A stretch of 64,000 bases of DNA from Deltaproteobacteria bacterium. Its GTDB lineage: Bacteria > Desulfobacterota > Desulfobacteria > Desulfobacterales > Desulfosarcinaceae. This document shows positions 1-64,000 of the stretch, one piece after another (position 1 is the first letter of the stretch; the number at the start of each line of letters is the position of its first letter). Where the stretch lies: positions 186,001-250,000 of the forward strand of contig JAKALP010000005.1 in the NCBI GenBank assembly GCA_021824175.1. The letters are read 5' to 3'. Below the pieces are notes generated by a model. It made no database searches. It was given only the letters and a program-made list of their open reading frames with translations, and was not told the origin of the DNA. The position numbers and the translations under genes were made by a program.

Positions 1-193
1 CCAGCCAGGGGCGATCCAGGCAATCTTTAATCATATCTTCCGACACCATGCGCGAATCGGAATCATTCCAATTCCCGCTAAGATCAATGGTCTCATCGAC
101 ATCCTTGCGATCGACTCGCACCGAAGAGCATCCGGCCATCAAGAGGGCGGCGCATCCGAGAATGATCCATATCGCGGCAATTCTTTTGATCAT
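1..193 (-). CDS. LpoB-like lipoprotein, 3' part outside window
   Basis: Reading leftward from ATG at 193 gives an open frame that runs off the window edge. The N-terminus is a lipoprotein signal: Lys-Arg, a hydrophobic stretch, then a lipobox L-M-A-G-C with the lipidated Cys near residue 22. It continues SSVRVDRKDVDETIDLSG and NWNDSDSRMVSEDMI, which resembles the start of the penicillin-binding-protein activator LpoB family (outer-membrane lipoproteins that stimulate PBP1 synthases). An AAGGAG ribosome site lies just upstream. Family assignment rests only on about 64 residues, so it is a likely rather than a certain match. Confidence 0.7.
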   Translation of the reverse strand, partial: MIKRIAAIWIILGCAALLMAGCSSVRVDRKDVDETIDLSGNWNDSDSRMVSEDMIKDCLDRPWL

Positions 194-329
194 TTTTGAT
201 ACTCCTTCATTTTACGCTGGGTTGATCTCCAGAGGGTAAGTGAATCACTGGGCTATAGGCTAACACAGATCGGGCTTTGGCGTAAAGTGCGCGGGATCAT
301 GACAATTCATTCGCCCCGTCTGGTAACAC

Positions 330-1277
330 TTATGCCTTGGCGGCGCCTGTTTTCCCAGATAGAATTTTCTCTATTTCGCCTTGAAGGAAAGCATAACTGG
401 TATTGCAATTGTGGCAGCGGATCTCCACGGGAAATGGTCCGTTGTGAGCCAAATCCTGCAAATCGGCTAACGGCAGCATAGCCAACATGGATTGAATTTG
501 AGCCTGATTGCAATGGCACATGAACTCGACGCCGCGCGAATCGATCAAGCGAGGGGCTTGTCCGGCAAAAGTTTGCATCAACCATTGGCTGGGAAATGTC
601 GCTTCATTGACTACATGGCCCATGGAAGGCAAATCGCGCACCAGGCTTTCCAGTTGCGCTAAAACGCCTTCATCCGCCCCCGGCAATGCCTGGAAAAAAA
701 GACCGCCGGCGCCCTGGACCTCTCCCTGTTTATCGAAGACGACGCTCAAGGAAAAGGATGTCGGTAATTGCTCCGATTTTAAGAAGTATACCGCCAAATC
801 CTTGGCCATACTGCCATGTTCCATCATCACCTTGCCAGTAAAGGGATGCTTGGCGTCTTCCAGATATTTGGTGACCGCAAGAAATCCAGCGCCGAAAAAG
901 GGAGAGAGATTAAAACTCTCCAAGGGCTTGTGGATGGGGATGGGCACCTGCTTCAGGTAGCCGCGTACCTCTCCGAAAGCATTGCACTCTACTGTCAATC
1001 CCTTGATGGGGCCAGAACACTCCACGCCAATGTGAATGCGATCGCGGCCTTTGAGGCCGGCCGAGAGCAGCGCCGCCGCCAGGTAGGCATGGCCCAGGGC
1101 CAGAGTCTCCAAAATTCCCAGCTCATGATTCCAGCGCATTTCATTGACCATGCGCGTGCCGTTGACCACCACGCCGCGAATGGTATCCTGGGCCATGACA
1201 AAATGATAAAGTTTGTCACGGGTGCTGGCCAGCAGTTGTTCTTTGAGTGTGTCGCCGAAGATCTTCTTCTTAATCAT
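330..1277 (-). CDS. hslO: Hsp33 redox-regulated chaperone
   Basis: A 315-residue protein matching Hsp33, the cytosolic holdase chaperone activated by oxidation. The zinc/redox switch is intact at the C-terminus: Cys254-His-Cys256 and Cys288-x2-Cys291. The N-terminal core has the family's GHAYLAAALL-type helix region. I chose ATG at 1277 because AAGGGG sits 7 nt upstream; a GTG at 1304 overlapping the upstream gene's stop would add nine residues. It follows the lytic transglycosylase gene by about 25 bp, so the two are probably cotranscribed. Length is normal for the family. Confidence 0.93.
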   Translation of the reverse strand: MIKKKIFGDTLKEQLLASTRDKLYHFVMAQDTIRGVVVNGTRMVNEMRWNHELGILETLALGHAYLAAALLSAGLKGRDRIHIGVECSGPIKGLTVECNAFGEVRGYLKQVPIPIHKPLESFNLSPFFGAGFLAVTKYLEDAKHPFTGKVMMEHGSMAKDLAVYFLKSEQLPTSFSLSVVFDKQGEVQGAGGLFFQALPGADEGVLAQLESLVRDLPSMGHVVNEATFPSQWLMQTFAGQAPRLIDSRGVEFMCHCNQAQIQSMLAMLPLADLQDLAHNGPFPVEIRCHNCNTSYAFLQGEIEKILSGKTGAAKA

Positions 1278-1300
1278 GTAACCCCTTAACCTTTCTCTAC

Positions 1301-2440
1301 TCACGGCCCATGCGGTTTATCGGTCTGCGGGTAAATCACCAACCGATCACCCGGACGAAGGGTTTTGCGCATATCGATGCGGTTCCAGATGAGCAACGCG
1401 GCCAAGGGGACATTGAAATTGCCGGCAATGGAGGAGAGTGAATCGCCTTCCTGCACAATATAAATGCGCTGTTCGCGCTCCTGTTGATGGGCGGCAGACA
1501 GCTCTTTGAAGCGGTCAGCAAACCCTTCGGCGCTTCCCTTTGGCACACGCATCAAATGGCTTCCGGCCTGAAGATAATGGCCGCGCAAATGGGGATTGAG
1601 ATCCTTGATCTCTTTGAAATAAGAATGGGCCGCGTCCGCTACAACCCGAATGGGTGTTTCCTGCGCGCATTCCACCTGCACGGTATCGAAGACCAGTGGC
1701 TTGTAGAAATCCTGGGACGAGATGTTGAACCCATAAGTCTTGGGGTTTTCAATCAACTGTTTGACGGCCTGAATGCGAAAAATGAACCTCTGGGTTTCCA
1801 GTGGCAGATAAAGCTTGTAGAAATCATCGGTCTTCTGCTCCAGGATTTCGGCCTCCAGGCCCTCTTCGCCCATGTTGTAAGCCGCCAGGGCCAAAGTCCA
1901 TGAAGAGAATTTGTCATGCAGGGTCATCAAATACTTCAAGGCCGCGGGTGTCGACAGGAACAGGTCCCGGCGCTGGTCGATGAATTCATCCACCGTCAAG
2001 CCGTTATTGCGAGCCGTCTCCGGCAATAGCTGCCAGAACCCGATGGCGCCCCTGGATGAGCCCGCGTGGGGAAGCAAGGCGCTCTCCACGATGGGCAGGT
2101 ATTTGATATCTTCGGGCATGCCGGCCTTTTTAAGCTCTTGAGCGATAAATGGCAAAAAGCGCGTGCTGCGTTTGAGCCACAAAATGGCTTGGGGTTTGTC
2201 TCCCAAGACCAGCAGCATCTCCTTTTCATAGCTCTCGCGCACATCCGACAGGCCCGTGGGCACAGTCTCACCGCACAGGGCAAGGCCTTTGGGCATCGCT
2301 ACATTGAATTCAGCGCTCGAACCCAGAAGGGTCGCCGGCATCATTAAAAGCAAAAGCAGCCATAACCAAAGAAAGCATTTGGAACCGAATGTTTTGCCGA
2401 TCAGTAAATGGCGAATCACCTGTTGTGATTTAGAATGCAT
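1301..2440 (-). CDS. MltD-like lytic transglycosylase with LysM
   Basis: A 379-residue secreted murein hydrolase. A signal/anchor segment covers about residues 20-42. The GH23 SLT-type domain follows, with the catalytic Glu119 in PIVESAL, the conserved RGAIGFWQLLPETA motif (about 130-143) and LALAAYNMGE further on. A single LysM domain (about 326-370, EGDSLSSIAGNF) would bind peptidoglycan. E. coli MltD carries two LysM domains, so this is a shorter relative. It acts in the periplasm, cleaving glycan strands to 1,6-anhydromuramic ends. It is upstream of hslO on the same strand. Confidence 0.9.
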   Translation of the reverse strand: MHSKSQQVIRHLLIGKTFGSKCFLWLWLLLLLMMPATLLGSSAEFNVAMPKGLALCGETVPTGLSDVRESYEKEMLLVLGDKPQAILWLKRSTRFLPFIAQELKKAGMPEDIKYLPIVESALLPHAGSSRGAIGFWQLLPETARNNGLTVDEFIDQRRDLFLSTPAALKYLMTLHDKFSSWTLALAAYNMGEEGLEAEILEQKTDDFYKLYLPLETQRFIFRIQAVKQLIENPKTYGFNISSQDFYKPLVFDTVQVECAQETPIRVVADAAHSYFKEIKDLNPHLRGHYLQAGSHLMRVPKGSAEGFADRFKELSAAHQQEREQRIYIVQEGDSLSSIAGNFNVPLAALLIWNRIDMRKTLRPGDRLVIYPQTDKPHGP

Positions 2441-2521
2441 CAGGATAGCTCCATCCCCAAAGTCTGCCCGCTATTTTTAGTGATTGACGGGCTTGGTTGC
2501 TGCGATTCGGGTTGTCCATTC

Positions 2522-3502
2522 CTAAAATGTGAAGCAACACTCCGGGTCCGCTCCATCGAAAAAACGCTGGACCACCTCTTGATATTGAGCCGCGCCGTGC
2601 ACCTTGCGAATCTGCTTGAGCAGGTGCGCGCCATCGCAAAAGGCGCCCGCGAAATACCCCCAATACCCTTTCATACTATCCGCCAGGTGGACCGGACCAT
2701 GGCGTACAGCGGCATAGCGTTCAAACAGGGTATCATGAAATCGCCTGAAACGATCCAGACAGTCTATGCCTCCTGGCGCCCCCCTACCCTTAATCATGAC
2801 CGGCAAATACGGGTTGGCCAGCACGCCCCGTCCGATCATCCAGGTTGAAAGCGCGGGAAAGCGGGCTTGCAGCGCCTTAAAATCCCGTACTTCATTAACA
2901 TCGCCATTGTATATCACATCGGCCCGAAGAGATGCCAAACACTGCTCAAAAACATCCAGATCAACACGCCCTGTATACATCTGCTCCCCGGTGCGCGGAT
3001 GAATGATGATTTCTTTAATCGGGTAGCGGTTGAACACGGGAATCAATTTAAAAAATTCGTCCGGCTGCCGCCGGCCCAGGCGAGTCTTGATGCTGAGCTG
3101 GTTGGGGATCTTCTTAAATACCGCCTCAAGAAAAGCGTCGATCAAATCCGGATGGGGCAGCAGACCCGACCCTCGCATTTTCTTGGCCACCTTGGCAAAG
3201 GGGCAACCCAGATTCCAATTGACCGTCCCATGGCCGAGATCAAACAAGGCCTTGGACAAGGTGATGAACCGGTCGGCCGTCTTGCTCAAGATTTGCGGCA
3301 CAATGGGCATCAACCGGTTGTTTTCAGGCAGTACTTCTTTGAGCTGGCTGGCCTTGAGGCGGGTGCCGGCGATGGTGGTTAAAAAGGGAGTGACCGCCCA
3401 ATCAATGCCGTCGAAGAACTCAGCGTAGGTGTTACGAAATATAGCGCCGGTCAAGCCCCGCAAGGGAGCCAAACAAATCCGAGGTTCAGACCGTTCATTC
3501 AT
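2522..3502 (-). CDS. tRNA-dihydrouridine synthase
   Basis: A 326-residue FMN-dependent enzyme that reduces uridine in tRNA to dihydrouridine. It begins with the APLRGLTGAIFRN phosphate/flavin region, and carries the catalytic Cys100 in NWNLGCPFAK followed by MRGSGLL, which is diagnostic for Dus proteins. Later motifs include KTRLG, IIHPRTGEQMYTG and VIYNGDV. The proposed start is ATG 3502; the open frame extends further upstream only by running through the preceding lipoprotein gene. The short TIM-barrel variant with I-HPRTGEQ-Y is DusC-like, but the exact position modified cannot be told from sequence. Confidence 0.92.
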   Translation of the reverse strand: MNERSEPRICLAPLRGLTGAIFRNTYAEFFDGIDWAVTPFLTTIAGTRLKASQLKEVLPENNRLMPIVPQILSKTADRFITLSKALFDLGHGTVNWNLGCPFAKVAKKMRGSGLLPHPDLIDAFLEAVFKKIPNQLSIKTRLGRRQPDEFFKLIPVFNRYPIKEIIIHPRTGEQMYTGRVDLDVFEQCLASLRADVIYNGDVNEVRDFKALQARFPALSTWMIGRGVLANPYLPVMIKGRGAPGGIDCLDRFRRFHDTLFERYAAVRHGPVHLADSMKGYWGYFAGAFCDGAHLLKQIRKVHGAAQYQEVVQRFFDGADPECCFTF

Positions 3503-3509
3503 AGCGAGC

Positions 3510-3953
3510 CTACGGGCCCATGCGCGCCTGTAATTCCAGGGCACGCTGCCGGGCGACGAAGACGCGGTCGTTGAGCAAGGTTTTGAATTTGAACCAATTG
3601 AAGGCGGCTTGGCTGCCGAACCCGCAGATCGGCACCGTTGGATCAAACTCCCCGCCCATGCCCTGCAGCGTATCGGCCTGCAACAGCCCGGAATCCACAT
3701 ACAACGCCATATTGTTGCCCATGTGGGTGATGAACTCCGGAGACAACCGCACCATGGCCCGGGTAACATAACCGGCTCCTTGATCAAGGGACAAGACCTC
3801 GCCGACCCGTTCGCCTTTGAAATACACCCCCTGCTCACCCAGCTGGACCAGCCCTTCAAACATCACCGCATGGCCTTCTTGCTTGGCTTTGGCGCAACCC
3901 GAAAACAGAGCCAATATCGACAAGAGCAACAGGATTCCAACCCGACGCCGCAT
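3510..3953 (-). CDS. MCE/MlaD-domain-like lipoprotein
   Basis: A 147-residue predicted lipoprotein: MRRR, a hydrophobic segment, and a lipobox ending at Cys20 (F-S-G-C). The segment HAVMFEGLVQLGEQGVYFKGERVGEVLSL resembles the short beta-barrel of MCE domains such as MlaD, which bind lipids in the periplasm. It is far shorter than MlaD and lacks the C-terminal helical needle. It ends 7 bp before the dihydrouridine synthase start, so the two are likely cotranscribed, though no functional link is evident. MCE assignment is moderate; a generic small lipoprotein is the alternative. Confidence 0.6.
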   Translation of the reverse strand: MRRRVGILLLLSILALFSGCAKAKQEGHAVMFEGLVQLGEQGVYFKGERVGEVLSLDQGAGYVTRAMVRLSPEFITHMGNNMALYVDSGLLQADTLQGMGGEFDPTVPICGFGSQAAFNWFKFKTLLNDRVFVARQRALELQARMGP

Positions 3954-4688
3954 AAATTCCTCCTGATCCCCCGGATCGCCGGGGCAACGCTAATGGATCA
4001 TTAAAAAGGAGTTTTCGTTACCATACCTGGCAGGACTAGGGCAAGCAAAACACCGCCGGTCAGAGCAGGCGCGTTGATGCGTTGATTAGTTGATGGGTTG
4101 GCGGGTTGATTCGTTGGCGTCTTCTCTCCAATCTACCTCTTAACACTTCCCCATAGAGGTTATTGAAAAATCTTTGTGCCTTTATGCTTTTCCAGAAGTA
4201 CAATTGCCATGATCCACCAATTACTTCCTATTTCCAAATTTCTACCGAGCTGCGCAAAGTTGAATGACCGCGACGGCAATTTTACGGATTGCCTCTCGAT
4301 CTGTTCCTGAAACCTTATGCACCTGTTGCTTGCAAGGCGGGCGGAATGGACTTAATCGAAGGGTCATGATGTTATCCTTTCATTGCTATCGGCGGAAATT
4401 TTTTATCTGCTGTGTGGCATGTGTCGGAATGAAATCAGAAGCAATGTCTCCGCATCCGTTGAACTCGGTTAAGTTTACCTGGACCGATTTAAGCATACCC
4501 ATTCGTAAAATCAACAAAAACCATCTGATCCGAACACTACTGAATTCTTTTCGGCACCATCTTGAAAATACGATGCGGTCGGCCTTAACTAAAAGCACTA
4601 TTATTCATACTTGTTTAATCAGGATCTGTTAACAAGTTTGTTTTTTAGATCTAACATGGCCGAAAAATGCCAGTTAAATGGATTGCGT
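3954..4688 (+). other. 735-bp stretch with no convincing gene
   Basis: No protein here resembles a known family. One 122-residue open frame (4264-4632) is present but is Cys/Arg-rich at its start, lacks a good ribosome site and does not look like a real protein. A 7-bp-period GTTGATT tract lies at 4071-4119. The rest is AT-rich towards 4688 and probably holds the promoter of the metal-efflux cluster. Confidence 0.4.
4071..4119. repeat. Heptad TTGATT tract, copy 1
   Basis: Imperfect tandem units of 7 bp built on GTTGATT / GTTGATG / GTTGGCG are seen here. The same motif recurs between genes at 48370, 54144 and 61361 in this window. Confidence 0.6.
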
Positions 4689-4988
4689 ATGCATCGGCTG
4701 AATCGTCACATTTTGATTGTGACTCTCTTTTTTGAGTTATCTGTTCTGGTCCAAACGGCCGAAGCTGTGACCTGCCTTGCCCTAACGGCATGCGCGCCGA
4801 TGCCCCACGCCGGCCACCACCGCAGTGATCATTCGCCTGGCCACCACGCCTCAAAAAACAGCGACCATCACAATTGTCTATGTCTGCAATGGACCATGGA
4901 GGCGGAATCTTGCTCCACGGAGCTGGTTAAAGCCATACCGTTCCGGCCATCGAGCATCTGTCAAACGCCAATAATGCCGCCGCCGTGA
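4689..4988 (+). CDS. Small His/Cys-rich secreted protein, metal-efflux associated
   Basis: From ATG 4689 this is a 99-residue protein with a signal peptide (about residues 8-26, ending AEA), then a Cys/His-rich segment: CLALTACAPMPHAGHH, HSPGHHASKNSDHHNC, with eight His between residues 40 and 61. Small His-rich exported proteins of this sort commonly precede RND-type copper/silver efflux genes, and cusB begins about 330 bp downstream. A metal-binding role is inferred from composition and context only. An in-frame ATG at 4656 is an alternative start, but would put extra residues before the signal peptide. Ribosome site is weak. Confidence 0.5.
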   Translation: MHRLNRHILIVTLFFELSVLVQTAEAVTCLALTACAPMPHAGHHRSDHSPGHHASKNSDHHNCLCLQWTMEAESCSTELVKAIPFRPSSICQTPIMPPP

Positions 4989-5319
4989 CCACTCTTCAAT
5001 CCGTTGCGTTAGACATCTTTTCCCATAACAACAAGTACCCGCTCCTCGATCATCTTGTCTTACCCTCCCCATGCCCGCTTTATCTCCAGATCCAAACTCT
5101 GCTGTGTTGAATCAATAAAATCCTACTTTAATGCGCCGTTGCGGCACGTGAAGTACTATCTTCGCGTCCGCGGGGTCCCAGTCCCCGATTTCAGGGTATT
5201 CAGTTCACCGTGTCGTCAGTGTTTTGCTTCTGACGGACCGAGCAAATCCCTCTCCAATGCGATCGGCGCCACGGCCGTGAACGATGATTCACCATTTGAT
5301 CAAAGAAGAAGGAGCCAAA
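4989..5319 (+). other. 331-bp gap upstream of cusB
   Basis: No gene is supported. The stretch ends with the AAGAAGGAG ribosome site of cusB. A short open frame across it only reflects overlap with the cusB reading region. Confidence 0.4.
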
Positions 5320-6471
5320 ATGAAACCCGCTCTGCGCCGAGCATTGTCTTTGCTGTGTATGCCAATACTATTCCTGGCCGTCGGTGCTTTATTGGCCGAA
5401 ATTCCTGCTTTTGGACTCTCCAAATCCGCCCTGGCGTCGGACGCGCCGCTCAAGGCCGGCATGATCGATCCCAAGACCGGCAAGAAGATTAAATACTGGG
5501 TGGCGCCCATGGACCCCACCTATATCCGCTATGAACCCGGCAAATCGCCCATGGGCATGGACCTGGTGCCGAAGTACGAAGAAGAAGACGAAGCAAAGGA
5601 ACCCGCCTCAACCATTCGCATCGACCCGGTCACCATCCAGAATATGGGGGTGCGCTACGGCATGGTGGCCCGCGCCCACGCCCAGCGCATGCTCAATGCC
5701 GCGCGCCAGCGCCTGGAGTACTGGGATCTCACTGAAGCCCAAATTCAGGATATCGAGAAGAAAGGCGCGATCTACAAAGAGTTGTCGGTCTACTCACCGA
5801 CCGCTGGCGTCGTAATAAAAAAAGATGCTTACGAAGGTCACTACGTGACGGCCGGCGCCCATCAATTTGATATCGCCGATCTTTCAACAGTGTGGGTCGA
5901 TGCAGATATTTATGAATATGAACTGCCCTGGGTGCACAAGGGCATGCCGGCCCGCATGGAGCTGCCCTACCTGCCCGGCCGGACCTTCTCCGGCCAGGTC
6001 CTGTTTATCTACCCCTATCTGGACACCAAAACCCGCACCGCCCGCCTGCGTCTGACTTTCGACAACCGCGACGGCCAGCTCAAACCGGGAATGTACGCCA
6101 ACGTCTATCTGCAATCAGCGCTGCCGAGCGATGCCCTGGTCATCCCGCAGGAAGCGGTCATCGACAGCGGTGTGCGCAAACTGGTTTTCGTGGCTCGCGA
6201 CAAAGGCAAATTCGAACCGCGGGAAGTACAGCTGGGCGTGGAAGGCGACAACTATGAGATCCAGGTGCTCAAAGGCTTGAAGGAGGGCGAGAAGATCGTG
6301 GTCTCGGGCCAATTTATGCTCGATTCGGAAAGCCGTCTGCGCGAAGCAATCCAGAAAATGCTGGAACCGCAAAAGGCCGAATCCCAGGCCGAAGATCTGG
6401 ACAAGAAGAATATGACCAAGGATGACGACTTGGAGATGAAAGACATGGATATGGGAAATACGCCCAAATGA
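5320..6471 (+). CDS. cusB: CusB-type RND adaptor with internal deletion
   Basis: A 383-residue membrane-fusion protein of the CusB family, which links the inner-membrane RND pump to the outer-membrane channel. It has a signal segment (about 8-40), then the heavy-metal-binding domain typical of this family (YWVAPMDP, KSPMGMDLVPKY, residues 59-86). The C-terminal barrel domains are well conserved (IADLSTVWVDADIYEYELPW, FMLDSESRLREA). Between residues about 118 and 119 the sequence jumps from the start of the first barrel (NMGVRYGMVAR) straight to the hairpin region (AHAQRMLNAARQRL). Relatives have roughly 70-80 residues there, covering the first lipoyl half-motif. The frame is kept, but function is doubtful. 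Ribosome site AAGAAGGAG precedes ATG 5320. Confidence 0.8.
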   Translation: MKPALRRALSLLCMPILFLAVGALLAEIPAFGLSKSALASDAPLKAGMIDPKTGKKIKYWVAPMDPTYIRYEPGKSPMGMDLVPKYEEEDEAKEPASTIRIDPVTIQNMGVRYGMVARAHAQRMLNAARQRLEYWDLTEAQIQDIEKKGAIYKELSVYSPTAGVVIKKDAYEGHYVTAGAHQFDIADLSTVWVDADIYEYELPWVHKGMPARMELPYLPGRTFSGQVLFIYPYLDTKTRTARLRLTFDNRDGQLKPGMYANVYLQSALPSDALVIPQEAVIDSGVRKLVFVARDKGKFEPREVQLGVEGDNYEIQVLKGLKEGEKIVVSGQFMLDSESRLREAIQKMLEPQKAESQAEDLDKKNMTKDDDLEMKDMDMGNTPK

Positions 6472-6579
6472 GTGTTGTCATCGGATTCCCGGCATTCGGC
6501 CTGAAGACCATACCGATCAGAAAGCTGAAAGCCTTGAGTAGAATTCGCATTGCGAGCTGTCGGCGCAGAGGAATATCAC

Positions 6580-8603
6580 ATGATCGCAAAAAACATTGAA
6601 CTGTCCATTCTGAATAAATTCATGGTCCTGCTGGCAACTCTGTTCGTCATTGCCGCGGGCATTTTCGCCATTGCGCGCATCCCGCTGGATGCCATCCCCG
6701 ATTTGTCGGATGCGCAGGTGATCATCTTCACCGAGTTTCCGGGCCAGGCGCCCCAGGTGGTCGAAGATCAGGTCACCTATCCGCTGACCACGGCCATGCT
6801 GGCGGTGCCATACGCCAAAGTCGTGCGCGGCTATTCGTTTTTCGGGCTCTCTTTTGTCTACGTGATCTTCGAGGACGGCACGGACCTCTACTGGGCCCGC
6901 AGCCGGGTGCTGGAGTATCTCAATTTTGTCTCCGGCCGTCTTCCCCAAGGAGTCACGCCCTCTCTGGGACCAGATGCCACGGGCGTGGGCTGGGTGTACG
7001 AATACACCCTGGAGAGCGACCGCCATGACCTGGCCCAGCTGCGCTCGATCCAGGACTGGTTCCTGCGCTACGAGCTGACCAGCGTGCCGGGCGTGGCTGA
7101 GGTGGCATCCATCGGGGGCTACGTCAAGCAGTACCAGGTCATCGTGGACCCCAACCGTCTGCGCGCCTTCAACATTCCGTTGCAGATGGTGCGCAACGCC
7201 ATCCAGCGCAGCAACCGCGATGTCGGCGGCCGCCTGGTGGAGATGGGCGAGACCGAATTCATGGTGCGGGGTCTGGGATACATCAAGAATATCGACGATC
7301 TCTACAACATTCCCCTCAAAGTCGATGACCAGGGCACGCCCGTGTTGCTGCGCAACGTGGCCACGGTGAAGATCGGCCCCGAGCTGCGGCGCGGCCTGGC
7401 CGACAACAACGGCGAGGGGGAAACGGTCGGCGGCGTGATTGTCATGCGCTACGGCGAAAACGCCCTGAAGGTCATCGAAAACGTCAAACAGCGGCTGCAC
7501 CAGCTCGAGGCCAGCCTGCCCGCGGGCGTGCACCTGCGCAGCGTGTATGATCGTTCCGGCCTGATTTTGCGGGCCGTGCACAATCTGAAGCACACGCTGA
7601 TCGAAGAGAGTTTGATCGTCGCTCTGGTCTGCATTTTGTTCCTGGTCCACTTTCGCAGCGCCCTGGTGGGTATCCTCACCCTGCCCCTGGGCGTATTCAT
7701 CAGTTTCATCATCATGAGCGCGGTGGGCGGCATGAATATCACCCAAACCGTCGAGGGCCAGGAGCGCTACCCGGTCAACCTGCGCTACGGCAGCGAGCTG
7801 CGCGATACACCCGAAAAGCTGCGGCGCATCCTGGTGCCCACGCCCCTGGGGGCCCAGATTCCCATCGGCCAGCTGGCTGACATCCGCATCGTCAAGGGGC
7901 CACCGGTGGTCAAAAGCGAGAACGCCCGGCATACGGCCTGGGTCTATGTGGATATCAAGGGAATTGACGTCGGCTCCTTTGTCAAGGCCGCCCAGCAGGC
8001 CGTGAGCGCCAAAGTCAACCTGCCACCGGGCTACAGTCTGCTGTGGAGCGGGCAGTATGAGTACATGGTGCGGGCCCAGAAACGCCTGATGATCGTGGTG
8101 CCCATGACCCTGATCATCATCTTCGTACTGCTCTACTTCAATTTAAAAACATCACCGAGAGCCTCATCGTCATGCTCAGCGTGCCCTTTGCCCTGACCGG
8201 CGGCTTCTGGCTCATGGAACTGCTGGGATACAACATGAGCGTGGCCGTGGGTGTAGGGTTCATTGCCCTGGCCGGGGTGGCCGCTGAAACCGGTGTGGTG
8301 ATGCTGATCTACCTGGATATCGCCTACGAGAAGTACAAGGCCCAGTACGGGGATCAGTTCAACCGCGACCATTTGCAGGCAGCCATTGAAGAAGGCGCGG
8401 CCCTGCGGGTGCGGCCCAAAATGATGACCGTAGTGGCCATCATGGCTGGCCTGATGCCCATCATGTGGTCCCACGGCACGGGCTCGGAAGTAATGAAACG
8501 CATTGCCGCGCCCATGGTGGGCGGCATGGTCAGCGCCACCATTCTCACCCTGATCGTGGTGCCGGCCATCTACGGAATCTGGAAAGGACGGAAGATAAAG
8601 TGA
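6580..8603 (+). pseudogene. cusA: CusA-type RND pump, internally deleted and frameshifted
   Basis: Starts at ATG 6580 after GAGGA with a clear CusA N-terminus and first periplasmic domain. At about 7717 (residue ~379) it passes from the end of the second membrane helix (GVFISFIIMS) directly into AVGGMNITQTVEGQ, which in intact pumps lies about 300-330 residues later. Membrane helices 3-6 and part of the second periplasmic loop are therefore missing, in frame. At the A-run 8145-8149 the frame is lost; adding one A restores NITESLIVMLSVPFAL, which continues in the other frame to TGA 8603. Intact CusA proteins are over 1000 residues, so this cannot encode a normal pump. The deletion makes it a pseudogene even if the frameshift is a sequencing error. 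Confidence 0.85.
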
Positions 8604-8687
8604 ACCCTGCGCCCCATCAGGCGCTATTCCAATCCAACGAGACTTCTACCGAAGACTCACACACAACCACTGAAGGAGGAATCAGTC

Positions 8688-9167
8688 ATGCGTAAAAGTA
8701 TCTTTATCACGACCATCGTATTTGCTCTCTGGCTCATCCCCGGCCGCCGAAGGCCATGAGGGTGAGCACCAAATGGGTTCAAACATAAGATGGAGGGCAT
8801 GGAGAACAAGCAAGACATGGGCGGCATGAACGAATTCAAACACAGTGCCACGGTGGACGGTATCCGGGCCGAGTTCGAAGTGATGAGCCTGGCCAGCATG
8901 AACATGAAAGACCCCCAGGGCAATACCCACCACATCATGGTCAAGTTCTTCAAGGAGGGCATGGACCATCCCATGCAAGGCGTGGAGGGTAAAATCAAAG
9001 TCATTGGCCCCGATAAGAATGAGCAGACCAATGCCCTGAAGGATTACAACGGCATCCTGGCCGCCAGCTTTACTTTCAAAGAGAAAGGCGATTACGGTGT
9101 CATTTGTCTCTTCAAAACCGGTGACCAGAAGCATACCGCGAAATTCTGGTACACCCTGAAGGAATAA
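8688..9167 (+). pseudogene. Met-rich periplasmic protein of Cus cluster, frameshifted
   Basis: ATG 8688, well placed after AAGGAGGAATC, starts a signal peptide (MRKSIFITTIVFALWLI) that stops at TGA after 24 codons. A second frame supplies SPAAEGHEGEHQMG, and a third frame from about 8786 supplies the body KMEGMENKQDMGGMNEF to TAA 9167. Two single-base changes (about 8736 and about 8783) would join them into one protein of roughly 158 residues. The body is rich in Met and His (SLASMNMKDPQGNTHH, EGMDHPM) and ends KFWYTLKE, consistent with a periplasmic copper-binding accessory. Only the body, from ATG 8790, is open as it stands. Confidence 0.65.
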
Positions 9168-9179
9168 AAGGAAACCGGC

Positions 9180-10473
9180 ATGAAACCACTCCATCACGTT
9201 GCCAAAATTTTACTTCTCAATATCATCCTGCTGATCATGATTGTGGCCCACGCCGCGGCCGAAGAGCTCCCGCTCACCGTTTCGCCGGAGCTGGCGGCCC
9301 TGGTCAAGGAAGGACTTGAAAACAACCAGCAGCTTCGCAGCCAGCACTCCCGCGTGAAGGCCCTGAAGGCCGAAATCCCAACAGCCGGCGCCTGGGATGA
9401 CCCCATGTTCGGCGTGGCGTTGCTCAATGTGCCCACCGACACCTACAGCTTTAATCAGGAACCAATGACCCAGAAGCAGATCAGCCTCGGCCAGAAGTTC
9501 CCCTGGTTCGGCAAACTGGACCTCAAAACCCAGTACGCCGTACTGGAAGCCAAAAAAGCCGAAGCAAAATGGACCATGCAGCAATTGGCCCTGGCCAAGC
9601 AGATCATTTCAAGCTACTACGAGCTGGCCTTCATCGGCCGCAGCCAGGCCATCAACCAGGAGCTGATGGACAAGCTCAATCAGTTGCTGCAGGTCTCGGA
9701 AAGCCGCTATGCCGGCGGTAAAGGGTTGCAGACCGATGTGCTGCAATCCCAGGTAGAGTTGAGCCGTTTGCGCGAAGAACAGATCGATCTGGCCAACAAC
9801 CGCCAGATGGCGGAGCGCCGGTTGAACGAACTGCTGAACCGACCCGAGTTTCAAACCATCCCGCCGGCCGCGGCACCGGCTGTGCCAGAGTGGGTCATGA
9901 ACGATCAGCAGGTGGGACAGCGCGCCCTGACTCACAATCCTGAACTGCTGCTGCGACACCTGGCCGTCGACCAGGCGGCGGTCGGCGTGGAAATGACGCA
10001 CAAATCCTACTACCCCGATTTCGATGTGCGGGTCGCCTATGGCTTCCGCGAGCCGGCCAGCAACGGAATGGAACGCGCCGACTTTCTCTCCGCCGGCATC
10101 AATCTGAATATCCCCATCTGGCAGGGTCAAAAACAGAACCCGCGCCTCTGAGGCGGCCCTCAAGAACCAGCAGGCCGCCTCAGAGGCGCTGCGCGAACTG
10201 CAAACCGCCCTACCCCATCGCATCGAAGCAGTGATGGAGTCTTTGAATAACCTGAAGAAGAACGAGCAACTCTACACCACTACCCTCTTATACCAGGCCG
10301 AGCAGTGGGCTGACTCAGCCCAGGCCGCCTACGAAGTCGGCAAACTGGAATTCAGCACCCTGATCAACGCCCAGATGCAAGTACTGCGCATGCGGCTCAA
10401 AGCTGACATGTACCGCTTCCGCCTCTACCAGAAACGCGCTGAAATGGAAGAGATGATGGGAGGCGCAATATGA
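9180..10473 (+). pseudogene. cusC: CusC/TolC-type outer-membrane channel, frameshifted
   Basis: ATG 9180 starts a signal peptide and an outer-membrane efflux protein (KQISLGQKFPWFGKL, VDQAAVGVEMTHKSYYPDFDV). The first frame ends at TGA 10151 just after LNIPIWQGQKQN. Removing one base in the C-rich run near 10137 restores RASEAALKNQQAASEAL and the second helical hairpin (QAAYEVGKLEFSTLINAQ), which continues to TGA 10473. The joined product would be about 430 residues, the usual length. It follows the Met-rich gene by 12 bp. With the damage in cusA and cusB this fits cluster decay, but this single frameshift alone could be a base-call error. Confidence 0.75.
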
Positions 10474-10554
10474 TGAAGTCTTCACTCAACGAGTAGGAGT
10501 AACCGGTGCGTCCATAGGTGCTCCGGCTTGGGAAGCAAAAGCCCCCTTGCTTTG

Positions 10555-11481
10555 TCAAGCTGAAACGGTCACCGGGAGAGCGTTGCGCTCATCGATGCGC
10601 ATCCGGTCCTGGCGCATCAAGTCGATGAACTTCTGCTGAAAAGCCGATAAAGTGCTTCCTTTCAGATAGAACACCCGCCACACCAGATGGATGCCTTTGG
10701 GGCCGATGGGGATGGCCGCCAATTGTCCGGCCGCCAGGTAGGAGGCCACCGCCCAACGCGGGGCCATGCTGACCCCCAGACCCGCCTTGACCAGCTCGAT
10801 GATGGCGTGGGGCTGTTCAATCTCCATGATGGCTTCGGGCTCAATCAGGGCCCCGGGCCACACCGCCAGCGAGCAATCACTCAACGAAGAGGCCCTCGCC
10901 ACGATCACTTTGATCCCCGACACATCCACGGGCATGACATGGCGTTTGGTGCTCAACGGATGATCCGGTGCGGCGATGGCCACCAACTCATCTTTGAACA
11001 GATCGATGGAGTCCAACTCCGTTCCAGTGGCGGGGGTCGCCGTCACCACCATATCGAAGCGTTTGGCCAAGAGATCCTCGCGGCAATGTAGGCTGGTGCT
11101 GATAGCGAGATCCACCTTGGGATAATTTTTCTGAAAATGGGCCATGACGGCGGGCAGCCATTGAAAGCAGAAAAGGCACGACACCCCGATGCGCAGCGAA
11201 CCGGTCTCGCCGTGGACGATTTTCGCAATCGCCACCTCGGCGGTGTCGAGTTCCTGGAGGATGCTCTCGGCCGATTGATGCAGACGCGCGCCCGCGTGGG
11301 TCAGGATCATGCGCTTTTTGGAACGATGGAAAAGTCCGGCGCCCAGGCACTTTTCGATGTCGAGCAGCTGCCGGCTCAACGCCGGCTGGGAGAGATGCAG
11401 GCGCTGGGCGGCGCGGGTCAGGTTCTCGGTTTCGGCGATGGCCTTGATCATTTTCAGGTGTTTTATTTCGAGGCAGGACAT
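10555..11481 (-). CDS. LysR-family transcriptional regulator
   Basis: A 308-residue LysR regulator: N-terminal winged helix (AQRLHLSQPALSRQLLDIEK, residues about 25-44) and a periplasmic-binding-like effector domain from about residue 90. It is transcribed divergently from the AhpD-like and iron-sulfur flavoprotein genes, starting about 145 bp away, and probably controls them. A 12-bp palindrome lies in the shared upstream region. The N-terminus resembles MetR/CysB-like members in the HLSQPALSRQL segment, but the effector cannot be predicted. Confidence 0.9.
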   Translation of the reverse strand: MSCLEIKHLKMIKAIAETENLTRAAQRLHLSQPALSRQLLDIEKCLGAGLFHRSKKRMILTHAGARLHQSAESILQELDTAEVAIAKIVHGETGSLRIGVSCLFCFQWLPAVMAHFQKNYPKVDLAISTSLHCREDLLAKRFDMVVTATPATGTELDSIDLFKDELVAIAAPDHPLSTKRHVMPVDVSGIKVIVARASSLSDCSLAVWPGALIEPEAIMEIEQPHAIIELVKAGLGVSMAPRWAVASYLAAGQLAAIPIGPKGIHLVWRVFYLKGSTLSAFQQKFIDLMRQDRMRIDERNALPVTVSA

Positions 11482-11509
11482 GGGCGCTCCGGATGTCTAT
11501 AACCATTAT

Positions 11510-11521
11510 TTATCATGATAA
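11510..11521. promoter_or_regulatory. Palindrome TTATCATGATAA, candidate LysR operator
   Basis: A perfect 12-bp palindrome sits in the AT-rich divergent region 29 bp upstream of the LysR start codon. Position and symmetry fit a LysR-type autoregulatory site; this is inferred from context. Confidence 0.4.
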
Positions 11522-11625
11522 TAAAAACAATGCATTTTACTTATCGTTTAGGCCATACTATGGTGCCCGTCAAGTTCAATCCACGACAACCGGCTTTTCA
11601 AAGCCCCGACCCAAAGGAGAAGATT

Positions 11626-12156
11626 ATGGGACTGATTCAAACCGTAGATCCGCAAAAAGCCCAGGGCGAAATGAAAGAAGCATTCGACTTCTTTAAAAAG
11701 ACCATCGGCACCATTCCGGCCCCCATGGCCATGTTCAGCGCCAGCCCTGCCCTCTTCAAGATGCAACTGCAGTCGTTGAATTACTTCATCAAGCACCCTA
11801 CCCTGGGGTTCCCGCTGCTATCCAGTATCCGCTACTTGGTGGCCAGGCAATACGACTACCAGTTTTGCACCGGCTTCAACAAAGTTTTTCTCCAAAAGCA
11901 AGGCCTCAGCGAAGAAGATATTCAGAAGATGAATCAGGACCCCGAAAGCGCGCCGCTGGATGACAAAGACCGTGCCATGCTCGCCTTTGTGATGAAAGCC
12001 GTTAAAGCGCCCCAATCCGTGTCCCAGCAGGATATGGATCAATTGCATGCCATGGGCTGGGGCGACAGTGATGCCCTCGATGCCATGATGCACGCCGGGG
12101 GCCTGATCGCAGCCAGCATCCTGATGAAAACCTTCAAGTTGGATATCGCCTATTGA
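11626..12156 (+). CDS. AhpD-like / carboxymuconolactone decarboxylase-fold protein
   Basis: A 176-residue all-helical protein starting at ATG 11626 after AAAGGAGA. The pattern (FSASPALFKMQLQSLNYF, FPLLSSIRYLVARQYDYQFCTGFN, DKDRAMLAFVMKA) is that of the AhpD-like superfamily. Known alkylhydroperoxidases use a C-x2-C...H motif; here only Cys81 is present, so a peroxidase reaction of the AhpD type is unlikely. It is followed 40 bp later by an iron-sulfur flavoprotein and faces a LysR gene. The pairing suggests a small redox or detoxification operon, with no defined substrate. Confidence 0.65.
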   Translation: MGLIQTVDPQKAQGEMKEAFDFFKKTIGTIPAPMAMFSASPALFKMQLQSLNYFIKHPTLGFPLLSSIRYLVARQYDYQFCTGFNKVFLQKQGLSEEDIQKMNQDPESAPLDDKDRAMLAFVMKAVKAPQSVSQQDMDQLHAMGWGDSDALDAMMHAGGLIAASILMKTFKLDIAY

Positions 12157-12196
12157 GGAAGAGACAAAAAACCAGCTTCACAGAAACGGAGGTTCT

Positions 12197-12802
12197 ATGA
12201 AAATCATCGGCATCAACGCCAGTCCCCGGAAGAAGGCCAACACCCAGACCCTCATCGAAGCCGCCCTGGCCGGTGCGGCCGAAAAAGGCGCCGAAACCCG
12301 GCTGGTGAACTTGAGGGAATTGAAGATTAACGGCTGCCTGGGATGCGAAGGGTGCAAGAAGCAGTTGGGCAAGTGCGTGCAGCCCGACGACCTGACTCCC
12401 CTGCTGCAGGAGATGACCGCCTTTGACGCCATCGTTCTGGGCACGCCGGTCTACTGGTACCATGTGAGCGCCCAGTTCAAGATGCTGGTGGACCGGCTCT
12501 ACAGCTTTTTCGAACTGGGCGCGGACCCCCAGACCGGTGCCCAGACCATCAAATCGGCATTTCCGGGCGGCAAAAAACTGCTGCTCGTCGTCTCCCGCGG
12601 CGACGACGAACCGTCGCCCATGTACGGGCAGTTTTACAAGCACCTGGACGAATGGCTCAACATCGTGCCCTTCGCCCTGGGGGCCAAACACTTCGAATGC
12701 CTGCACCAGTACGGTGCCCACCTGGAGCGTAAGTCGGCGGCTGGCGATGCCGACCTGCTGCAGAAGGCCAGGACCGCCGGCGCCAAGCTGGTGGGAAAGT
12801 AA
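12197..12802 (+). CDS. Iron-sulfur flavoprotein (NADPH-dependent FMN reductase family)
   Basis: A 201-residue flavodoxin-fold protein with the FMN phosphate loop NASPRKKANTQTL (8-20) and a compact cysteine motif C47-x2-C50-x2-C53-x6-C60. This matches the iron-sulfur flavoprotein family (FMN plus one 4Fe-4S cluster) found in anaerobes and linked to electron transfer and oxygen or peroxide defence. GTPVYWYHVSAQFKMLVDR is the second FMN-binding region. AACGGAGG precedes the start. It is likely cotranscribed with the AhpD-like gene. Confidence 0.85.
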   Translation: MKIIGINASPRKKANTQTLIEAALAGAAEKGAETRLVNLRELKINGCLGCEGCKKQLGKCVQPDDLTPLLQEMTAFDAIVLGTPVYWYHVSAQFKMLVDRLYSFFELGADPQTGAQTIKSAFPGGKKLLLVVSRGDDEPSPMYGQFYKHLDEWLNIVPFALGAKHFECLHQYGAHLERKSAAGDADLLQKARTAGAKLVGK

Positions 12803-12823
12803 ATCGGACCTGCCCGCAGCCTG

Positions 12824-13057
12824 TTAAAGCAGGGGCTTGGCTGAGACGATGATGCCGTTGGGTTCACTTACAGAAGTGTAGGCGGATGTATCCAAAGGCC
12901 ACGGGTCGGTCTTGCCCATGCCCCTGCGCACGCTCTTGAGCGCGATGGCCGCCAGGGCCTGGACTCCAAAGTCCATGCCAGCGATGGCATCCACATCCCG
13001 GATGCAACCGTGGACGATCATCCCAGCCCAGCCGAATTCCACGGTATGGGGTTGCAA
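12824..13057 (-). pseudogene. RraA-family C-terminal fragment
   Basis: An open frame of 77 codons whose product GWAGMIVHGCIRDVDAI, then FGVQALAAIALKSVRRGMG, matches the central-to-C-terminal part of RraA / HMG aldolase family proteins (about 160 residues when intact). The first half is absent: the preceding sequence on this strand has stops in the matching frame and no resemblance to the family. The tail is also shortened between KTDPWP and NGIIVSAKPL. I read it as a remnant, not a functional gene. Confidence 0.6.
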
Positions 13058-13345
13058 GCCGGAATCCTAGAAAATTCCGTTACCCCCCACAAAGCCCTGC
13101 TACGATCGGGCCTAAATCAATCTCCTGCCCATTGTTACGGAAGTATAGTGCTCTCTTCTCAAGCAAATGCGGCGACGACTGGCCTTTGCCGATTTAAAAA
13201 AACATAATATGGCCCCTTATCTGAAGTCGTGGGTTCCAGCGCTATTTTAAGAAATCGGAAGTTCTACGGGACAATAGCGCAGCGATGTCTCCATAGGGTC
13301 TATTTAGACAACAACCCGTTAAGTTCCGACCCTAATTGGTTCTAA
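13058..13345. other. Non-coding stretch between two gene fragments
   Basis: No gene, RNA or strong repeat recognised. It lies between the RraA fragment and a receiver-domain fragment and is probably decayed sequence. Confidence 0.4.
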
Positions 13346-13606
13346 TTGGTTCGTTTCACCGGTAAGATTGACATGCTTAGCTCCGATGCGGTAATGCCCG
13401 AAAAGGGCGGGCATGGCATGGCTGCAAAGATAATAGAGACACACCCGGTTCTTAGATGCCTGTTCATGTCCGGATGCACGGCCAGTGCAATCGCCCGCCA
13501 TGGCATTCTGGATAAGGGCATTCTGATCATCAATAAACCTTTCACCATTCGGGAACTCTCAGCCTCGGTCCGTGCAGTTCTGAGACAAGCCGGAAAATAT
13601 AAATAA
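13346..13606 (+). pseudogene. Receiver-domain fragment of a hybrid sensor kinase
   Basis: The 86-codon frame contains SDAVMPEKGGHGMAAKI, LRCLFMSGCTASAIARHGILDKG and NKPFTIRELSASVRAVL. These are the second half of a response-regulator receiver domain as found at the end of hybrid histidine kinases (MSGYT...KPF). The phosphorylated Asp would correspond to the D in SSDAVMP, but the first half of the domain is missing and no kinase precedes it. It stops 12 bp before metF. It looks like a truncated remnant. Confidence 0.6.
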
Positions 13607-13620
13607 ATAAGGAAGGTCCG

Positions 13621-15165
13621 ATGCTGCGCGTTTTCCAGAGCGATCTGTTTGAACCGAGACGATTCGTGGTCACGTTGGAACTGGTTCCCGGCCGGGAGGC
13701 TTCCGGCCGGGCCGTGGACGCCGTGATGGGAATCGCCCGGGACGCTTTTGCCGACGGCCGCGTGTCGGCGGTCTCCATTACTGACAACCCCGGAGGCAAT
13801 CCCTCCTTGAGCCCCGATGTGCTGGGGCATGAAATTTTTAATATCGGCATGGATGTGATCGTTCACTTCACGTGCAGGGATATGAACCGCGTCGGCATGG
13901 AGAGCCGGGCGCTGCAACTGGCCCGCATGGGCATGAAAAATATTCTGGCCCTTAACGGCGATTATTCCGGCCAGGGGTTTGGCGGGCAGGGAGCGCCGGT
14001 GTTCGACCTCGATTCGGTGCAGTTGCAGATTATGCTGGATTTTCTCAGCGAGCGACTGGCCGCGGCCGGTGATCCGGACCCGTTTTTTGCAGGGTGCGCG
14101 GTGTCGCCGTTCAAGCAGACCGAGGCCGAGTGCTTTGCCCAATATGCCAAATTGTGCCGCAAGATCCGGGCCGGCGCCAAATTCGTCATTACCCAGCTGG
14201 GGTATGATGCGCGCAAGTTTTATGAGCTGATCCAGATCCAGCGATATATGGGTATCGAGGTCCCGGCGCTGGGATCGGTGTATGTGCTCAATCCCAAGTC
14301 GGCCGGCATCATGAACAGCGGCCGCGTGCCGGGAACGGTGGTTTCCGACAAGCTCTTCCAGCGGGTCCGGCATGAATGGACCGACTCAAAGGCCGGCCAG
14401 GCGGCCGCGGTGGAGCGTGCGGCGCGTTTGGCCGCGGTGCTGAAAGGGCTGGGCTATCGCGGCATCCACATCGGCGGCATCCATCGCCGGTTCGACACCG
14501 TGGGGCTAATTTTGGATCGCTTGGCCCAGATTCAGAACGATTGGCTATCATTCGTATCCGAATTCAATTTTCCGCAGCCCGACGGGTTCTACGCCTTTGC
14601 CCACGAATTCGGGTCTGAACCCGGACCGCCCGCCTTCGGACGCGACACGCCGCCGACCCACGTGCGCGAGATCCTGCTTTATGCGCTGCTGAGCAAAACC
14701 CATGATGCCTTCTTCAACCACGACCATCCGCTGGGCCCCCTGTTTCATCGTATGGCTCAAAGGATGGACACCAACATCGGCCGGCAGCTGCTCAAGGAGC
14801 TGGTCGAGGACCCGGCCAAGCAACTCCTGCTGCACTGCCAGAAATGCGGAGATTGCGGCATTCAGCACGTGGCCTTCTTGTGCCCGGAATCCCAGTGCCC
14901 CAAGCACATTCGCAACGGGGCCTGCGGCGGCAGCCGCAATGGCCGCTGCGAAGTGTACCCGGACCGGTTTTGCATCTGGTTTCGCGCCTATCAGCGCTTG
15001 CACCAGGCCCGCAGGACTAAAGACATGGTCAAGGGATGCGTGCCGCCCCGCATGTGGGAGCTGAATCAAACCTCTTCCTGGCTTAATTTCCACATGCAGC
15101 GGGATCATCAGAGTTCCTCCAACCCCATCGCGCTGCGCTGCAAGGCGGGAGAATGTAAGTTATAA
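13621..15165 (+). CDS. metF: Methylene-tetrahydrofolate reductase with MetV-type C-terminal domain
   Basis: A 514-residue protein. Residues about 1-300 form the MetF TIM barrel (VTLELVPGR, SITDNPGGNPSL, ILALNGDYSGQG, KFVITQLGYDARKF). Residues about 400-510 hold the cysteine-rich C-terminal domain typical of MetV (HCQKCGDCGIQHVAFLCPESQCPKHIRNG, then a further CGG). In acetogens and sulfate reducers MetV is usually a separate subunit of the Wood-Ljungdahl methylene-THF reductase; here the two are fused. It reduces methylene-THF to methyl-THF in the cytosol. AAGGAAGG precedes ATG 13621. The fused form has a precedent in other anaerobes, so the annotation is firm. Confidence 0.88.
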   Translation: MLRVFQSDLFEPRRFVVTLELVPGREASGRAVDAVMGIARDAFADGRVSAVSITDNPGGNPSLSPDVLGHEIFNIGMDVIVHFTCRDMNRVGMESRALQLARMGMKNILALNGDYSGQGFGGQGAPVFDLDSVQLQIMLDFLSERLAAAGDPDPFFAGCAVSPFKQTEAECFAQYAKLCRKIRAGAKFVITQLGYDARKFYELIQIQRYMGIEVPALGSVYVLNPKSAGIMNSGRVPGTVVSDKLFQRVRHEWTDSKAGQAAAVERAARLAAVLKGLGYRGIHIGGIHRRFDTVGLILDRLAQIQNDWLSFVSEFNFPQPDGFYAFAHEFGSEPGPPAFGRDTPPTHVREILLYALLSKTHDAFFNHDHPLGPLFHRMAQRMDTNIGRQLLKELVEDPAKQLLLHCQKCGDCGIQHVAFLCPESQCPKHIRNGACGGSRNGRCEVYPDRFCIWFRAYQRLHQARRTKDMVKGCVPPRMWELNQTSSWLNFHMQRDHQSSSNPIALRCKAGECKL

Positions 15166-16038
15166 AACAAGTATTTGGTATTTGTGGTATTTGGGGACGC
15201 CCTTAACTTATTAACTTAGATAAAGGGGTCATCCATTAAAGAGGGAGTCAAGAGAAAAAATACACCTCCCTACGAACATTGATGCCTGAAAATTTTGTTC
15301 GTTTCTGCTTGACGACCATGGACGAGATTGTCCCCGATGCGCGTCCAAGTTTTCGAGAAATTGGTTATGCGATTGATTCGCGACTAGGGTGCCGGGGCGA
15401 AGCTGAAAGCGAAGCCTGGTCATCTATCAGGATTTAGGCTGTGCTCAGAGAACATAGTTGAGCCGCCCTTGGCCTTAAAGGCCCCAGAAAGCAGTCGGTG
15501 CCATGCCGTGTCCAATGGTTTTTTACAAATCTTGTGGTTATTAGCCAACCCCTGCGTGGTTCACGGCATAGGCCAATCAGATTCAAATCGTCTCCAAATC
15601 GTCAGTTATTTAAGCTGGACCCCGGCGGCTGCCAATCAAATCTACGGCCTTCGCGGCCAACCCCTTTGCCGGCTCATCGCCGGGGCCAAGCTATGCAAAC
15701 GATTTCTTCACCTCAAACGGTTGTTGATCGCGCACCATGCAATAGGTGGCCCGCGCCAGTTTGTTGGCTATCGCCAATCTCTCCCCTGCCCCTTCAATAA
15801 TGCCTCTCTAAAATTGGATAAGAAACCCGTCAGATGGTAGCATTAAATTAACCAAGACATTTGATTTCGAACCGGATTTTAGGGTCAAAATCAAATTCTT
15901 CGGGGCAGGTCCAAAATAGTTAGACAAACGGTCGTTAAATCGACTTCATAGCGAATCAATGAACACATGGCTCAACTTTTTGGGGTCACGGCCGATAAAG
16001 CAGATAGCTTGAATCGGGTTGTGATTGGAGGGATTTCC
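15166..16038. other. 870-bp gene-poor region with transposon scars
   Basis: No intact gene. Just after metF the sequence has a TATTTGG-rich direct repeat and GGGGACGCCCTTAACTTATT, a motif style associated with REP/RAYT elements in related genomes. A transposase tail is at 15691-15807. The rest shows nothing recognisable until the ribosome site of the hemerythrin gene. Confidence 0.45.
15691..15807 (-). pseudogene. Transposase C-terminal remnant (IS110-like)
   Basis: On the minus strand this encodes RGIIEGAGERLAIANKLARA followed by TYCMVRDQQPFEVKKSFA and a stop. This style of ending (RLAIANKLAR...R-x-x-F) is seen in IS110-type transposases. No upstream part of the gene is present in frame, so this is a scar. 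Family is a tentative call. Confidence 0.4.
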
Positions 16039-16887
16039 ATGCAATGGCAAGATCATCTGTTCATCGGGGCGGCGGAGGTTGACCAGCAGCGGCGGCGATT
16101 GTTCGATGTGGTGAACGATCTGAAGGCGGCGCTGCACACCAACCGCATGTTTGAAGAAATGGGCAAGGCCATTAAATTCATGGTGGAGTATGCCAATGAA
16201 CACTTCAAGGCCGAGGAGCGCTTCATGGATTCCATTGGCTACCCGCGCGCCAATGCCCATAAAGAACTTCACAATCGTCTGACGGTGGATATCCAGGGGA
16301 TTCTTGTGAAGATGAAAAAGGACAAACATGTTTCCCCTTCCCAGTTGATGGAGTTTATCACCGGCTGGCTGTTGAACCACACGCTGATCGAAGATCTTAA
16401 GATCCGCCAGTTTCAGGAACAGTCCAAGCTTCAGGAGGTGGCCGCCAAGCTGCAGGCCTATGCCGAAGCTCGCGCGGCGCTTTCGGAATCTTTGAAGCAG
16501 ATCACCAACCGGTTGAAAAAGGAAACCATCACCAAGGAAGCCTATGAAGCCAAGAAAAGTTCGCTTTTAAGCGAATTTGTGCAGGTGGCGGCCGACACGC
16601 CCATGGATGAGATCATGGAGCGGGTGGCGCTGCTGGAAACGTTTTCCAAGGATAGCTTGATCAGCGGGGCGGAAGAAAAGCAGTATAAGGTTAAACTGTT
16701 TGAAACGGTGGATCTGGAGGCCGAGCTGGAAAAACGGGCCAAACCCAAAGCGAAAATGCACTATTTGAAGTCGCTTCTGGCCAAGGATCTGATCACCGAG
16801 GAGAAGTTTAAGAAGTATAACAGCGTGTCTGAGGGACCGGCGCCAAAGAGTGATGACTCAAACCCGGATGTGGTTCATTTGGTATAA
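16039..16887 (+). CDS. Hemerythrin-domain protein with coiled-coil C-terminus, altered iron site
   Basis: Start at ATG 16039 after GGAGGG gives 282 residues. Residues 1-122 follow the bacteriohemerythrin pattern, with ligands His55, Glu59, His74, His78, His114 and Asp119 in place. The first expected histidine (the H of D-x-Q-H) is Arg18 in VDQQRRRLF. A di-iron site lacking this ligand may bind iron differently or not bind oxygen. Residues about 125-260 are highly charged and helical, with repeated short-SHOCT-like segments (KKETITKEAYEAKKSSLL, KDLITEEKFKKY). It stands alone, with a palindromic repeat after its stop. Confidence 0.8.
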   Translation: MQWQDHLFIGAAEVDQQRRRLFDVVNDLKAALHTNRMFEEMGKAIKFMVEYANEHFKAEERFMDSIGYPRANAHKELHNRLTVDIQGILVKMKKDKHVSPSQLMEFITGWLLNHTLIEDLKIRQFQEQSKLQEVAAKLQAYAEARAALSESLKQITNRLKKETITKEAYEAKKSSLLSEFVQVAADTPMDEIMERVALLETFSKDSLISGAEEKQYKVKLFETVDLEAELEKRAKPKAKMHYLKSLLAKDLITEEKFKKYNSVSEGPAPKSDDSNPDVVHLV

Positions 16888-16971
16888 CTCTTCGATGTCG
16901 GGGATTGATGGCAGCGGCAGTATTTGCCTTTAACCGTTGCCATGAATGCGGAATGGGGCACGTTTTACTGC

Positions 16972-17023
16972 AAGCTATCTCAAAATAATCTTTTGACGCA
17001 AACTCTTTATTTTAAGATAGCTT
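16972..17023. repeat. Palindromic intergenic repeat, copy A
   Basis: Arms AAGCTATCTCAAAATAA (16972-16988) and TTATTTTAAGATAGCTT (17007-17023) are inverted repeats with one mismatch over 17 bp. It lies between convergent genes. Related copies are at 45039 and 56801. Confidence 0.75.
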
Positions 17024-17058
17024 TATACCGGCGGCCAACTGCCGCCGCGCTACCCGGC

Positions 17059-17253
17059 TCAGGTAAAGCGGGAGGAGCCTGGGGCGCAGAGGCCGCTTTT
17101 GGCGCCGCCCAGGGCATTGGCGCAACTCATCAAGCGATCGACTTTTTTCTCGCCACATTTGGGGCACGCCATCTCCGCGACTTTATCGCCGGCAAAGACT
17201 AGCTTTTCAAAACAGTGGCCGCAGTCTTGGCATTTATATTCAAATATGGGCAT
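17059..17253 (-). CDS. FmdB-family zinc-ribbon protein
   Basis: A 64-residue protein starting at ATG 17253 after AGGAGAATAAC. It has MPIFEYKCQDCGHCFE and MACPKCGEKKVDRL, the two Cys-x2-Cys knuckles of the FmdB (putative regulatory protein) zinc-ribbon family, then a Gly/Ser tail. The family is common in anaerobes and its function is mostly unknown. It lies just downstream of the cNMP/PilZ gene on the same strand (25-bp gap). A second member of the family is at 47296. Confidence 0.85.
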   Translation of the reverse strand: MPIFEYKCQDCGHCFEKLVFAGDKVAEMACPKCGEKKVDRLMSCANALGGAKSGLCAPGSSRFT

Positions 17254-17278
17254 TGTTATTCTCCTTTTGAAACCACTT

Positions 17279-18298
17279 CTATTCTTCCTGGGCGATGCGG
17301 TAGATGGCCTTGATGGCTTCATCGCTGAAATTGCGCCGCAGCTTGATATGCACGGAATATTCGTCCAGGGGATGGTCGCGCACACCCTGCACCACGCCGG
17401 TCAAGGCCACTTCCTTCTCCTTGCCGGAGATGGTCAGGTAAAAACGAACGCCCAGGGTCCGTCCCACCAGGCGGCTGACGGCCTGTTTGTTCTTCGATCC
17501 AAAATAAAATGAGAGACCGCTTTTGGAGATATCCCACAGTTCAGCCACCACCGGTCGCTGCATGGCGGGATTGCCATCCGGGGAAAGAACCTGGAACCAG
17601 ACCTTGGTATTTAAATTGATGCGTTTATGGGCGCGCCGCTCCAATCCCTTCTGGCGGACCCATTCAAAAATCTTTCTTTCGGAACCGCAGATTTTAACCA
17701 GGCTCTGTTCCAAGGTGGGGAATTTGGATCTTAGGTCTTCGAGCTTGGCCCGTTCGAGATAGCTCAATTTTGATTTGGAGAGCGTGGCCACCGTCACGGT
17801 GCTGACATTGATGGAGAAAAAAGTATCCTCGCCCACGGTGTCGCCGGGGCCGATGGTGTGGATCAGGATCTGTTTGTCATCCCGGTCGTGGACCATTTTC
17901 AGTTGTCCCTGGTTGATCAGATAGAGGCGGTCATTGGGCTCTCCCTGTTTGAGCAAGATGGTTTCACTTTCGACATTGATTTCTCGCAGGGCGAAGAAGA
18001 AGGCATTGATTTCTTCCGGCGTAAGCTCCTTGAAAAACTTTGCCCAGAGCCGGCGGCGATCCGGGGTCAGGGCCTTGGTCTTTTCGGCCTCGATGGCTTC
18101 GTTGACGTTAACGATGGCGGAAAGGGCCATGCTGTCCACTTCGTATAACTGATCGCGAAAGGCATCGGCGCGTTCGAAATCGTTTTGCCGGGCGCAAAGA
18201 ATGGCCAGTCGGCAAATCAGCTCAACTGCTTCTTCGGTCTTTCCAGCTTGAAGCAGTTGGTTCAACTGCACCTCTTTTTCCGCTATGGTCTCATCCAT
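17279..18298 (-). CDS. Cyclic-nucleotide-binding and PilZ domain protein
   Basis: A 339-residue cytosolic signalling protein. Residues 1-75 are helical; about 85-205 form a cNMP-binding domain (ILLKQGEPNDRLYLINQGQL, PGDTVGEDTFF); about 219-335 form a PilZ domain with the c-di-GMP signature RRAHKR (221-226) and D-x-S-x-x-G (DISKSG, 256-261). The combination implies that two second messengers are sensed by one protein. No output domain is visible, so it probably acts through protein contacts. Ligand identity for the first domain is not certain, since many such domains in bacteria do not bind cAMP. Confidence 0.88.
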   Translation of the reverse strand: MDETIAEKEVQLNQLLQAGKTEEAVELICRLAILCARQNDFERADAFRDQLYEVDSMALSAIVNVNEAIEAEKTKALTPDRRRLWAKFFKELTPEEINAFFFALREINVESETILLKQGEPNDRLYLINQGQLKMVHDRDDKQILIHTIGPGDTVGEDTFFSINVSTVTVATLSKSKLSYLERAKLEDLRSKFPTLEQSLVKICGSERKIFEWVRQKGLERRAHKRINLNTKVWFQVLSPDGNPAMQRPVVAELWDISKSGLSFYFGSKNKQAVSRLVGRTLGVRFYLTISGKEKEVALTGVVQGVRDHPLDEYSVHIKLRRNFSDEAIKAIYRIAQEE

Positions 18299-18768
18299 GA
18301 AATCCCCCTACTCCCATCTCTAAACAATGCCAAACCACCTGAACTGATTAATACAATTATCGAACCATGTTGAGATTTTCTTAAACCACACTGTCGGATG
18401 CCTTTGGGTGGTCAAGGCCGTATCAGGTTCGGAACCATGCGGGCAGGCCGGTTCCTAGAATCGATTTTTCGAATTATTTCAATATTTCAGATAGTTTTGT
18501 CAAGCTTAAAGTCGCGTCTGCCCCATGATTTTGTGCAAAGTCCGCCACGAGAGTATAAATCAGGGCTTTTATTTTAATCGGAATCGGTATCGCAGCGGGA
18601 GTGTTTCGATACCGATGCCGAGTCCGATGCCGAAAAGAACGCTATGCTTCAGTCGTAGCGCACACACCGCCGCGATCTGCCGCTTGCCACGGTCATTGAT
18701 CCAAGTTATGAGTTCATCTTTTTAGAGGCGCTGACCATTTTTCAATCGGCCCAATCAGCAGAGGCACC
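18299..18768. other. 470-bp intergenic region between divergent genes
   Basis: No gene is supported. It holds divergent promoters presumably, and a hairpin with 6-bp-period repeats at 18577-18627. Nothing else recognised. Confidence 0.4.
18577..18627. repeat. Hexamer-based inverted repeat
   Basis: ATCGGTATCG (18583-18592 region) and CGATACCGAT (18607-18616) pair over 9-10 bp around a 14-nt loop. The flanks repeat GATNCC/GGNATC hexamers (CGATGCCGAGTCCGATGCC on the right side). Confidence 0.5.
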
Positions 18769-19617
18769 TTGGACACCATCCAGCGATTCGATCTGACCAT
18801 TGAGGACCCGCGCGTCGAACCGGCTTGCGATGCCTTGGCGCGCCACTGCGGTTTGTCCAAATCGCGAATCAAACAGGCCATGATCAAAGGTGCTGTCTGG
18901 CTGCAAAAGCCTTCCCAAAAAGAGCCGCGCCGGCTGCGGCGAGCCACGACTATGGTTCATGCGGGAGAGCGCCTGATCTTCTATTTCGATGCGGGGATTC
19001 TGGCCCTGGTGCCACCCGCGGCCCGCTGCCTGCAAGATCATGGCGCCTACAGCATTTGGTTCAAGCCCGCCGGGCTGATGACCCAGGGCACCCGCTTCGG
19101 CGATCATTGTGCTTTGACGCGCCAAGTGGAGCGCCACCTTCATTCCCATCGCAAAATCTTTCTGGTTCATCGTCTGGACCGGGAAACGGTAGGCCTGGTA
19201 ATCATGGCCCATTCGCCCAAGGCGGCCGCAAGGTTTTCCCAAATGTTGCAACATCAGAAGATTGAAAAACGTTATATGGCCTGGCTCCGGGGCGATCTTG
19301 CCAGCCACCCAGGCACCGGCCGCATCGATCAGGAGTTAGGCGGCAAAAAGGCTCTCACCGAATATGAAATACTTCGGTACGATGGCCGCGCTGATCAAAC
19401 CCTGGCGCGCATTCAAATCCACACCGGGCGCCTGCATCAGATCCGCCGCCACTTTGCCATGATCGGCCACCCGGTAATGGGCGATCCGCGCTATGGCCAG
19501 GACAATAAGAATACCGAGGGGCTCCAATTGGCCGCTTATGCATTGGCATTTGAATGCCCCATGGGTGGCGGCCGCAGGGATATTCAAATTGATCCGGGGC
19601 CATTGGGGTTTATATGA
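18769..19617 (+). CDS. RluA-family RNA pseudouridine synthase
   Basis: A 282-residue protein starting with TTG 18769 after GAGG. The catalytic motif HRLDRET (134-140) holds Asp137. An N-terminal S4-like segment (LARHCGLSKSRIKQAMIKGAVWL) precedes the catalytic domain, and the family motifs KRYMAWL, LTEYEIL, TGRLHQIRRHFAMIGHPVMGDPRYG follow. It isomerises uridine to pseudouridine in rRNA or tRNA; the site is not predictable. Its stop overlaps the start of the next gene by four bases (ATGA), so translation is probably coupled. Confidence 0.9.
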   Translation: MDTIQRFDLTIEDPRVEPACDALARHCGLSKSRIKQAMIKGAVWLQKPSQKEPRRLRRATTMVHAGERLIFYFDAGILALVPPAARCLQDHGAYSIWFKPAGLMTQGTRFGDHCALTRQVERHLHSHRKIFLVHRLDRETVGLVIMAHSPKAAARFSQMLQHQKIEKRYMAWLRGDLASHPGTGRIDQELGGKKALTEYEILRYDGRADQTLARIQIHTGRLHQIRRHFAMIGHPVMGDPRYGQDNKNTEGLQLAAYALAFECPMGGGRRDIQIDPGPLGFI

Positions 19618-20765
19618 GCGATCTGTCACGATGCGATGTTGCGGTGGTGGGCGCCGGCCCGGCCGGGGCCACCGCAGCCTACTTGCTGGCCAGGCATGGC
19701 TACAATGTACGATTGATTGATAAGCGTCATTTCCCGCGGCCCAAGCTGTGTGCCGGTCTGCTGACCTGGAAGACCATGGAGTTGATCTCCGCGATCTTCG
19801 GCCCCTGCACGGATGAATTGACGAAAAAAAGGATCATCACCCACGCCTGCCGCGATTACCGGATCTTTCGTGGGCCGAAGGAGATTGCGCGGGGCTGTTT
19901 GGATTTCCCCTTTCACTTTGTGGATCGACCCGCCTATGACCATCACTGGCTGCAGATGGCCCAAGCCATGGGCGCCCAGACGTTGACCGGCCGCGCGGTC
20001 ACGGCTGTGGATGCTGACAGTGGCGCGATAGACTTGGCCGATGGCAGCCGCCTGCAGGCCGGCCTCATTATTGGCGCGGATGGGGCCTGGAGCAAAGTGC
20101 GCCAAGCCCTGCCCCAGGCCCAAAAGGTGGAATTGCAGTATCGCCGCAACCTGGCCGCCACCATTGAAACCCATTGCGCCCATACACCGGGCCGGTCCGG
20201 GGCGCCATATGCTTCCTTGCATTTTGGTTTCATCCCATGGGGTTATGCGTGGTCTTTTCCAGGAGCTGAAAAGCAGACTTTGGGCGTAGCGGCGTTGGTT
20301 AGCAGAGGCGCTTCATCCCTTTCGGATGCATTTCGGGAGTTTTTGCGCACCGCGCACATCGGGCCTGAGGCTTTGGACACCTGGAAGGGATACGCCCTGC
20401 CTTACGGAAATTATTTATCCCAGCCCGGTTATAAACATGTGATGCTCATTGGTGACGCCTGCGGCTTGGCTGACCCGCTGCTTGGAGAAGGCATCTATTA
20501 TGCCCATCGCAGCGGAGAGCTCGCGGCCCAAGCTGTTATCATGGCTGGCCAGCGGCCTGATATGGCGCTAAAAATATATCGCCAGGCGCTCAACCGCCAT
20601 GTGCTGAGTGAGCTTCGATGGATCAATGTGTTTCGGACCCTGCTTTTCATTGGAGGCAAGCGGCGGCGTTATCGGGGACTCAAACTATTTTTCCGCCTTT
20701 TTCCCAAGCGCCTGGAGGCCTGTGTGCATGGGCAGCGCTCGTTTTCACGCTTATTGGTGCCCTGA
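19614..20765 (+). CDS. Geranylgeranyl reductase family FAD-dependent oxidoreductase
   Basis: A 383-residue flavoprotein. The FAD dinucleotide-binding motif is VVGAGPAGATAAYLLAR (11-27); PKLCAGLLTWKTME is the Cys-containing segment typical of geranylgeranyl reductases; VMLIGDACGLADPLLGEGI is the second FAD motif. Family members reduce isoprenoid double bonds in quinone side chains, archaeal lipids or chlorophyll; in a sulfate reducer menaquinone or another polyprenoid is the likely substrate. It overlaps the pseudouridine synthase by 4 bp. Confidence 0.85.
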   Translation: MSDLSRCDVAVVGAGPAGATAAYLLARHGYNVRLIDKRHFPRPKLCAGLLTWKTMELISAIFGPCTDELTKKRIITHACRDYRIFRGPKEIARGCLDFPFHFVDRPAYDHHWLQMAQAMGAQTLTGRAVTAVDADSGAIDLADGSRLQAGLIIGADGAWSKVRQALPQAQKVELQYRRNLAATIETHCAHTPGRSGAPYASLHFGFIPWGYAWSFPGAEKQTLGVAALVSRGASSLSDAFREFLRTAHIGPEALDTWKGYALPYGNYLSQPGYKHVMLIGDACGLADPLLGEGIYYAHRSGELAAQAVIMAGQRPDMALKIYRQALNRHVLSELRWINVFRTLLFIGGKRRRYRGLKLFFRLFPKRLEACVHGQRSFSRLLVP

Positions 20766-20862
20766 TAATTTTTCCATTTTGGGCTAAACCTTCAGCCAAG
20801 GAGGTCGATAATCAAGAATAGCTGTGACGCGTGTAGTTAAATGCAGTTTTCAGGAAGACCTT

Positions 20863-21171
20863 ATGATCGTAAAAAAAGAACGATGTCGTAACCCCCGCAC
20901 CGTGAATGAAGCGGCGGAATTGCTCTTATCGGATTTATTGATTCAGCATCTGAACACCCTCTCCCAAATGAATGACCAGGAATTCGAACTGCTGTGCGAT
21001 CACGTGACGCCCTTTCTGAACGATGAATTCAAAATCTGGCAGGGCAATAATGATTTGTTGGAGTCGTGTTATCGTTCGACAAAAGAAAATAGCGTGGACC
21101 CGGCCCGCGTCATCTTGAACCGTGTTAAGGAAATGTTGACCAATTTCAATGGGTACCTTGTTATTACTTAA
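20863..21171 (+). CDS. Conserved-looking hypothetical protein
   Basis: From ATG 20863 (after CAGGAAG) a 102-residue, acidic, helical protein: NEAAELLLSDLLIQHLNTLS, EFELLCDHVTPFLNDEFKIW, NRVKEMLTNFNGYLVIT. No domain recognised. A GTG at 20824 could extend it by 13 residues. It has normal composition and a plausible ribosome site, so it is likely real, but nothing in sequence or neighbours gives a function. Confidence 0.6.
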   Translation: MIVKKERCRNPRTVNEAAELLLSDLLIQHLNTLSQMNDQEFELLCDHVTPFLNDEFKIWQGNNDLLESCYRSTKENSVDPARVILNRVKEMLTNFNGYLVIT

Positions 21172-21241
21172 ATAATCGATTTATTCTTCTCGGTCCTTTT
21201 TCACCCCGCCCTTGTTTGTCTATGTAAGGCCCCACGATTTC

Positions 21242-22069
21242 CTAACGCTGACAATGCCGGCACACATGGGTACTGCGTTGCCCGACGATGATGCGCACGA
21301 TCGGCCGGCCGCATTCCGGACATGGCTGCCCCGTCCGCCGAAAAACCTTTAGATGATGTTCATTGCGTCCCCGGCTCTGGTTTAAGGAGTAGAAGTTGCT
21401 CTGGCCATGCCCCAGTGTGGTTCCATTATGGCGCAACCCTTCTTTCAGCACTTGCCGAATCGCCTTATGTAACGCTTTGATCTCGTCTGATTCTAAATGG
21501 TTGGCCGATCTTTCGGGATGGATTCGTGCCGCCCAAAGGGCCTCGTCCACGTAAATGTTGCCAAGGCCGGCGATCACGGACTGGTCCAATAGCAATGGTT
21601 TGATCTGTCTGTGGCGCCCCATCAGCTGCCGGGCCAATACCTTGGCTGTAAACGCAGCGCTTAAGGGTTCCGGCCCAAAGGATTCCAGCATGGAGCGGGG
21701 ATCGGCAACCAAAGTGAAACGGCCGAATTTGCGGGTATCAAAATATTGCAGGGCGCGGCCGTCATCTAACTCCATTTGCACATGCATATGTTTTTGGGGA
21801 GATTGTGCGGCGGCGCCCAGTTCAAAACGGCCTGTCATGCGTAAATGAACCGCCAGCAGCCACCCATCGGTGAGTTCAAACAGAATCAATTTGGCGCGTC
21901 GGCCAATAGCGTTGATGGTCTGGCCTTCCAGTTGCCGGCAAAACGCCTGAGGCGATTGGTTGGCAATGGTCCTGGGCCAATACACCCCGGCTCGCAGGAT
22001 CGTATGGCCGACCAGGTCGGCCGCGTTGAGATCATTGACAATGGTTTGTACTTCAGGCAGTTCCGGCAT
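21242..22069 (-). CDS. mutM: Formamidopyrimidine-DNA glycosylase
   Basis: A 275-residue base-excision repair enzyme that removes 8-oxoguanine. PELPEVQTIV at the N-terminus supplies the catalytic Pro2 and Glu3; VHLRMTGRF and GLGNIYVDEALW are conserved; the C-terminal zinc finger has Cys250, Cys253, Cys270, Cys273. The start ATG 22069 is fixed by the requirement that Pro follow Met. It is monocistronic and divergent from the next gene. Confidence 0.95.
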   Translation of the reverse strand: MPELPEVQTIVNDLNAADLVGHTILRAGVYWPRTIANQSPQAFCRQLEGQTINAIGRRAKLILFELTDGWLLAVHLRMTGRFELGAAAQSPQKHMHVQMELDDGRALQYFDTRKFGRFTLVADPRSMLESFGPEPLSAAFTAKVLARQLMGRHRQIKPLLLDQSVIAGLGNIYVDEALWAARIHPERSANHLESDEIKALHKAIRQVLKEGLRHNGTTLGHGQSNFYSLNQSRGRNEHHLKVFRRTGQPCPECGRPIVRIIVGQRSTHVCRHCQR

Positions 22070-22261
22070 AAGCTTTTTTACTCTCCCAGACTTCGACCAA
22101 AACTTTAAAAACAAACGGTTTCTGGCCTATAAAACAACATGAAATCCCTGGCAAGTCCAACTGCTCCCTGAAGTAATATAATGGGCCGCTAATCTTGCCT
22201 TCAAGCGGCACCTGACATACTTTGATCACCAAGTGAATAAATTCAAGGTGGAGGAGAACTG

Positions 22262-22483
22262 ATGGTGCTCAAATGGCTGGACGCGCTTTCCTACCCGATC
22301 CTGATCGTCGTGGCTGTGCTGATGCTATTGGCTCCCTTTCGGCCGGTGCCCCATGTTTGGGAGAAACTGCAAATGCTGAAAGCCGGTCAGCTATCACGAC
22401 CCATAGATATCTTTGACCTTATTTTTCATCTGAGCCCGACACTGCTGCTGATCGCCAAGGTCGTTCGAAGCGCCTTTAAATAG
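22262..22483 (+). CDS. Small inner-membrane protein
   Basis: A 73-residue protein after a strong GGTGGAGGAG site. Two hydrophobic segments (about 10-26 and 53-67) flank a conserved-looking loop HVWEKLQMLKAGQLSRPIDI. It precedes the O-methyltransferase by 34 bp on the same strand. Function unknown; short proteins with the RPIDIFDL segment occur in other proteobacteria as far as I recall. Confidence 0.7.
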   Translation: MVLKWLDALSYPILIVVAVLMLLAPFRPVPHVWEKLQMLKAGQLSRPIDIFDLIFHLSPTLLLIAKVVRSAFK

Positions 22484-22516
22484 ATATTTCAGGTCAAGAT
22501 GATAGGAGGCCGTTCC

Positions 22517-23131
22517 ATGAATCCGATGGTTGAGAATCCATTAAATTATTTCAGGCAGTGGGTTCCGTCTCGCTCTACCTTGCTCGGCGAACTCGAAGCG
22601 GAAGCCAAGACCGAGCAGATCCCCATCATTGGACCGGTAGTGGGGCAGCTGCTTTATCTGCTGGCCCGTATCCGCAAACCCAAACTGATTTTGGAGCTGG
22701 GAACCGCCATTGGTTATTCCACAATCTACTTGGCCAAAGCCTGCCAATCTACCAACGGCCGTATCATCTCCTTTGAAATCAGCCCGGCGCTGATAGATCG
22801 GGCCAGGGTCAATCTATCCAAGGCTGGTCTGGATCACCTGGTGGAGGTCCGGGGCGAAAATGCTCTGGAAGCGCTGGCGCGTATGCAAGCGCCCGCGGAA
22901 ATGATCTTCATGGATATTGAAAAGGCCGACTACATCCGCGCCCTGCCCCATTGCTCCAGGTTATTAATCTCGGGTGGTCTCTTGGTAGCCGACAACACCG
23001 GCTTTAAGGATGCTCATCCATTCAACCAATCCATTTACAGCTCTGAGGATTGGGAAATCGTGAATCTCTGGAGCTTTCTTCCAGAGCATTCCCCCGAGCA
23101 TGATGGTCTTTGTATTGCGCTGCGCAAATAG
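22517..23131 (+). CDS. SAM-dependent O-methyltransferase (family 3)
   Basis: A 204-residue Rossmann-fold methyltransferase. ILELGTAIGYSTIYLA is the SAM-binding glycine-rich loop; GRIISFEISPALIDRA and AEMIFMDIEKADY are motifs II-III; LLVADNTGF follows as in catechol/caffeoyl-CoA O-methyltransferases. The metal-ligand pattern D...DN is present. Start ATG 22517 is chosen over the ORF's first ATG (22499) because AGGAGG lies between them. Substrate unknown. Confidence 0.85.
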   Translation: MNPMVENPLNYFRQWVPSRSTLLGELEAEAKTEQIPIIGPVVGQLLYLLARIRKPKLILELGTAIGYSTIYLAKACQSTNGRIISFEISPALIDRARVNLSKAGLDHLVEVRGENALEALARMQAPAEMIFMDIEKADYIRALPHCSRLLISGGLLVADNTGFKDAHPFNQSIYSSEDWEIVNLWSFLPEHSPEHDGLCIALRK

Positions 23132-23204
23132 GGATCAAGCTTTTACGGCATCGTCCGATATCATATGAAAACCGTCATTTTCATATGAGCGAAGGAGAAC
23201 ATGT

Positions 23205-23612
23205 ATGCCTATCGTCACCTGGAGCGAAGACCTGAGCGTAAAGATCAAGGAACTGGATGCCCAACATCAAGAACTGGTTGCCATGATCAATAAAATGCAC
23301 GATGCCATGAAACAAGGTAAGGGTAAGGAAGTATTGGGCTCAATCATCGACAAGATGGTCGAATACACCCACAAGCACTTCCTGTCGGAGGAGCAGCTCT
23401 TCTCTAAGCACAACTATCCCGAAGCCGGTCGCCATTCCAGAGAGCACAATGATTTCGTAGGAAAGGTGGCCAAGTTTCAACGGGACCTGAAGGCTGGCAA
23501 TATCACCCTCACCATGGATGTGATAACTTTTCTTAAGGAGTGGCTGGTCACCCACATCAAAGGAACGGATAAGAAATACACCCCCTTCCTCAATGCCAAA
23601 GGCGTGGTTTAG
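23205..23612 (+). CDS. Bacteriohemerythrin
   Basis: A 135-residue single-domain hemerythrin with all expected ligands: His21, His58, Glu62, His77, His81, His117, Asp122. Members bind O2 at a di-iron centre and in microaerophiles and anaerobes are thought to store or scavenge oxygen, or bind NO. AAGGAG precedes ATG 23205. Unlike the protein at 16039 it has a complete site. Confidence 0.92.
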   Translation: MPIVTWSEDLSVKIKELDAQHQELVAMINKMHDAMKQGKGKEVLGSIIDKMVEYTHKHFLSEEQLFSKHNYPEAGRHSREHNDFVGKVAKFQRDLKAGNITLTMDVITFLKEWLVTHIKGTDKKYTPFLNAKGVV

Positions 23613-23712
23613 GCTTGAATGCAAAATGCGTATTGGTATATCCATTGGCGAATAGTTGAAACTGGTTTCGTGTGCACCACAGTAAAATCAGCATCCGCCA
23701 AAAGGATATGCC

Positions 23713-24132
23713 ATGACCGATGCCACGTTTGAAAAACTTGGACAATCAGACCGAACGCTATATGGCGAACGCAAATTGCTGCTTTGCGGATTTGCGCCGC
23801 CCGCTCAATCCAAATTTAAAACCCTTTTAAAGATGATCGGCATTGCACAGCTCCCACTGATCTGGTGTGGAGCGGAGGAAGAGAATGTGCTGCTCTCGGA
23901 GCTGATGCGCAGACCGGATGGCAGCGGCGAAGGCGCTGATTCCCCTCTGCCAAGAACCCTCATTGTTGCAGGAGTAAAGGAACAGGAGCTACATGTATTG
24001 ATGTCGGGATGCCGTCAGGCGGGCATGCAGCAGGCACTCTGGGCCACTTTGACGCCGACCTCCGAAACGTGGCCCCTGAAGCGCTTATTAAGTGAATTAT
24101 CCGCGGAAAAAGAAGCACTTACACGGCGTTAA
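23713..24132 (+). CDS. DUF3783-domain protein
   Basis: A 139-residue cytosolic protein. The C-terminal half (RTLIVAGVKEQELHVLMSG, WATLTPTSETWPLKRLLSEL) matches the DUF3783 family of unknown function. The first half (KLLLCGFAPPAQSKFKTLL) resembles a repeat of the same fold. AAAAGGA precedes the start. No functional context from neighbours. Confidence 0.75.
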   Translation: MTDATFEKLGQSDRTLYGERKLLLCGFAPPAQSKFKTLLKMIGIAQLPLIWCGAEEENVLLSELMRRPDGSGEGADSPLPRTLIVAGVKEQELHVLMSGCRQAGMQQALWATLTPTSETWPLKRLLSELSAEKEALTRR

Positions 24133-24195
24133 TTCAATTATTGGTTAAATAATAAAGCCGTTTGCTCCCTTTGGATTAGAGGACAAATCAACCAT

Positions 24196-25521
24196 TCAAC
24201 GCAGCAAATTGAACACCTGCCCGCTGATGACCTTGGGATAAAAATAAGTGGATTTGCGCGGCATGATCAATCCGCTTTCAGCCACCCGCTGCACCTGCTC
24301 GATTTTGGTGGGGTTTAAGATAAAGGCCAAAGCTGCTTCGCCCTCATTCACCGCAGCCACGGCGTCCTTGGAGTTGGTGCGGTAAGCGATCTTTGTTTCA
24401 TCATCCAGGCGGGCCTGGTCAAAGCCCATCAGTTCCATCATGATTAAATGGGTCAAGACGGTGACATCCAGGTCACGCAAAGCCGGTTCAATCTGCCCCT
24501 TGAATAGACGATCCATCACTCCTTCTTTCAAAACCATCACCTGAAAGATCGAACGATCTTTGGCATAAAGGCCGATGGCGTGGCGTTGGGCATTTTGCTC
24601 CAGCAACTGATTGAAAGCCGCCACCGCATCATGAAGGCCTTTATCCACGGAAACGGGCAGAATTTGAAAATACTCCGCAAGCTTTTGGAGAAGGGCTGAA
24701 ACGTCTTCGGTAGGCAATTGCTTTAAAAGCCGGTGAGCCGGCAGAATTACCATCCCTGGGTCTACCATGCTGCTCAGGCTCATCAGAACGAAGTTGGCCG
24801 GATGATCAGAAGAAAAACCTGATGTGTTTTCCTTGACCCAATTCCGGTAATTCAAAGCGGTTTCATAGCGATGATGCCCGTCGGCAATATAGATGCGGCG
24901 GGTGGAGAAAAAGGCGGTCAAAGCTCTGGTGGTTTTCTCCTCGGTTAGACACCAAAGCCTTTGGCGATGACCTTTGTCATCTATTATATCCGTTGCCGGA
25001 GATTGTTGTTGGGTGATGGCGCGCAAGCTATCCAAAATGTCATTGCCATCCGCATACAATCCGAAGATCGGGCTGAAGTTGGCATGGCAGGCTTTCATGA
25101 GCATCAGACGCTCGGATTTGACCTTCGAAAAGGTGCGCTCATGGGGCAATATGATTCCTTTGTCAAAGGGTTCCAGGCGCACGCGGCCAATCAGCCCCAA
25201 TCGTTGATAGGCATGGCCGTTGCTGCTGAAATCCACGGTCGTAAGGTAAAAGGTGGGTTTGGCGTCTGGAACCAGGATCTTTTCCGACAGCCATTGCTGG
25301 AAGTAGCGCCCTGCCCTTAAATGAACGTTGTCACCGCTATGGTCCTCCGGTTTCACCTGGCCCAGAATGAGTCGAATTACATTGTTTGGATGACGCTCGT
25401 GAAACGCAATTTGCTCCTTGGGACTAATCACGTCATAAGGCGGGGCAACCACCGCGGCCATATCTGAAATCAGCGCTGGATTGTATCGAACACCTTGAAA
25501 GGGAATCACTTCAGCCATCAT
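24196..25521 (-). CDS. DUF1015 family protein
   Basis: A 441-residue protein opening with VIPFQGVRYNPALI and VVAPPYDVISPKEQ, and containing YIADGHHRYETALNYR, the signature of DUF1015 (SerC-type regulatory or putative kinase-related) proteins. These often sit beside serine or deoxyhypusine genes, but none is here. The family is cytosolic; its HPF1-like biochemical role is not established for this branch. AAGGAG lies before the start. Length is normal. Confidence 0.88.
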   Translation of the reverse strand: MMAEVIPFQGVRYNPALISDMAAVVAPPYDVISPKEQIAFHERHPNNVIRLILGQVKPEDHSGDNVHLRAGRYFQQWLSEKILVPDAKPTFYLTTVDFSSNGHAYQRLGLIGRVRLEPFDKGIILPHERTFSKVKSERLMLMKACHANFSPIFGLYADGNDILDSLRAITQQQSPATDIIDDKGHRQRLWCLTEEKTTRALTAFFSTRRIYIADGHHRYETALNYRNWVKENTSGFSSDHPANFVLMSLSSMVDPGMVILPAHRLLKQLPTEDVSALLQKLAEYFQILPVSVDKGLHDAVAAFNQLLEQNAQRHAIGLYAKDRSIFQVMVLKEGVMDRLFKGQIEPALRDLDVTVLTHLIMMELMGFDQARLDDETKIAYRTNSKDAVAAVNEGEAALAFILNPTKIEQVQRVAESGLIMPRKSTYFYPKVISGQVFNLLR

Positions 25522-25686
25522 TTCTCCTTACCAGCGAATAAACAGCAGACCCGGTGAAAAACGAGCAGTTGCCATATCCAGCGTGGTTTTACTTATCAAA
25601 AAAGATTTTTGTAATTCATCGGTTATCATCGAAAAAACGTTGGGCAATTATCAGCAATCAGGAAGCAAGTCAAACATTGAAACGAA

Positions 25687-26505
25687 CTATTTGACCACCC
25701 TGAGTTTATGGGTCCTCCGCAAATCCTCCCACAACGCGCGCAAAATAACAGCACAGGCCTCGTCAGGCAATGGCTGATTCAAACGCCCCACCTCGGCGCA
25801 CGATTTCATCAGGGCTTCATTGCCTTCGTACAATCCATATTTCTGTTTGACATAGTCCCCTATTCCTGAGCGCAAATGACTAAGTTCATCGGGCTGCAAG
25901 TTGCCCATAAGGCTTCGGTCTTTAAGCGATAATACCGATTTTAGATGGGCCACCGCTTGATCCACGGTTTGGGGCCAATTTGGCCGGGTGAATTCCTCTC
26001 CCCCTCGCCCAATCAATTGGGGCTGAAGCCCGGATTTGACAAATCCGAGATAGAAAGCGGTCTCCAACAGCTTCTGGGTGTGCTGATAAATCAGCTTGTC
26101 CTCGCTGGAAAGGGGACCGGTAACAAATACCGTTTTTATGGGGGCTTGAAAGAGCCAGGCGCTTGATAGCGATGCGGCTTCAAACAAAGCGTATTGGCTA
26201 AGATCAACATGCAGAAACTGACGCTCTTGTTTGAGAGCGGATTGAACGGCCTGTTTAATGGTGATTGTGCTGGCCCCCCTGGAAATCACCAGAGTACCAT
26301 CGGACTCTGCAACATTCTTATCCAATGCTTCTTGTAACCCCAGGGATCGCGTTTCAGTCAGATTGTAAAGGCCCTGCAATTTGCCTTCTTCATTGCGCTT
26401 TCCTCGTGAGGTCCAGCCGCCATGGTCGATACCAAGCTTGATGGCGGTATCGAGAGCCGCCAACTCCACGCCGGTTTGTCCGCTTGATATGATTTTTCGG
26501 ACCAC
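25687..26505 (-). CDS. Putative molybdenum-carrier-like protein with C-terminal extension
   Basis: A 272-residue protein. Residues 1-150 (KIISSGQTGVELAALDTAIK, HGGWTSRGKRNEEG, SRGASTITIKQAVQSAL) match the putative molybdenum carrier / YpsA-like nucleotide-binding family. Residues about 200-270 (MGNLQPDELSHLRSGIGDYV, LPDEACAVILRALWEDLR) form a separate helical module resembling DUF6794-type domains. Metal transport is the family name only, not shown by the sequence. Adjacent to DUF1015 but separated by 165 bp. Confidence 0.7.
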   Translation of the reverse strand: MVRKIISSGQTGVELAALDTAIKLGIDHGGWTSRGKRNEEGKLQGLYNLTETRSLGLQEALDKNVAESDGTLVISRGASTITIKQAVQSALKQERQFLHVDLSQYALFEAASLSSAWLFQAPIKTVFVTGPLSSEDKLIYQHTQKLLETAFYLGFVKSGLQPQLIGRGGEEFTRPNWPQTVDQAVAHLKSVLSLKDRSLMGNLQPDELSHLRSGIGDYVKQKYGLYEGNEALMKSCAEVGRLNQPLPDEACAVILRALWEDLRRTHKLRVVK

Positions 26506-26841
26506 GGATGGACCTCACTTCTCCAATACTGTGTCGCGCTGTTGATCCCGTGTTGGCAGCTGTGAAGGTTGGGATGGCTTCAGCTGTTAAAATGGGAAAA
26601 ATCGAAAGAAAAAAGTGCGACGCATGCAAAGCGTGTTGATCAATAACGAGCCAATGTATATAGAATCAAGTGCAGATAGGGTCAAGAAATAATTCGTCTT
26701 TCGCCCCGTGCCGGAATAAGTGTGAATGCCCGTCGCAGTTTCCTAACCCGGCGGGAGCGGACGACAACAAATGTAAAGACAGGGTGCCAAACCGAGAACC
26801 AATGAAAGATTTCTTTCCATTTTAGTGCAAAGGGAGATTGC
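26506..26841. other. 336-bp divergent intergenic region
   Basis: Holds the promoters of the flanking divergent genes and a weak stem (CCCGTCG / CGGCGGG near 26728-26752). No gene seen. Confidence 0.4.
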
Positions 26842-27744
26842 ATGCCGGACTCCTCTCAAAAATGGCTGACGATCTTGTTCGCCGACATCGCCAACAGCAC
26901 CCGATTGTATGAGCAGTTGGGTGATGAGCAGGCGCGATCATTGATTGCGTTATGCATGGATTTGTTGATTGCCCAGACCAAGACTAAAAAAGGGGCGGTC
27001 ATAAAAACCATTGGCGATGAGGTATTAAGCACCTTCAGCTTTCCCGATCAAGCCGCGGCCGCAGCCATATTGATGCACGAGAAGGTGTCCGCGGATGAAA
27101 CCCTGGCCAGCCAGCACCTCCAGTTGCGCATCGGGATTCACCATGGACCGGTCATTGAGGAGGATAGCGACATCTACGGTGATGCCGTCAATATTGCGGC
27201 TCGCATGGTAGGGCAGGCCAAAGCCGGCCAAACGATCACCAACGCACTGACATTGGAATTCATGGGGCACCGCTATAAATCAACGGCTCGTTTGGTGGAT
27301 CAAACCAGGGTCAAGGGAAAGATTCATCCCATAGATCTTTACGAATTGTCCTGGGGCCACCCAGAAGATATGACCATGATCACCACAGTCACGGGCAGAA
27401 TTGTGGATGGCGCTGGGGAAGATGCGACGTTGTTGCTTGACACTCAGGAACGGCAATTCATCGTCAACCAGGAGCACCCCGTTATCACCATGGGACGGGA
27501 TGCGGTCAACACCATCAAAATAGTTGATCCCAAGGTTTCCCGCCTGCATGCCCGCATCGAACTAAGAAAGGATAAATTTGTCCTCATCGATCAGAGCACT
27601 AATGGTACTTTTCTCATCGATGAACAAGGAATAGAAGTACTCCTCCGCCGTGATGAAATTACCCTGCCTGAGAAAGGAACCATTGGACTCGGAGAAAAAG
27701 CTCTGTCCGGTTCGCCTCTTTGCGTCCAATTTAAGAAGCTATGA
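26842..27744 (+). CDS. Class III adenylate/guanylate cyclase with FHA domain
   Basis: A 300-residue protein. The cyclase domain (about 8-170) has the metal-binding Asp15 (FADIANST) and Asp59 (IGDE), and YGDAVNIAARM with Asn117 and Arg121. The FHA domain (about 215-285) has GRD, VSRLHARIE and NGTF, the phosphothreonine-binding residues. Such fusions couple cyclic-nucleotide synthesis to Ser/Thr kinase signalling. Whether it makes cAMP or cGMP cannot be told. The cNMP/PilZ protein at 17279 is a possible, unproved receiver. Confidence 0.88.
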   Translation: MPDSSQKWLTILFADIANSTRLYEQLGDEQARSLIALCMDLLIAQTKTKKGAVIKTIGDEVLSTFSFPDQAAAAAILMHEKVSADETLASQHLQLRIGIHHGPVIEEDSDIYGDAVNIAARMVGQAKAGQTITNALTLEFMGHRYKSTARLVDQTRVKGKIHPIDLYELSWGHPEDMTMITTVTGRIVDGAGEDATLLLDTQERQFIVNQEHPVITMGRDAVNTIKIVDPKVSRLHARIELRKDKFVLIDQSTNGTFLIDEQGIEVLLRRDEITLPEKGTIGLGEKALSGSPLCVQFKKL

Positions 27745-27758
27745 ATAAATGAAACATT

Positions 27759-28226
27759 CTATCGATGTTCAACCAAATGGTGGCGTTTTGGGCCGGAAAT
27801 GAAATAATAGCCCCCTTCGTCATATTCGATGTATGCAGCCAATTTCAGAAGCACGCGTTCTGTAAATTTGATTCGTTGCTCTCCACGTTGGAGGTAGAGA
27901 TTGTCTTTAGAAACAAACAACTGTTCCGGTTTCAGGATTAGGCCCTCTCCAGTATTGAGAAGCAAGTTCACTTCTTCGTTGATGTCCACATCCACTACAA
28001 AAATCGGGGTTTCTTCATATCGGAAGTAAACCTTTTCATGCACGTTATCCCGCATTTGCTCAACAAAATAGCCATGCTTATCGTAACGGATGGATGAGTT
28101 GAAGTGATCAATGATCTTTTTGTGTTTGAAAGGGCCGCCCGCATTGTGCCATCTTCCGAACCGATCCATCCAAAATACCGCATCCTCTTTTGCGATCACC
28201 ATTTCCTGCAGTTTTTCCTCAACCAT
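27759..28226 (-). CDS. DUF1285-like protein
   Basis: From ATG 28226 after GAGGGG, 155 residues. FWMDRFGRWHNAGGPFKHKK, KVYFRYEETPIFVVDVDI and the following LNTGEGL resemble DUF1285 proteins, whose start reads W-x-D-x-x-G-x-W-H. Function unknown; cytosolic, no signal peptide. It is convergent with the cyclase gene, 14 bp apart. Confidence 0.65.
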   Translation of the reverse strand: MVEEKLQEMVIAKEDAVFWMDRFGRWHNAGGPFKHKKIIDHFNSSIRYDKHGYFVEQMRDNVHEKVYFRYEETPIFVVDVDINEEVNLLLNTGEGLILKPEQLFVSKDNLYLQRGEQRIKFTERVLLKLAAYIEYDEGGYYFISGPKRHHLVEHR

Positions 28227-28547
28227 TGAACCCCTCAATCACCATTCGATTTAGCACTTTAGAACACAGCAGGCTTATACAAAGCATCTCAAAACAGATG
28301 TTCGGGCACGACGCTAAAACGGAACCGAGTTTTTGGCCCCAACCGCTGAGTCTTATGCCGGGGGGAACTCGCACTCAATGCGGCCAAGCACAGCGAAGAG
28401 CCAACAGGTTTATGTGGCTTTTTATCATACCCTGTTATGGAGGTTCAATAAAATGAAACAATCCGCCCTTGACATTTTCAAGGCCTCCACCTAATGATTT
28501 TCATTTATTGATTCGACCTTGCTTCTATGCATGGAAGGAGAAAAGTC
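28227..28547. other. 321-bp region upstream of asd
   Basis: Divergent promoters presumably. A 13-codon ORF (28453-28494) preceded by GGAGG lies in the leader of asd but does not look like an attenuator peptide (no Lys/Thr/Met run). No other feature. Confidence 0.35.
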
Positions 28548-29666
28548 ATGCGAACAGTTGGTTTTGTGGGTTGGCGCGGCATGGTTGGTTCCGTTCTGAT
28601 GGAACGCATGCGTGCAGAGAATGACTTCAAATATTTTGCGTTTTCTTTTTTTTCCACCTCCCAGGCCGGTCAAAAGGGGCCTGATGTTGGCCAAGGGATC
28701 CAACCGGTGGAGGACGCCCATGATATTAAACGCCTTTCCAAAATGGATATCGTGCTGTCGTGCCAGGGAGGAGATTATACCCAGGCATGCTACAAACAGT
28801 TGCGCCAAAGCGGATGGAAAGGCTACTGGATTGACGCGGCTTCAACCCTGCGCATGGAGCCTGACAGCGTCATCATATTGGATCCCGTGAACCGACATGT
28901 CATTGATGGGGCACTTAAAAATGGAATCAAAGATTTCATTGGCGGCAACTGCACGGTGTCTTTGATGCTCATGGCGTTGGGGGGCTTATACGCCAACAAC
29001 CTGGTAGAATGGATGACCTCCATGACCTATCAGGCCGCCTCGGGAGCCGGTGCGAAAAACATGCAAGAACTCGTGCAACAGATGCACACGATCGGTCAGA
29101 AGGCCGCGGGTCTCTTAGCCATGCCGGCTACGGCCATCCTGGATATTGACCGCAATGTTACCAGCACAATCAGATCCGACGATTTCCCAAGCGACAATTT
29201 TGGCGCGCCCCTGGCAGCCAGCTTGATTCCTTGGATCGACCGGGCCATGGAAAACGGTCAAACCCGCGAAGAATGGAAAGGGTATGCGGAAACCAATAAG
29301 ATTTTGGGCCGGCAATCCCAACTCATACCCATTGATGGGCAGTGCGTACGCATTGGCGCCATGCGATGCCACAGCCAGGCCTTCACGATCAAGCTGACCA
29401 AGGACATACCGTTAAAGGAAATCGAAGCCATCTTGGCTGGACACAACTCGTGGGTCAAATTGGTCCCCAACACCAAAGAAGCGACACTAAAAGAGTTGAC
29501 ACCGGCCGCTGTATCCGGAACACTGAAGGTGCCAGTCGGCCGAATTCGCAAGATGCTTCTGGGAGGTAATTACCTCACGGCATTCTCTGTGGGCGACCAG
29601 CTGTTATGGGGTGCCGCAGAGCCTCTCAGACGCATGCTTCATATTTTACGCGAGCATCTTTCTTAA
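28548..29666 (+). CDS. asd: Aspartate-semialdehyde dehydrogenase
   Basis: A 372-residue enzyme that reduces aspartyl phosphate to the semialdehyde for Lys, Thr, Met and diaminopimelate synthesis. The NADP loop [11 protein letters not shown] (5-15), the catalytic Cys135 ([10 protein letters not shown]), and QAASGAGA are those of the proteobacterial (E. coli type) subfamily. Start ATG 28548 follows GGAGAAAAG; the frame also opens 21 bp earlier. Confidence 0.95.
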
Positions 29667-29786
29667 CTAAACTCGGTCAGTGGATCGTAAAGGCGGACCT
29701 GAATCACTCAAGCCTTGCGATCCACTGTCTTGCTGATAGGCCAACACTCCAAACAGCTTCCACGGCCACGATATCAAGGAGCATGG

Positions 29787-30008
29787 ATGAGCTTTGAAGA
29801 AAAAGATGATGATAGCCCCACCAGCGCAGTACCGCCCTTGGTGGTTGCAGACTATGGTGGTCGTCGCAAAATCTTTGAGCGTCGATTGGGTGATAAAACC
29901 GACCAAAAGAAGGATCGGCGATCAGGGCAAGAACGACGGAGTGGATTTGACCGTCGCGGCATTGTGGAAGATGATAATTTAACCAATTCCGAAAAACGAA
30001 AAAAATAA
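29787..30008 (+). CDS. Small Arg-rich protein with RRSG-ERR-DRR repeats
   Basis: From ATG 29787 (AAGGA 6 nt upstream) 73 residues. The middle carries GRRKIFERR, then DRRSGQERRSGFDRRG, a run of spaced Arg pairs. This repeat is met in small proteins and at PilZ-domain N-termini of Desulfobacterota. It may be an RNA- or nucleotide-binding tail, but no PilZ domain follows here. Function unknown. Confidence 0.6.
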   Translation: MSFEEKDDDSPTSAVPPLVVADYGGRRKIFERRLGDKTDQKKDRRSGQERRSGFDRRGIVEDDNLTNSEKRKK

Positions 30009-30253
30009 TCTCCAAGGATGAAGTTCAGCGCCGTTAGCCGCGAAATTGATATAGGCGTGCCCCAGCCCTAATTCAATAGACAATTATTGGTTCTTCGTTC
30101 CCGCCCCTGCCTCTAAACCCATTTGCACAATTCGTTTTTGACTAAAAACAGGTTTTATGATTAATAGAACGACTTTATTGGCATGGCATTTTCCAAGTAG
30201 TATTACAACATGTTGGAATTGATAGAAAACAATTTTGGGAGCATCAGAATCCA

Positions 30254-31246
30254 ATGCCATTTGCACACATAGTGGGTACCGGCTCGGCCATCCCGCAGCG
30301 CATTCTGAGTAATGCGGATCTGGAACGCATCGTCGACACCTCTGATGAATGGATCACTCGGCGCACTGGAATTAAAGAACGTCATGTCGCCATGGCCGAC
30401 AACCATGAGTCTACCGCTGATTTAGGCTCCCGAGCCGCTCGCCGCGCCATGGAAATGGCCGGCATCACGGCGGACCTCATCGACATGATCATCGTCGCGA
30501 CAGTATCCCCGGATCGCATTTTCCCTTCTGCCGGCTGCATGATCCAAAGAGAAATAGAAGCCAACAACGCAGTGGCGTTCGACCTATCCGCGGGCTGTTC
30601 AGGATTTGTCTATGCACTAGAGATGGCAAATAACAGTATTAAAATGGGCCAGTCGCGCAATGTGCTGATAATCGGCGCCGAAAGGCTTTCATCCGTTACC
30701 AATTGGCAAGACCGCAGCACTTGCGTGCTTCTGGGGGATGGTGCCGGGGCAGTCCTGTTAAGCAGTCAAGAAATGGCTGGTGGAATCTTATCCACCCATA
30801 TCAAATCAGATGGCCGCCTATGGGATTTGCTTTACGCCGACAAAGGCAACCCTCCGCTGCCGGCAAGTTTGGAAGGCATCACCACCATTCCATTTCACCT
30901 CAAGATGGAGGGTAACCGACTTTTTAAGCAAGCTGTGCCTTCCATGGCCAATATCGCTGAACATGCGCTGGCCCAAAACGGATTACGCCTCGAGGATATC
31001 CAACTTGTCATTCCACACCAGGCCAATCTGAGAATTCTTCAAGCTGTTTCGGAACGGCTGACTATTCCCATGGAGAAGTTCTATACCAATTTGCAAAAGT
31101 ATGGGAACACATCCGCCGCCTCCATTCCCTTGGCCATGGACGAAGCATTTCGGGAAGGTCGCATCAAACGAGGAAATCATGTCTTATTAGTCAGTTTTGG
31201 TGCAGGATTAACATGGGGCGCAGCTGTATTGCAGTGGACCATATAA
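30254..31246 (+). CDS. fabH: Beta-ketoacyl-ACP synthase III
   Basis: A 330-residue condensing enzyme starting fatty acid synthesis. The Cys-His-Asn triad is intact: Cys115 (DLSAGCSGFVYAL), His255 (IPHQANLRI) and Asn285 (YGNTSAASIP). Length and motifs are standard. It is not next to other fab genes here, so it could be a second copy or serve a specialised acyl chain; ribosome site is weak. Confidence 0.93.
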   Translation: MPFAHIVGTGSAIPQRILSNADLERIVDTSDEWITRRTGIKERHVAMADNHESTADLGSRAARRAMEMAGITADLIDMIIVATVSPDRIFPSAGCMIQREIEANNAVAFDLSAGCSGFVYALEMANNSIKMGQSRNVLIIGAERLSSVTNWQDRSTCVLLGDGAGAVLLSSQEMAGGILSTHIKSDGRLWDLLYADKGNPPLPASLEGITTIPFHLKMEGNRLFKQAVPSMANIAEHALAQNGLRLEDIQLVIPHQANLRILQAVSERLTIPMEKFYTNLQKYGNTSAASIPLAMDEAFREGRIKRGNHVLLVSFGAGLTWGAAVLQWTI

Positions 31247-31293
31247 GCAAGGAAATAGAACCAATCCCTCCATCATGATCAGTCTTCGGGTAT

Positions 31294-31803
31294 TCATTCT
31301 GTAACGCCCAAATGCCCCCACAAATCGTCTATTCCCAGCCACTTTAACCTTAGCTGCAGAAACTCCGAGATGGTTGGATGATGCGGCATGCGTCGCAAAT
31401 ACATGCGCGCCTCGCTGGGCGTCTGACTTCCTTTGCGGGTGTTGCATCCTCGGCAGCAAGCTACGCAATTTTCGAAGTTAGACGGCCCACCGCGCGATAT
31501 GGGGATGATATGGTCAATGGTCATTTTACCGCCCCAGCGACCACAGTAGGCGCAAGTAAATTGATCTCTGACCAGGACATTGCGTTTGCTGAACGGTACG
31601 CGGCTGCGGTATACTGAACGAATCAACTTGATTAACTTCATTACCGCAGGCAAGCGCACGATCGCTCCTTCCGCGCCTTGAATCCTGCGATCGGAGTAGC
31701 GCAATACAGTGACCTTATTATTTACCACCAACCGTAATGCCCGCCGCCAGTCTACCACATTCATGAAAGAGTAATCGGCGTTGAGCAACACACACGAAAG
31801 CAT
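31294..31803 (-). CDS. HNH endonuclease family protein
   Basis: A 169-residue protein. The HNH motif is complete with zinc cysteines Cys84-x2-Cys87 and Cys117-x2-Cys120, the D97-H98 pair (TIDHIIP), and Asn112. The N-terminus (VLLNADYSFMNVVDWRRALRL) is that of stand-alone HNH proteins found in many bacteria, often of unknown use and not tied to a restriction system. No methyltransferase lies nearby. Confidence 0.85.
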   Translation of the reverse strand: MLSCVLLNADYSFMNVVDWRRALRLVVNNKVTVLRYSDRRIQGAEGAIVRLPAVMKLIKLIRSVYRSRVPFSKRNVLVRDQFTCAYCGRWGGKMTIDHIIPISRGGPSNFENCVACCRGCNTRKGSQTPSEARMYLRRMPHHPTISEFLQLRLKWLGIDDLWGHLGVTE

Positions 31804-32199
31804 ACTTAACCTCGTTTTCAGCCATCATCCTTCCAGAAGAATCCATTGAAGCCGAAGTCTTGCCAGCTATATGCCATTGACCGCGCCGGGCATTCCTCCT
31901 CTTGGTAATTATACCTGCAACTACAAAAAGTTAAAATATTTTGCGTTGAACTTTCGGCCATGTCAATACTTTTAATCATTTTAACTGTTTGTCACTTAAT
32001 GACAAAAACACCGAAATCACTGACAAAAAGCGGCAGTCCCCTTAGATTCCCGTTTGGGAGCCATTATTAACGCTTTGTTTTCACAAAAAAATGAGAGAAA
32101 AAGGTAGAATGGCACACCTGGTGCATATGTAATCAGTGAACTGAGTACTGTCCGGACGTTGTTGCGATGATCGGAGCTACTGCGTGGAGCTGGAATTCA
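31804..32199. other. 396-bp AT-rich divergent intergenic region
   Basis: Contains a long AT-rich stretch (about 31900-32100) and a sigma-54-like element at 32110-32125. Nothing else recognised. Confidence 0.4.
32110..32125 (+). promoter_or_regulatory. Candidate sigma-54 promoter
   Basis: TGGCAC-N5-GTGCA with the GG and GC doublets at the required 10-bp spacing, 75 bp upstream of the start at 32200. One T of the TTGC box is replaced by G. Confidence 0.4.
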
Positions 32200-32565
32200 A
32201 TGATAGAATTTAAAGGTAGATATTATCAATTAACCTGTAAGGCCGCGGTGGATGCTTTGATCCAATTCGATGGCGTGTTATTACATGTCTGGCATCTGTC
32301 CGATCCCTTTCACCGACTATTTTCAAGCGATGAATTTTATCTGGATCGCCCCATCTTTAAAAATGGGCTGGTATTAAAACTTCCCAATGGCGGACGAATT
32401 GAAACAGACGACCGCGAAGCATTAGAGCAGTTGTCGCATAAACAGCCCAATTGCGGGTATTCACTGCCATGCCCATTGACCCAAAATTGGGTCCTCATCC
32501 TGCTGGGGGCAATCACTTTGGTACTGGGAACATTATGGCTGGCCAAGAATGGCTTGCTCTTCTAG
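32200..32565 (+). CDS. Small tail-anchored membrane protein, unknown
   Basis: From ATG 32200 (GGAGCTGGAATTC upstream) 121 residues, mostly soluble (EFKGRYYQLTCKAAVDALIQ, LPNGGRIETDDREALEQLS) with one C-terminal hydrophobic segment (about 96-118). No family recognised. Its stop overlaps by 4 bp the end of the convergent secreted-protein gene. Confidence 0.6.
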   Translation: MIEFKGRYYQLTCKAAVDALIQFDGVLLHVWHLSDPFHRLFSSDEFYLDRPIFKNGLVLKLPNGGRIETDDREALEQLSHKQPNCGYSLPCPLTQNWVLILLGAITLVLGTLWLAKNGLLF

Positions 32566-33683
32566 TTGGGCCTTAGGCTTTCGCGAATACTTTGATGTAC
32601 GTCATACAGATCGTTGCTTTTCCCCAAATGGTCCTCAATCCACCCAACCGGTACACCATAGAGATCCGATAGTGCTTTTAAGGCCTCCGACAAGGAATTG
32701 TGGTGATGCTGTTCATCGCTCCAGTACTTGTCAGGACGACGGGGGTCGTAAAAAGCAATACCCTTTTGAATTACGGGCAAATTGCTTGGCAGGGTATAGC
32801 CATTGGGAGGACGGACAACTTGTGAGCTGACTTGGAGTTGGCCCTGTTTTTCAACCAGCGACGAAGAAGCGCCATTTAGGGGCGTTATGCTCTGGCCAGT
32901 CATCAAATTGTCGGCTTTACTTCCCCGGTCAACGATCGCATTTTGATCGGTTGGCACGGCGTTGATCGGTTCAGTTGATTGCGATGCCCCTTGCGCCGAT
33001 GGTTGGGTGAGAGATAAAGGTTGCTGCAATCCTTGTTCAGCCTGTTTTGCAGCGGCGGCCTCTTTGTCATAAGCAGCCAATAGTTTGCCGTGAACAATTC
33101 CCAAATCATTTTCATCACCGATATTGGCTTCAATCCATGAAACAGGTTTACCGTACATTTTGGATAATGCTTCCATCGCGGCGGCCATGGTACCGTGCCG
33201 GGAGGATTTCGATGCCCAGTAGCGCTGAGGACGGTGAGGGTCATAAAGTTTGATATTCCGATTACTTTCTGGCGCACCGCGATCTATTTGAATGGCTTGC
33301 TCTGACGAATCTTCCAGGTGGGGGTTGGTAGCCTTGGCGGGTTGTTGAACAACGACATTTGTCGGTACGGGTGTTGGGTGCGCCTCAAGTGGTGACTGCT
33401 TCTTGATTTCTGATGATGTGACATTTTCTTTTGGTTCTAATCCGGATCTTTCAATTCGAGCGACTATCTCCTTGGCATATCGAATTTCAACGCTTTGAGT
33501 CCCTTTGAGAATAAAATGAATATAGCGCTCGGACTCCCACACCCTATCCGATTCTTCTACAGTGCCATCCTTGAGAATCACGCGGTCGCAGAGTCCTTGG
33601 GTAGCAAGAAACGGCAAGCAGATTATAAATAATTGCAAAGTCATTTGAAAGAATGACGAGTTCATGGCGCGATTTTTCATCAT
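32562..33683 (-). CDS. Exported protein with a duplicated ~56-residue domain
   Basis: 373 residues with a signal peptide (about 9-32). Residues 33-80 (DRVILKDGTVEESDRVWESE) form a small beta domain. Two copies of the same motif follow: residues 146-201 (YDPHRPQRYW, EALSKMYGKPVSWIEANIG) and 311-366 (YDPRRPDKYW, ALSDLYGVPVGWIEDHLG), separated by a Ser/Gln-rich linker. I do not know this domain. It begins 6 bp after the ExeA-OmpA gene, so it is cotranscribed and probably acts in the same envelope process. Confidence 0.7.
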   Translation of the reverse strand: MMKNRAMNSSFFQMTLQLFIICLPFLATQGLCDRVILKDGTVEESDRVWESERYIHFILKGTQSVEIRYAKEIVARIERSGLEPKENVTSSEIKKQSPLEAHPTPVPTNVVVQQPAKATNPHLEDSSEQAIQIDRGAPESNRNIKLYDPHRPQRYWASKSSRHGTMAAAMEALSKMYGKPVSWIEANIGDENDLGIVHGKLLAAYDKEAAAAKQAEQGLQQPLSLTQPSAQGASQSTEPINAVPTDQNAIVDRGSKADNLMTGQSITPLNGASSSLVEKQGQLQVSSQVVRPPNGYTLPSNLPVIQKGIAFYDPRRPDKYWSDEQHHHNSLSEALKALSDLYGVPVGWIEDHLGKSNDLYDVHQSIRESLRPN

Positions 33684-33689
33684 TGAATA

Positions 33690-35429
33690 CTACTGATCTT
33701 GAGTTTGATTGGAAAAAAACTCGATCTCGACCCTGCGATTTTGGCTTCTTCCCTCAAGAGTGTCGTTTGAACCAACGGGAAATGCATCACCCATGGCAAG
33801 CGCTTTGATTTTGTCGGCAGCAACACCTTTTGCGATCAGATAAGATTTTACTGCGTTAGCTCGAAAACGCGAGACGCTTTCATTGTAACTGGACGATCCA
33901 CTTGAATCGGTGAAACCGCGAACATTCACGGACTCATTAGGGTGGTGGACCAAGTATTCGGAGATCCTGTCCAACAAGCCATAGGAGCGGTCATCAATTT
34001 CATTTGAATTGACCTTAAAATTGATTATCGCTTTTTCCTTCATCAAAGGCAGTGGCGCAAGGTCCTTCATTGCTTCGATGGGCTTTGCTTTGGCCGTGGC
34101 GCGGTCAGCTTTGCCTTCCGATCCTGATTCGGCCTCACCAGGCTGCCCAACGGTGTTGCTGGCGGATACTTGACGCCCGCCGTGCCCTTCATTGCTAACG
34201 CCCGGTGGCAGAGCACTTCGAGCCAAGCTGTCGCTGCTGGTGGAAGCATCTTCTTTTTCTGCTCCACTTTTCATCCGTTCCGCCAGAATTTCTTTTTCCT
34301 TTTGAAGGCTGGCCCTATATTTATCCGGCGTGAGATCGTCGGCATTATAGCGCGGTGCTTCTCTCCAGGAAATCAGGGTAAGGCCATAAGCGCCCAAGGC
34401 CACCACTAGAACAGCCAGTACCGCTGTTATCAGCCGGAAAAATGGTGAAGACGGCTTATCAGCGGATTTTTGTTGCTCCAATGGAATTTGATCAGAGCTT
34501 TTTGGCTTCTCTTCCGTTGCCGGAGATTTATCAGTTATTTCCTTCTCCGATTTCATTGCCGCGGTAGCAATAGTGCGAGTATCTGGAGCTTCTCCGCTCG
34601 TTATGCCTTCGGGAGCTGTTTGTTTGATCGGAATACGCAGCTCTTCGGCGCACTCCTTGATGATCTGACCGCTAATTTTTTTTGATTCCCTCGCGTATCC
34701 CGTCAATAATGCATGGTCGCAAATGATATTAATAAGCCTGGGAATTCCTCCAGAGAATTGATACACTTCCTCTACGGCGTCATCTAAAAAAAGCTTATGT
34801 TTGCTTCCGGCGACGGTAAGGCGATGGTGAATATAATCGTCAATCTCTTGCTTTTCCAATGGCGATATGTGGTACCTAACCGTGATTCGCTGAGCCAATG
34901 CCCTGTTTTGAGGGGCGGCCAGGATCGTATTAAATTCCTGTTGCCCCACAAAGAAGATATTGATCAGCTTGCGATCGTGCAGCTCAATATTAGAAAGCAC
35001 ACGAATATCTTCCATTAAATGATGATTCAACCGTTGGCTTTCATCAATCACCAACAACACCTGTTTGCGACTGGCGTAACTCTTGTAAAGAAAATCGCGC
35101 AAATGGATCAGGAATGCACCTTTGCTGTCAAAGGTGCGGTTCATTTTAAACCCATCAGCAAGCAGATTGTAGAAATCCATGCTGATCAGATCTGGATCAG
35201 GCAGTGTAGCCACAACCGTATCCACATCCAACATACTAATCAAACGATTGATTAAGATGGTTTTGCCAGTACCGACCTCGCCGGTCAAAAGTAAAAAGCC
35301 GCGGTTATCCAAAATGCCATATCTAAGCGTGGCGAGGGCTTCTTTGTGTTTTTCCCCCAACCATAGAAACTTTGGGTCGGAAGTAATTTGAAAGGGTTTT
35401 GCGTTGAGCTGGTAGTAATTTAGATACAT
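33690..35429 (-). CDS. ExeA/GspA-like AAA ATPase fused to OmpA domain
   Basis: A 579-residue inner-membrane protein. The cytosolic AAA+ domain (1-265) begins YYQLNAKPFQITSDPKFLW as in ExeA/GspA, with Walker A GEVGTGKT (50-57) and Walker B VLLVIDES (Asp129-Glu130). A single membrane segment lies at about 331-353. After a low-complexity linker, an OmpA-like peptidoglycan-binding domain (468-572, GFTDSSGSSSYN and NRRVEIEF) is periplasmic. GspA helps place a secretin through the murein; this fits. No secretin gene is in the window, so the partner is unknown. The OmpA part distinguishes it from standard GspA, which has another murein-binding module. Confidence 0.88.
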   Translation of the reverse strand: MYLNYYQLNAKPFQITSDPKFLWLGEKHKEALATLRYGILDNRGFLLLTGEVGTGKTILINRLISMLDVDTVVATLPDPDLISMDFYNLLADGFKMNRTFDSKGAFLIHLRDFLYKSYASRKQVLLVIDESQRLNHHLMEDIRVLSNIELHDRKLINIFFVGQQEFNTILAAPQNRALAQRITVRYHISPLEKQEIDDYIHHRLTVAGSKHKLFLDDAVEEVYQFSGGIPRLINIICDHALLTGYARESKKISGQIIKECAEELRIPIKQTAPEGITSGEAPDTRTIATAAMKSEKEITDKSPATEEKPKSSDQIPLEQQKSADKPSSPFFRLITAVLAVLVVALGAYGLTLISWREAPRYNADDLTPDKYRASLQKEKEILAERMKSGAEKEDASTSSDSLARSALPPGVSNEGHGGRQVSASNTVGQPGEAESGSEGKADRATAKAKPIEAMKDLAPLPLMKEKAIINFKVNSNEIDDRSYGLLDRISEYLVHHPNESVNVRGFTDSSGSSSYNESVSRFRANAVKSYLIAKGVAADKIKALAMGDAFPVGSNDTLEGRSQNRRVEIEFFSNQTQDQ

Positions 35430-35595
35430 GATAGGTCCGCTTGTTCGCTGTTGGGCCGCCTTTGAGAGCTATCTCACAATAATCACGTCGGCGGGCAGTA
35501 CTGAAATACGGCTCTATGCCATGACGGTCGCAAAAAAATCAGCAACCGAATCAACAGGCATAGGCAGGCATATTCAATGACGGCAGGTACGGAAC

Positions 35596-36168
35596 TCACG
35601 CATAATCGGTTTTCTTGAAAATAATTCCTCGGCTGTAGTATAAGTACAGCACCAGCCAAAACACTATAAACAAGACAAGGTAAGCAGTTCTTTGCCGTAT
35701 GAGCTTGTCTCGTTTCTTTTCAATGAGGTTGGCGGAATTTTTTAGCTCTCGACGCACTACCTCCATTTCGTCCATCAGACTTTTAACATCTGCCTGTTCG
35801 GTGTAGTCCATCATGCGTTTGAGTTGTCCTTCAAAGCTGCGGACATTGTAGGTATCAAATAACATGCGCTGCTTTTCGGTCAATCCGGACAAATCATGAA
35901 TTTCTTTAGCCAATTCGACGCAATAAAATTTTCGAAATGGGTTTTTTTCAGGCACTTCCCCCAATTGGGCTATGCGTTGAGCAATACCACCGTCCAATTC
36001 AGCATTGATTTGTGCTAACAGCCCATCGCAGTTCTTGATTTCATTGTTATTCCTTATAAGGTCCTCCCCCGACAGGGAGGATATAAAGAAGATAAGAATG
36101 ACTGCCGTGGCACAGCTCGCGACGATTCGAAAGAGTACAAGAACTTCACGCTTCACCAAGAATAACAT
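35596..36168 (-). CDS. Two-TM protein with coiled-coil periplasmic region, unknown
   Basis: From ATG 36168 (AAAAGGATT upstream) about 190 residues. Membrane segments near residues 12-33 and 162-182, with a charged, helical middle (SLMDEMEVVRRELKNSANLI). No family recognised. It lies 166 bp from the ExeA-OmpA gene on the same strand and may belong with it. Confidence 0.6.
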   Translation of the reverse strand: MLFLVKREVLVLFRIVASCATAVILIFFISSLSGEDLIRNNNEIKNCDGLLAQINAELDGGIAQRIAQLGEVPEKNPFRKFYCVELAKEIHDLSGLTEKQRMLFDTYNVRSFEGQLKRMMDYTEQADVKSLMDEMEVVRRELKNSANLIEKKRDKLIRQRTAYLVLFIVFWLVLYLYYSRGIIFKKTDYA

Positions 36169-36645
36169 GTGCAAATCCTTTTTTCCCAATGATCAGCCGC
36201 AGTCGTGAGCGGATTACAAGCAATTTTAAAAAAAGAGTTTGATTCCCTGCATAGGTCCAGGCAGAATCTTCGACAAAATCTCCGGCAAAAGGTTACTTTG
36301 AAAAATCTCTGGAGGCAAATCTTAAACCGCATACATACTAAAAGATTTTGGGAATTTGAAATTTGTCTCCAAAAAAATATCTGGACCAAAAGTCTTTCTT
36401 AAAATGACTTGTTGAGATCGATCCGGTTCTCAAATGAATTTCCCCCAAGCCAATTTGCTGCTACTAAATTCCTAACCTACCAATATTACAACATGAATCA
36501 TTTCATCGGCAGTTTGGTAACCTAGTTTACCATAGTTGTCAACATTTGTCGAAATGTTACATAACTTGCGCCCAAAACGCTTTCAGTTAAGTCTTGATGC
36601 TATTTCGCGCGGTGCACCACACCGTGCCTGATTTTTGGACGCGCT
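36169..36645. other. 477-bp AT-rich gap
   Basis: No convincing gene. A 65-codon frame (36205-36402) is Arg/Gln-rich and lacks a ribosome site. Nothing else seen. Confidence 0.4.
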
Positions 36646-37401
36646 TTATTTGATCCCTCGCTCCTTTTTAATTGCTTCGTAGGCGTCTTGTATTTCGCGA
36701 AATTTGGAGTAAGCATGCTGAACCGCTTCCTCTGGCGCCCCCTGTGCACTCACCTTATCCGGGTGGTAGGCTTGAACCAAATTGCGGTATTGCTTTTTGA
36801 TCTTTTCATCTGAATCACTGCGGGAGCAACCCAAGACCGTGTAGTTATGGTTGTAGGAATTGATATATCTGGTTTTAATCTGCCGATAGCGCCAATCATC
36901 CAAAGCAAAAAAACGCACAGCGATAGCGATTAACTGTTCTTCGGCCGTATTCAGTGATCCGTCCGCAACGCTGACCTTGAAAAAACTATTGATCAGCAGA
37001 TCTGCCATCTGCGGTTGCTCAAGGTAGGGTCGGGGGAACTGGCGAGCAAAATCTTCAAAAGCAGCCGGCGATTCAAGGGCAGTATGAAATATTTTCAGCG
37101 CCACTTCGCGGTCTGGCGGAGCCAAATGGAGGTCTTTAACCGCAAAAGCCTCAACCGCATCAATTTCCTCAATATTAATTGGACCATCAACTCTGGCGAG
37201 TTTTGCCAACATTGAAAACAGACTCACAAAAAAAGCCAACTGAGATGATTCCAAGCTCGACAGATAGCGATCCTCTGTAAATTGGAATTCATCATTGCTG
37301 GCATCAAAGGCGTGGCCGAATACAGCTCCTGCAACTGCACCCAGTGGGCCGCCTATGGCGAATCCGATGGTGCCACCAATAATTTTTCCCATGATTCCCA
37401 T
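36646..37401 (-). CDS. TerB-like and DnaJ-domain protein (DjlA-type)
   Basis: A 251-residue protein. A glycine-rich N-terminal segment (IIGGTIGFAIGGPLGAVAGA) may insert in the membrane; a TerB-like helical domain covers about 50-180; a J-domain covers 187-250 with His213-Pro214-Asp215. This is the DjlA arrangement: a membrane-bound co-chaperone for DnaK. Its ORF is alone on the strand. Start MGIMGK is accepted; MGK (37392) is an alternative. Confidence 0.85.
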   Translation of the reverse strand: MGIMGKIIGGTIGFAIGGPLGAVAGAVFGHAFDASNDEFQFTEDRYLSSLESSQLAFFVSLFSMLAKLARVDGPINIEEIDAVEAFAVKDLHLAPPDREVALKIFHTALESPAAFEDFARQFPRPYLEQPQMADLLINSFFKVSVADGSLNTAEEQLIAIAVRFFALDDWRYRQIKTRYINSYNHNYTVLGCSRSDSDEKIKKQYRNLVQAYHPDKVSAQGAPEEAVQHAYSKFREIQDAYEAIKKERGIK

Positions 37402-37629
37402 TAATTTAACTCCATACTACAATGACCGTAAGCAACTATTTTTATCATAGCAGGCAACGCATAATAAAGCCCAATCCATCCCTTGTCATGACGCGCTGGG
37501 CAATCCACTGCCCATAGCTATATAAGAGCTCCTTTCAATTTAGCCCTTGATTATCACTCAATTCATCGGTATCATTAACTAAAATGGCAAATTTCGAATT
37601 GGTCAATGCATATCGTGAAAGGGGATTAC

Positions 37630-38433
37630 ATGTTCGCTTGGTGGCATAATTTGGATTCAGTCACTGTGTTCAACTCATGGATGCAAATCGCGGCAGTAGT
37701 TGGCGCAGCTTTATGCACGCTCAGCATACTGATGCTGTGGATAAATGGCAGCCGCATGTCCCGCTTCCTGCTTGAACGCGAAAAGAGCACCAGTCAAAAG
37801 ATCAAGGCCGTTGAAAAAGCCGCGGAACAAATCCGTAGGGAACTGCTTGCCACCCAACAAAATCAAGATATTGCCGATCAGCGACGCCGGCTGGCCGAAA
37901 TGGACTCAGAATCGGTGCGCAAGGAGATGGATAAAATCAGAAAGCGGTATACCGATGTGGAAGGTGCCCTCAAGCAGCGCATCGAGGAACTTAAGGATAT
38001 GAATATCACCAGTACCGGGAAAACCTCCGGATCCACTTCCCGATCCTCAGGCGCTGCGCCACAAGCACCACTTCCCAAACGCGGCCCTCTGGATGAACAG
38101 CAACGCAGGATGCTGACCAAGTTATTGAGCACCGGACCCAAAGGTGAATTAGATATCATTTCGGTTATGGAAGACCCCAGGTCTCATGAGTTGGCCGTGG
38201 AAATGAAGAAAATTTTCGATCAACAAGGATGGTCCACATCGGAGATCATCCAAAACGCCTTTGCGCAACCCCCCAACGGGTGGGTACTGGTAATCCACAG
38301 CAAAGAAACCGCTCCGTCATTTGCCAAGTTCCTACAGCGAACACTCACCACGGTCGGCTTACCGGTCTCAGTTCAAATCAACACCAAATTCAGGGAGTGG
38401 TCCATGTCTATGATCGTTGGACAAACGGATTGA
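37630..38433 (+). CDS. Membrane-anchored coiled-coil protein, unknown
   Basis: From ATG 37630 (AAAGGGGA upstream) 267 residues: one N-terminal membrane segment (about 18-38), a long coiled coil (about 45-130), a Ser/Gly linker, then a folded C-terminal domain (PKGELDIISVMEDPRSHELA, WSTSEIIQNAFAQPPNGWVL). The last part resembles a small sensor-like fold, but I cannot name it. Upstream of another coiled-coil gene on the same strand. Confidence 0.65.
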   Translation: MFAWWHNLDSVTVFNSWMQIAAVVGAALCTLSILMLWINGSRMSRFLLEREKSTSQKIKAVEKAAEQIRRELLATQQNQDIADQRRRLAEMDSESVRKEMDKIRKRYTDVEGALKQRIEELKDMNITSTGKTSGSTSRSSGAAPQAPLPKRGPLDEQQRRMLTKLLSTGPKGELDIISVMEDPRSHELAVEMKKIFDQQGWSTSEIIQNAFAQPPNGWVLVIHSKETAPSFAKFLQRTLTTVGLPVSVQINTKFREWSMSMIVGQTD

Positions 38434-38563
38434 TTCCCGTAACATTCTCTATGGCGAATGCCGGAGGCAGCAGTGAACTGAACCAAGTTGCCGCCCATCC
38501 CAGCGAATACAACATAGGATCAAGCGCTATCTTGAATCATTAAAGGAAAAACGAGGAAGCCGC

Positions 38564-39064
38564 ATGACACGTCCAGAGCACTCCATCAAATACATGCAAG
38601 CCAGCTTTAAAAAATATCAGATCCTTGCGATTTTGTTTGCGTTGCTAACTGCCGTTGCTTCACTTTTTGCCGCGCTTTCGGGAATGCAAATCAATGCCCT
38701 GAAAAAAGCTCAAACAGATGTCACGATGTCCGAAAAAGCGAACCAAAAAAAACGCGATGATGCCGCGTTGCAAGTTCAAGAAAGTCTGAAGCAACAAATC
38801 GCTGCGGTTCAGGAGCAGCTCAATACCGAGAAACAAAACAATAAAAATTTGCAGTTAAAAGTCGGGGATTTGAAAAACCAATTGGATACTTCGGAAGCGA
38901 AGCTGCACGCCTGTCAGCAAAAGCCGGCAGTATCCAAACCGGAACAGATGGCTCCTGCCGCCCCTGCATCTTCCGAAAAGGCCAAATCCCCACCCCCTCC
39001 AGAGGCGACCGAAAAAATAGCCCCGCCTGAAAATCAGATAAACAACCCGCAGTCCGGGCAGTAG
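38564..39064 (+). CDS. Single-TM coiled-coil protein with Pro-rich tail
   Basis: 166 residues: one membrane segment (about 18-42), a coiled coil (about 45-125) and a Pro/Ala/Glu tail (about 130-166). Architecturally similar to the gene before it. No family. The preceding gene ends 130 bp upstream; the two may act together. Low-complexity makes false positives possible, but it has AAAGGAAAAACGAGG upstream of ATG 38564. Confidence 0.6.
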   Translation: MTRPEHSIKYMQASFKKYQILAILFALLTAVASLFAALSGMQINALKKAQTDVTMSEKANQKKRDDAALQVQESLKQQIAAVQEQLNTEKQNNKNLQLKVGDLKNQLDTSEAKLHACQQKPAVSKPEQMAPAAPASSEKAKSPPPPEATEKIAPPENQINNPQSGQ

Positions 39065-39112
39065 TTGTAGTTCATCGAAGCGATGATTTCAGAAAGAGAA
39101 TTCTGATTCAAG

Positions 39113-39138
39113 ATTTCCCGTGAGATATAAGCGGGAAA
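39113..39138. terminator. Hairpin between convergent genes
   Basis: TTTCCCG and CGGGAAA form a 7-bp stem around an 11-nt loop, midway between the convergent coiled-coil gene and rnfB. No strong T tract follows, so it is a weak terminator candidate. Confidence 0.35.
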
Positions 39139-39179
39139 GGACTTTAACGCAAAAAGTTTTTTATGGAAGACGGCAAAAA

Positions 39180-40097
39180 TTAACCTCGCCATTCAGTGTC
39201 ATCTACCGTGGTTTTAAAATCGGGTTCGACCGTCTGCGGGGCATCCAGTTTGGCCGCCGCCTGAGCCTCTTTGGCGGTAGGTTTGCCTACAAAGACCAGC
39301 CGACTGCGCGGACACTTTTCGCAGGCCTTCATCAAATCAAGCCGACATTCATTTGTATCGGTGTACTGATCGTAGTCGATCACTGAAAGGTTGTTTTCGA
39401 TTTTAATGATATTGGAAATGCGCGCGCAGGCAGAACATCCGATGCAGCCGACATTGCATACCGCCATGACGTCTTTGCCTTTGTCTTTATTCGAGCAGGT
39501 AACGGCAAGAATTTGGGTAGAGCGAAATGGGGTGATGGTAATAATATTGCGTGGGCAAACTTTGGCGCAGGCCCCACAACCAATACAGGCGTCATAATCT
39601 ACGACGGCCAGTCCATCCTTGACATGAATGGCATCATACTTACAGGCTCGGGTGCAATCGCCGAATCCAAGGCAACCATACGTACATCCCTGGATATCAG
39701 CCACCAGGTTGGCAGATGAACACCGTTGCTCGCCAATGTACTTGGTTCGCCCCAAACGATCATGCAAATGAGCGCCGCAGTGCACAATGGGTCGGTATGG
39801 CAAAGTTTCACCAATTTCTACACCCATGATGGAAGCCACGGCCGCCGCGCAAGAGGCCCCACCCACGGGGCATTTATTGACCGGTGCGCTATCGGCCACC
39901 ACTGCTACGGCATAGTCGCCGCACCCGACGTAGCCACAACCGCCGCAATTGGCCCCAGGGAGTGCGGCCAGGACCGCTTCCACGCGCGGATCAACGTCCA
40001 CCTGAAATTTCTTATTCGCCCATCCCAAGATATATGATGCGATCAAGGCCATCACCAGCATGGTACCGCCGGCAAGACCAATAGTGACTTCTATCAT
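39180..40097 (-). CDS. rnfB: Rnf complex subunit B (ferredoxin-type)
   Basis: 305 residues; last gene of the leftward rnfCDGEAB operon. One N-terminal membrane helix (about 4-26), then the Fe-S cluster motif Cys51-x2-Cys54-x4-Cys59 with Cys76, then at least two ferredoxin-type cluster motifs (CTYGCLGFGDCTRAC, CIGCGACAKVCP) and a third set (CNVGCIGCSACARIS). RnfB takes electrons from ferredoxin. The complex couples ferredoxin oxidation to NAD+ reduction and pumps Na+ or H+. The C-terminal 40 residues are Ala/Glu-rich. Confidence 0.95.
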   Translation of the reverse strand: MIEVTIGLAGGTMLVMALIASYILGWANKKFQVDVDPRVEAVLAALPGANCGGCGYVGCGDYAVAVVADSAPVNKCPVGGASCAAAVASIMGVEIGETLPYRPIVHCGAHLHDRLGRTKYIGEQRCSSANLVADIQGCTYGCLGFGDCTRACKYDAIHVKDGLAVVDYDACIGCGACAKVCPRNIITITPFRSTQILAVTCSNKDKGKDVMAVCNVGCIGCSACARISNIIKIENNLSVIDYDQYTDTNECRLDLMKACEKCPRSRLVFVGKPTAKEAQAAAKLDAPQTVEPDFKTTVDDTEWRG

Positions 40098-40145
40098 AGC
40101 AACCTCAAAATTTACTTACTTTAGGCAATCCAGCGCCAACAACCG

Positions 40146-41003
40146 TTACGGTCTAACACTTGGCATCCGCGCCACCTCAGCTTCAGATTGTTTCAACTCT
40201 ATATTTGTCTTCTTTTTCACGTAGGTAGTGACCGCGATGGCTTTGGGCGGCTGCGCCGAAATACTTTGGGAGCTAACGGCAGCCATTTTAGGCGACGAAT
40301 CAAAAGTCAGGGCCTTGCGCAGGCCTGAATCAACCCCCGTAAATCCCATGAAAGCAAAGGCCAATATTCCGCCCGTTACCAATGTGATCGCAGCACCTTG
40401 AAACGGCTTGGGTATGTCACACAACTCCATTTCTTCTCGAATGCCGGCCATGATGACAATGCCGATCGTATATCCAACCCCGCCAAAAATGGACAAGGCC
40501 AACGCACGCCCCAAGTCCCATGCTTCAGCCGGATTTTCTACCCCCGCCACATGACTCATGATCGCGATGCAAGCAAAGAGAATGGCGCAGTTGGTAGTAA
40601 TGAGCGGTAAATACACACCAAAGGCCTTGTACAAAGATGGAAAGAACTTGCGCATGTACATTTCCACGAATTGTACGGAAGCGGCAATGGCAAATATGTA
40701 AATAATATAGCTGAGAATGGTCAAATCCACGGCATGGGCCGCTTCGGGCGGCAGAAAAAACCCAGCTACCCAAGAAGAAATGGGAGCACCGGGAATCAGC
40801 ACCAGAGCAGTAGCGGACCAGCTCAAGAATGCGGCAATCGCCATTACGAATGTTACCGCGCAACCCATGCCAAAGGCCATGTAGACATTGCGGGAGACAC
40901 CGATAAAAGAACAAATGCCGACAAAGTAGTACAAAATAAAATTATTGATCAGCGCGGCCCCGATGGAAATTAAAAATATGTCAATTAAATAGCTCATAAA
41001 CAT
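40146..41003 (-). CDS. rnfA: Rnf complex subunit A, extended C-terminus
   Basis: A six-helix membrane subunit. [20 protein letters not shown] and [20 protein letters not shown] hold the conserved cysteines that coordinate the intramembrane 2Fe-2S cluster shared with RnfE. RnfA is normally about 190-200 residues; this has 285 because of an insertion-rich loop and a polar C-terminal tail of about 80 residues ([18 protein letters not shown]...), absent from most relatives. The tail would lie outside the membrane; role unknown. Confidence 0.93.
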
Positions 41004-41030
41004 TCATCCATTTCTCACCCGTCGCAATCA

Positions 41031-41666
41031 TTAATGGGCTGGTTTAGCTTTTGGCCCGGATTTGGCTTTTCGATTTTGAATCCAATTGGCAGAAGCCAAA
41101 AGCAAGCCTAGTGCAATAAAAGCGCCCGGTGGCAGAATCATTACCGCCAAATTTGGCCAAGCCGTAGGTAATACTCTGGTGCCGAAAAACATCCCGGTTC
41201 CCAATATTTCACGCACGCTGGCGATACTCGCCAATGCCAGGGCGTAGCCAATGGACTGGCCCACCGCGTCGGCCGCTGCGACATAGACGGATTGCTTGGA
41301 GGCGCATACCTCACAGCGGCAGATGATGATGCAGTTGACGATAATCAGAGGGATATAGGGCCCCAGAGCCTTGCTCATTTGGTACATATAAGCCGCCAAA
41401 AAACGGTCGGCGATGGTGACAAATGCGGCGATGGTCAGGGTGAAGACGACAATGCGCAGATGGGGCTTTAATAAATTGCGGATCAGACTGGTCACTACGT
41501 TGGCCCCTAGTAAAACAAAGAGAACCGCACCTGCCATGGTCATGGCGGATTTCATGCTGTTAGAGATCGCCAGGACCGGACACATCCCCAGCACTTGGCG
41601 ATAGACCGGATTTTCAGGGAGTATGCCCTGAATGAAGCGTTCAAACGCAGTGGGTTGATCGGCCAC
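41031..41666 (-). CDS. rnfE: Rnf complex subunit E
   Basis: 211 residues, six predicted helices. NPVYRQVLGMCPVLAISNSM and LIIVNCIIICRCEVCASKQS hold the membrane-embedded cysteines that, with those of RnfA, bind a 2Fe-2S cluster. Spacing of 2 bp after rnfG stop fits one operon. Length normal. Confidence 0.95.
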   Translation of the reverse strand: MADQPTAFERFIQGILPENPVYRQVLGMCPVLAISNSMKSAMTMAGAVLFVLLGANVVTSLIRNLLKPHLRIVVFTLTIAAFVTIADRFLAAYMYQMSKALGPYIPLIIVNCIIICRCEVCASKQSVYVAAADAVGQSIGYALALASIASVREILGTGMFFGTRVLPTAWPNLAVMILPPGAFIALGLLLASANWIQNRKAKSGPKAKPAH

Positions 41667-41668
41667 GG

Positions 41669-42349
41669 TTACTTATCCTTTCCACTTTCAGGCACGGTAG
41701 ATAACTTTTTTTTCAGGTCCGCCACACTTTCGTTCACGATATTCACTACACTTCTCGAAGATATGGTAGCGCCAGTGACGGCATCGATTTCATTGCTGTT
41801 CTGCGCCCCGGTTTTAACTACTTTCAGGCCCGGATGGGTGGCTTTTTGCTTGAATTGATCGCGCCACTTAGGTTCCACGATTTTATTGCCCAGACCGGGA
41901 GTCTCTTTCTGATCAAGGATAAAGAGACCAGTAATTCTCTCCAAATCCGGAGTCAGGCCCAGCAGTAATTCGATACGATCCGCATACCCCTGGCCGCCGA
42001 CTTTGGTTACCCATCCGGCAGGGCGTCCATCCGCATAACTGGCCTCGAACACCGTGTAGAATTTTTTGATTCCCTTCTTATCGATCTCCACGGTGCGGGG
42101 AGTCACGGTCATGGCCTGGCCCTGATCTGCCTTCTGGGCGCCTGACTCGGCGCCAAGCAACAGTTCGGGCACTCTGGCCTTACTTTCGTTAAGCTTATTT
42201 GCCGCGATAATAGGCCCAAGGTTTGCTTCAACGGCCGCCAATGCACCACCAAAGAAAAGAGCCAGAACTATACACAGCCACGCTTGTGCCAAATGGCTGT
42301 TTTGAAATCGCCGTGCTTTTTCCGCTTTCCCATTCTGTGTCTGTGTCAT
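41669..42349 (-). CDS. rnfG: Rnf complex subunit G (FMN-bound)
   Basis: 226 residues with one N-terminal membrane helix (about 24-44) and a periplasmic FMN-binding domain. The covalent attachment motif is AVTGATISSRSV with Thr195 as predicted flavinylated residue. Requires ApbE for flavin transfer; ApbE is not in this window. Confidence 0.95.
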   Translation of the reverse strand: MTQTQNGKAEKARRFQNSHLAQAWLCIVLALFFGGALAAVEANLGPIIAANKLNESKARVPELLLGAESGAQKADQGQAMTVTPRTVEIDKKGIKKFYTVFEASYADGRPAGWVTKVGGQGYADRIELLLGLTPDLERITGLFILDQKETPGLGNKIVEPKWRDQFKQKATHPGLKVVKTGAQNSNEIDAVTGATISSRSVVNIVNESVADLKKKLSTVPESGKDK

Positions 42350-42399
42350 TATCGTTGATTCCTGTAGTCAACCTACATCTGCTGCATGAGCCAAGGTCA

Positions 42400-43398
42400 T
42401 TAAAATTCGCCCAGTGCTTTGGGAATAGTCCAGCGGTTTATCAATGGGGTGACGCCATTCATCAGCAGGACCGCGAACATTACACCTTCGGGATAGCCAC
42501 TGAAGAGCCTCAGCACCATCACCAAGGCACCCACTCCGGCGCCGAAAATGAATTTGCCTTTGGGAGTCAACGGACTGGTTACGGGATCAGTGGCGATGAA
42601 GAACGCGCCGAACATCAACGCCCCGCCCAACAGGTGATGAAGTACAAGCCTTCCGCCGAAATTTCCTGCCAAATCGGCGATGCCGGCAATGATCAGCGCC
42701 ACGGATAGCATTCCCGCTGGTATTTCCCATGATGCGGTGCGACGCAGGCAAAGATAGAGCCCGCCCAGAAGGCAAGCCAGAGCGCTTGTTTCTCCTAACG
42801 AGCCGTTCGTCCAACCAAAGAAAAGGTCCAATGCGGGTGTCAGTTTGCCTGCTTGTTTAAAAGCATTCATTGGGGTGGCCTGAGACAGGATATCCACCAC
42901 ACTGCCGCTCTGTTCATATCCCCCCGCCCCCATGATGCCCGCGAAGGAGATCATTACAAAAGCCCGGCCCACCATCGCTGGATTGAAGATATTCATCCCC
43001 AGGCCCCCAAAAACAATTTTGCCAAGGCCGATGGCCACTACCGAAGCAATCATGCCGGCATACCAAGGCGCCGTAGCCGGCAGGGAAAGCGCCAGTATAA
43101 CGCCGGTGACAACAGCCGAACAATCAGCGAGAGTCACCGGTTTGCGCCGCATGGCAACAAACAGCATCTCGGACGCCAGGCAGGCGCAAACGCAAATAAA
43201 AAGTTGACGCAAAGCATAGCCATGAAAAAGATAAATAGACATGGCTAAGGGCGGCGACAAAGCGATGAGGACATCAATCATCATCCGCCGGGTAGTAAAG
43301 TCGAGGTTGCCGACGTGAGGCGATGGAGCTACATGCAAAGATGGCCCCGGAATCTCCACTGCTTTCGAACCGTGTAAATTCTCCAATGTCTTCGTCAT
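42400..43398 (-). CDS. rnfD: Rnf complex subunit D
   Basis: 332 residues with about ten membrane segments. The predicted covalent FMN site is Thr175 in DILSQATPMNAF; MNIFNPAMVGRAF and FIATDPVTSPLTPKG are conserved. It follows rnfC by 11 bp. Together with RnfG it carries electrons across the membrane while ions are moved. Confidence 0.95.
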   Translation of the reverse strand: MTKTLENLHGSKAVEIPGPSLHVAPSPHVGNLDFTTRRMMIDVLIALSPPLAMSIYLFHGYALRQLFICVCACLASEMLFVAMRRKPVTLADCSAVVTGVILALSLPATAPWYAGMIASVVAIGLGKIVFGGLGMNIFNPAMVGRAFVMISFAGIMGAGGYEQSGSVVDILSQATPMNAFKQAGKLTPALDLFFGWTNGSLGETSALACLLGGLYLCLRRTASWEIPAGMLSVALIIAGIADLAGNFGGRLVLHHLLGGALMFGAFFIATDPVTSPLTPKGKFIFGAGVGALVMVLRLFSGYPEGVMFAVLLMNGVTPLINRWTIPKALGEF

Positions 43399-43409
43399 AT
43401 CCGTTCCGA

Positions 43410-44777
43410 TTATTTCTTCCGACTGGCCACGACCATGGCCTTGCCCATGCGAATCAGCTGTACCAGCTTAATGTGCGCCGGGCAAATATAGGTACAAGAG
43501 CCACATTCAAAGCAGGCCAGGATATTATACTGCTGCGCCAATGCCAGCTTGCCATGCCGAGAAGCCATCGCCAACTTTGTTGGCACCAGTCGCATGGGAC
43601 ACACATCAACGCAACGACCGCAGCGTACGCAATTGGTCTCTCGCTCGCGTCGCAGATCCGAATGCGTGAGAACCGTCAGACCGCTGGTGCCTTTGGTCAC
43701 AGGCATGTCCAGGTTGGAAAATGAAAAGCCCATCATGGGGCCGCCAGCGACAATTCGGGCGGCATCCGGCGTCAAGCCGCCGCAGAAATTAAATACCTCG
43801 CCCATACTGATGCCGATGGGCACCAATAGGTTCTTGGGTTGGGCGATGCCGCGCCCGGTCACGCTGATCACCCGATGGGTCAGCGGCTTTTCGCGAATCA
43901 CCGATCGGGCCACCGCGGCAATGGTGGCCACATTGCTCATGGCCACACCAACATCGGCCGGCAGACCGCCCAAAGGGACTTCCAGATCCAGCACCGCCTT
44001 GATGAGCTGCTTTTCGCTGCCTTGGGGGTATTTGGTTTTCAACACGGCAATCTTGATCACCGTACCCTTTGCTTCAGCGCGCAAACTGGCAATGGCCTCG
44101 GGCTTGTTGTCTTCGATGCAGATAATGATCTCTTTGGCGGCCACCGCCCGGGCGGCGTGCAGGGCGCCGGCAATGATCGGTCCAGGCGCTTCTACCATGA
44201 CACGATAATCGGTGGTCAGGTAGGGCTCACACTCGCAGCCATTCACCATAAGGGTGTCGATCATTTTGGTATCATCCGGACGCACCTTGACGTGGGTCGG
44301 AAAGGCCGCTCCGCCTAAACCGACGATGCCGGCCTCATGGATCAATTTGGCAATGGAGGTCGGATAGTAAATGATGGGACAATCCTTAGGCCAATGGCCC
44401 CCCAGTACATCATCATAAAGGGCCTGGCCAACCACTTGGTCCCCCTTGGCCTTGATATAAATGGCGGGCAGGTGCCGTCCATTGGGCAGGGTGCAAACCC
44501 CTATTTTTTCAACCACACCGTTGATCGGGCTATGGAGATTGGCGGAAACAAAGGCTTTGCCGACACCGATGGTTTCACCCCAGGCGACCTCCTGTTTCGG
44601 CTTGACGATCGGCTCGCAAGGAGCCCCAATATTTTGCAGCAACGGCAGGACTACCCGTTCGGGGGGAGGCATCACCTCAATGGGGACATTACTGGATAGT
44701 TCTTTGTTTTCAGGTGGATGAATCCCATGGGGGAAACTGCCTTTTCCAGGAAACCCTTTAAATTGAATCGAACCCAT
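43410..44777 (-). CDS. rnfC: Rnf complex subunit C
   Basis: 455 residues, first gene of the operon. It has the NuoF-like flavin/NADH-binding core (GLGGAAFPTHVKVRP, NGCECEPYLTTDYRVM) and two C-terminal 4Fe-4S sites: Cys383, 386, 389, 393 and Cys422, 425, 428, 432. RnfC is the NAD-reducing peripheral subunit. The promoter should lie in the 414-bp region upstream. Confidence 0.95.
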   Translation of the reverse strand: MGSIQFKGFPGKGSFPHGIHPPENKELSSNVPIEVMPPPERVVLPLLQNIGAPCEPIVKPKQEVAWGETIGVGKAFVSANLHSPINGVVEKIGVCTLPNGRHLPAIYIKAKGDQVVGQALYDDVLGGHWPKDCPIIYYPTSIAKLIHEAGIVGLGGAAFPTHVKVRPDDTKMIDTLMVNGCECEPYLTTDYRVMVEAPGPIIAGALHAARAVAAKEIIICIEDNKPEAIASLRAEAKGTVIKIAVLKTKYPQGSEKQLIKAVLDLEVPLGGLPADVGVAMSNVATIAAVARSVIREKPLTHRVISVTGRGIAQPKNLLVPIGISMGEVFNFCGGLTPDAARIVAGGPMMGFSFSNLDMPVTKGTSGLTVLTHSDLRRERETNCVRCGRCVDVCPMRLVPTKLAMASRHGKLALAQQYNILACFECGSCTYICPAHIKLVQLIRMGKAMVVASRKK

Positions 44778-45191
44778 AAGTTAAATGCTCAGCTTCGCCT
44801 AATTTCGGATAATCATTTTATCCCGAAAAATCCGACCTCTATAGTATGACAAATCCTTTGCCGTCAATGACCCAGTGGCGTTTTTGGTCTAAACAAGCCT
44901 CTATCCTGCTAATTTCAGTATGGCTCGAAAGGACAGATAGCTTGCAGTCCTGAAAGAAGAAATGACGTAAGTCAATTTTTAAAAAGTTGAGGCAATACCA
45001 GGGAAGTACAATATCATTTAGGCAGGAAGCTACTACAAGCTATCTCAAAATAAAGATTTTGGGCCAAAAAGATTATTTTGAGATAGCATCTAATATGACT
45101 CGGGAGCGGCGGAGTGCTCAATGAAGGTAAAGCGCTATAAAAGCAAGGATCACTAAACCAAGGATTTTTATTCCATAGAATCCGGCAGGAA
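44778..45191. other. 414-bp region upstream of rnfC
   Basis: No gene. Contains the palindromic repeat copy B (45039-45087) and presumably the rnf promoter and the end of the stress-protein transcript. Confidence 0.5.
45039..45087. repeat. Palindromic intergenic repeat, copy B
   Basis: Arms GCTATCTCAAAATAA (45039-45053) and TTATTTTGAGATAGC (45073-45087) are perfectly inverted over 15 bp, with an inner TTTTGGGCCAAAA near-palindrome between them. It lies downstream of the stress-protein gene. Confidence 0.8.
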
Positions 45192-46109
45192 TCAGCCAAA
45201 TACCCAAACCGTCAGATGCTCGGCTTGTTTGAATATTTTCTCGCCAACGCGCGTCGTAATAAACTCCTGATAGACGCTGAGGCCCCGTCTTCCTATAACG
45301 ATGGTGCTGAAATTTTCTTCGTTGGCTTTGTTAATGATGCTGGTAGCCAAATCTCCGTTCTCATCGATAATCTCACAACAGAGCTGATTGAAGGAGAAGC
45401 CAGAGTCGATGAGGCACTCCTTGGCCTTGTTGATCGTGGGCTCGATGCGCTTGCGCTCATCCTCTTTCCACTGAATATCACCCTCTTTAGCAAACACCCC
45501 TTGTGGCTTGAAAACATGGCAGAAGGACACTTTGCAGTCCGATGCGCCAATTAGATTACTCATGGCTTTAACAGCTCGCATTATTTCTTTAGAGCCGTCA
45601 AATGCCACCAAAATCCGGTTTTCGCGCGGCGTCCCACCGACGATAATCATCGGGATGCCTTGAATTTTTTTCAGGAGCTTCGTGGGAACGCTGCCAAGCA
45701 GCATATCCTTGAGACGGCTCTCGCCCGTGCGTCCCATTACCACGGCGTCATAGCCATCCTGGGATTCCCTCTGGATGTCGTTGACGATACTCAAATTCTT
45801 GGGCTGGATCTTTTTTATGACCGCTTTTGATGGAAAACCCGCTTCCATCAGAAACCGGGCGGCTTTGTCCATGGCCGCATTGATGCGCTTGTGTTGATCG
45901 GTAATGCAAGCACGTAAATTGGCGGCCTTGAATCGAAAATCCATGTCTTGGTTGGACTGCAAAAATCCATTAGACATGCTATTTTCCACAAAAAAAAGAA
46001 CCACTTCTGTATAGGCACTAGGCATAAGCAAGGCCACATATTTTACCGCCTCGATGGCAAGATCAGATCCATCAAAGGCCACTAAAATTTTTAAATTTTG
46101 CTTATGCAT
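45192..46109 (-). CDS. Tandem universal stress protein
   Basis: From ATG 46109 (AAGGAGT upstream) 305 residues in two UspA-type domains: residues 1-150 (KILVAFDGSDLAIEAVKYVA, VVMGRTGESRLKDMLLGSV) and 155-300 (RILVAFDGSKEIMRAVKAMS, IVIGRRGLSVYQEF). The first domain keeps the ATP-binding G-x2-G-x9-G[S/T]-type segment (GRTGESRLKDMLLGS). Such duplicated Usp proteins are common in Desulfobacterota. Its position between rnf and the ORP operon has no clear meaning. Confidence 0.9.
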   Translation of the reverse strand: MHKQNLKILVAFDGSDLAIEAVKYVALLMPSAYTEVVLFFVENSMSNGFLQSNQDMDFRFKAANLRACITDQHKRINAAMDKAARFLMEAGFPSKAVIKKIQPKNLSIVNDIQRESQDGYDAVVMGRTGESRLKDMLLGSVPTKLLKKIQGIPMIIVGGTPRENRILVAFDGSKEIMRAVKAMSNLIGASDCKVSFCHVFKPQGVFAKEGDIQWKEDERKRIEPTINKAKECLIDSGFSFNQLCCEIIDENGDLATSIINKANEENFSTIVIGRRGLSVYQEFITTRVGEKIFKQAEHLTVWVFG

Positions 46110-46400
46110 TTCATACTCCTTTGGTATGATAAATTCCATTTATTTCAGTTACTTAACTATAAATATTATAGAATTATTTTAAACGAAATGACAACCGAAA
46201 AGCACTAAATCACCGGCAGGCTTAACCACTATCGGGAGCTAAATGATGACAAGAAAGATGGGCGCTTTGCGTCGAAACATGGAGATCCAGAACGGATAAA
46301 TACTTTCAACCCGAGGTCAAATGAATACCTCACTATAAACGGCAACAATAGGGACGGCTTCACGTTCATAGGATGATCCACCCGGAAAGCAAAAGAAGGA

Positions 46401-46766
46401 TTATGCGAAGATGTTGTCTGGCTTGTATGGATGGGTCCCTTCGATCACTTCAATGCCGGCCTTGGCCTTGATCTTCTTGATGATGGTCTCGGCGTGGGGA
46501 CAATGGTCTGTCAGACACGGGCCGACATGTACCTTAGTGGGCTTTTCATTCATGGGCTTGTTCCATAGATTGACCTGTGCCAGGCGCGTGACGATGGCGG
46601 CGCCGGGGCAATCGCCGCAACCGAGCAACCCCATGACCTGGGCCGGCTGGTCTTTGTATCGGGCAAAGTCCCCTTCCCGGCGGTTGAATCCCACCAGACA
46701 ACGTGAACAGCCGATGCAGACATCATCCATGGCCCGTTTGCAGCCGACGATCAAGATCTTCTCCAT
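46401..46766 (-). CDS. CGGC-domain protein
   Basis: 121 residues. GCKRAMDDVCIGCSRCLVGF, NRREGDFARY, LLGCGDCPGA and GPCLTDHCPHAETI match the CGGC-domain family, thought to bind metal or an iron-sulfur centre through its many cysteines. It is the last gene of the leftward ORP-type operon, 63 bp after the receiver-like gene. Function not established. Confidence 0.8.
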   Translation of the reverse strand: MEKILIVGCKRAMDDVCIGCSRCLVGFNRREGDFARYKDQPAQVMGLLGCGDCPGAAIVTRLAQVNLWNKPMNEKPTKVHVGPCLTDHCPHAETIIKKIKAKAGIEVIEGTHPYKPDNIFA

Positions 46767-46829
46767 CTCTTCTCCTACCGGTATTAATGTCTCTTGGAAG
46801 TAAAATGCCGCCTTCCGGCGGCAGAATTC

Positions 46830-47213
46830 TTATCGGTCCGGCATCATATCCCTGAGCCGTGAAAGCAGTTCTCCGGCATCCTCGCCGTTGGGCGTTAATG
46901 GCAGACGCATCATAATCCCCAACCCCTCGCCGAGCTCGTGAAATTCCTCTTCTTCCATGTCGGTCAATACTGCAGTGTGGATGAAAGCATTGATTTGCAT
47001 GAGTTGCCGGATCAGGGCCAGGCCGTTGTCCCCATCGATCTGCGGATCGATCACCGCCAAAAACAAAGAGATGCGCCTGGCCGCCGCCACGGCTTCGGCG
47101 GCGCTGTTGACTTGAATCAGCGTCACGGCCGGATCTTGGCCAAGGGCCTGCATGAAAGAGCTCAATCCTGCTGTCCGCGGTGTTGCCAGGAGAATATTTT
47201 GCTTCTTTGCCAT
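46830..47213 (-). CDS. Receiver-like protein
   Basis: From ATG 47213 127 residues: NILLATPRTAGLSSFMQALG, LFLAVIDPQIDGDNGLALIR, AVLTDMEEEEFHELGEGLG. The fold looks like a response-regulator receiver with Asp in VIDPQ at the phosphorylation position, but the N-terminal acidic pair (DD/DE) is absent, so phosphorylation is doubtful. It lies in the ORP-type operon. The longer open frame starting upstream overlaps the zinc-ribbon gene. Confidence 0.65.
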   Translation of the reverse strand: MAKKQNILLATPRTAGLSSFMQALGQDPAVTLIQVNSAAEAVAAARRISLFLAVIDPQIDGDNGLALIRQLMQINAFIHTAVLTDMEEEEFHELGEGLGIMMRLPLTPNGEDAGELLSRLRDMMPDR

Positions 47214-47295
47214 TTCGGATCCGTTCTTTAAAAAATGATTTACACCGAATGTCTTGGTTAAGCCCGTGTTGCACTCGGGCGGTAAGGAATGCGGT

Positions 47296-47547
47296 TTATC
47301 CTGTCTTGCCGCAGCATGATCCCGGGCCGGCGCAGCCGGCATGGCCGGGGACGCTGCCGCAACATCCGGTATCCCCTACGCCAGGAAAGACTTGGGAGGT
47401 CTTGCCGGTCAGGGAGCTGGTGGCTGAGATCAGTCGATGGATATTGGTGCTACCACAAGAGGGGCACGCGATTGCTTTCTGACTGTTCAGCTTGATCACT
47501 TCACCGCAAAATCCGCATTGGCGGCATTCAATTTCAAAGATAGGCAT
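47296..47547 (-). CDS. FmdB-like zinc-ribbon protein
   Basis: 83 residues: MPIFEIECRQCGFCGEVIKL and IACPSCGSTNIHRL are the two zinc knuckles of the FmdB family; a Gly/Cys-rich tail (GCCGSVPG, GPGSCCGKTG) follows. It starts 3 bp after the NifU-like stop. In this cluster it may handle iron or a cofactor, but that is inference. Confidence 0.8.
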   Translation of the reverse strand: MPIFEIECRQCGFCGEVIKLNSQKAIACPSCGSTNIHRLISATSSLTGKTSQVFPGVGDTGCCGSVPGHAGCAGPGSCCGKTG

Positions 47548-47550
47548 GAT

Positions 47551-47967
47551 TTAACCGTCCTTAATTGTGGATTTAAGCATGCTCTTGTATGCATCGGCAA
47601 TTGCTTCGCCCAGGGTGTTGACCGCCAGCCGGGCACAATGGAGGTGGTCTTCCGGCAATCCATCCAGCTCGCGGGCCACCTCTTCGGGTGACAAAAGCAA
47701 GGCCTCATCCATGCTCTTGCCTTCAATCAGCGCGCACACCGCGTCGGCGCATGCCACCGTGTATACGCAGCCCGTGGGAATGTGACCAACCGCCGCAATG
47801 GTGCTCCCTTCAAGTCGCACGGTCATTTCTACTGTATCGCCGCAACTACCCACGCCAAGTGCTTTGCCTTGGGCGCCTTCGACGGCGCCCTGATGGACCG
47901 GCGAACAGGAATAACGCCGAAAGCGTTCGCTGACCTGCTCTTTATGTTCAAACTCTGAATGTCCCAT
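47551..47967 (-). CDS. NifU/IscU-like scaffold protein, first copy
   Basis: 138 residues with the three scaffold cysteines Cys42 (GSCGDTVEM), Cys67 (PTGCVYT) and Cys111 (LHCARLAVNTL) plus Asp44. This is the NifU N-terminal/IscU module, which assembles transient 2Fe-2S/4Fe-4S clusters. No NifU C-terminal part is present. It begins 3 bp after the NifX gene stop, so the pair is likely coupled. A related copy is at 58350. Confidence 0.8.
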   Translation of the reverse strand: MGHSEFEHKEQVSERFRRYSCSPVHQGAVEGAQGKALGVGSCGDTVEMTVRLEGSTIAAVGHIPTGCVYTVACADAVCALIEGKSMDEALLLSPEEVARELDGLPEDHLHCARLAVNTLGEAIADAYKSMLKSTIKDG

Positions 47968-47970
47968 GGC

Positions 47971-48348
47971 CTAGTGACCACCACCGCAAGTATGCTCCTG
48001 ACTGAATTGCATCAGCCGACCTTCAATGGCGGCCTGAACCGCCTCGCCCACGGTGCGGGCGCCGCCGCCGTAATAGACCTGGATGCCCACCTGGTTGAAG
48101 CCCATCAGGGGTCTGAACCCCATGCCGCCGGCGATCAGCTGTTGAACGCCTTTGCTCGCCAAGTATTGTACCGGCGCCATACAGCCGCCTTGTTGATGGG
48201 GGACATTGGGGATCACGGCCACATGTCCGATGGCACCGTCCCGAACCGTCACCAGCGTATACATGTCACAATGACCGAAATGCTGTCCCACCGGCGCATC
48301 CAGTCCGCCGGGCTGTTCCGAAGGAATCGCGATTAAAAGTGAACTCAT
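47971..48348 (-). CDS. NifX/MTH1175-like protein (orange-protein family), first copy
   Basis: 125 residues: SLLIAIPSEQPGGLDAPVGQ, FGHCDMYTLVTV, and the tail CGGGH. It matches the dinitrogenase iron-molybdenum cofactor / MTH1175 family to which Desulfovibrio orange protein (ORP, a Mo-Cu sulfide protein) belongs. It is in a cluster with two MinD-type ATPases and a sigma-54 regulator, the setting described for ORP. Cofactor content cannot be told from sequence. Other NifX domains lie at 50216 and 56368. Confidence 0.8.
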   Translation of the reverse strand: MSSLLIAIPSEQPGGLDAPVGQHFGHCDMYTLVTVRDGAIGHVAVIPNVPHQQGGCMAPVQYLASKGVQQLIAGGMGFRPLMGFNQVGIQVYYGGGARTVGEAVQAAIEGRLMQFSQEHTCGGGH

Positions 48349-48369
48349 TGGTTAGACCTCCGTCAATTT

Positions 48370-48412
48370 AGTTGATTTGTTGATTCGTTAGTTCGTTGAT
48401 TCGGAAACGGTC
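48370..48412. repeat. Heptad TTGATT tract, copy 2
   Basis: AGTTGAT, TTGTTGAT, TCGTTAG, TTCGTTGAT units of about 7 bp lie between the MinD gene and the NifX gene. Confidence 0.55.
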
Positions 48413-48439
48413 GATAGCCTCAATCGGTACCCGTTCACG

Positions 48440-49348
48440 TCAAGGTGCCGCCCGTGATTGAATGACGCGACCATTCGACGAATCAAAGAAACACATGATT
48501 TCATTAAAGGCATTGCGCACCGCCTGGGCGGTGCTGCCTTGGGAGTACTCAGTCAGGGCCACTGCCCGCACCATGGCGTGCACAAAGTCGGGATCATGGG
48601 GCAGTTGGGCCACCACGGGAAGATTTTGGCTAACACAAAAGGTCTTGATCTCGTGCACCAGGGTGGCGTGCAAATCATATTTGTTGATGATCACTACCGC
48701 CGGCAGCCGAAAATGACCGCACAGCTCAACCACACGCTTCAAATCGTGCAGTCCGGAGGGGGTCGGTTCGGTCACCAACACGGCCAAGTCCTGACCTGAA
48801 ATGGCGCTGATCACCGGGCAGCCGATACCTGGTGGGCCGTCGGAAATTACCAGCCGGGCACCCTTCTCCTTCGCCAGGGTTTTGGCTTCCTGGCGTAGCT
48901 GGGCCACTAGTTTGCCCGAGTTCTCCTGGCCGGGAAAAAGTTGGGCGTGCACCAGCGGTCCGAAGCGAGTATTGGAAATGCGCCACTCCCCGCAATGCTT
49001 GGCCGTGAAGTCAATGGCCTTTTCCGGGCAGAATTTGACGCACACGCCGCACCCTTCACAGCGCAGGGGATTGATCCGATAATCGGTTGTGTTTGTTTGC
49101 ACCGCCCCGAAGCGGCACATCTCCAGGCATGTGCCGCAGTGACTGCAACGCGTCCCATCGATGTGCGCCTCGAAGCCGGCGATAAAGGGCGTTGCCGTCG
49201 AAAGCTCCGGCCGTAGCACCAGGTGCAGGTCCGGCGCATCCACGTCCAAATCGCACAACACAGCATTATCGCTTAAATGCGCAAAAGCCGCGGTCAGCGA
49301 GGTTTTGCCCGTGCCTCCTTTGCCGCTGATGATCAGGACCTCATGCAT
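48440..49348 (-). CDS. MinD-like ATPase with ferredoxin insert, second
   Basis: From ATG 49348, 302 residues. Deviant Walker A SGKGGTGKT (8-16) and DLDVDAPDLHL; two 4Fe-4S sites inserted after the P-loop: Cys68, 71, 74, 78 and Cys97, 100, 103, 107. This is the 'ParA/MinD ATPase with ferredoxin domain' family whose members sit in orp clusters of sulfate reducers. ATP-driven delivery of a metal or cluster is the usual hypothesis. Its start overlaps the end of the upstream MinD gene by 8 bp. The long open frame starting upstream is not the real N-terminus. Confidence 0.9.
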   Translation of the reverse strand: MHEVLIISGKGGTGKTSLTAAFAHLSDNAVLCDLDVDAPDLHLVLRPELSTATPFIAGFEAHIDGTRCSHCGTCLEMCRFGAVQTNTTDYRINPLRCEGCGVCVKFCPEKAIDFTAKHCGEWRISNTRFGPLVHAQLFPGQENSGKLVAQLRQEAKTLAKEKGARLVISDGPPGIGCPVISAISGQDLAVLVTEPTPSGLHDLKRVVELCGHFRLPAVVIINKYDLHATLVHEIKTFCVSQNLPVVAQLPHDPDFVHAMVRAVALTEYSQGSTAQAVRNAFNEIMCFFDSSNGRVIQSRAAP

Positions 49349-50219
49349 GGCGGGCCTCCGAGCGGGGTGCGTCAAGACCGCGCAGAGTCTGGACCAGATT
49401 TTTGAAAAGCTCCGCCATGGCGTTAGAGCTGCGGGCAATGACGGCGCCATTCGCATAGGCTTCGGCAATGGCGCGGTCGTAAGGGATCTCCGCCAAGATT
49501 GGCAGACCCGCCTGGCGACAAAATCCGTAGACTTCGTCATTGCCCAGACCGGCCCGGTTGACGATCACGCCCATCTGCTTTCCCAATGGCGAAAAAGCCT
49601 GATGAGCCAAACGCAGATCAAAGGCGCCAAAAGGCGTGGGTTCGGTGACCAGCACAATCAAATCGCTTTCCATCACGGCATTGACAGCCGGGCAGCTGAC
49701 TCCCGGCGGGGCATCGAAGAGGATATCAGCGCCTTGCGAAGCGGCAGTGGAGACTGCCGGGTGACCGATCACCTGACGGATCAGCGGCGGACTCATGGCC
49801 TCTCCGACCCGCAGACGACCGGTCACGAAACCAATGGCGCCGGCCTCTCCCCATTGGATCTCTCCGAGAATACGCCGGCCTTCGGTAATGGCGCCGGTGG
49901 GGCATACAGCCATGCAACCGCCGCAACCATGACACATCTCAGGGAAGCACAACATCACGCGGTTAAAGACTGAGATGGCCTTGTATTGGCAAAGCTCGGC
50001 GCACTCCCGGCAATAGGTGCATTTGCTCTCATCCACCTGCGGTACGATCATGGCGGCATCGATACGGCCGCTGATGACCGGTTTCAAAAACAGGTGCAGA
50101 TTGGGCTCCTCCACATCCAGATCCACCGCGGTCACGGGCCGATCCCAACTGATGGCCAGGGAGGCGCTCACCATGGTTTTGCCGGTGCCCCCTTTGCCGC
50201 TGGCAATGGCGATTTTCAT
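49341..50219 (-). CDS. MinD-like ATPase with ferredoxin insert, first
   Basis: From ATG 50219, 292 residues. P-loop SGKGGTGKT (7-15), DLDVEEPNLHLF, and two 4Fe-4S sites at Cys67, 70, 73, 77 and Cys96, 99, 102, 106. It is the paralogue of the next gene; such tandem pairs occur in the orp operons. The start overlaps the DUF134-NifX stop (ATGA), indicating translational coupling in one operon. Confidence 0.92.
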   Translation of the reverse strand: MKIAIASGKGGTGKTMVSASLAISWDRPVTAVDLDVEEPNLHLFLKPVISGRIDAAMIVPQVDESKCTYCRECAELCQYKAISVFNRVMLCFPEMCHGCGGCMAVCPTGAITEGRRILGEIQWGEAGAIGFVTGRLRVGEAMSPPLIRQVIGHPAVSTAASQGADILFDAPPGVSCPAVNAVMESDLIVLVTEPTPFGAFDLRLAHQAFSPLGKQMGVIVNRAGLGNDEVYGFCRQAGLPILAEIPYDRAIAEAYANGAVIARSSNAMAELFKNLVQTLRGLDAPRSEARHA

Positions 50220-50980
50220 GCGCCGTACCCCTTGGCGTCGGCCAGGTCGGACCACTGCAGCGCGCCACTTTGGAACCGCTCCACCGCCTGGCGCACCGTC
50301 ATCTGATCCAGATTCTGGGCGATGCGGATGCCGGCGGCCGCCAATGCCTGGAAGGCCTTGGGGCCCACGTAACCAGTCAACACAGCGGTGGCGCCAGCGC
50401 GCGCCACGGTTTCAGCGGCCTGAATGCCCGCCCCCTGGGCCCGGACCTGGGCCGCGCCGTTTTGAATGTAGTCAAAACTCATGGTGGCCGGATCGATGAC
50501 GATAAATCCGGCCGCGCGACCGAAACGGGGGTCTACCGGATCATCCAGGTTTGGACCTTCGCTGCTGATGGCAATACGATTCATTTGATCTTGCTCCTTT
50601 GGGCCGGCTTGGATCGGCATGGGGCGTTCGGCCCCTGCGGATAGATCCTGCGCCGGCGATTGTTCGGCTTCGCCTTCAAAAGTTTGACGACAAGCGCGAT
50701 ATTCGCCGCCATGGATTCTCAAGGCCATGCCGTTTACTATCGCCTTGGCCACGCTTTGCCGGGCCGTTGATAAGATTCGGCCAAAGGTCTGCCGGGATAC
50801 CTGCATCTGTTGGGCAGCCGCATCCTGGCTCAGCCTCTCAAGGTCGGCCAGGCGGATGGCCTCAAAACCATCCAGGGTCAAGTAGACTTCAGCCAGCTCA
50901 CGGAGTGGCACCCCCCTAGGCTTGAAATAGGTAATGTCTGGGGCGTTCGTGATCCGACGGCATTTTCGTGGTCTCGGCAT
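50216..50980 (-). CDS. DUF134 HTH fused to NifX/MTH1175 domain
   Basis: 254 residues. Residues 1-100 are DUF134 (MPRPRKCRRI, PRGVPLRELAEVYLTLDGFE, VSRQTFGRILSTARQSVA), which contains a helix-turn-helix at about 43-75. Residues 133-245 are a NifX/MTH1175 domain (RIAISSEGPNLDDPVDPRFG, GAAAV-like pocket). DUF134 proteins are common in ORP-type clusters and are suspected DNA-binding. The fusion suggests a regulator that senses the cofactor bound to its own NifX domain; this is inference. Stop overlaps the next start by 4 bp. Confidence 0.88.
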   Translation of the reverse strand: MPRPRKCRRITNAPDITYFKPRGVPLRELAEVYLTLDGFEAIRLADLERLSQDAAAQQMQVSRQTFGRILSTARQSVAKAIVNGMALRIHGGEYRACRQTFEGEAEQSPAQDLSAGAERPMPIQAGPKEQDQMNRIAISSEGPNLDDPVDPRFGRAAGFIVIDPATMSFDYIQNGAAQVRAQGAGIQAAETVARAGATAVLTGYVGPKAFQALAAAGIRIAQNLDQMTVRQAVERFQSGALQWSDLADAKGYGA

Positions 50981-51062
50981 GCTCCCCCTTCTCCAAAGGT
51001 CTTTATAAACAGCCCGATCTTGAAGATGGCTTGTTATGAGCTTATGCCATTTAACTCCTACT

Positions 51063-51075
51063 GTTATCTGATAAC
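51063..51075. promoter_or_regulatory. Palindrome GTTATC-T-GATAAC
   Basis: A perfect 6-1-6 palindrome lies 83-95 bp upstream of the DUF134-NifX start. It may be an operator for a DUF134 protein. Confidence 0.35.
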
Positions 51076-51102
51076 CATGTCAAGCAAAATGGGCATATGC
51101 TC

Positions 51103-51525
51103 TTAAAAATTTTCTTGCGTCGAGCCTTCCGCCGTTGGACCGCGCCTCAGTTTTGCCTGTTGACGACTCCTTTCCGTACAACCCGATCCGCGTCGGCGAC
51201 CGCAGCCCATGCCAGCGGTCGACTCTTGAGATCCGGCCACCTTGTAATGGCCGCCATCGATGTGAATGGCCCAACCGTTGCTGAGGGCTTTGGCAACCAC
51301 GCCGCGAGCTTCATTAAGCATTCTTGAAAAGGTGGGACGCGAAACTCCCATCATATCGGCGGCTTCATCATGGTCTCGCGCTTCAGCATCGGCCAGACGC
51401 ATAGCCTCCAGACCTTCCACCGTTAAATTGACGCCGGTTAGCCCTTCCAGCGGAACGCCTTGAGGCTTGTAAAAAGTGTGTACCGGGGCCTGTCCGACGC
51501 GTCGGAACATTCTGGGCCTTGGCAT
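51103..51525 (-). CDS. DUF134-family protein, HTH
   Basis: From ATG 51525 (AAGGAGG 5 nt upstream) 140 residues: MPRPRMFRRVGQAPVHTFYK, GVPLEGLTGVNLTVEGLEAM, VSRPTFSRMLNEARGVVA, a helix-turn-helix domain of the DUF134 family, closely similar to the N-terminal part of the fused gene downstream. The C-terminus (MGCGRRRGSGCTERSRQQ) is basic with two cysteines. An inverted repeat overlaps its upstream region. It lies between the MBL-fold gene and the DUF134-NifX gene on the same strand. Confidence 0.85.
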   Translation of the reverse strand: MPRPRMFRRVGQAPVHTFYKPQGVPLEGLTGVNLTVEGLEAMRLADAEARDHDEAADMMGVSRPTFSRMLNEARGVVAKALSNGWAIHIDGGHYKVAGSQESTAGMGCGRRRGSGCTERSRQQAKLRRGPTAEGSTQENF

Positions 51526-51539
51526 GGCATCCTCCTTAG

Positions 51540-51559
51540 TTATGAAATAATGTTCATAA
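51540..51559. promoter_or_regulatory. Inverted repeat TTATGAA-N6-TTCATAA
   Basis: A 7-bp perfect inverted repeat spaced by 6 bp begins 15 bp upstream of the DUF134 start codon, just before the ribosome site. Good candidate for autoregulation by the HTH protein it precedes. Confidence 0.5.
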
Positions 51560-51605
51560 TAAACATCGGCGAGGATGCCTGTCAATGGTTGTTTTGAACA
51601 TATTT

Positions 51606-52565
51606 TCAAAAAAGGTAGGTAGTACCAACTGTGTTCAGCACAAATTGCGAGGGCATTTCAGTGGCAAAACGGTTGATGGCCTTCCAGCCGGTGCAATGCA
51701 TTGGGGCGATGACCGCCGGCGCGACCGCTTTCATGGCCTGCACCGTGGATTCAATGGCCCCCTCGCTGGGGCCGCTCAAATGAAAACCACCCAAGACAGC
51801 ATGGATGCGCTCGACGCCACTGACTTTAGCCGCATGCTTGACCGTATTGATGATGCCGGCATGGGAGCAGCCGCCCAGCAGGACCAGACCTTTGTCTTTC
51901 ACATTGAAAGCAATGGCCTGGTCGTCAATGAAACTGTCCGGCGCCCATTGGCCGTTGCGTTTGGCTTCCAAACCCGGCGAGCCGGTTTCGAAATCGGTAA
52001 CCCTCTCGACGGTACCGGTCACCAGAACATACCCTCCGGCCAGCGTTGACGGGTCGGAGCGTTTGTCTATGACAGCGCCGGCAGCGGTTAGCACCTCCTG
52101 TTTTAACGCAGGCATAGGGACATACAATTCAGGCCCCATTTTGATGCGGCGCTCTACAAAGGCATCCGGGTGCACCACCAGGGGCACGGTTTTCTTGGCT
52201 TGCTTGAGAAATTGAGGTAATCCAGCAAAGTGATCGAAATGGCCATGGCTCAGCACAATGCTCTCCAGATCCTCAATCTTGTGACGCACCACGCCGAATT
52301 GGACTGCCAGACTCGCGGCCATCAACGCTGTGTTGTGCATAATGCAGGTCCCGGAAATGCCGGCATCCATCACGAGGGTGTGCTTGGCTTGGCCGGCGTA
52401 AACAGTGACCAGATACCCCAGGCCATGTTCGGCCATGGGCGCGGCTGGCGGCGCCACCCGCATTCTTTTGACCGTTTCGGTATCTGGTAGAAGAATGTCG
52501 CTGTAGTTATCCACCAGAATAGTGACTTCCGCCCGATCCACTTCGGGCAAAGGAATATGGGCCAT
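51606..52565 (-). CDS. MBL-fold metallo-hydrolase
   Basis: 319 residues. The metal-binding motif is SHGHFDHFAGL (His107, His109, Asp111, His112), with further ligands GCSHAGII and HCTGW. The arrangement resembles the 7,8-dihydropterin-6-methyl-4-(beta-D-ribofuranosyl)aminobenzene-5'-phosphate synthase-like branch of the MBL family. It is the first gene after the sigma-54 promoter and is presumed to head the ORP-type operon. Substrate unknown. Confidence 0.85.
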   Translation of the reverse strand: MAHIPLPEVDRAEVTILVDNYSDILLPDTETVKRMRVAPPAAPMAEHGLGYLVTVYAGQAKHTLVMDAGISGTCIMHNTALMAASLAVQFGVVRHKIEDLESIVLSHGHFDHFAGLPQFLKQAKKTVPLVVHPDAFVERRIKMGPELYVPMPALKQEVLTAAGAVIDKRSDPSTLAGGYVLVTGTVERVTDFETGSPGLEAKRNGQWAPDSFIDDQAIAFNVKDKGLVLLGGCSHAGIINTVKHAAKVSGVERIHAVLGGFHLSGPSEGAIESTVQAMKAVAPAVIAPMHCTGWKAINRFATEMPSQFVLNTVGTTYLF

Positions 52566-52626
52566 CGCTGTTCTCCTCCCCGTTTGGCTTCTATCAAGAA
52601 TATCTGTTCTTCAAAAGACATGACTC

Positions 52627-52642
52627 AGCAATGGATGTGCCA
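52627..52642 (-). promoter_or_regulatory. Sigma-54 promoter of the ORP-type operon
   Basis: On the minus strand: TGGCAC-N5-TTGCT, the full -24/-12 consensus with 10 bp between GG and GC. It directs transcription leftward into the MBL-fold gene, whose start is about 60 bp away. The neighbouring gene encodes a sigma-54 activator. Confidence 0.8.
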
Positions 52643-52711
52643 AACCGCCATCGAGGCGAACGTGTCCCGCCGCAGGCTTACAATCTCATCTGGTCTTGGT
52701 GTTGACTATTT

Positions 52712-52727
52712 TCGTGCAATATGCAAT
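52712..52727 (+). promoter_or_regulatory. Candidate enhancer TCGTGCAATATGCAAT
   Basis: Located about 100 bp upstream of the predicted transcription start of the ORP-type operon. It matches 15 of 16 bases of the reverse complement at 54280-54295. A weaker third match (GCAAAATGCACG at about 52748) lies nearby. Likely binding site of the sigma-54 activator. Confidence 0.55.
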
Positions 52728-52775
52728 TTTCTCCCCAAGTGAAGCCGGCAAAATGCACGGATAGGAGCTGACCCC

Positions 52776-54149
52776 ATGGCCACCCGCGACGTCAAGCAAA
52801 AACAGCAGATCGATGTGGTTTTGAACTCCATCAATGAAGGGGTTTTCACGGTGGACCAGAATTTTCGCATTACTTCCTTTAATCGAGCCGCCGAGCGCAT
52901 CACCGGCATATCCCGCCAGCAGGTGTTGGGCAGAGCCTGCTGCGACGTATTTCATGCCGACATCTGTGAATCCGCTTGCGCTCTCCGGCGGACCTTTGCC
53001 ACGGGCCGGCCCGTGGTCAATGCCACGGCTAATATTGTCAACAACCAGGGCGATCGCGTGCCCATTCGCATTTCGACCGCCATTTTGAAAAACACGGCTG
53101 GCGATACCATCGGCGGCGTGGAAACATTTCAAGATCTAAGCCAGGTCGAGCAGCTGCAAAAAGAGCTGGAGAGCCGCTATACCTTTGAGGATATCGTGGG
53201 ACGCAGCAGCGCCATGATGCAGTTGTTCAAAGTACTTCCCCAAATTGCCGAAAGCGACAGCACGGTGTTGATTCAAGGCGCCAGCGGCACGGGCAAGGAA
53301 CTCTTTGCCCGGGCCATTCACAACCTCTCCCCCCGGCGTAAAAAACGATTCGTGGCGGTCAACTGCGCCGCCCTGCCCGATGCGCTATTGGAAAGCGAGC
53401 TGTTCGGCCACAAAGCCGGGGCGTTTACCGATGCCAAGCGGGATAAGGCCGGTCGATTCGAGCTGGCCGATGGCGGCACTATTTTTCTGGATGAGATTGG
53501 AGATATCTCCTCTGCCATGCAGATGCGCCTCTTACGGGTTCTCCAGGACCATTTCATCGAACCTTTAGGCGCCGTCCAACCCAAGCCAGTGAATATCCGC
53601 GTCGTGGCGGCCACCAATAAGGACTTGGCCAACCTGGTAAAGAGCGGCCAATTCCGGGAAGATCTCTTCTATCGCATTCGGGTCATCCATATGAATTTGC
53701 CGACTCTGAAAGAACGGCGCGAGGACATTCCTCTGCTAATCGACCACCTGGTGGGCAAATTCAACCGCTTGCAAACCAAAGACATTGCCGGCACGTCGCC
53801 CGAAGTGATCGCGCGTCTGATGGCCTATGAGTTTCCAGGCAACGTGCGTGAACTCGAAAATATCATTGAGCAAGCCTTTGTGTTGTGCCGCACGGGGAGA
53901 ATTGAGTTGCGGCATTTGCCCCCGGAATTGCGCTCCGACAAGGAATCGGTCGGCCAACGCATCGGCTCCATGAATCTGCGTGTCATGGAAAAGCAGATGA
54001 TGGCCGAAGCGCTGCGCATCTACCAGGGCAACCGCAAGATGGCGGCCGGATCGCTGGGGATTGATGTGGCCACCCTCTTTCGAAAGATAAAAGCCCACGG
54101 CATCGAAGCGCCGGAAAGCGACGGACGGGGAAGGCGGCGGGGCCGTTGA
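52776..54149 (+). CDS. Sigma-54-dependent activator with PAS domain
   Basis: 457 residues: PAS domain (about 10-125), AAA+ domain (about 135-365) with Walker A GASGTGKE (168-175) and the sigma-54 contact loop GAFTDA (215-220, usual GAFTGA), and a Fis-type HTH at the end (NRKMAAGSLGIDVATLFRKI). The PAS domain has a Cys-rich segment, Cys55-Cys56, Cys64, Cys68, which could hold a redox or Fe-S sensor. It is transcribed away from the MBL gene and followed by the HdrD-like gene, both with sigma-54 promoters. This fits the activator of divergent orp operons described in Desulfovibrio. Confidence 0.92.
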   Translation: MATRDVKQKQQIDVVLNSINEGVFTVDQNFRITSFNRAAERITGISRQQVLGRACCDVFHADICESACALRRTFATGRPVVNATANIVNNQGDRVPIRISTAILKNTAGDTIGGVETFQDLSQVEQLQKELESRYTFEDIVGRSSAMMQLFKVLPQIAESDSTVLIQGASGTGKELFARAIHNLSPRRKKRFVAVNCAALPDALLESELFGHKAGAFTDAKRDKAGRFELADGGTIFLDEIGDISSAMQMRLLRVLQDHFIEPLGAVQPKPVNIRVVAATNKDLANLVKSGQFREDLFYRIRVIHMNLPTLKERREDIPLLIDHLVGKFNRLQTKDIAGTSPEVIARLMAYEFPGNVRELENIIEQAFVLCRTGRIELRHLPPELRSDKESVGQRIGSMNLRVMEKQMMAEALRIYQGNRKMAAGSLGIDVATLFRKIKAHGIEAPESDGRGRRRGR

Positions 54150-54175
54150 TTCGTTTATTGATTGATTCGTTAATC
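54144..54175. repeat. Heptad TTGATT tract, copy 3
   Basis: TTGATTCG and TTGATTGATTCG units overlap the stop codon of the activator gene. A reverse-oriented related tract (CAATCAACCAATTAACGAATC) is at about 54244-54264. Confidence 0.5.
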
Positions 54176-54279
54176 GAGGATGTTCATTTTGGCTTTTCAT
54201 ATGCAACGCACATCCATCAGGTAGAATTCCTTTCTCGAATAAAGCAATCAACCAATTAACGAATCACCTAAAGCACGGC

Positions 54280-54295
54280 ATTGCAAATTGCACGA
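54280..54295 (-). promoter_or_regulatory. Candidate enhancer, second copy
   Basis: On the minus strand TCGTGCAATTTGCAAT; one base different from the site at 52712. It lies about 170 bp upstream of the expected start of the HdrD-like transcript. Confidence 0.5.
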
Positions 54296-54434
54296 ATCGG
54301 TGCTCGCCCGACTACCGGTTCTTCCACCCGCCCCACTCATTAAACATTCACCAATACCTTCATTTCTCCATGCAGCGCAGCGTTGTCAAAGCAAATCCGT
54401 AAGAATTCCTTTGCCTGTTACCCGCCTTTTTATT

Positions 54435-54450
54435 TGGCACAATGGGTGCT
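54435..54450 (+). promoter_or_regulatory. Sigma-54 promoter of the HdrD-like gene
   Basis: TGGCAC-N5-GTGCT with correct GG-N10-GC spacing, about 88 bp upstream of the start codon. The -12 box has G for the first T. Confidence 0.6.
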
Positions 54451-54537
54451 ACCGATCGGGTATTGGATACTTCCGCGAACAGCCGGCGATCAATATATCA
54501 ACATATCAACTCATTTAAGTAAGGAGGACGAAACCCT

Positions 54538-55857
54538 ATGACCGATCAACCCATCAGACTTGGCCGCAAAAAGGAGAGCACCTTTTTGGACAGGGTCAAG
54601 GAAATACTGCCCCAAGGCGGCAATCTCAATTTGTGTCTCACTTGCGGCGCCTGCTCATCCGGCTGCCCGGCCACTGGCCTGGAAAATATGGACCCTCGCA
54701 AGTTTTTGCGCATGGCTGCCCTGGGCATGGATGATGAAATCCGTAAATCCAAGTGGGTCTGGATGTGCTCCATGTGCCAGCGCTGCATCTATGTCTGCCC
54801 CATGCAGATCAACATTCCCCAGCTGGTCTACAATGCCCGGGCCTTGTGGCCCAGAGATGAACGTCCCAAAGGGATTTTGGGTTCCTGCGACATGGCCTTG
54901 CGCAACGCCAGCACCAGTGCCATGGGCACCGAGCCGGAAGATTTCCGTTTCGTGGTCGAAGATGTGCTGGAAGAGTATCGCGAAGCACAGCCGGAATTCG
55001 CCGACATGGAAGCGCCCATCGACAAAGAGGGCGCGGAGTTCTTCTTGAACCAGAACTCCCGCGAGCCGGTCACCGAACCTGATGAGATGGTGCCGTTGTG
55101 GAAAATTCTGCATCTGGCCGGCGCCAACTGGACTTATGGTTCCAAAGGTTGGGCCGGAGAGAACTACTGCATGTTTTTGGCGGACGACGAGTCCTGGAAG
55201 CACATCACCACCACCACGGCCAAACAGGCGGACCACCTGGGATGCAAGATCTTTCTCAACACGGAGTGAGGGCACGTGACCTTCTCAGTCCTGGCAGGAC
55301 TGAAAAAATTCAACATCCCGCACAACTTTGTGGTGAAGAACATTTACGAATACTACGCCAAGTGGATACGGGAGGGCAAACTCAAAGTCAATTCAGACTG
55401 GAACAAGGAACTCAAAATCAAATTCACGGTTCAAGACCCTTGCCAGATCGTACGAAAAACTTATGGCGACGCCATTGCCGAAGATCTGCGCTTCGTGGTC
55501 AAATCGGTGGTCGGAGAGGAGAACTTCGTCGACATGTACCCAAACCGCTCCAATAACTTCTGCTGCGGCGGAGGAGGAGGATTTCTCCAATCAGGGTACA
55601 AGGAGGAACGGTTGGAGTATGGCCGGCTCAAAGACCAGCAGATTCAGAACACCGGGGCTGATTACTGCATTGCCGGTTGCCACAACTGCCATGCCCAGAT
55701 TCACGAACTCAGCGAGCATTATGGTGCGGGTTACGGCGTGGTCCACCTCTGGACCCTGATTTGTCTTTCTTTAGGCATTTTAGGCCCAAAGGAACGTGAA
55801 TATCTCCGCGATGATTTGAAAGAAGTCAATGTATTTCATCCGGAGACGGAGATGTAA
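54538..55857 (+). CDS. HdrC/HdrD-like Fe-S protein with in-frame UGA (selenocysteine)
   Basis: Read through TGA 55267-55269, this is one 439-residue protein. Residues 1-100 have two 4Fe-4S sites (Cys33, 36, 39, 43 and Cys77, 80, 83, 87), as in HdrC. The rest is HdrB/HdrD-like: the UGA is codon 244 in the motif NTE-U-GH, where relatives have NTECGH; the second half has QDPCQIVRK and the CCG segment NFCCGGGGGFLQSG...GCHNCHAQ. The codon after UGA is in the same frame, so no indel is needed. Selenocysteine-containing Fe-S oxidoreductases of this kind are known in Deltaproteobacteria. AAGGAGG lies 10 nt before ATG. Standard gene callers would give two genes, 54538-55269 and 55276-55857. Confidence 0.87.
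55285..55303 (+). promoter_or_regulatory. SECIS-like hairpin
   Basis: TCAGTCCT and AGGACTGA form a perfect 8-bp stem with loop GGC. The loop begins 24 nt after the UGA and has G in its first two bases, as in bacterial SECIS elements. It lies inside the coding frame. Confidence 0.65.
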
Positions 55858-55993
55858 GCCCCGGCAAGTGGGGAGTTTGAAGTAGAGAAGTGCATATGAA
55901 TCCCAAGGCAGTACATTGATTCAAGTACACTTCCGGCACAGCTCCCCCGCTTGCGGGATAGAGGTCAACCACTTCAAGATGGGGGATTGACCG

Positions 55994-56371
55994 ATGCAGA
56001 TTTTAACCTTTGAAGAGTTGAAGCAAAAGCAAGCCGAAGGAATGGCGGCTTCCCAAAAGGCGGCCGCCCAAAACCATGACCTCTATCGAGCTATCAAACA
56101 ATTGGTCCGTCAAATCAATGCGGAGCCGCTGGATGTGGCCGATTACTACCCCGTGGCCTCACGCCTGGGCAAGCTATTGAATGAAATCAAGTCCGGTTTT
56201 AACGACACAATCTTTCACTATTTCGCAGAACAAATCGACCCTTCACAAAATGGGGATGTGCGCTGTTTTCGAATGGAATGCCGTCAACTGGCCGAACAGA
56301 TCGAAGAACTTGATCGCTTCAGGGTCCAGCGACACCGGCTCACCCTCGTAAAAAAGGGCTGCATATCATGA
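55994..56371 (+). CDS. Helical hypothetical protein
   Basis: 125 residues: FEELKQKQAEGMAASQKAAA, YRAIKQLVRQINAEPLDVAD, RQLAEQIEELDRFRVQ. Soluble and helical. No family recognised. It overlaps the following NifX-like gene by 4 bp, so the two are translationally coupled. Possibly an accessory for the NifX-like protein; this is inferred from the overlap. Confidence 0.6.
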   Translation: MQILTFEELKQKQAEGMAASQKAAAQNHDLYRAIKQLVRQINAEPLDVADYYPVASRLGKLLNEIKSGFNDTIFHYFAEQIDPSQNGDVRCFRMECRQLAEQIEELDRFRVQRHRLTLVKKGCIS

Positions 56372-56787
56372 AAGCGGCCTTCGCGACGTGGGGAGATCGC
56401 ATTGCTCCGCTATTTGACGCGGCGCGCCAAATCCAGATTGTGCAGATGGATTCCGGGCGTATTGTCTGCCAGTCTTGCGATCAATTCATCGTTGAAACCC
56501 CGCCCCAAAAAGTCTTACATCTGGCCGAGCTGGGCATTGATGTGGTGGTGTGCGGCGCCATCACCAAACCGTTGCATGCCATGCTTTGCGCCCAGGGTCT
56601 GCGGGTTATTTCTTTTGTTTCGGGGGATCTGAAAGAAGTCATTCAAGCCTTGAGGAGTGGGAAAATCAGCGATATCTGTTACGCGATGCCAGGACATCGA
56701 GTGGTCAACACGTCAGGCAAGATGAAAGCTGGGAGAAGCAATTTCTCTTCGAACGAATCGATAGCCGTTGGAAACCAACGCTATTAA
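56368..56787 (+). CDS. NifX/MTH1175-like protein, second copy
   Basis: 139 residues: AAFATWGDRIAPLFDAARQI, CQSCDQFIVETPPQKVLHL, GIDVVVCGAITKPLHAML. It belongs to the dinitrogenase iron-molybdenum cofactor/MTH1175 fold, like the gene at 47971 and the C-terminal half at 50216. It has Cys-x2-Cys (CQSC) in its middle, which the others do not share. Its neighbours (HdrD-like, NifU-like) suggest that it carries a cofactor for the Hdr set. Confidence 0.7.
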   Translation: MKAAFATWGDRIAPLFDAARQIQIVQMDSGRIVCQSCDQFIVETPPQKVLHLAELGIDVVVCGAITKPLHAMLCAQGLRVISFVSGDLKEVIQALRSGKISDICYAMPGHRVVNTSGKMKAGRSNFSSNESIAVGNQRY

Positions 56788-56800
56788 TGATGAGGTACAG

Positions 56801-56846
56801 GCCATCCCAAAAAATAATTTTGGGCCAAACGCTTATTTGGGATAGC
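56801..56846. repeat. Palindromic intergenic repeat, copy C
   Basis: GCCATCCCAAAAAATAA (56801-56817) and TTATTTGGGATAGC (56833-56846) are the arms; an inner TTTTGGGCCAAA follows the left arm. It lies between convergent genes and matches copies A and B in layout. Confidence 0.7.
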
Positions 56847-56856
56847 TTGTAGTTGG

Positions 56857-58218
56857 TTATGGTCGAGTTGCGCGCTCCCGCAATTTGCTTAGGGCCACGT
56901 GGGCCGCATTGATCAATGGATGCACCGTGGGCGCCGGCGTTAAAAGAGGATGGGTCGCGATTTGCAACATATCCAGCTCTCGGACATTCAATTTCTTTTG
57001 AATGCCGATGGCTATGGCATTGATCAATTCACCCACCGAAGCCCCTCCGGCAGCCTGGCCACCGAGCAAGGTGCCGGCCCGATCGGCGAAGACCAGCTTC
57101 ACCTGCATGGCTTTAGCCCCCGGCAAAGATCCGGGATGACGATCGGGAGCTACAGAATTGCCCGACACCCAGCGAAACTCTTCCAGGCTGCATCCCCGGC
57201 AGGTCAAACCGGCACTGGCAAAGGCTGTGTTGCCGATTTTTGTGGAAAAGGCTGATATGGTGCCCTGAATCTGCCGCGACACCCGAATTCCGTAGATATT
57301 GGTGCCGGCAATGCGCGCTTCGGCCGTGGCCGTGGAGGCCAACCAAACCGGCACCTCCTTCCGCGTAAAGAAATCTCTTTTCAAGGCACAGTCGCCCGCG
57401 GCAAAGATATGGGAGATATTGGTTCGCATATAAGCATCCACCCAAATGGCACCACCAGAAGTAATTCTCAGGCCAGCCTTTTGGGCCAGTGCGCTGTTGG
57501 GTTTGCCACCGGTCCCCACCAACACCACATCAGCCGCGATGGTATCCCCGTTTTCCAGGGTTATGCCCGTGACCTGGCGGCCACCATTAATGGAGACGGC
57601 GCGCTGGCCAAGATGAAGATGGACGCCCGCTGCTGTGAGTTCGTTTTGAATCATCTCGCAATATTCATCATCAAAGGCGAAGAACAGCAATTTGGGCATC
57701 ATCTCGATGATGTGAACCTCGACGCTTTTATTTCGGGCGAGCTCATCGGCAAACTCCGCGCCGATGAACCCGCCGCCAAGAATGACGATGCGTTTGGCCC
57801 CACGGCAGCGTTCACGAAGCTTCACCATGGCCGTCAGGCTCTTTTCAATGGTGAATACCCCCGGCGTCTGGATGCCGGCGATGGACGGTGGCAATGGAAT
57901 TATGCCTGTGGCCAGCACAAGTCGGTCATAGGTCAAATGTGTCCCCGAAGCCAAGGCTACGGTTTTATCCGCGGCATCCAGATCAATGGCCTGATCCACA
58001 AGGATTTCGATTTCAGCTTTCTCCAGAGGAGTATTGGTCATAAGATTGGCGCCCGGATCGCTCATGGTGTGAATCATGTACGGAATCGCACAAGGGATCA
58101 CACCGTCACCGATATCTTTGACCAGACAAACCGATCGTTCGGGGTAAACGCTTTTGGCTGTCAGCGCGGTGATTACACCCGCCGGGCCGCCGCCAATAAT
58201 AACGATATCCTTTTTCAT
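56857..58218 (-). CDS. CoA-disulfide-reductase/NADH-oxidase-type FAD oxidoreductase
   Basis: From ATG 58218 (AAGGAGTGGGAT upstream) 453 residues. FAD motif IVIIGGGPAGVITALTA; Cys43 in DGVIPCAIPYMI, the position of the redox-active cysteine in CoA-disulfide reductases and NADH oxidases; NAD motif IVILGGGFIGAEFADELA; FAAGDCALKRDFF. The last gene of the leftward Hdr operon. It may transfer electrons from NAD(P)H to a disulfide, polysulfide or CoA-persulfide. The frame upstream of ATG 58218 is not part of the protein. Confidence 0.88.
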   Translation of the reverse strand: MKKDIVIIGGGPAGVITALTAKSVYPERSVCLVKDIGDGVIPCAIPYMIHTMSDPGANLMTNTPLEKAEIEILVDQAIDLDAADKTVALASGTHLTYDRLVLATGIIPLPPSIAGIQTPGVFTIEKSLTAMVKLRERCRGAKRIVILGGGFIGAEFADELARNKSVEVHIIEMMPKLLFFAFDDEYCEMIQNELTAAGVHLHLGQRAVSINGGRQVTGITLENGDTIAADVVLVGTGGKPNSALAQKAGLRITSGGAIWVDAYMRTNISHIFAAGDCALKRDFFTRKEVPVWLASTATAEARIAGTNIYGIRVSRQIQGTISAFSTKIGNTAFASAGLTCRGCSLEEFRWVSGNSVAPDRHPGSLPGAKAMQVKLVFADRAGTLLGGQAAGGASVGELINAIAIGIQKKLNVRELDMLQIATHPLLTPAPTVHPLINAAHVALSKLRERATRP

Positions 58219-58349
58219 ATCCCACTCCTTGGGTTCGGTTGCTCCGCGGGCTGGTTGAATCGATGATTGACGCCCGGCCCAAAACTGGAAGCAAAAGTAG
58301 AAAAATGACTTCCGGCCAATGGACTGCTCAGCAAATAGGAAATGACAAA

Positions 58350-58763
58350 TTAACGCGGACGATGCCCCCGATACAGCCTGGCCCACGGCTTTTGACGGTT
58401 CTCCCGAAGATCGTTCAAAGCGCGATACAGTGCGCCGACCGCCAACTCGGCACAATGGTGATGATCTTCGGGCAAATCGGGCAATGCGGCGATGATGTGA
58501 TCGGCGGTCAGTCGCCAAGCGTGTTCGATCAAACGCCCATGGGTCAATTCAATCACCGTCAGAGCGCACAAGTGGGTCGCCATGCAGCCATCGCTGCGAT
58601 AGTGGGCTTGCTCAATTTTGTGTCCGTGAGACTTGAGAAACAGTTCAACCGTATCGCCGCACCGGCCGGTATTGACACCATAGCCGTCTGGATGATCCAG
58701 CAATTGCTGTTGGACGGCTGCCTCTGTGAATGGTTCGTTGCTATCTGTATCTATATTTTCCAT
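58350..58763 (-). CDS. NifU/IscU-like protein, second copy
   Basis: 137 residues with Cys35 (NTGRCGDTVE), Cys60 (SDGCMATHL) and Cys104 (HHHCAELAVGAL), the scaffold trio, and Asp37. Less similar to housekeeping IscU than the copy at 47551, but the same type. It is between HdrA and the FAD oxidoreductase, on the same strand, 131-150 bp from each. Likely a dedicated cluster-assembly helper. Confidence 0.75.
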   Translation of the reverse strand: MENIDTDSNEPFTEAAVQQQLLDHPDGYGVNTGRCGDTVELFLKSHGHKIEQAHYRSDGCMATHLCALTVIELTHGRLIEHAWRLTADHIIAALPDLPEDHHHCAELAVGALYRALNDLRENRQKPWARLYRGHRPR

Positions 58764-58879
58764 AGTCGCTCAATTTTCTTCGATGGCCCACAGTAGTAAT
58801 AATGCCTTCCACACCTTGATCTCTTCGCGCTTTCATTAGCCGTTTACCCGTCCACCCTAACACCGAACTCTGGTTTTAC

Positions 58880-58904
58880 GGGCAAACGGGCTAACGGGCT
58901 AACG
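58880..58904. repeat. Short CGGGCTAA heptad repeat
   Basis: GGGCAAAC, GGGCTAAC, GGGCTAAC are 7- to 8-bp tandem units lying just downstream of the HdrA stop (58913). Confidence 0.4.
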
Positions 58905-58912
58905 GATTTCAT

Positions 58913-61342
58913 TTATCCATTCAACTCATACACGGCTTCCCGGTTCTTATGAGCAAAGTCGATGACACCGCTTTGCACCATATCCCACAGGCAGGAAGCT
59001 ACCCTCTTCTGATCTTCCTTCACAAAGCTCGACAACTGATCCAGGTTGAATGGCCCCCGTTCCGCCTTGAACACCATCAACAGGCGCTGCTGCAGAAATT
59101 CTTCGGTCAGCACGGCTGAGAAATCGCGATCGTATTCCAGGGCATGACGTTGGTCGCCCCGATAGCTATGCTCCCAGGGCCGGCGCAACCCGGCGGACAA
59201 AAGATGACGCACGCGGGTGTTATTTTTGATCAAATTGTACAAGGCATTGAGTTTGGCCTGGTTCTCCGCGGTTTTTGGGATGGGCCCCAGGGCAGCCATG
59301 GTGCGTGTGAAGCTATCCACGGTTTTGACAAACTCTTCGGCGTGGTTTAGATCCGCGTGAGCCAAGGCGATGCGGCGTCGGTCAAAGCCACACAGGCTCA
59401 GCAGTTTCTTGATGGTGTTGACCCGACTCCAGGAGTGATCAATGCCATACGAGTGATGGCAGGTTTCCGGCAGACAACCGATAAGCAGCAATCCGGGGGC
59501 CCCATCTTTTAAGGCCCGGGCCATGGCGCAGGCATCGATCTGGCCCACGCACGGAACTCCGAGCAAGTACATGCGAGGATCATATTTGAGTCCCTGCTTG
59601 CCGGCGATATCGGCCGCCGGCAGACCGCCCCAACCACAAGCAAAGGCCATGCACTCATCCGGCCCCAAGCTGCGCGCCAGAGCGCTGACCCGGGCCTCAC
59701 GCTGATCGTTGCTGTTGTTCTGCAAGACCAGGGCATGGTACGGGCAGGCCGCCGCGCAGGTGCCACCACCGGTGCACACCATGGGGTCGACGATGCGCGG
59801 CAGGCCACCTCCAGGACCTTCTTCCACGCCAATGCCGCCGCAATCACACAATTCTTGGCACTGGCCGCAACCAATGCACTTATCGGGGTCCACCACGCAT
59901 ACGACCCGCGGAATGAAGAGTTCGCCTTGGGCCGATTTGCGGAACATTTCAGCTGTTTTGGCAGCCGCCCTCCGCCCCTGGGATAGGGCATCATGCAAAC
60001 TGCAGGGCAGACGCGCGCTGCCGGCCAGATAGGTCTCCTCGCGCCCCACCATTTCAGGTCGCACCCGGGCATGATGACCTGTTAAAAAGCGTCCCTCTTT
60101 GTGCACCAGCCCCAGAATACGAGCCGTTTCCAGGGCTTCTCCCGAAACCACCCGTTCCGGGGAGACCACCAAAAAATCCCACTGAATCTCATGCTCCACG
60201 TGGTCTGAAAGGTTGCAGAAGGTCAGAGAACCATCTTGCACCGTGGGCCGCAAGGCCTTGTCGTAGGGAATCCAGAGGATGTCAAGCTTGCGGTTGACGG
60301 CCCGCTCCGCGGCGGTCAGCGGCACCTCCATCTGCTGATTATGAAGAATGATCACCCTGGAAGCATTGGTGGATTGACGAATGTGCACTGCCATCTGCCA
60401 GGCGTTTTTAGCGGATAAGGCCGCGAAGTCCGACTGACCGATCTCGTAGTCACTGATCCAGAAGACTGTTGTGCCTTTGGGCGCGCCGTTATTCTGAATA
60501 TACTGCTCCATTTCCGGTGGAATCATGACCGTGTGCCCATCATGGCCGAACCCCGGCCCGGGCAGTTCATAAGCGGCATCCAGGCAGGCGATGATGGCGC
60601 CAACAGCGAATTTCTCCTGCCCACCATCGGTCGTGGCGAAGGTCAAGCTATAGCTACCGGTAACGCCGGACAGGCTCGTGAGCTTGTACCCCAACAGCAC
60701 GGTAGCATGGGGGGTTTGGATGGCTTCGCCAATGAGTTTTTTCAACCGGTCATCATAGGCCCGTTCGCCGGTAAAGCTGCGGTGCATTTGATTCAAAATT
60801 TCTTCCGGCTCCTGATGGCTTACCGCCAGCAAATAATCAATCTCTTGCCGGGCCAACTCAGCGGCAGCGGCAAAGGAGGCCATGCCATCGCCCACCACCA
60901 TGACCGGCCCATGGATCTGCGCACGGGTTTCAATGCTCGGGTTCAAGGCGGCCATTTCGGCTACAGCCGCGCCGATCAGCTTGGCGGCCTTTTGTGCTTT
61001 TTGGACGGGTTCCCAATCCGATACATTGGCCACATGTCCGCGCAGATTGACCATCTCGACTTGCCCCTTGAGCAGTTCCAGGGGCCGCAGCTCTTTTTCA
61101 AATTTATTCAGCATCAAACGCCCCTCGCAGCCGGCGATGACGATGCGGTTGAGCTTTTGATCAGTTATCGCCTGGGTAATATGTTCAATCCCCGGCTTCA
61201 GACAAGGGAAAGCAAGGGTTTCACAATGAGCCACTTGAGCGTTTTCGCCCACTGATTTTTTCAACGCCGCCATATCAATAAAGGGCGCGATATTCTCTCC
61301 ACACTTGCAGAGGAAGACGCCAATATTAGCTGAAGTATTCAT
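58913..61342 (-). CDS. hdrA: HdrA with C-terminal MvhD-like domain, degenerate motifs
   Basis: From ATG 61342 (GGAGGTGAAT) 809 residues. The N-terminus has CKCG (Cys12, 14). The Rossmann motif at 145-163 reads VVGDGMASFAAAAELA, with Ser in place of the usual last Gly. Ferredoxin site one: Cys489, 492, 495, 499. Site two: Cys523, Gly526, Cys529, Cys533, so one ligand is missing (CTGG instead of CTGC). MvhD-like C-terminus (about 560-660) with Cys564, 569, 598, 623, 628. HdrA is the flavin subunit of heterodisulfide reductase, where electrons bifurcate; the altered FAD motif leaves that in question. The upstream frame extension through the heptad tract is not a real N-terminus. Confidence 0.9.
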   Translation of the reverse strand: MNTSANIGVFLCKCGENIAPFIDMAALKKSVGENAQVAHCETLAFPCLKPGIEHITQAITDQKLNRIVIAGCEGRLMLNKFEKELRPLELLKGQVEMVNLRGHVANVSDWEPVQKAQKAAKLIGAAVAEMAALNPSIETRAQIHGPVMVVGDGMASFAAAAELARQEIDYLLAVSHQEPEEILNQMHRSFTGERAYDDRLKKLIGEAIQTPHATVLLGYKLTSLSGVTGSYSLTFATTDGGQEKFAVGAIIACLDAAYELPGPGFGHDGHTVMIPPEMEQYIQNNGAPKGTTVFWISDYEIGQSDFAALSAKNAWQMAVHIRQSTNASRVIILHNQQMEVPLTAAERAVNRKLDILWIPYDKALRPTVQDGSLTFCNLSDHVEHEIQWDFLVVSPERVVSGEALETARILGLVHKEGRFLTGHHARVRPEMVGREETYLAGSARLPCSLHDALSQGRRAAAKTAEMFRKSAQGELFIPRVVCVVDPDKCIGCGQCQELCDCGGIGVEEGPGGGLPRIVDPMVCTGGGTCAAACPYHALVLQNNSNDQREARVSALARSLGPDECMAFACGWGGLPAADIAGKQGLKYDPRMYLLGVPCVGQIDACAMARALKDGAPGLLLIGCLPETCHHSYGIDHSWSRVNTIKKLLSLCGFDRRRIALAHADLNHAEEFVKTVDSFTRTMAALGPIPKTAENQAKLNALYNLIKNNTRVRHLLSAGLRRPWEHSYRGDQRHALEYDRDFSAVLTEEFLQQRLLMVFKAERGPFNLDQLSSFVKEDQKRVASCLWDMVQSGVIDFAHKNREAVYELNG

Positions 61343-61360
61343 ATTCACCTCCAAGGGATG

Positions 61361-61405
61361 GTTGATTAGTTGATCGGTTGATTGGTTGATTGGTTGATTC
61401 GTTTC
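61361..61405. repeat. Heptad TTGATT tract, copy 4
   Basis: GTTGATT AGTTGAT CGGTTGATT GGTTGATT GGTTGATT, the longest tract in the window, lies between the HdrA start and the NuoG-like gene. A reverse-oriented one follows at 61449-61475. Confidence 0.65.
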
Positions 61406-61476
61406 TTCGTGGCGCCGATTCACATTTGGCAAGGGTTACGTCTGATCGCCCAATCAACGAATCGACGGATTAGCGA

Positions 61477-62079
61477 CTACGCCAACTGCGTTAAGGCCGT
61501 CGCCGGCTCGCCGCGCACCGAATCAAAAATCTTCTGCATGGCACCCGTGGGACAGATAGTGATGCAGCTACCGCAGGCCACGCAGATATCCGTGGGCCGG
61601 GCAAAGGGTGCCCCGACGCGCTTATGGATGCCGCGATCCACCGTGGCAATGGCTGACAGCCCCACTACTTCTTCGCACACTCTCGCGCACAGACCACAAA
61701 CAAAGCAGGTTTGATCCGGATCTTTACTGGCAAAACGGCTCCGGATCACATTGTATTTGGCTGCCAGCTGGACAATTTCCGGGCTGGCCGGACAAGCAGC
61801 CAGAAGCATTTCCAGCACCCAACGGCGCACATTTCTGACCCGTTCGGTGTCGGTGTACACTTGCAACCCCTCGGCCACCGGATAGATGCAGGAAGCCACC
61901 AGTTTGGACCAACTGCCTTCGCGCAGCTCCACCATGCACAGACGGCAAGCGCCGCTGCTGCTGACCGCCGGATGAAAACACAGGGTCGGAATTTCGATGC
62001 CATATTCCCGGGCCGTCTCCAGGACCGTCCAGCCCGGTCGCGCCTGAACTTCTTCGTCATTTATCTTGAAAGTAATCAT
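61477..62079 (-). CDS. NuoG/HoxU-like iron-sulfur subunit
   Basis: 200 residues. The 2Fe-2S ferredoxin domain holds Cys34, Cys45, Cys48, Cys64; then two 4Fe-4S sites at Cys125, 128, 131, 135 and Cys166, 169, 172, 176. This is the short NuoG-like protein (HoxU type) that wires NADH-dehydrogenase-like modules to other partners. The middle HxxxCxxC cluster of full NuoG is absent. It overlaps no gene; the NuoF-like gene ends 20 bp upstream. Confidence 0.9.
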   Translation of the reverse strand: MITFKINDEEVQARPGWTVLETAREYGIEIPTLCFHPAVSSSGACRLCMVELREGSWSKLVASCIYPVAEGLQVYTDTERVRNVRRWVLEMLLAACPASPEIVQLAAKYNVIRSRFASKDPDQTCFVCGLCARVCEEVVGLSAIATVDRGIHKRVGAPFARPTDICVACGSCITICPTGAMQKIFDSVRGEPATALTQLA

Positions 62080-62099
62080 TTTACTTTTCTCCTCTGGTA

Positions 62100-63980
62100 T
62101 TATGAAATCACCACCGCGTTAAATTTGCACGTATCCATGCAAATCCCGCATCGCAGACACTTTTCGGCATCAATGATATGCGCCGCTTTCTTCTTGCCGG
62201 TGATGCATTGAGCCGGACACTGCCGCGCGCAGCTCATGCAGCCGGTGCACAGCTCTGGATCGATGCTGTAGGTGATCAGGTCCTTGCACACGCCGGCCGG
62301 GCACTTATGATCCCGGATGTGGGCCATGTACTCCTCTTTGAAGTAACGCAGCGTAGTCAATACCGGATTGGGGGCGCTCGAACCCAAAGCGCACAATGCG
62401 CCGTCCTGGACCGCTTGGGCCAGGCTGGTGAGGTCCTCGATGTCTTGCTCGGTGCCCTGCCCCTTGGAGAAGTTGTCCAGGATTTCGCGCATGCGTGTCA
62501 GACCCAAACGGCACGGCAGACATTTGCCGCACGACTCTTCTTCCAGAAAGCGCAGGAAGTAGCGCCCCACATCCACCACGCAATCCGTGTCATCCATGAC
62601 AATCATGGCGCCGGACCCCATCATGGAGCCGGCGGCGGTCAAGGAGTCGAAATCCACCGGCGTGCCCTTGAGCCGGTATGGGATGCAACCGCCTGATGGA
62701 CCGCCGGTCTGTACGGCCTTAAAGGGTTTGCCGTTGGGCACGCCGCCGCCGATCTCTTCCACGATGGCAGCCATGGGCACACCCATGGGAACTTCCACCA
62801 ACCCCACATTGTTGACCTTGCCCACCAACGAGAAAACTTTGGTGCCGGTGGAGTGGGACACGCCCAGGCCGGCATACCAGCCGCTACCCCGTTCGATGAT
62901 CAACGGCACATTGGCAAAGGTTTCCACGTTGTTGAGCACCGTCGGCCTGCCCCACAAGCCCTCCTCCACCGAGCGCACATACTTGGGCCGCGGATTGCCG
63001 GGTTTGCCCTCGATGGAAGTAAACAGGGCCGTGGATTCGCCGCACACAAAGGCGCCGGCGCCGCGGTTAATGCGGGCGTCAAAGGAAAAGCCGGAGTTGA
63101 GGATATTTTCTCCCAGCAGGCCGAAGGCGCGCGCCTGGGCCATGGCGATTTCAAGATGGCGGATGGCCAGGGGATACTCGGCCCGCACATAGAGATAGCC
63201 CTGTTGCGCCCCGAGCGCATAGGCAGCAAGGATCAAGCCCTCCAGGACCGCATGGGGATCGCCTTCCATGATGGTGCGGTCCATGAATGCGCCGGGATCA
63301 CCTTCATCGCCATTGACCACCACATAGACCGGCCGCCCCTTTTTCTTGATGGCGTTCAAGGCGCTGCGCCACTTCTTGCCGGTGGGGAACCCGGCCCCGC
63401 CGCGGCCGCGTAACCCGGATTTTTCGATTTCTTTCACCACCTGCTCGGGCCTCATGGTGCTCAACGCCTTGGCCAGGGCCTGGTAGCCGCCGGCCGCGAT
63501 GGTGTCGCTGATGTCGGTGGGGTCGATCTTGCCGATGTTGTGCAGGACGACCCGCTGCTGGAGTTTGTAAAACGGGATCTGGTCTTCGGTGAAAATCAGG
63601 TCGTCGGTTTTGGGGTCTTTGTAAAGCAACCGTTCCACTGCTTGCCCCTCGACCAATGTGCGTTTCACGATCTCTTCCACATCCTTGGGGCTGACGCGCT
63701 GGTAGAAAAGCCCCTTGGGTCGAATGATCACCAGGGGTCCGCGGGAACAAAATCCGTGGCAGCCGGTGGTCTTGATACCGGGCACTACCTTGGCATCGAT
63801 GCCGGCCGCGTCAATAGCGGTCTTAAAGGCCTTGGCGACTTTGTCGCTGCCATTGGCCAGACATCCCGTGCCGTGGCAAATGACGATTTCAGGACGCGCC
63901 GGATCGCGTTCCGAGAGGATCTGCTCCCGCAGTTTATTCAAATCCTGCGCCGATTGCAGGCGCCAGGAGCCGACTTTCAA
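62100..63980 (-). CDS. NuoF-like NADH-binding flavoprotein (HndC/HydB type)
   Basis: About 626 residues in the window. A thioredoxin-like 2Fe-2S domain opens it (Cys35, 40, 74, 78), then the NADH/FMN core (GRGGAGFPTGKKW, GDEGDPGAFMDRTI, SCGKCLPCRLGL) and a C-terminal double ferredoxin (Cys578, 581, 584, 588; Cys608, 611, 614, 618). This architecture is found in NADH-dependent and electron-bifurcating hydrogenases and NuoF-linked Hdr complexes. The start given is a TTG at 63980, with no good ribosome site; the frame stays open to the window edge, so the true start may lie outside. Confidence 0.92.
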   Translation of the reverse strand: MKVGSWRLQSAQDLNKLREQILSERDPARPEIVICHGTGCLANGSDKVAKAFKTAIDAAGIDAKVVPGIKTTGCHGFCSRGPLVIIRPKGLFYQRVSPKDVEEIVKRTLVEGQAVERLLYKDPKTDDLIFTEDQIPFYKLQQRVVLHNIGKIDPTDISDTIAAGGYQALAKALSTMRPEQVVKEIEKSGLRGRGGAGFPTGKKWRSALNAIKKKGRPVYVVVNGDEGDPGAFMDRTIMEGDPHAVLEGLILAAYALGAQQGYLYVRAEYPLAIRHLEIAMAQARAFGLLGENILNSGFSFDARINRGAGAFVCGESTALFTSIEGKPGNPRPKYVRSVEEGLWGRPTVLNNVETFANVPLIIERGSGWYAGLGVSHSTGTKVFSLVGKVNNVGLVEVPMGVPMAAIVEEIGGGVPNGKPFKAVQTGGPSGGCIPYRLKGTPVDFDSLTAAGSMMGSGAMIVMDDTDCVVDVGRYFLRFLEEESCGKCLPCRLGLTRMREILDNFSKGQGTEQDIEDLTSLAQAVQDGALCALGSSAPNPVLTTLRYFKEEYMAHIRDHKCPAGVCKDLITYSIDPELCTGCMSCARQCPAQCITGKKKAAHIIDAEKCLRCGICMDTCKFNAVVIS

Positions 63981-64000
63981 TGCAGTACTCTGACTATGCA

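Follow-up and report, generated by a model that had tools for sequence, protein, structure and literature searches.

The window, that is, the whole 64,000-nt stretch analysed here, is part of a contig of 276 kb in an assembly of 6.07 Mb (61 contigs, 99.5% complete, 3.4% contamination) and contains a cus-type operon in the order cusB-cusA-small gene-cusC (Table 1). This order is unusual too, since cusC follows the small gene here, whereas among relatives that show both cusB and a cusC-like gene, the best match to cusC is situated upstream of cusB. Damage affects each of the four operon genes and none of the seven flanking genes examined. The earlier note had reported internal deletions in cusB and in one neighbouring gene; the second gene is cusA, and the damage goes beyond what was described there, since cusA and cusC are also frameshifted (cusA by 1 nt) and the small gene contains two in-frame stops.

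Table 1. Features of the damaged operon and its flanks (window coordinates)
Feature	Position	Strand	Remarks
hsp33-mltD-dus-lipoprotein flanking block	330..3953	-	syntenic in genus; each aligns as one piece
cusB-like adaptor gene	5320..6471	+	~83 codons lost in frame; N-terminal HMBD kept
cusB deletion junction VAR/AHAQ	5668..5679	+	exact breakpoints unresolvable
cusA-like RND pump gene, damaged	6589..8603	+	
CATCATCATG, single repeat copy at the junction of the 1077-nt cusA deletion	7707..7716	+	
1-nt cusA frameshift at a run of five A	8142..8149	+	homology alignment
Small gene that follows cusA in relatives	8688..9167	+	two in-frame stops between signal peptide and body
cusC/TolC-like outer-membrane factor gene	9180..10473	+	frameshift ~10130-10150
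LysR regulator, AhpD-like and flavodoxin-like reductase genes	10555..12802	LysR -, others +	apparently intact

Lesions of the four genes and state of the flanks

The cusB frame is open over its whole length (383 aa) and, when translated, reads NMGVRYGMVAR-AHAQRMLNAARQ across the junction, which confirms the direct joining seen earlier. The gene was compared in an alignment of 64 rows, of which 9 had no NMG/SMG anchor at the junction column and were dropped; every one of the 55 rows that were kept is longer here, by 83 residues in 45 cases and by 70-80 in the other 10. The 70-80 residues first attributed to relatives thus hold for the minority of rows and are slightly low for the closest relatives. 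The truncated form occurs in 0 of these 55 rows, several of which are one gene under two locus ids, while L002 and L003 are the paralogue from the same genome (contig C37) and L066 is N-masked at the junction; the related public loci (n = 45) are mostly labelled Desulfobacterales or Deltaproteobacteria. Pfam matches the heavy-metal-binding N-terminal domain (PF19335), and the match to the CusB/HlyD barrel-sandwich profile (PF16576, HlyD_D23) covers only positions 68-214 of 214. Instead of a complete lipoyl/barrel-sandwich domain with its hairpin, the window CusB therefore has one from which about 83 residues are absent, and the view that part of this region is missing stands. The lost block comprises 25 columns that are invariant among 24 relatives, and outside it 109 of 111 invariant columns are matched; in a leave-one-out control each of the 24 relatives missed between 0 and 7 invariant columns. 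The 1.3 kb upstream of cusB (3985-5283) has little coding signal; within it, a short open frame rich in His (4611-4988) may be a further relic of the operon.

The window cusA lacks 359 residues (1077 nt). Measured against plus-strand relatives more than 75% identical (n = 22), the loss is 1077 nt in 21 comparisons and 1042 nt in the remaining one, L056. Aligned with one relative, the gene falls into three pieces (residues 5-390, 743-889 and 888-1035), and the frame, which in an intact gene would run uninterrupted for about 1040 residues and include the whole ACR_tran domain, is split into 552 and 180 codons, with profile positions 381-736 missing. What is left is well conserved, 306 of the 314 invariant columns covered being matched. 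The frameshift was located by homology, a codon-usage scan for frame switches having proved too blunt (the spacing at this site resembled that of overlapping genes). The heptamer TTTAAAA, which we take to be a motif that in principle permits -1 slippage, lies exactly there (8142-8148); programmed -1 frameshifting was ruled out, as the 359 residues are absent as well. In L056 (3692-7481) cusA is itself split, one frame being 640 and the other 459 long, and the cusB frame is short (242 aa), as it is in L055 (938-1531, 246 aa); broken cus copies, or errors, thus occur on contigs of other MAGs too.

Further downstream, the two stops of the small gene may result from two frame changes that cancel each other. 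In cusC, no one continuous frame encodes both OEP repeats; the frame is split at about 10140 and leaves an open frame of 327, compared with 430-778 in the other outer-membrane-factor loci found in the assembly, all 11 of which are open. Likewise, each of the 10 further RND loci detected is one uninterrupted open frame, of 1017-1143 codons. With these 10 and 11 loci open, genome-wide indel error was ruled out.

On the left flank, hsp33, mltD, dus and the lipoprotein gene each align as a single piece in 5 of 6 genus stretches around mltD, the sixth (L096) being without a lipoprotein match. On the right, the AhpD-like and reductase genes each align in one piece with one relative, and the LysR gene matches its best LysR-family profile at positions 1-290 of 292. 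The copy of this LysR gene in another genome of the genus, G006, is fragmented (L097:7714-8235). Elsewhere in the window, an in-frame TGA at 55267 separates the open frames 54538-55269 and 55276-55857, which lie within the same run of coding sequence; the TGA may stand for selenocysteine, mark a broken gene or lie between two adjacent genes. A coding-like stretch on the minus strand (47326-48333) has two in-frame stops and is possibly another pseudogene or a pair of adjacent genes.

The junctions of the two large losses

At the cusA junction the window reads TTCATCATCATGAGC, while relatives such as L070 have TTCATCATCATGGAA at the left end and GACATCATCATGACC at the right end of the segment that is missing here. 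Of 23 full-length cusA relatives, 9 carry the same sequence of 9 nt or more at the two ends, and in 5 of these it reaches 10 nt; the remaining 14 share 3-7 nt only. A separate count with another set of relatives found the repeat in 9 of 26. As background, 0.02% of 553,166 sampled in-frame position pairs in the same cusA genes share at least 9 nt, although the observed repeat is the best within a 50-nt zone, so that a fair chance value may be up to about 1% per relative. Comparison among these sequences suggests that the repeat was likely present in the ancestor of the window copy, and the mechanism that we infer as the most likely one is a slipped-strand, RecA-independent deletion between two short direct repeats. 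Because CATCATCATG encodes the residues IIM in both places and in the same frame, such a deletion is automatically in frame, and this loss, apparently mediated by a coding repeat, illustrates that selection is not needed for a large deletion to preserve the frame. In passages of PMC7063769 on E. coli plasmids, RecA-independent deletions between direct repeats fit a replication slippage model, with repeats of 35 and 82 bp that are longer than the 9-10 nt found in cusA.

At the cusB junction, microhomology was unresolvable when the alignment was inspected by eye, because the relatives are too diverged at this site. On the reading favoured here, slippage between the short direct repeats most likely removed 1077 nt of cusA, the cusB block was lost by a probably similar event whose repeat is not reconstructable, and small indels broke the remaining frames of the operon.

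When searched as an exact degenerate pattern in genomes drawn from a larger group, from which copies with other changes at the site would escape, the cusA junction was found in 0 of 388 other genomes of the order (1 of 389 when its own is included), and a deletion common to other species was dismissed on this basis. A junction seen in no other genome is also what a local assembly or consensus error would give, for instance in a low-coverage or strain-mixed stretch, with full-length genes in the cell. We regard such an error as unlikely, and the repeat itself speaks against it, as the k-mers used in assembly are usually longer than 9-10 nt.

A redundant operon, and decay weighed against error

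Contig C37 of the same genome holds an open operon with cusC (435 aa), cusB (445 aa), cusA (1075 aa) and a small gene (174 aa) that is likened to the one in the window by position only. The window operon is dispensable because this complete cusC-cusB-cusA operon exists elsewhere in the genome. The C37 type of cusA, 66-67% identical to that of the window, occurs in G000 and in 5 of the 10 other genus genomes searched; the window type (80% identity) occurs in G000 and in one other, G004, among the same number; with completeness down to 64-91% in some of these genomes, the absences are soft. Since the C37 type is present in more genomes of the genus, the window operon is an extra, sporadic copy beside the more common one. 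A search for a plasmid source of near-identical DNA returned no close match, with 72-77% identity over 8-9% of the query in the best 20 of 26 records.

The locus thus shows several inactivating lesions while an intact copy exists elsewhere, as expected of a pseudogene operon, and we are fairly confident that it is a recently inactivated, redundant copper/silver efflux operon in decay, with its remaining sequence well conserved. The lesions lie in the assembled sequence; that they are present in the living cell as well, and accumulated under relaxed selection, is what this pattern suggests. Several findings count against decay: both large losses are multiples of three, for which the chance is 1 of 9; the repeat at the cusA junction is only 3-7 nt long in 14 of the 23 relatives; and the junction is confirmed by no second genome among the 389 of the order. 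The high conservation of what remains also fits sequence error in a live gene, as do the confinement of the damage to one 5-kb stretch and the position of one frameshift at a run of A. This stretch, however, ends at the edges of the operon, the genome is nearly complete with its other RND loci open, and the lost cusA and cusB pieces were not found in the assembly as separate fragments, the matches being the C37 paralogue and distant pumps and adaptors. A location of the missing pieces on another contig was ruled out, since besides the C37 paralogue the cusB block is spanned only by distant adaptors (23-28% identity). Of the two origins that the earlier note had offered, a common process is supported by the damage in all four genes, while assembly collapse is not supported, given the absence of fragments, the short repeat and the open RND loci.

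Under decay, the very good conservation of the surviving cusB and cusA columns means that the process must be very young; the well-preserved remainder thus points to very recent damage or, less likely, to an error in one stretch. For annotation, the window copy should be recorded as a damaged operon, neither a working nor a minimal copper pump, and the copy on contig C37 should be the basis for predicting metal resistance in this genome.

Comparison with E. coli Cus proteins and with decaying operons

E. coli CusB, the periplasmic adaptor of the CusCBA copper/silver pump (PDB 3NE5/3H94), and the window CusB have the N-terminal metal-binding region with three methionines in common, and the C-terminal part of the window protein aligns with the E. 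coli one as well. Between chain positions 102 and 182 of E. coli CusB, where parts of its lipoyl, barrel and hairpin regions lie, most residues have no counterpart in the window protein. Its three methionines correspond to M21, M36 and M38 of E. coli (equivalence judged by eye in the alignment; residue names as in passages of PMC6235853) and, with the HMBD, are in keeping with a CusB-type adaptor.

Such a protein might have been selected as a stand-alone helper, the in-frame deletion having kept cusB open so that a small periplasmic Cu(I)/Ag(I)-binding protein could feed the intact pump of the C37 operon. The open frame and the methionines, if equivalent, agree with this, and so do passages of PMC4446572 and PMC6235853 in which the N-terminal 61 residues of E. 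coli CusB bind metal and confer partial resistance; were it true, the truncated CusB would be the natural counterpart of that E. coli fragment. We nevertheless hold it to be very improbable, as the adjoining partner genes are broken, the form is shared by none of the compared rows, and the C-terminal half would be a tail with low predicted confidence in its lipoyl part. AlphaFold gave a mean pLDDT of 58.8 and a pTM of 0.35 for the truncated protein (25 aligned sequences), compared with 69.1 and 0.49 for an intact relative (24 aligned sequences); block means were 31-48 in residues 151-190, the kept second half of the lipoyl region, and 81-92 in the equivalent blocks of the relative (231-280), both models being modest in quality and merely illustrating the loss. 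That the truncated CusB, having kept the three N-terminal methionines, still plays some residual role is conceivable but unlikely.

For the pump, the first remaining piece of the window cusA is 75-84% identical to the 22 relatives of Desulfobacterales type, and one of these, L061, aligns over its length with E. coli CusA (PDB 3T51/3K07), a heavy-metal RND pump; from E. coli CusA the window gene differs by the loss of the 359 central residues and by the frameshift before its last part. Decaying redundant operons, or pseudogene clusters, are a general kind in bacteria, which the window operon, most probably in decay, resembles in its several lesions, its dispensability and its unbroken neighbours. 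Altogether, it is nothing qualitatively different from such clusters, except that its decay seems very young.

Follow-up and report, generated by a model that had tools for sequence, protein, structure and literature searches.

A stop codon most probably read as selenocysteine in an HdrD-like Fe-S electron-transfer protein of a sulfate-reducer-type bacterium

The window, i.e. the whole 64-kb stretch of DNA that was analysed, carries on its forward strand a gene for an HdrD-like Fe-S protein interrupted by an in-frame UGA codon (Table 1). The gene order of sigma-54 regulator, selenocysteine (Sec) gene, 125-aa protein and NifX-like protein is that of the genus, and the regulator is kept beside the Sec gene in genus members. 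By direct translation, one frame runs from ATG 54538 through TGA 55267-55269 to TAA 55855-55857; with the TGA translated as a residue, the site reads NTE-U-GHVTFSVL, and the sequence after it GHVTFSVLAG. The observation of an in-frame TGA inside one gene is confirmed as real. The initial annotation had placed the codon exactly and had described the flanking protein as continuous, and the frame is indeed open to the TAA. It had also expected standard annotation to split the gene, and a mechanical ORF finder does return two pieces, of 243 aa and 193 aa, a clear case of one selenoprotein gene cut in two by ORF finding.

Table 1. Positions of the gene, its elements and its neighbours in the window.
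Feature	Position	Strand	Remarks
Sec-containing HdrD-like Fe-S protein gene	54538..55857	+	439 residues, UGA read through
Shine-Dalgarno-like sequence	54522..54528	+	5' of ATG; read from sequence
UGA codon for Sec244, motif E-U-G-H	55267..55269	+	TGA conserved in relatives
SECIS-type hairpin	55285..55303	+	8-bp stem, loop GGC at 55293-55295
4Fe-4S dicluster domain	54625..54810	+	residues 30-91; Pfam Fer4_8 and related
CCG domain	55426..55701	+	residues 297-388; Pfam CCG; C302, C342, C343, C381, C384
Sigma-54-type -24/-12 element	54435..54450	+	103 nt before ATG
Sigma-54-dependent regulator gene, probable activator	52776..54149	+	NCBIfam matches below cut-off (those compared by eye)
125-aa protein gene, often adjoining Sec gene	55994..56371	+	no NCBIfam match; 22/80 loci (best 80 of 537)
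139-aa NifX-like protein gene	56368..56787	+	weak match to MrpORP C-terminus
HdrA-like protein gene with VhuD/MvhD-type domain, possible local partner	58913..61432	-	below curated cut-offs
NuoG-N-terminus-like and NuoF-like genes, adjoining HdrA-like gene	61477..63980	-	family matches

The part of the gene that follows the TGA has the properties of coding sequence. Its open continuation of 195 codons is the longest found after any of 26 TGA-ending ORFs in the 64-kb window, the next longest being 86, although these ORFs (at least 100 aa and largely non-overlapping) surely include some that are not genes. Protein identity to L027 is 89.7% before the TGA and 92.3% after it. Over the 195 codons after the TGA, the two genes show 83 synonymous and 15 non-synonymous codon differences, and the post-TGA part is therefore under selection as protein.

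A relative of the protein was encoded in 537 stretches, and the best 80 from named genomes were kept as the close group. The Sec column is TGA in all 80 of these closest relatives (best 80 of 537), with one in-frame stop in the alignment in 79 of them and two in the remaining one. The 80 comprise isolates and one complete genome, that of Desulfonema magnum; the TGA is kept in these as well, and a sequencing error is therefore very unlikely. A 2007 paper on an Olavius symbiont is reportedly earlier related work, and one of the best 80 of 537 relatives (L178) comes from an Olavius-associated Delta 1 record. Among the fetched homologues, which are part of all matches, the column reads TGA in 55 rows, TGC in 14 and TTC in one. 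The TGC rows consist of 13 with an ECGH motif and L016, and Cys homologues carry TGC or TGT at this place; the TTC belongs to one degenerate extra copy in L065, with a TAA inside. Cysteine had been predicted for related proteins by the initial annotation, and TmcB (L014) and HmcF (L015) from the same genome, both above their NCBIfam cut-offs, do have ECGH. Apart from the degenerate copy with TTC, the homologues had neither a stop nor a gap at this position, and residue 244 is always Sec or Cys in 43 aligned homologue rows. At least four changes between Sec and Cys are required by a tree of 66 rows (short search, support by SH-aLRT only), in which a Cys clade of six rows is nested among Sec rows with a support of 100.

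Three further UGA-containing paralogues are present in the same genome, with 73% (L010, C54), 60% (L012, C23) and 36% (L013, C46) identity and TGA at the same column; the C23 paralogue lies 3' of a MetF-like gene and 5' of hdrA. Homologue frames marked by TAA or TAG were considered as further recoded codons and, in the segments read individually, rejected. In the matching segments of L070, L078, L080 and L081 the extra stop lies near the C-terminal end, beyond the aligned family sequence, the exception being the degenerate copy in L065.

The loop of the SECIS-type hairpin lies 23 nt from the UGA. Alone, the hairpin is weak evidence, because hairpins of this kind with at least 7 bp follow 139 of the 2376 TGAs on both window strands (loose rules) and the folding z-score of the region is only -1.48, so that single-sequence folding is not significant. 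For 9 of the 2376 window TGAs the best hairpin had 8 bp or more and a loop of 3 nt, and a search of the window at gathering cut-offs returned no Rfam family. It is the conservation and covariation of the hairpin in the aligned relatives, not the hairpin by itself, that make the case. All seven pairs form in 47 of 55 Sec rows and six pairs in four; the four rows with fewer pairs (L013, L082, L083 and L084) are the distant group of 36% identity. Seven pairs form in 68 members of the close group and six in the other 12 (best 80 of 537). In the Cys homologues the hairpin is not formed in any of 13, none of which has more than five pairs. Over 30 Sec rows, 95.0% of the pairing cells are paired, compared with at most 44.2% in a shifted register; four of the eight stem pairs are changed on both sides, and the loop-closing pair is G-C in 14 rows and U-A in 14. 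With shuffles that ignore relatedness, the covariation score and the pairing percentage were reached by none of 500 and the number of doubly changed pairs by 6 of 500, while the number of pair types was not above the shuffles (367 of 500 at least as high).

The initial annotation had proposed a check of the genome (G000; 6.07 Mb, 99.52% complete) for the Sec machinery, and selA, selB, selD and tRNA-Sec were all found. Two SelD proteins, with one in-frame TGA each, scored above cut-off. A canonical tRNA-Sec (73.3 bits, above the Rfam cut-off) lies at C32:147833, on the contig of the window and approximately 38 kb before it. The gene product is almost certainly a single Fe-S protein of 439 residues (predicted as soluble), and the UGA would be decoded as selenocysteine by SelB and tRNA-Sec using the SECIS hairpin.

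Residues E243, U/C244, G245, H246, C302, C342, C343, C381 and C384 are invariant in the 43 homologue rows, and the five cysteines form the motif of a CCG (noncubane) cluster. Only one CCG domain is recognised by Pfam, and the first half of this region is without the Cys set; HMMER profiles revealed no similarity between the two CCG halves. The AlphaFold model has a mean pLDDT of 88.2. Its best matches among solved structures in Foldseek are mycobacterial EtfD (E 2.0e-10, TM by query 0.67) and methanogen HdrB (E 9.1e-6 to 5.0e-5, TM by query 0.40-0.45), with both of which the CCG ligands align. As described in the available text of the publications, and unlike the window protein, EtfD resides in the membrane and carries a linear [3Fe-4S] cluster in its first CCG domain, and HdrB has two noncubane clusters. 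Motif and fold suggest that the domain order is very probably that of a fused HdrC-HdrB (soluble HdrD), in which a single noncubane-type cluster, placed in the second CCG domain, would be fed by two 4Fe-4S clusters.

In two profile searches, E-U-G-H aligned with T-C581-P-H583 of mycobacterial EtfD. In the available text on EtfD, Cys581 ligates the linear [3Fe-4S] cluster D1 of the first CCG domain together with Cys503, Cys538 and Cys584, and His583 binds the noncubane cluster D2, which is said to make D2 non-catalytic. One profile alignment showed no Cys in the window protein at the places of Cys503, Cys538 and Cys584. As these D1 counterparts are absent and the Sec column corresponds to Cys581, Sec244 looks like a remnant of the first cluster site: the first CCG domain would have lost its cluster, and Sec244 and His246, the remaining ligand motif, should sit in the emptied site and face the remaining noncubane-type cluster. 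From this position a catalytic role of Sec244 seems likelier than a ligand role, and there may be an even chance that it acts as a redox-active selenolate next to the noncubane cluster, taking the position that the second cluster has in HdrB, and not as an ordinary ligand. Tuning of electron transfer alone is a further candidate role. Were His246 to bind the cluster, as its counterpart does in EtfD, this would argue against a catalytic cluster. The initial annotation had taken the residue to be an Fe-S cluster ligand and had supposed that selenium would lower the redox potential of the centre. Such a part as a structural ligand that tunes the potential appears rather unlikely: the alignment with a D1 ligand and the occurrence of only Sec or Cys at the column in the 43 rows speak for it, but the other D1 cysteines have no Cys counterpart and the second CCG motif is complete without Sec244.

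Candidate partners for this Fe-S protein are suggested by the surroundings of its orthologues. Among the 80 orthologue loci (best 80 of 537), metV or metF of at least 55% identity is found on the same strand at 21, hdrA at 40% or more at 28, the 125-aa gene downstream at 22, the regulator at 50% or more at 12, and none of these at 27; contig ends truncate some of the 59 loci without metVF. The genes of Desulfonema magnum run hdrA, mvhD, Sec-gene orthologue, metV, metF, and an orthologue of 88% identity (L114) stands beside hdrA and metF. At the window locus, neither hdrA nor metVF is part of the Sec gene's operon. The same genome has two hdrA-mvhD-metV-metF modules elsewhere (C25 and C11; L257 3483-10249 and L258 8160-13218). 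Neither of the two 19.5-kb module stretches contains a match to the window protein, and a genome-wide search for the CCG family gave no match closer than 10 kb to metF at either module; the nearest CCG protein is TmcB on C11, at a distance of about 11 kb from metF. Orthologues stand in metVF-hdrA operons and the modules of this genome are without an adjacent CCG protein, hence service in trans is suggested, and the Sec protein may serve the MetVF modules in this way. Against such a role speak the 27 orthologue loci (best 80 of 537) that have none of the neighbours named above, the lack of hdrA and metVF in the operon at the window locus, and the position of TmcB on C11. In addition, the 27 CCG matches in the genome include HdrB-like proteins with two CCG domains, which could serve the MetVF modules too. 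Electrons would be exchanged, in either direction, with an HdrA-MvhD flavoprotein module, with the MetVF methylene-tetrahydrofolate reductase of the Wood-Ljungdahl pathway as the most likely end partner, in trans here; this assignment is tentative, its probability being put a little below one half. The orthologue operons offer a testable role, namely the HdrBC slot of an Hdr-type methylene-tetrahydrofolate reductase in sulfate reducers. In the window itself, an ORF at 13621-15165 has MetF-like (32%) and MetV-C-terminus-like (40%) stretches in one frame.

A partner closer at hand would be the HdrA-like, NuoF-like and NuoG-like set at 58913-63980 on the minus strand, instead of MetVF. A congener (L088) has the same divergent arrangement and input modules of the NADH type are present, but the set is on the opposite strand and does not form a single operon with the Sec gene, and the close orthologue in L114 adjoins hdrA and metF instead. 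A local partner is doubtful, and MetVF in trans is retained as the preferred assignment.

In the window, three matches to -24/-12-type elements were found with 0.37 expected. TGGCAC-N6-TGC is present within 350 nt upstream of the Sec gene in six of nine genus sequences, at 97-103 nt in five and at 184 nt in one, and the other three have a TGGCAT variant; the strict form was found in one of 11 sequences from other genera. In the genus, it is on balance probable that a sigma-54 promoter and the neighbouring activator control the Sec gene. A second sigma-54-type element lies at 52627-52642 on the minus strand, before a divergent MBL-fold gene (51606-52565), and the regulator gene is flanked on both sides by such elements. 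The explanation as a whole, comprising Sec readthrough, an HdrD-like Fe-S protein, HdrA-MvhD and MetVF as partners and sigma-54 control, is considered likely.

The window protein has the 4Fe-4S plus CCG architecture that we take to define the GlpC/UGH family (COG0247), together with a UGA with SECIS, Cys homologues and Sec machinery. Sec-containing 'GlpC' Fe-S oxidoreductases encoded alongside hdrA and frhD in operons of Deltaproteobacteria had been described by 2006 (PMC1794560), and a 2026 review lists a 'Fe-S oxidoreductase-like (GlpC), UGH' family with a UGH motif (PMC13188914); in the available text of these sources, no role is proven for the family, listed since 2006. The UGH motif (here E-U-G-H, residues 243-246), the Fe-S protein of Deltaproteobacteria and the hdrA-linked operons are shared with the published family (PMC1794560, PMC13188914). 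The published operon, as given in the available text, is glpC-hdrA-frhD-frhG-frhA, whereas the close orthologues here have metV/metF as linked genes and the Sec gene of the window itself stands apart, with a sigma-54 regulator. The likeness to the family, whose published reference is WP_174406253.1, is one of motif, domains and recoding. A Sec-containing HdrD4 of Desulfobacterium autotrophicum was reported in 2009 (PMC2702500); compared by description in the available text, it is likewise a soluble HdrC-HdrB fusion with Sec, from a related sulfate reducer. The window protein does not have the two complete CCG motifs of soluble HdrD, and is hence termed HdrD-like.

HmcF, TmcB and DsrK are the nearest NCBIfam families. 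The domain order is the same, and TmcB and HmcF of this genome have the Cys of ECGH at the Sec column, but the window protein scores far below the cut-offs for TmcB, HmcF and DsrK (163.3/735, 169.6/750 and 115.9/400 bits, respectively) and for GlpC proper (TIGR03379; 26.4 against a cut-off of 279.9). Hdr-type MetVF (HdrCBA-MvhD-MetVF) with HdrB and HdrC has been published for Sporomusa and proposed for Moorella (PMC9430772, available text). In hdrA-mvhD-metV-metF operons, the place that hdrB and hdrC take in these acetogens is occupied by orthologues of the window gene, a linkage found at 21 of the 80 loci (best 80 of 537) and not at the window locus; one fused Sec protein replaces separate HdrB and HdrC, and in the window genome the modules and the Sec gene are apart. 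Among the matches listed in a literature search that left most subscription journals outside, no publication placed a Sec HdrD in a metVF-hdrA operon. The protein family and its link to hdrA are already known, and the link to metVF, the likely partner enzymes, is apparently new.

The genome also has a second SelB (L093 15730-17652), directly preceded by a divergent tRNA-Sec with a UCA anticodon and U73 (L093 15620-15706; G000:C22:173696 on), which scores 52.2 bits, above cut-off. A Sec-type SelD lies about 6 kb further on, and the pair is preceded, at about 9 kb, by a Cys paralogue of the window protein. Comparable tRNA-SelB pairs are present in relatives. All 11 such second tRNAs compared have U73 before an encoded CCA, and ARAGORN calls the anticodon as UCA in nine, as GCA in G034 and not at all in G007. 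A Cys-encoded paralogue of 65-71% identity was found at 5 of the 11 U73-tRNA loci (TGC in four, TGT in one), and the locus of G034 has a 32% homologue with Cys; no Cys paralogue was found in the remaining five stretches, some of which are truncated at contig ends. The surroundings of the second SelB were also scanned for conserved genes with an in-frame UGA; the matches listed were mostly antisense or out-of-frame noise.

U73 is a Cys-type discriminator base, and the U73 group presumably resembles tRNA-ReC, reportedly a published group of Cys-recoding tRNAs. The pair in this genome, the constant U73 and this precedent would favour frequent or constant decoding of the UGA as Cys by the second SelB and the U73 tRNA. 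Such decoding is nevertheless very unlikely, as the canonical tRNA-Sec, SelA and SelD are present in the genome, the UCA anticodon is expected to weaken recognition by CysRS, and a plain Cys codon would suffice were Cys always wanted, as in the Cys paralogues. Slightly less improbable is a switch, with residue 244 being Sec when selenium is plentiful and Cys, through the second SelB and the U73 tRNA, when it is scarce. Since a Cys paralogue accompanies the U73 tRNA at 5 of 11 loci, one locus would then hold a Cys back-up enzyme and a Cys-inserting decoder, both serving the Hdr electron-transfer system. The Sec and Cys versions within one genome make the benefit of selenium directly testable. 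Finally, that the UGA is a true stop, yielding a 243-residue protein and a separate 193-residue protein from GTG 55276, is extremely unlikely: a purine-rich GGAG/GAGGG precedes this GTG and the ORF finder calls both pieces, but the codon after GH does not always specify Val, other Sec groups having E or S there together with the same UGA and hairpin; all 80 close relatives (best 80 of 537) retain the TGA and hairpin, and the Cys homologues are single chains.

Two minor observations, both made by eye, concern other genes. Six minus-strand genes at 39180-44777 of the window resemble an Rnf complex. In L094 (1860-6216), ORF translations contain the repeated LFRSITAPASLK beside cas4/cas1- and cas2-like genes, probably marking a CRISPR array.
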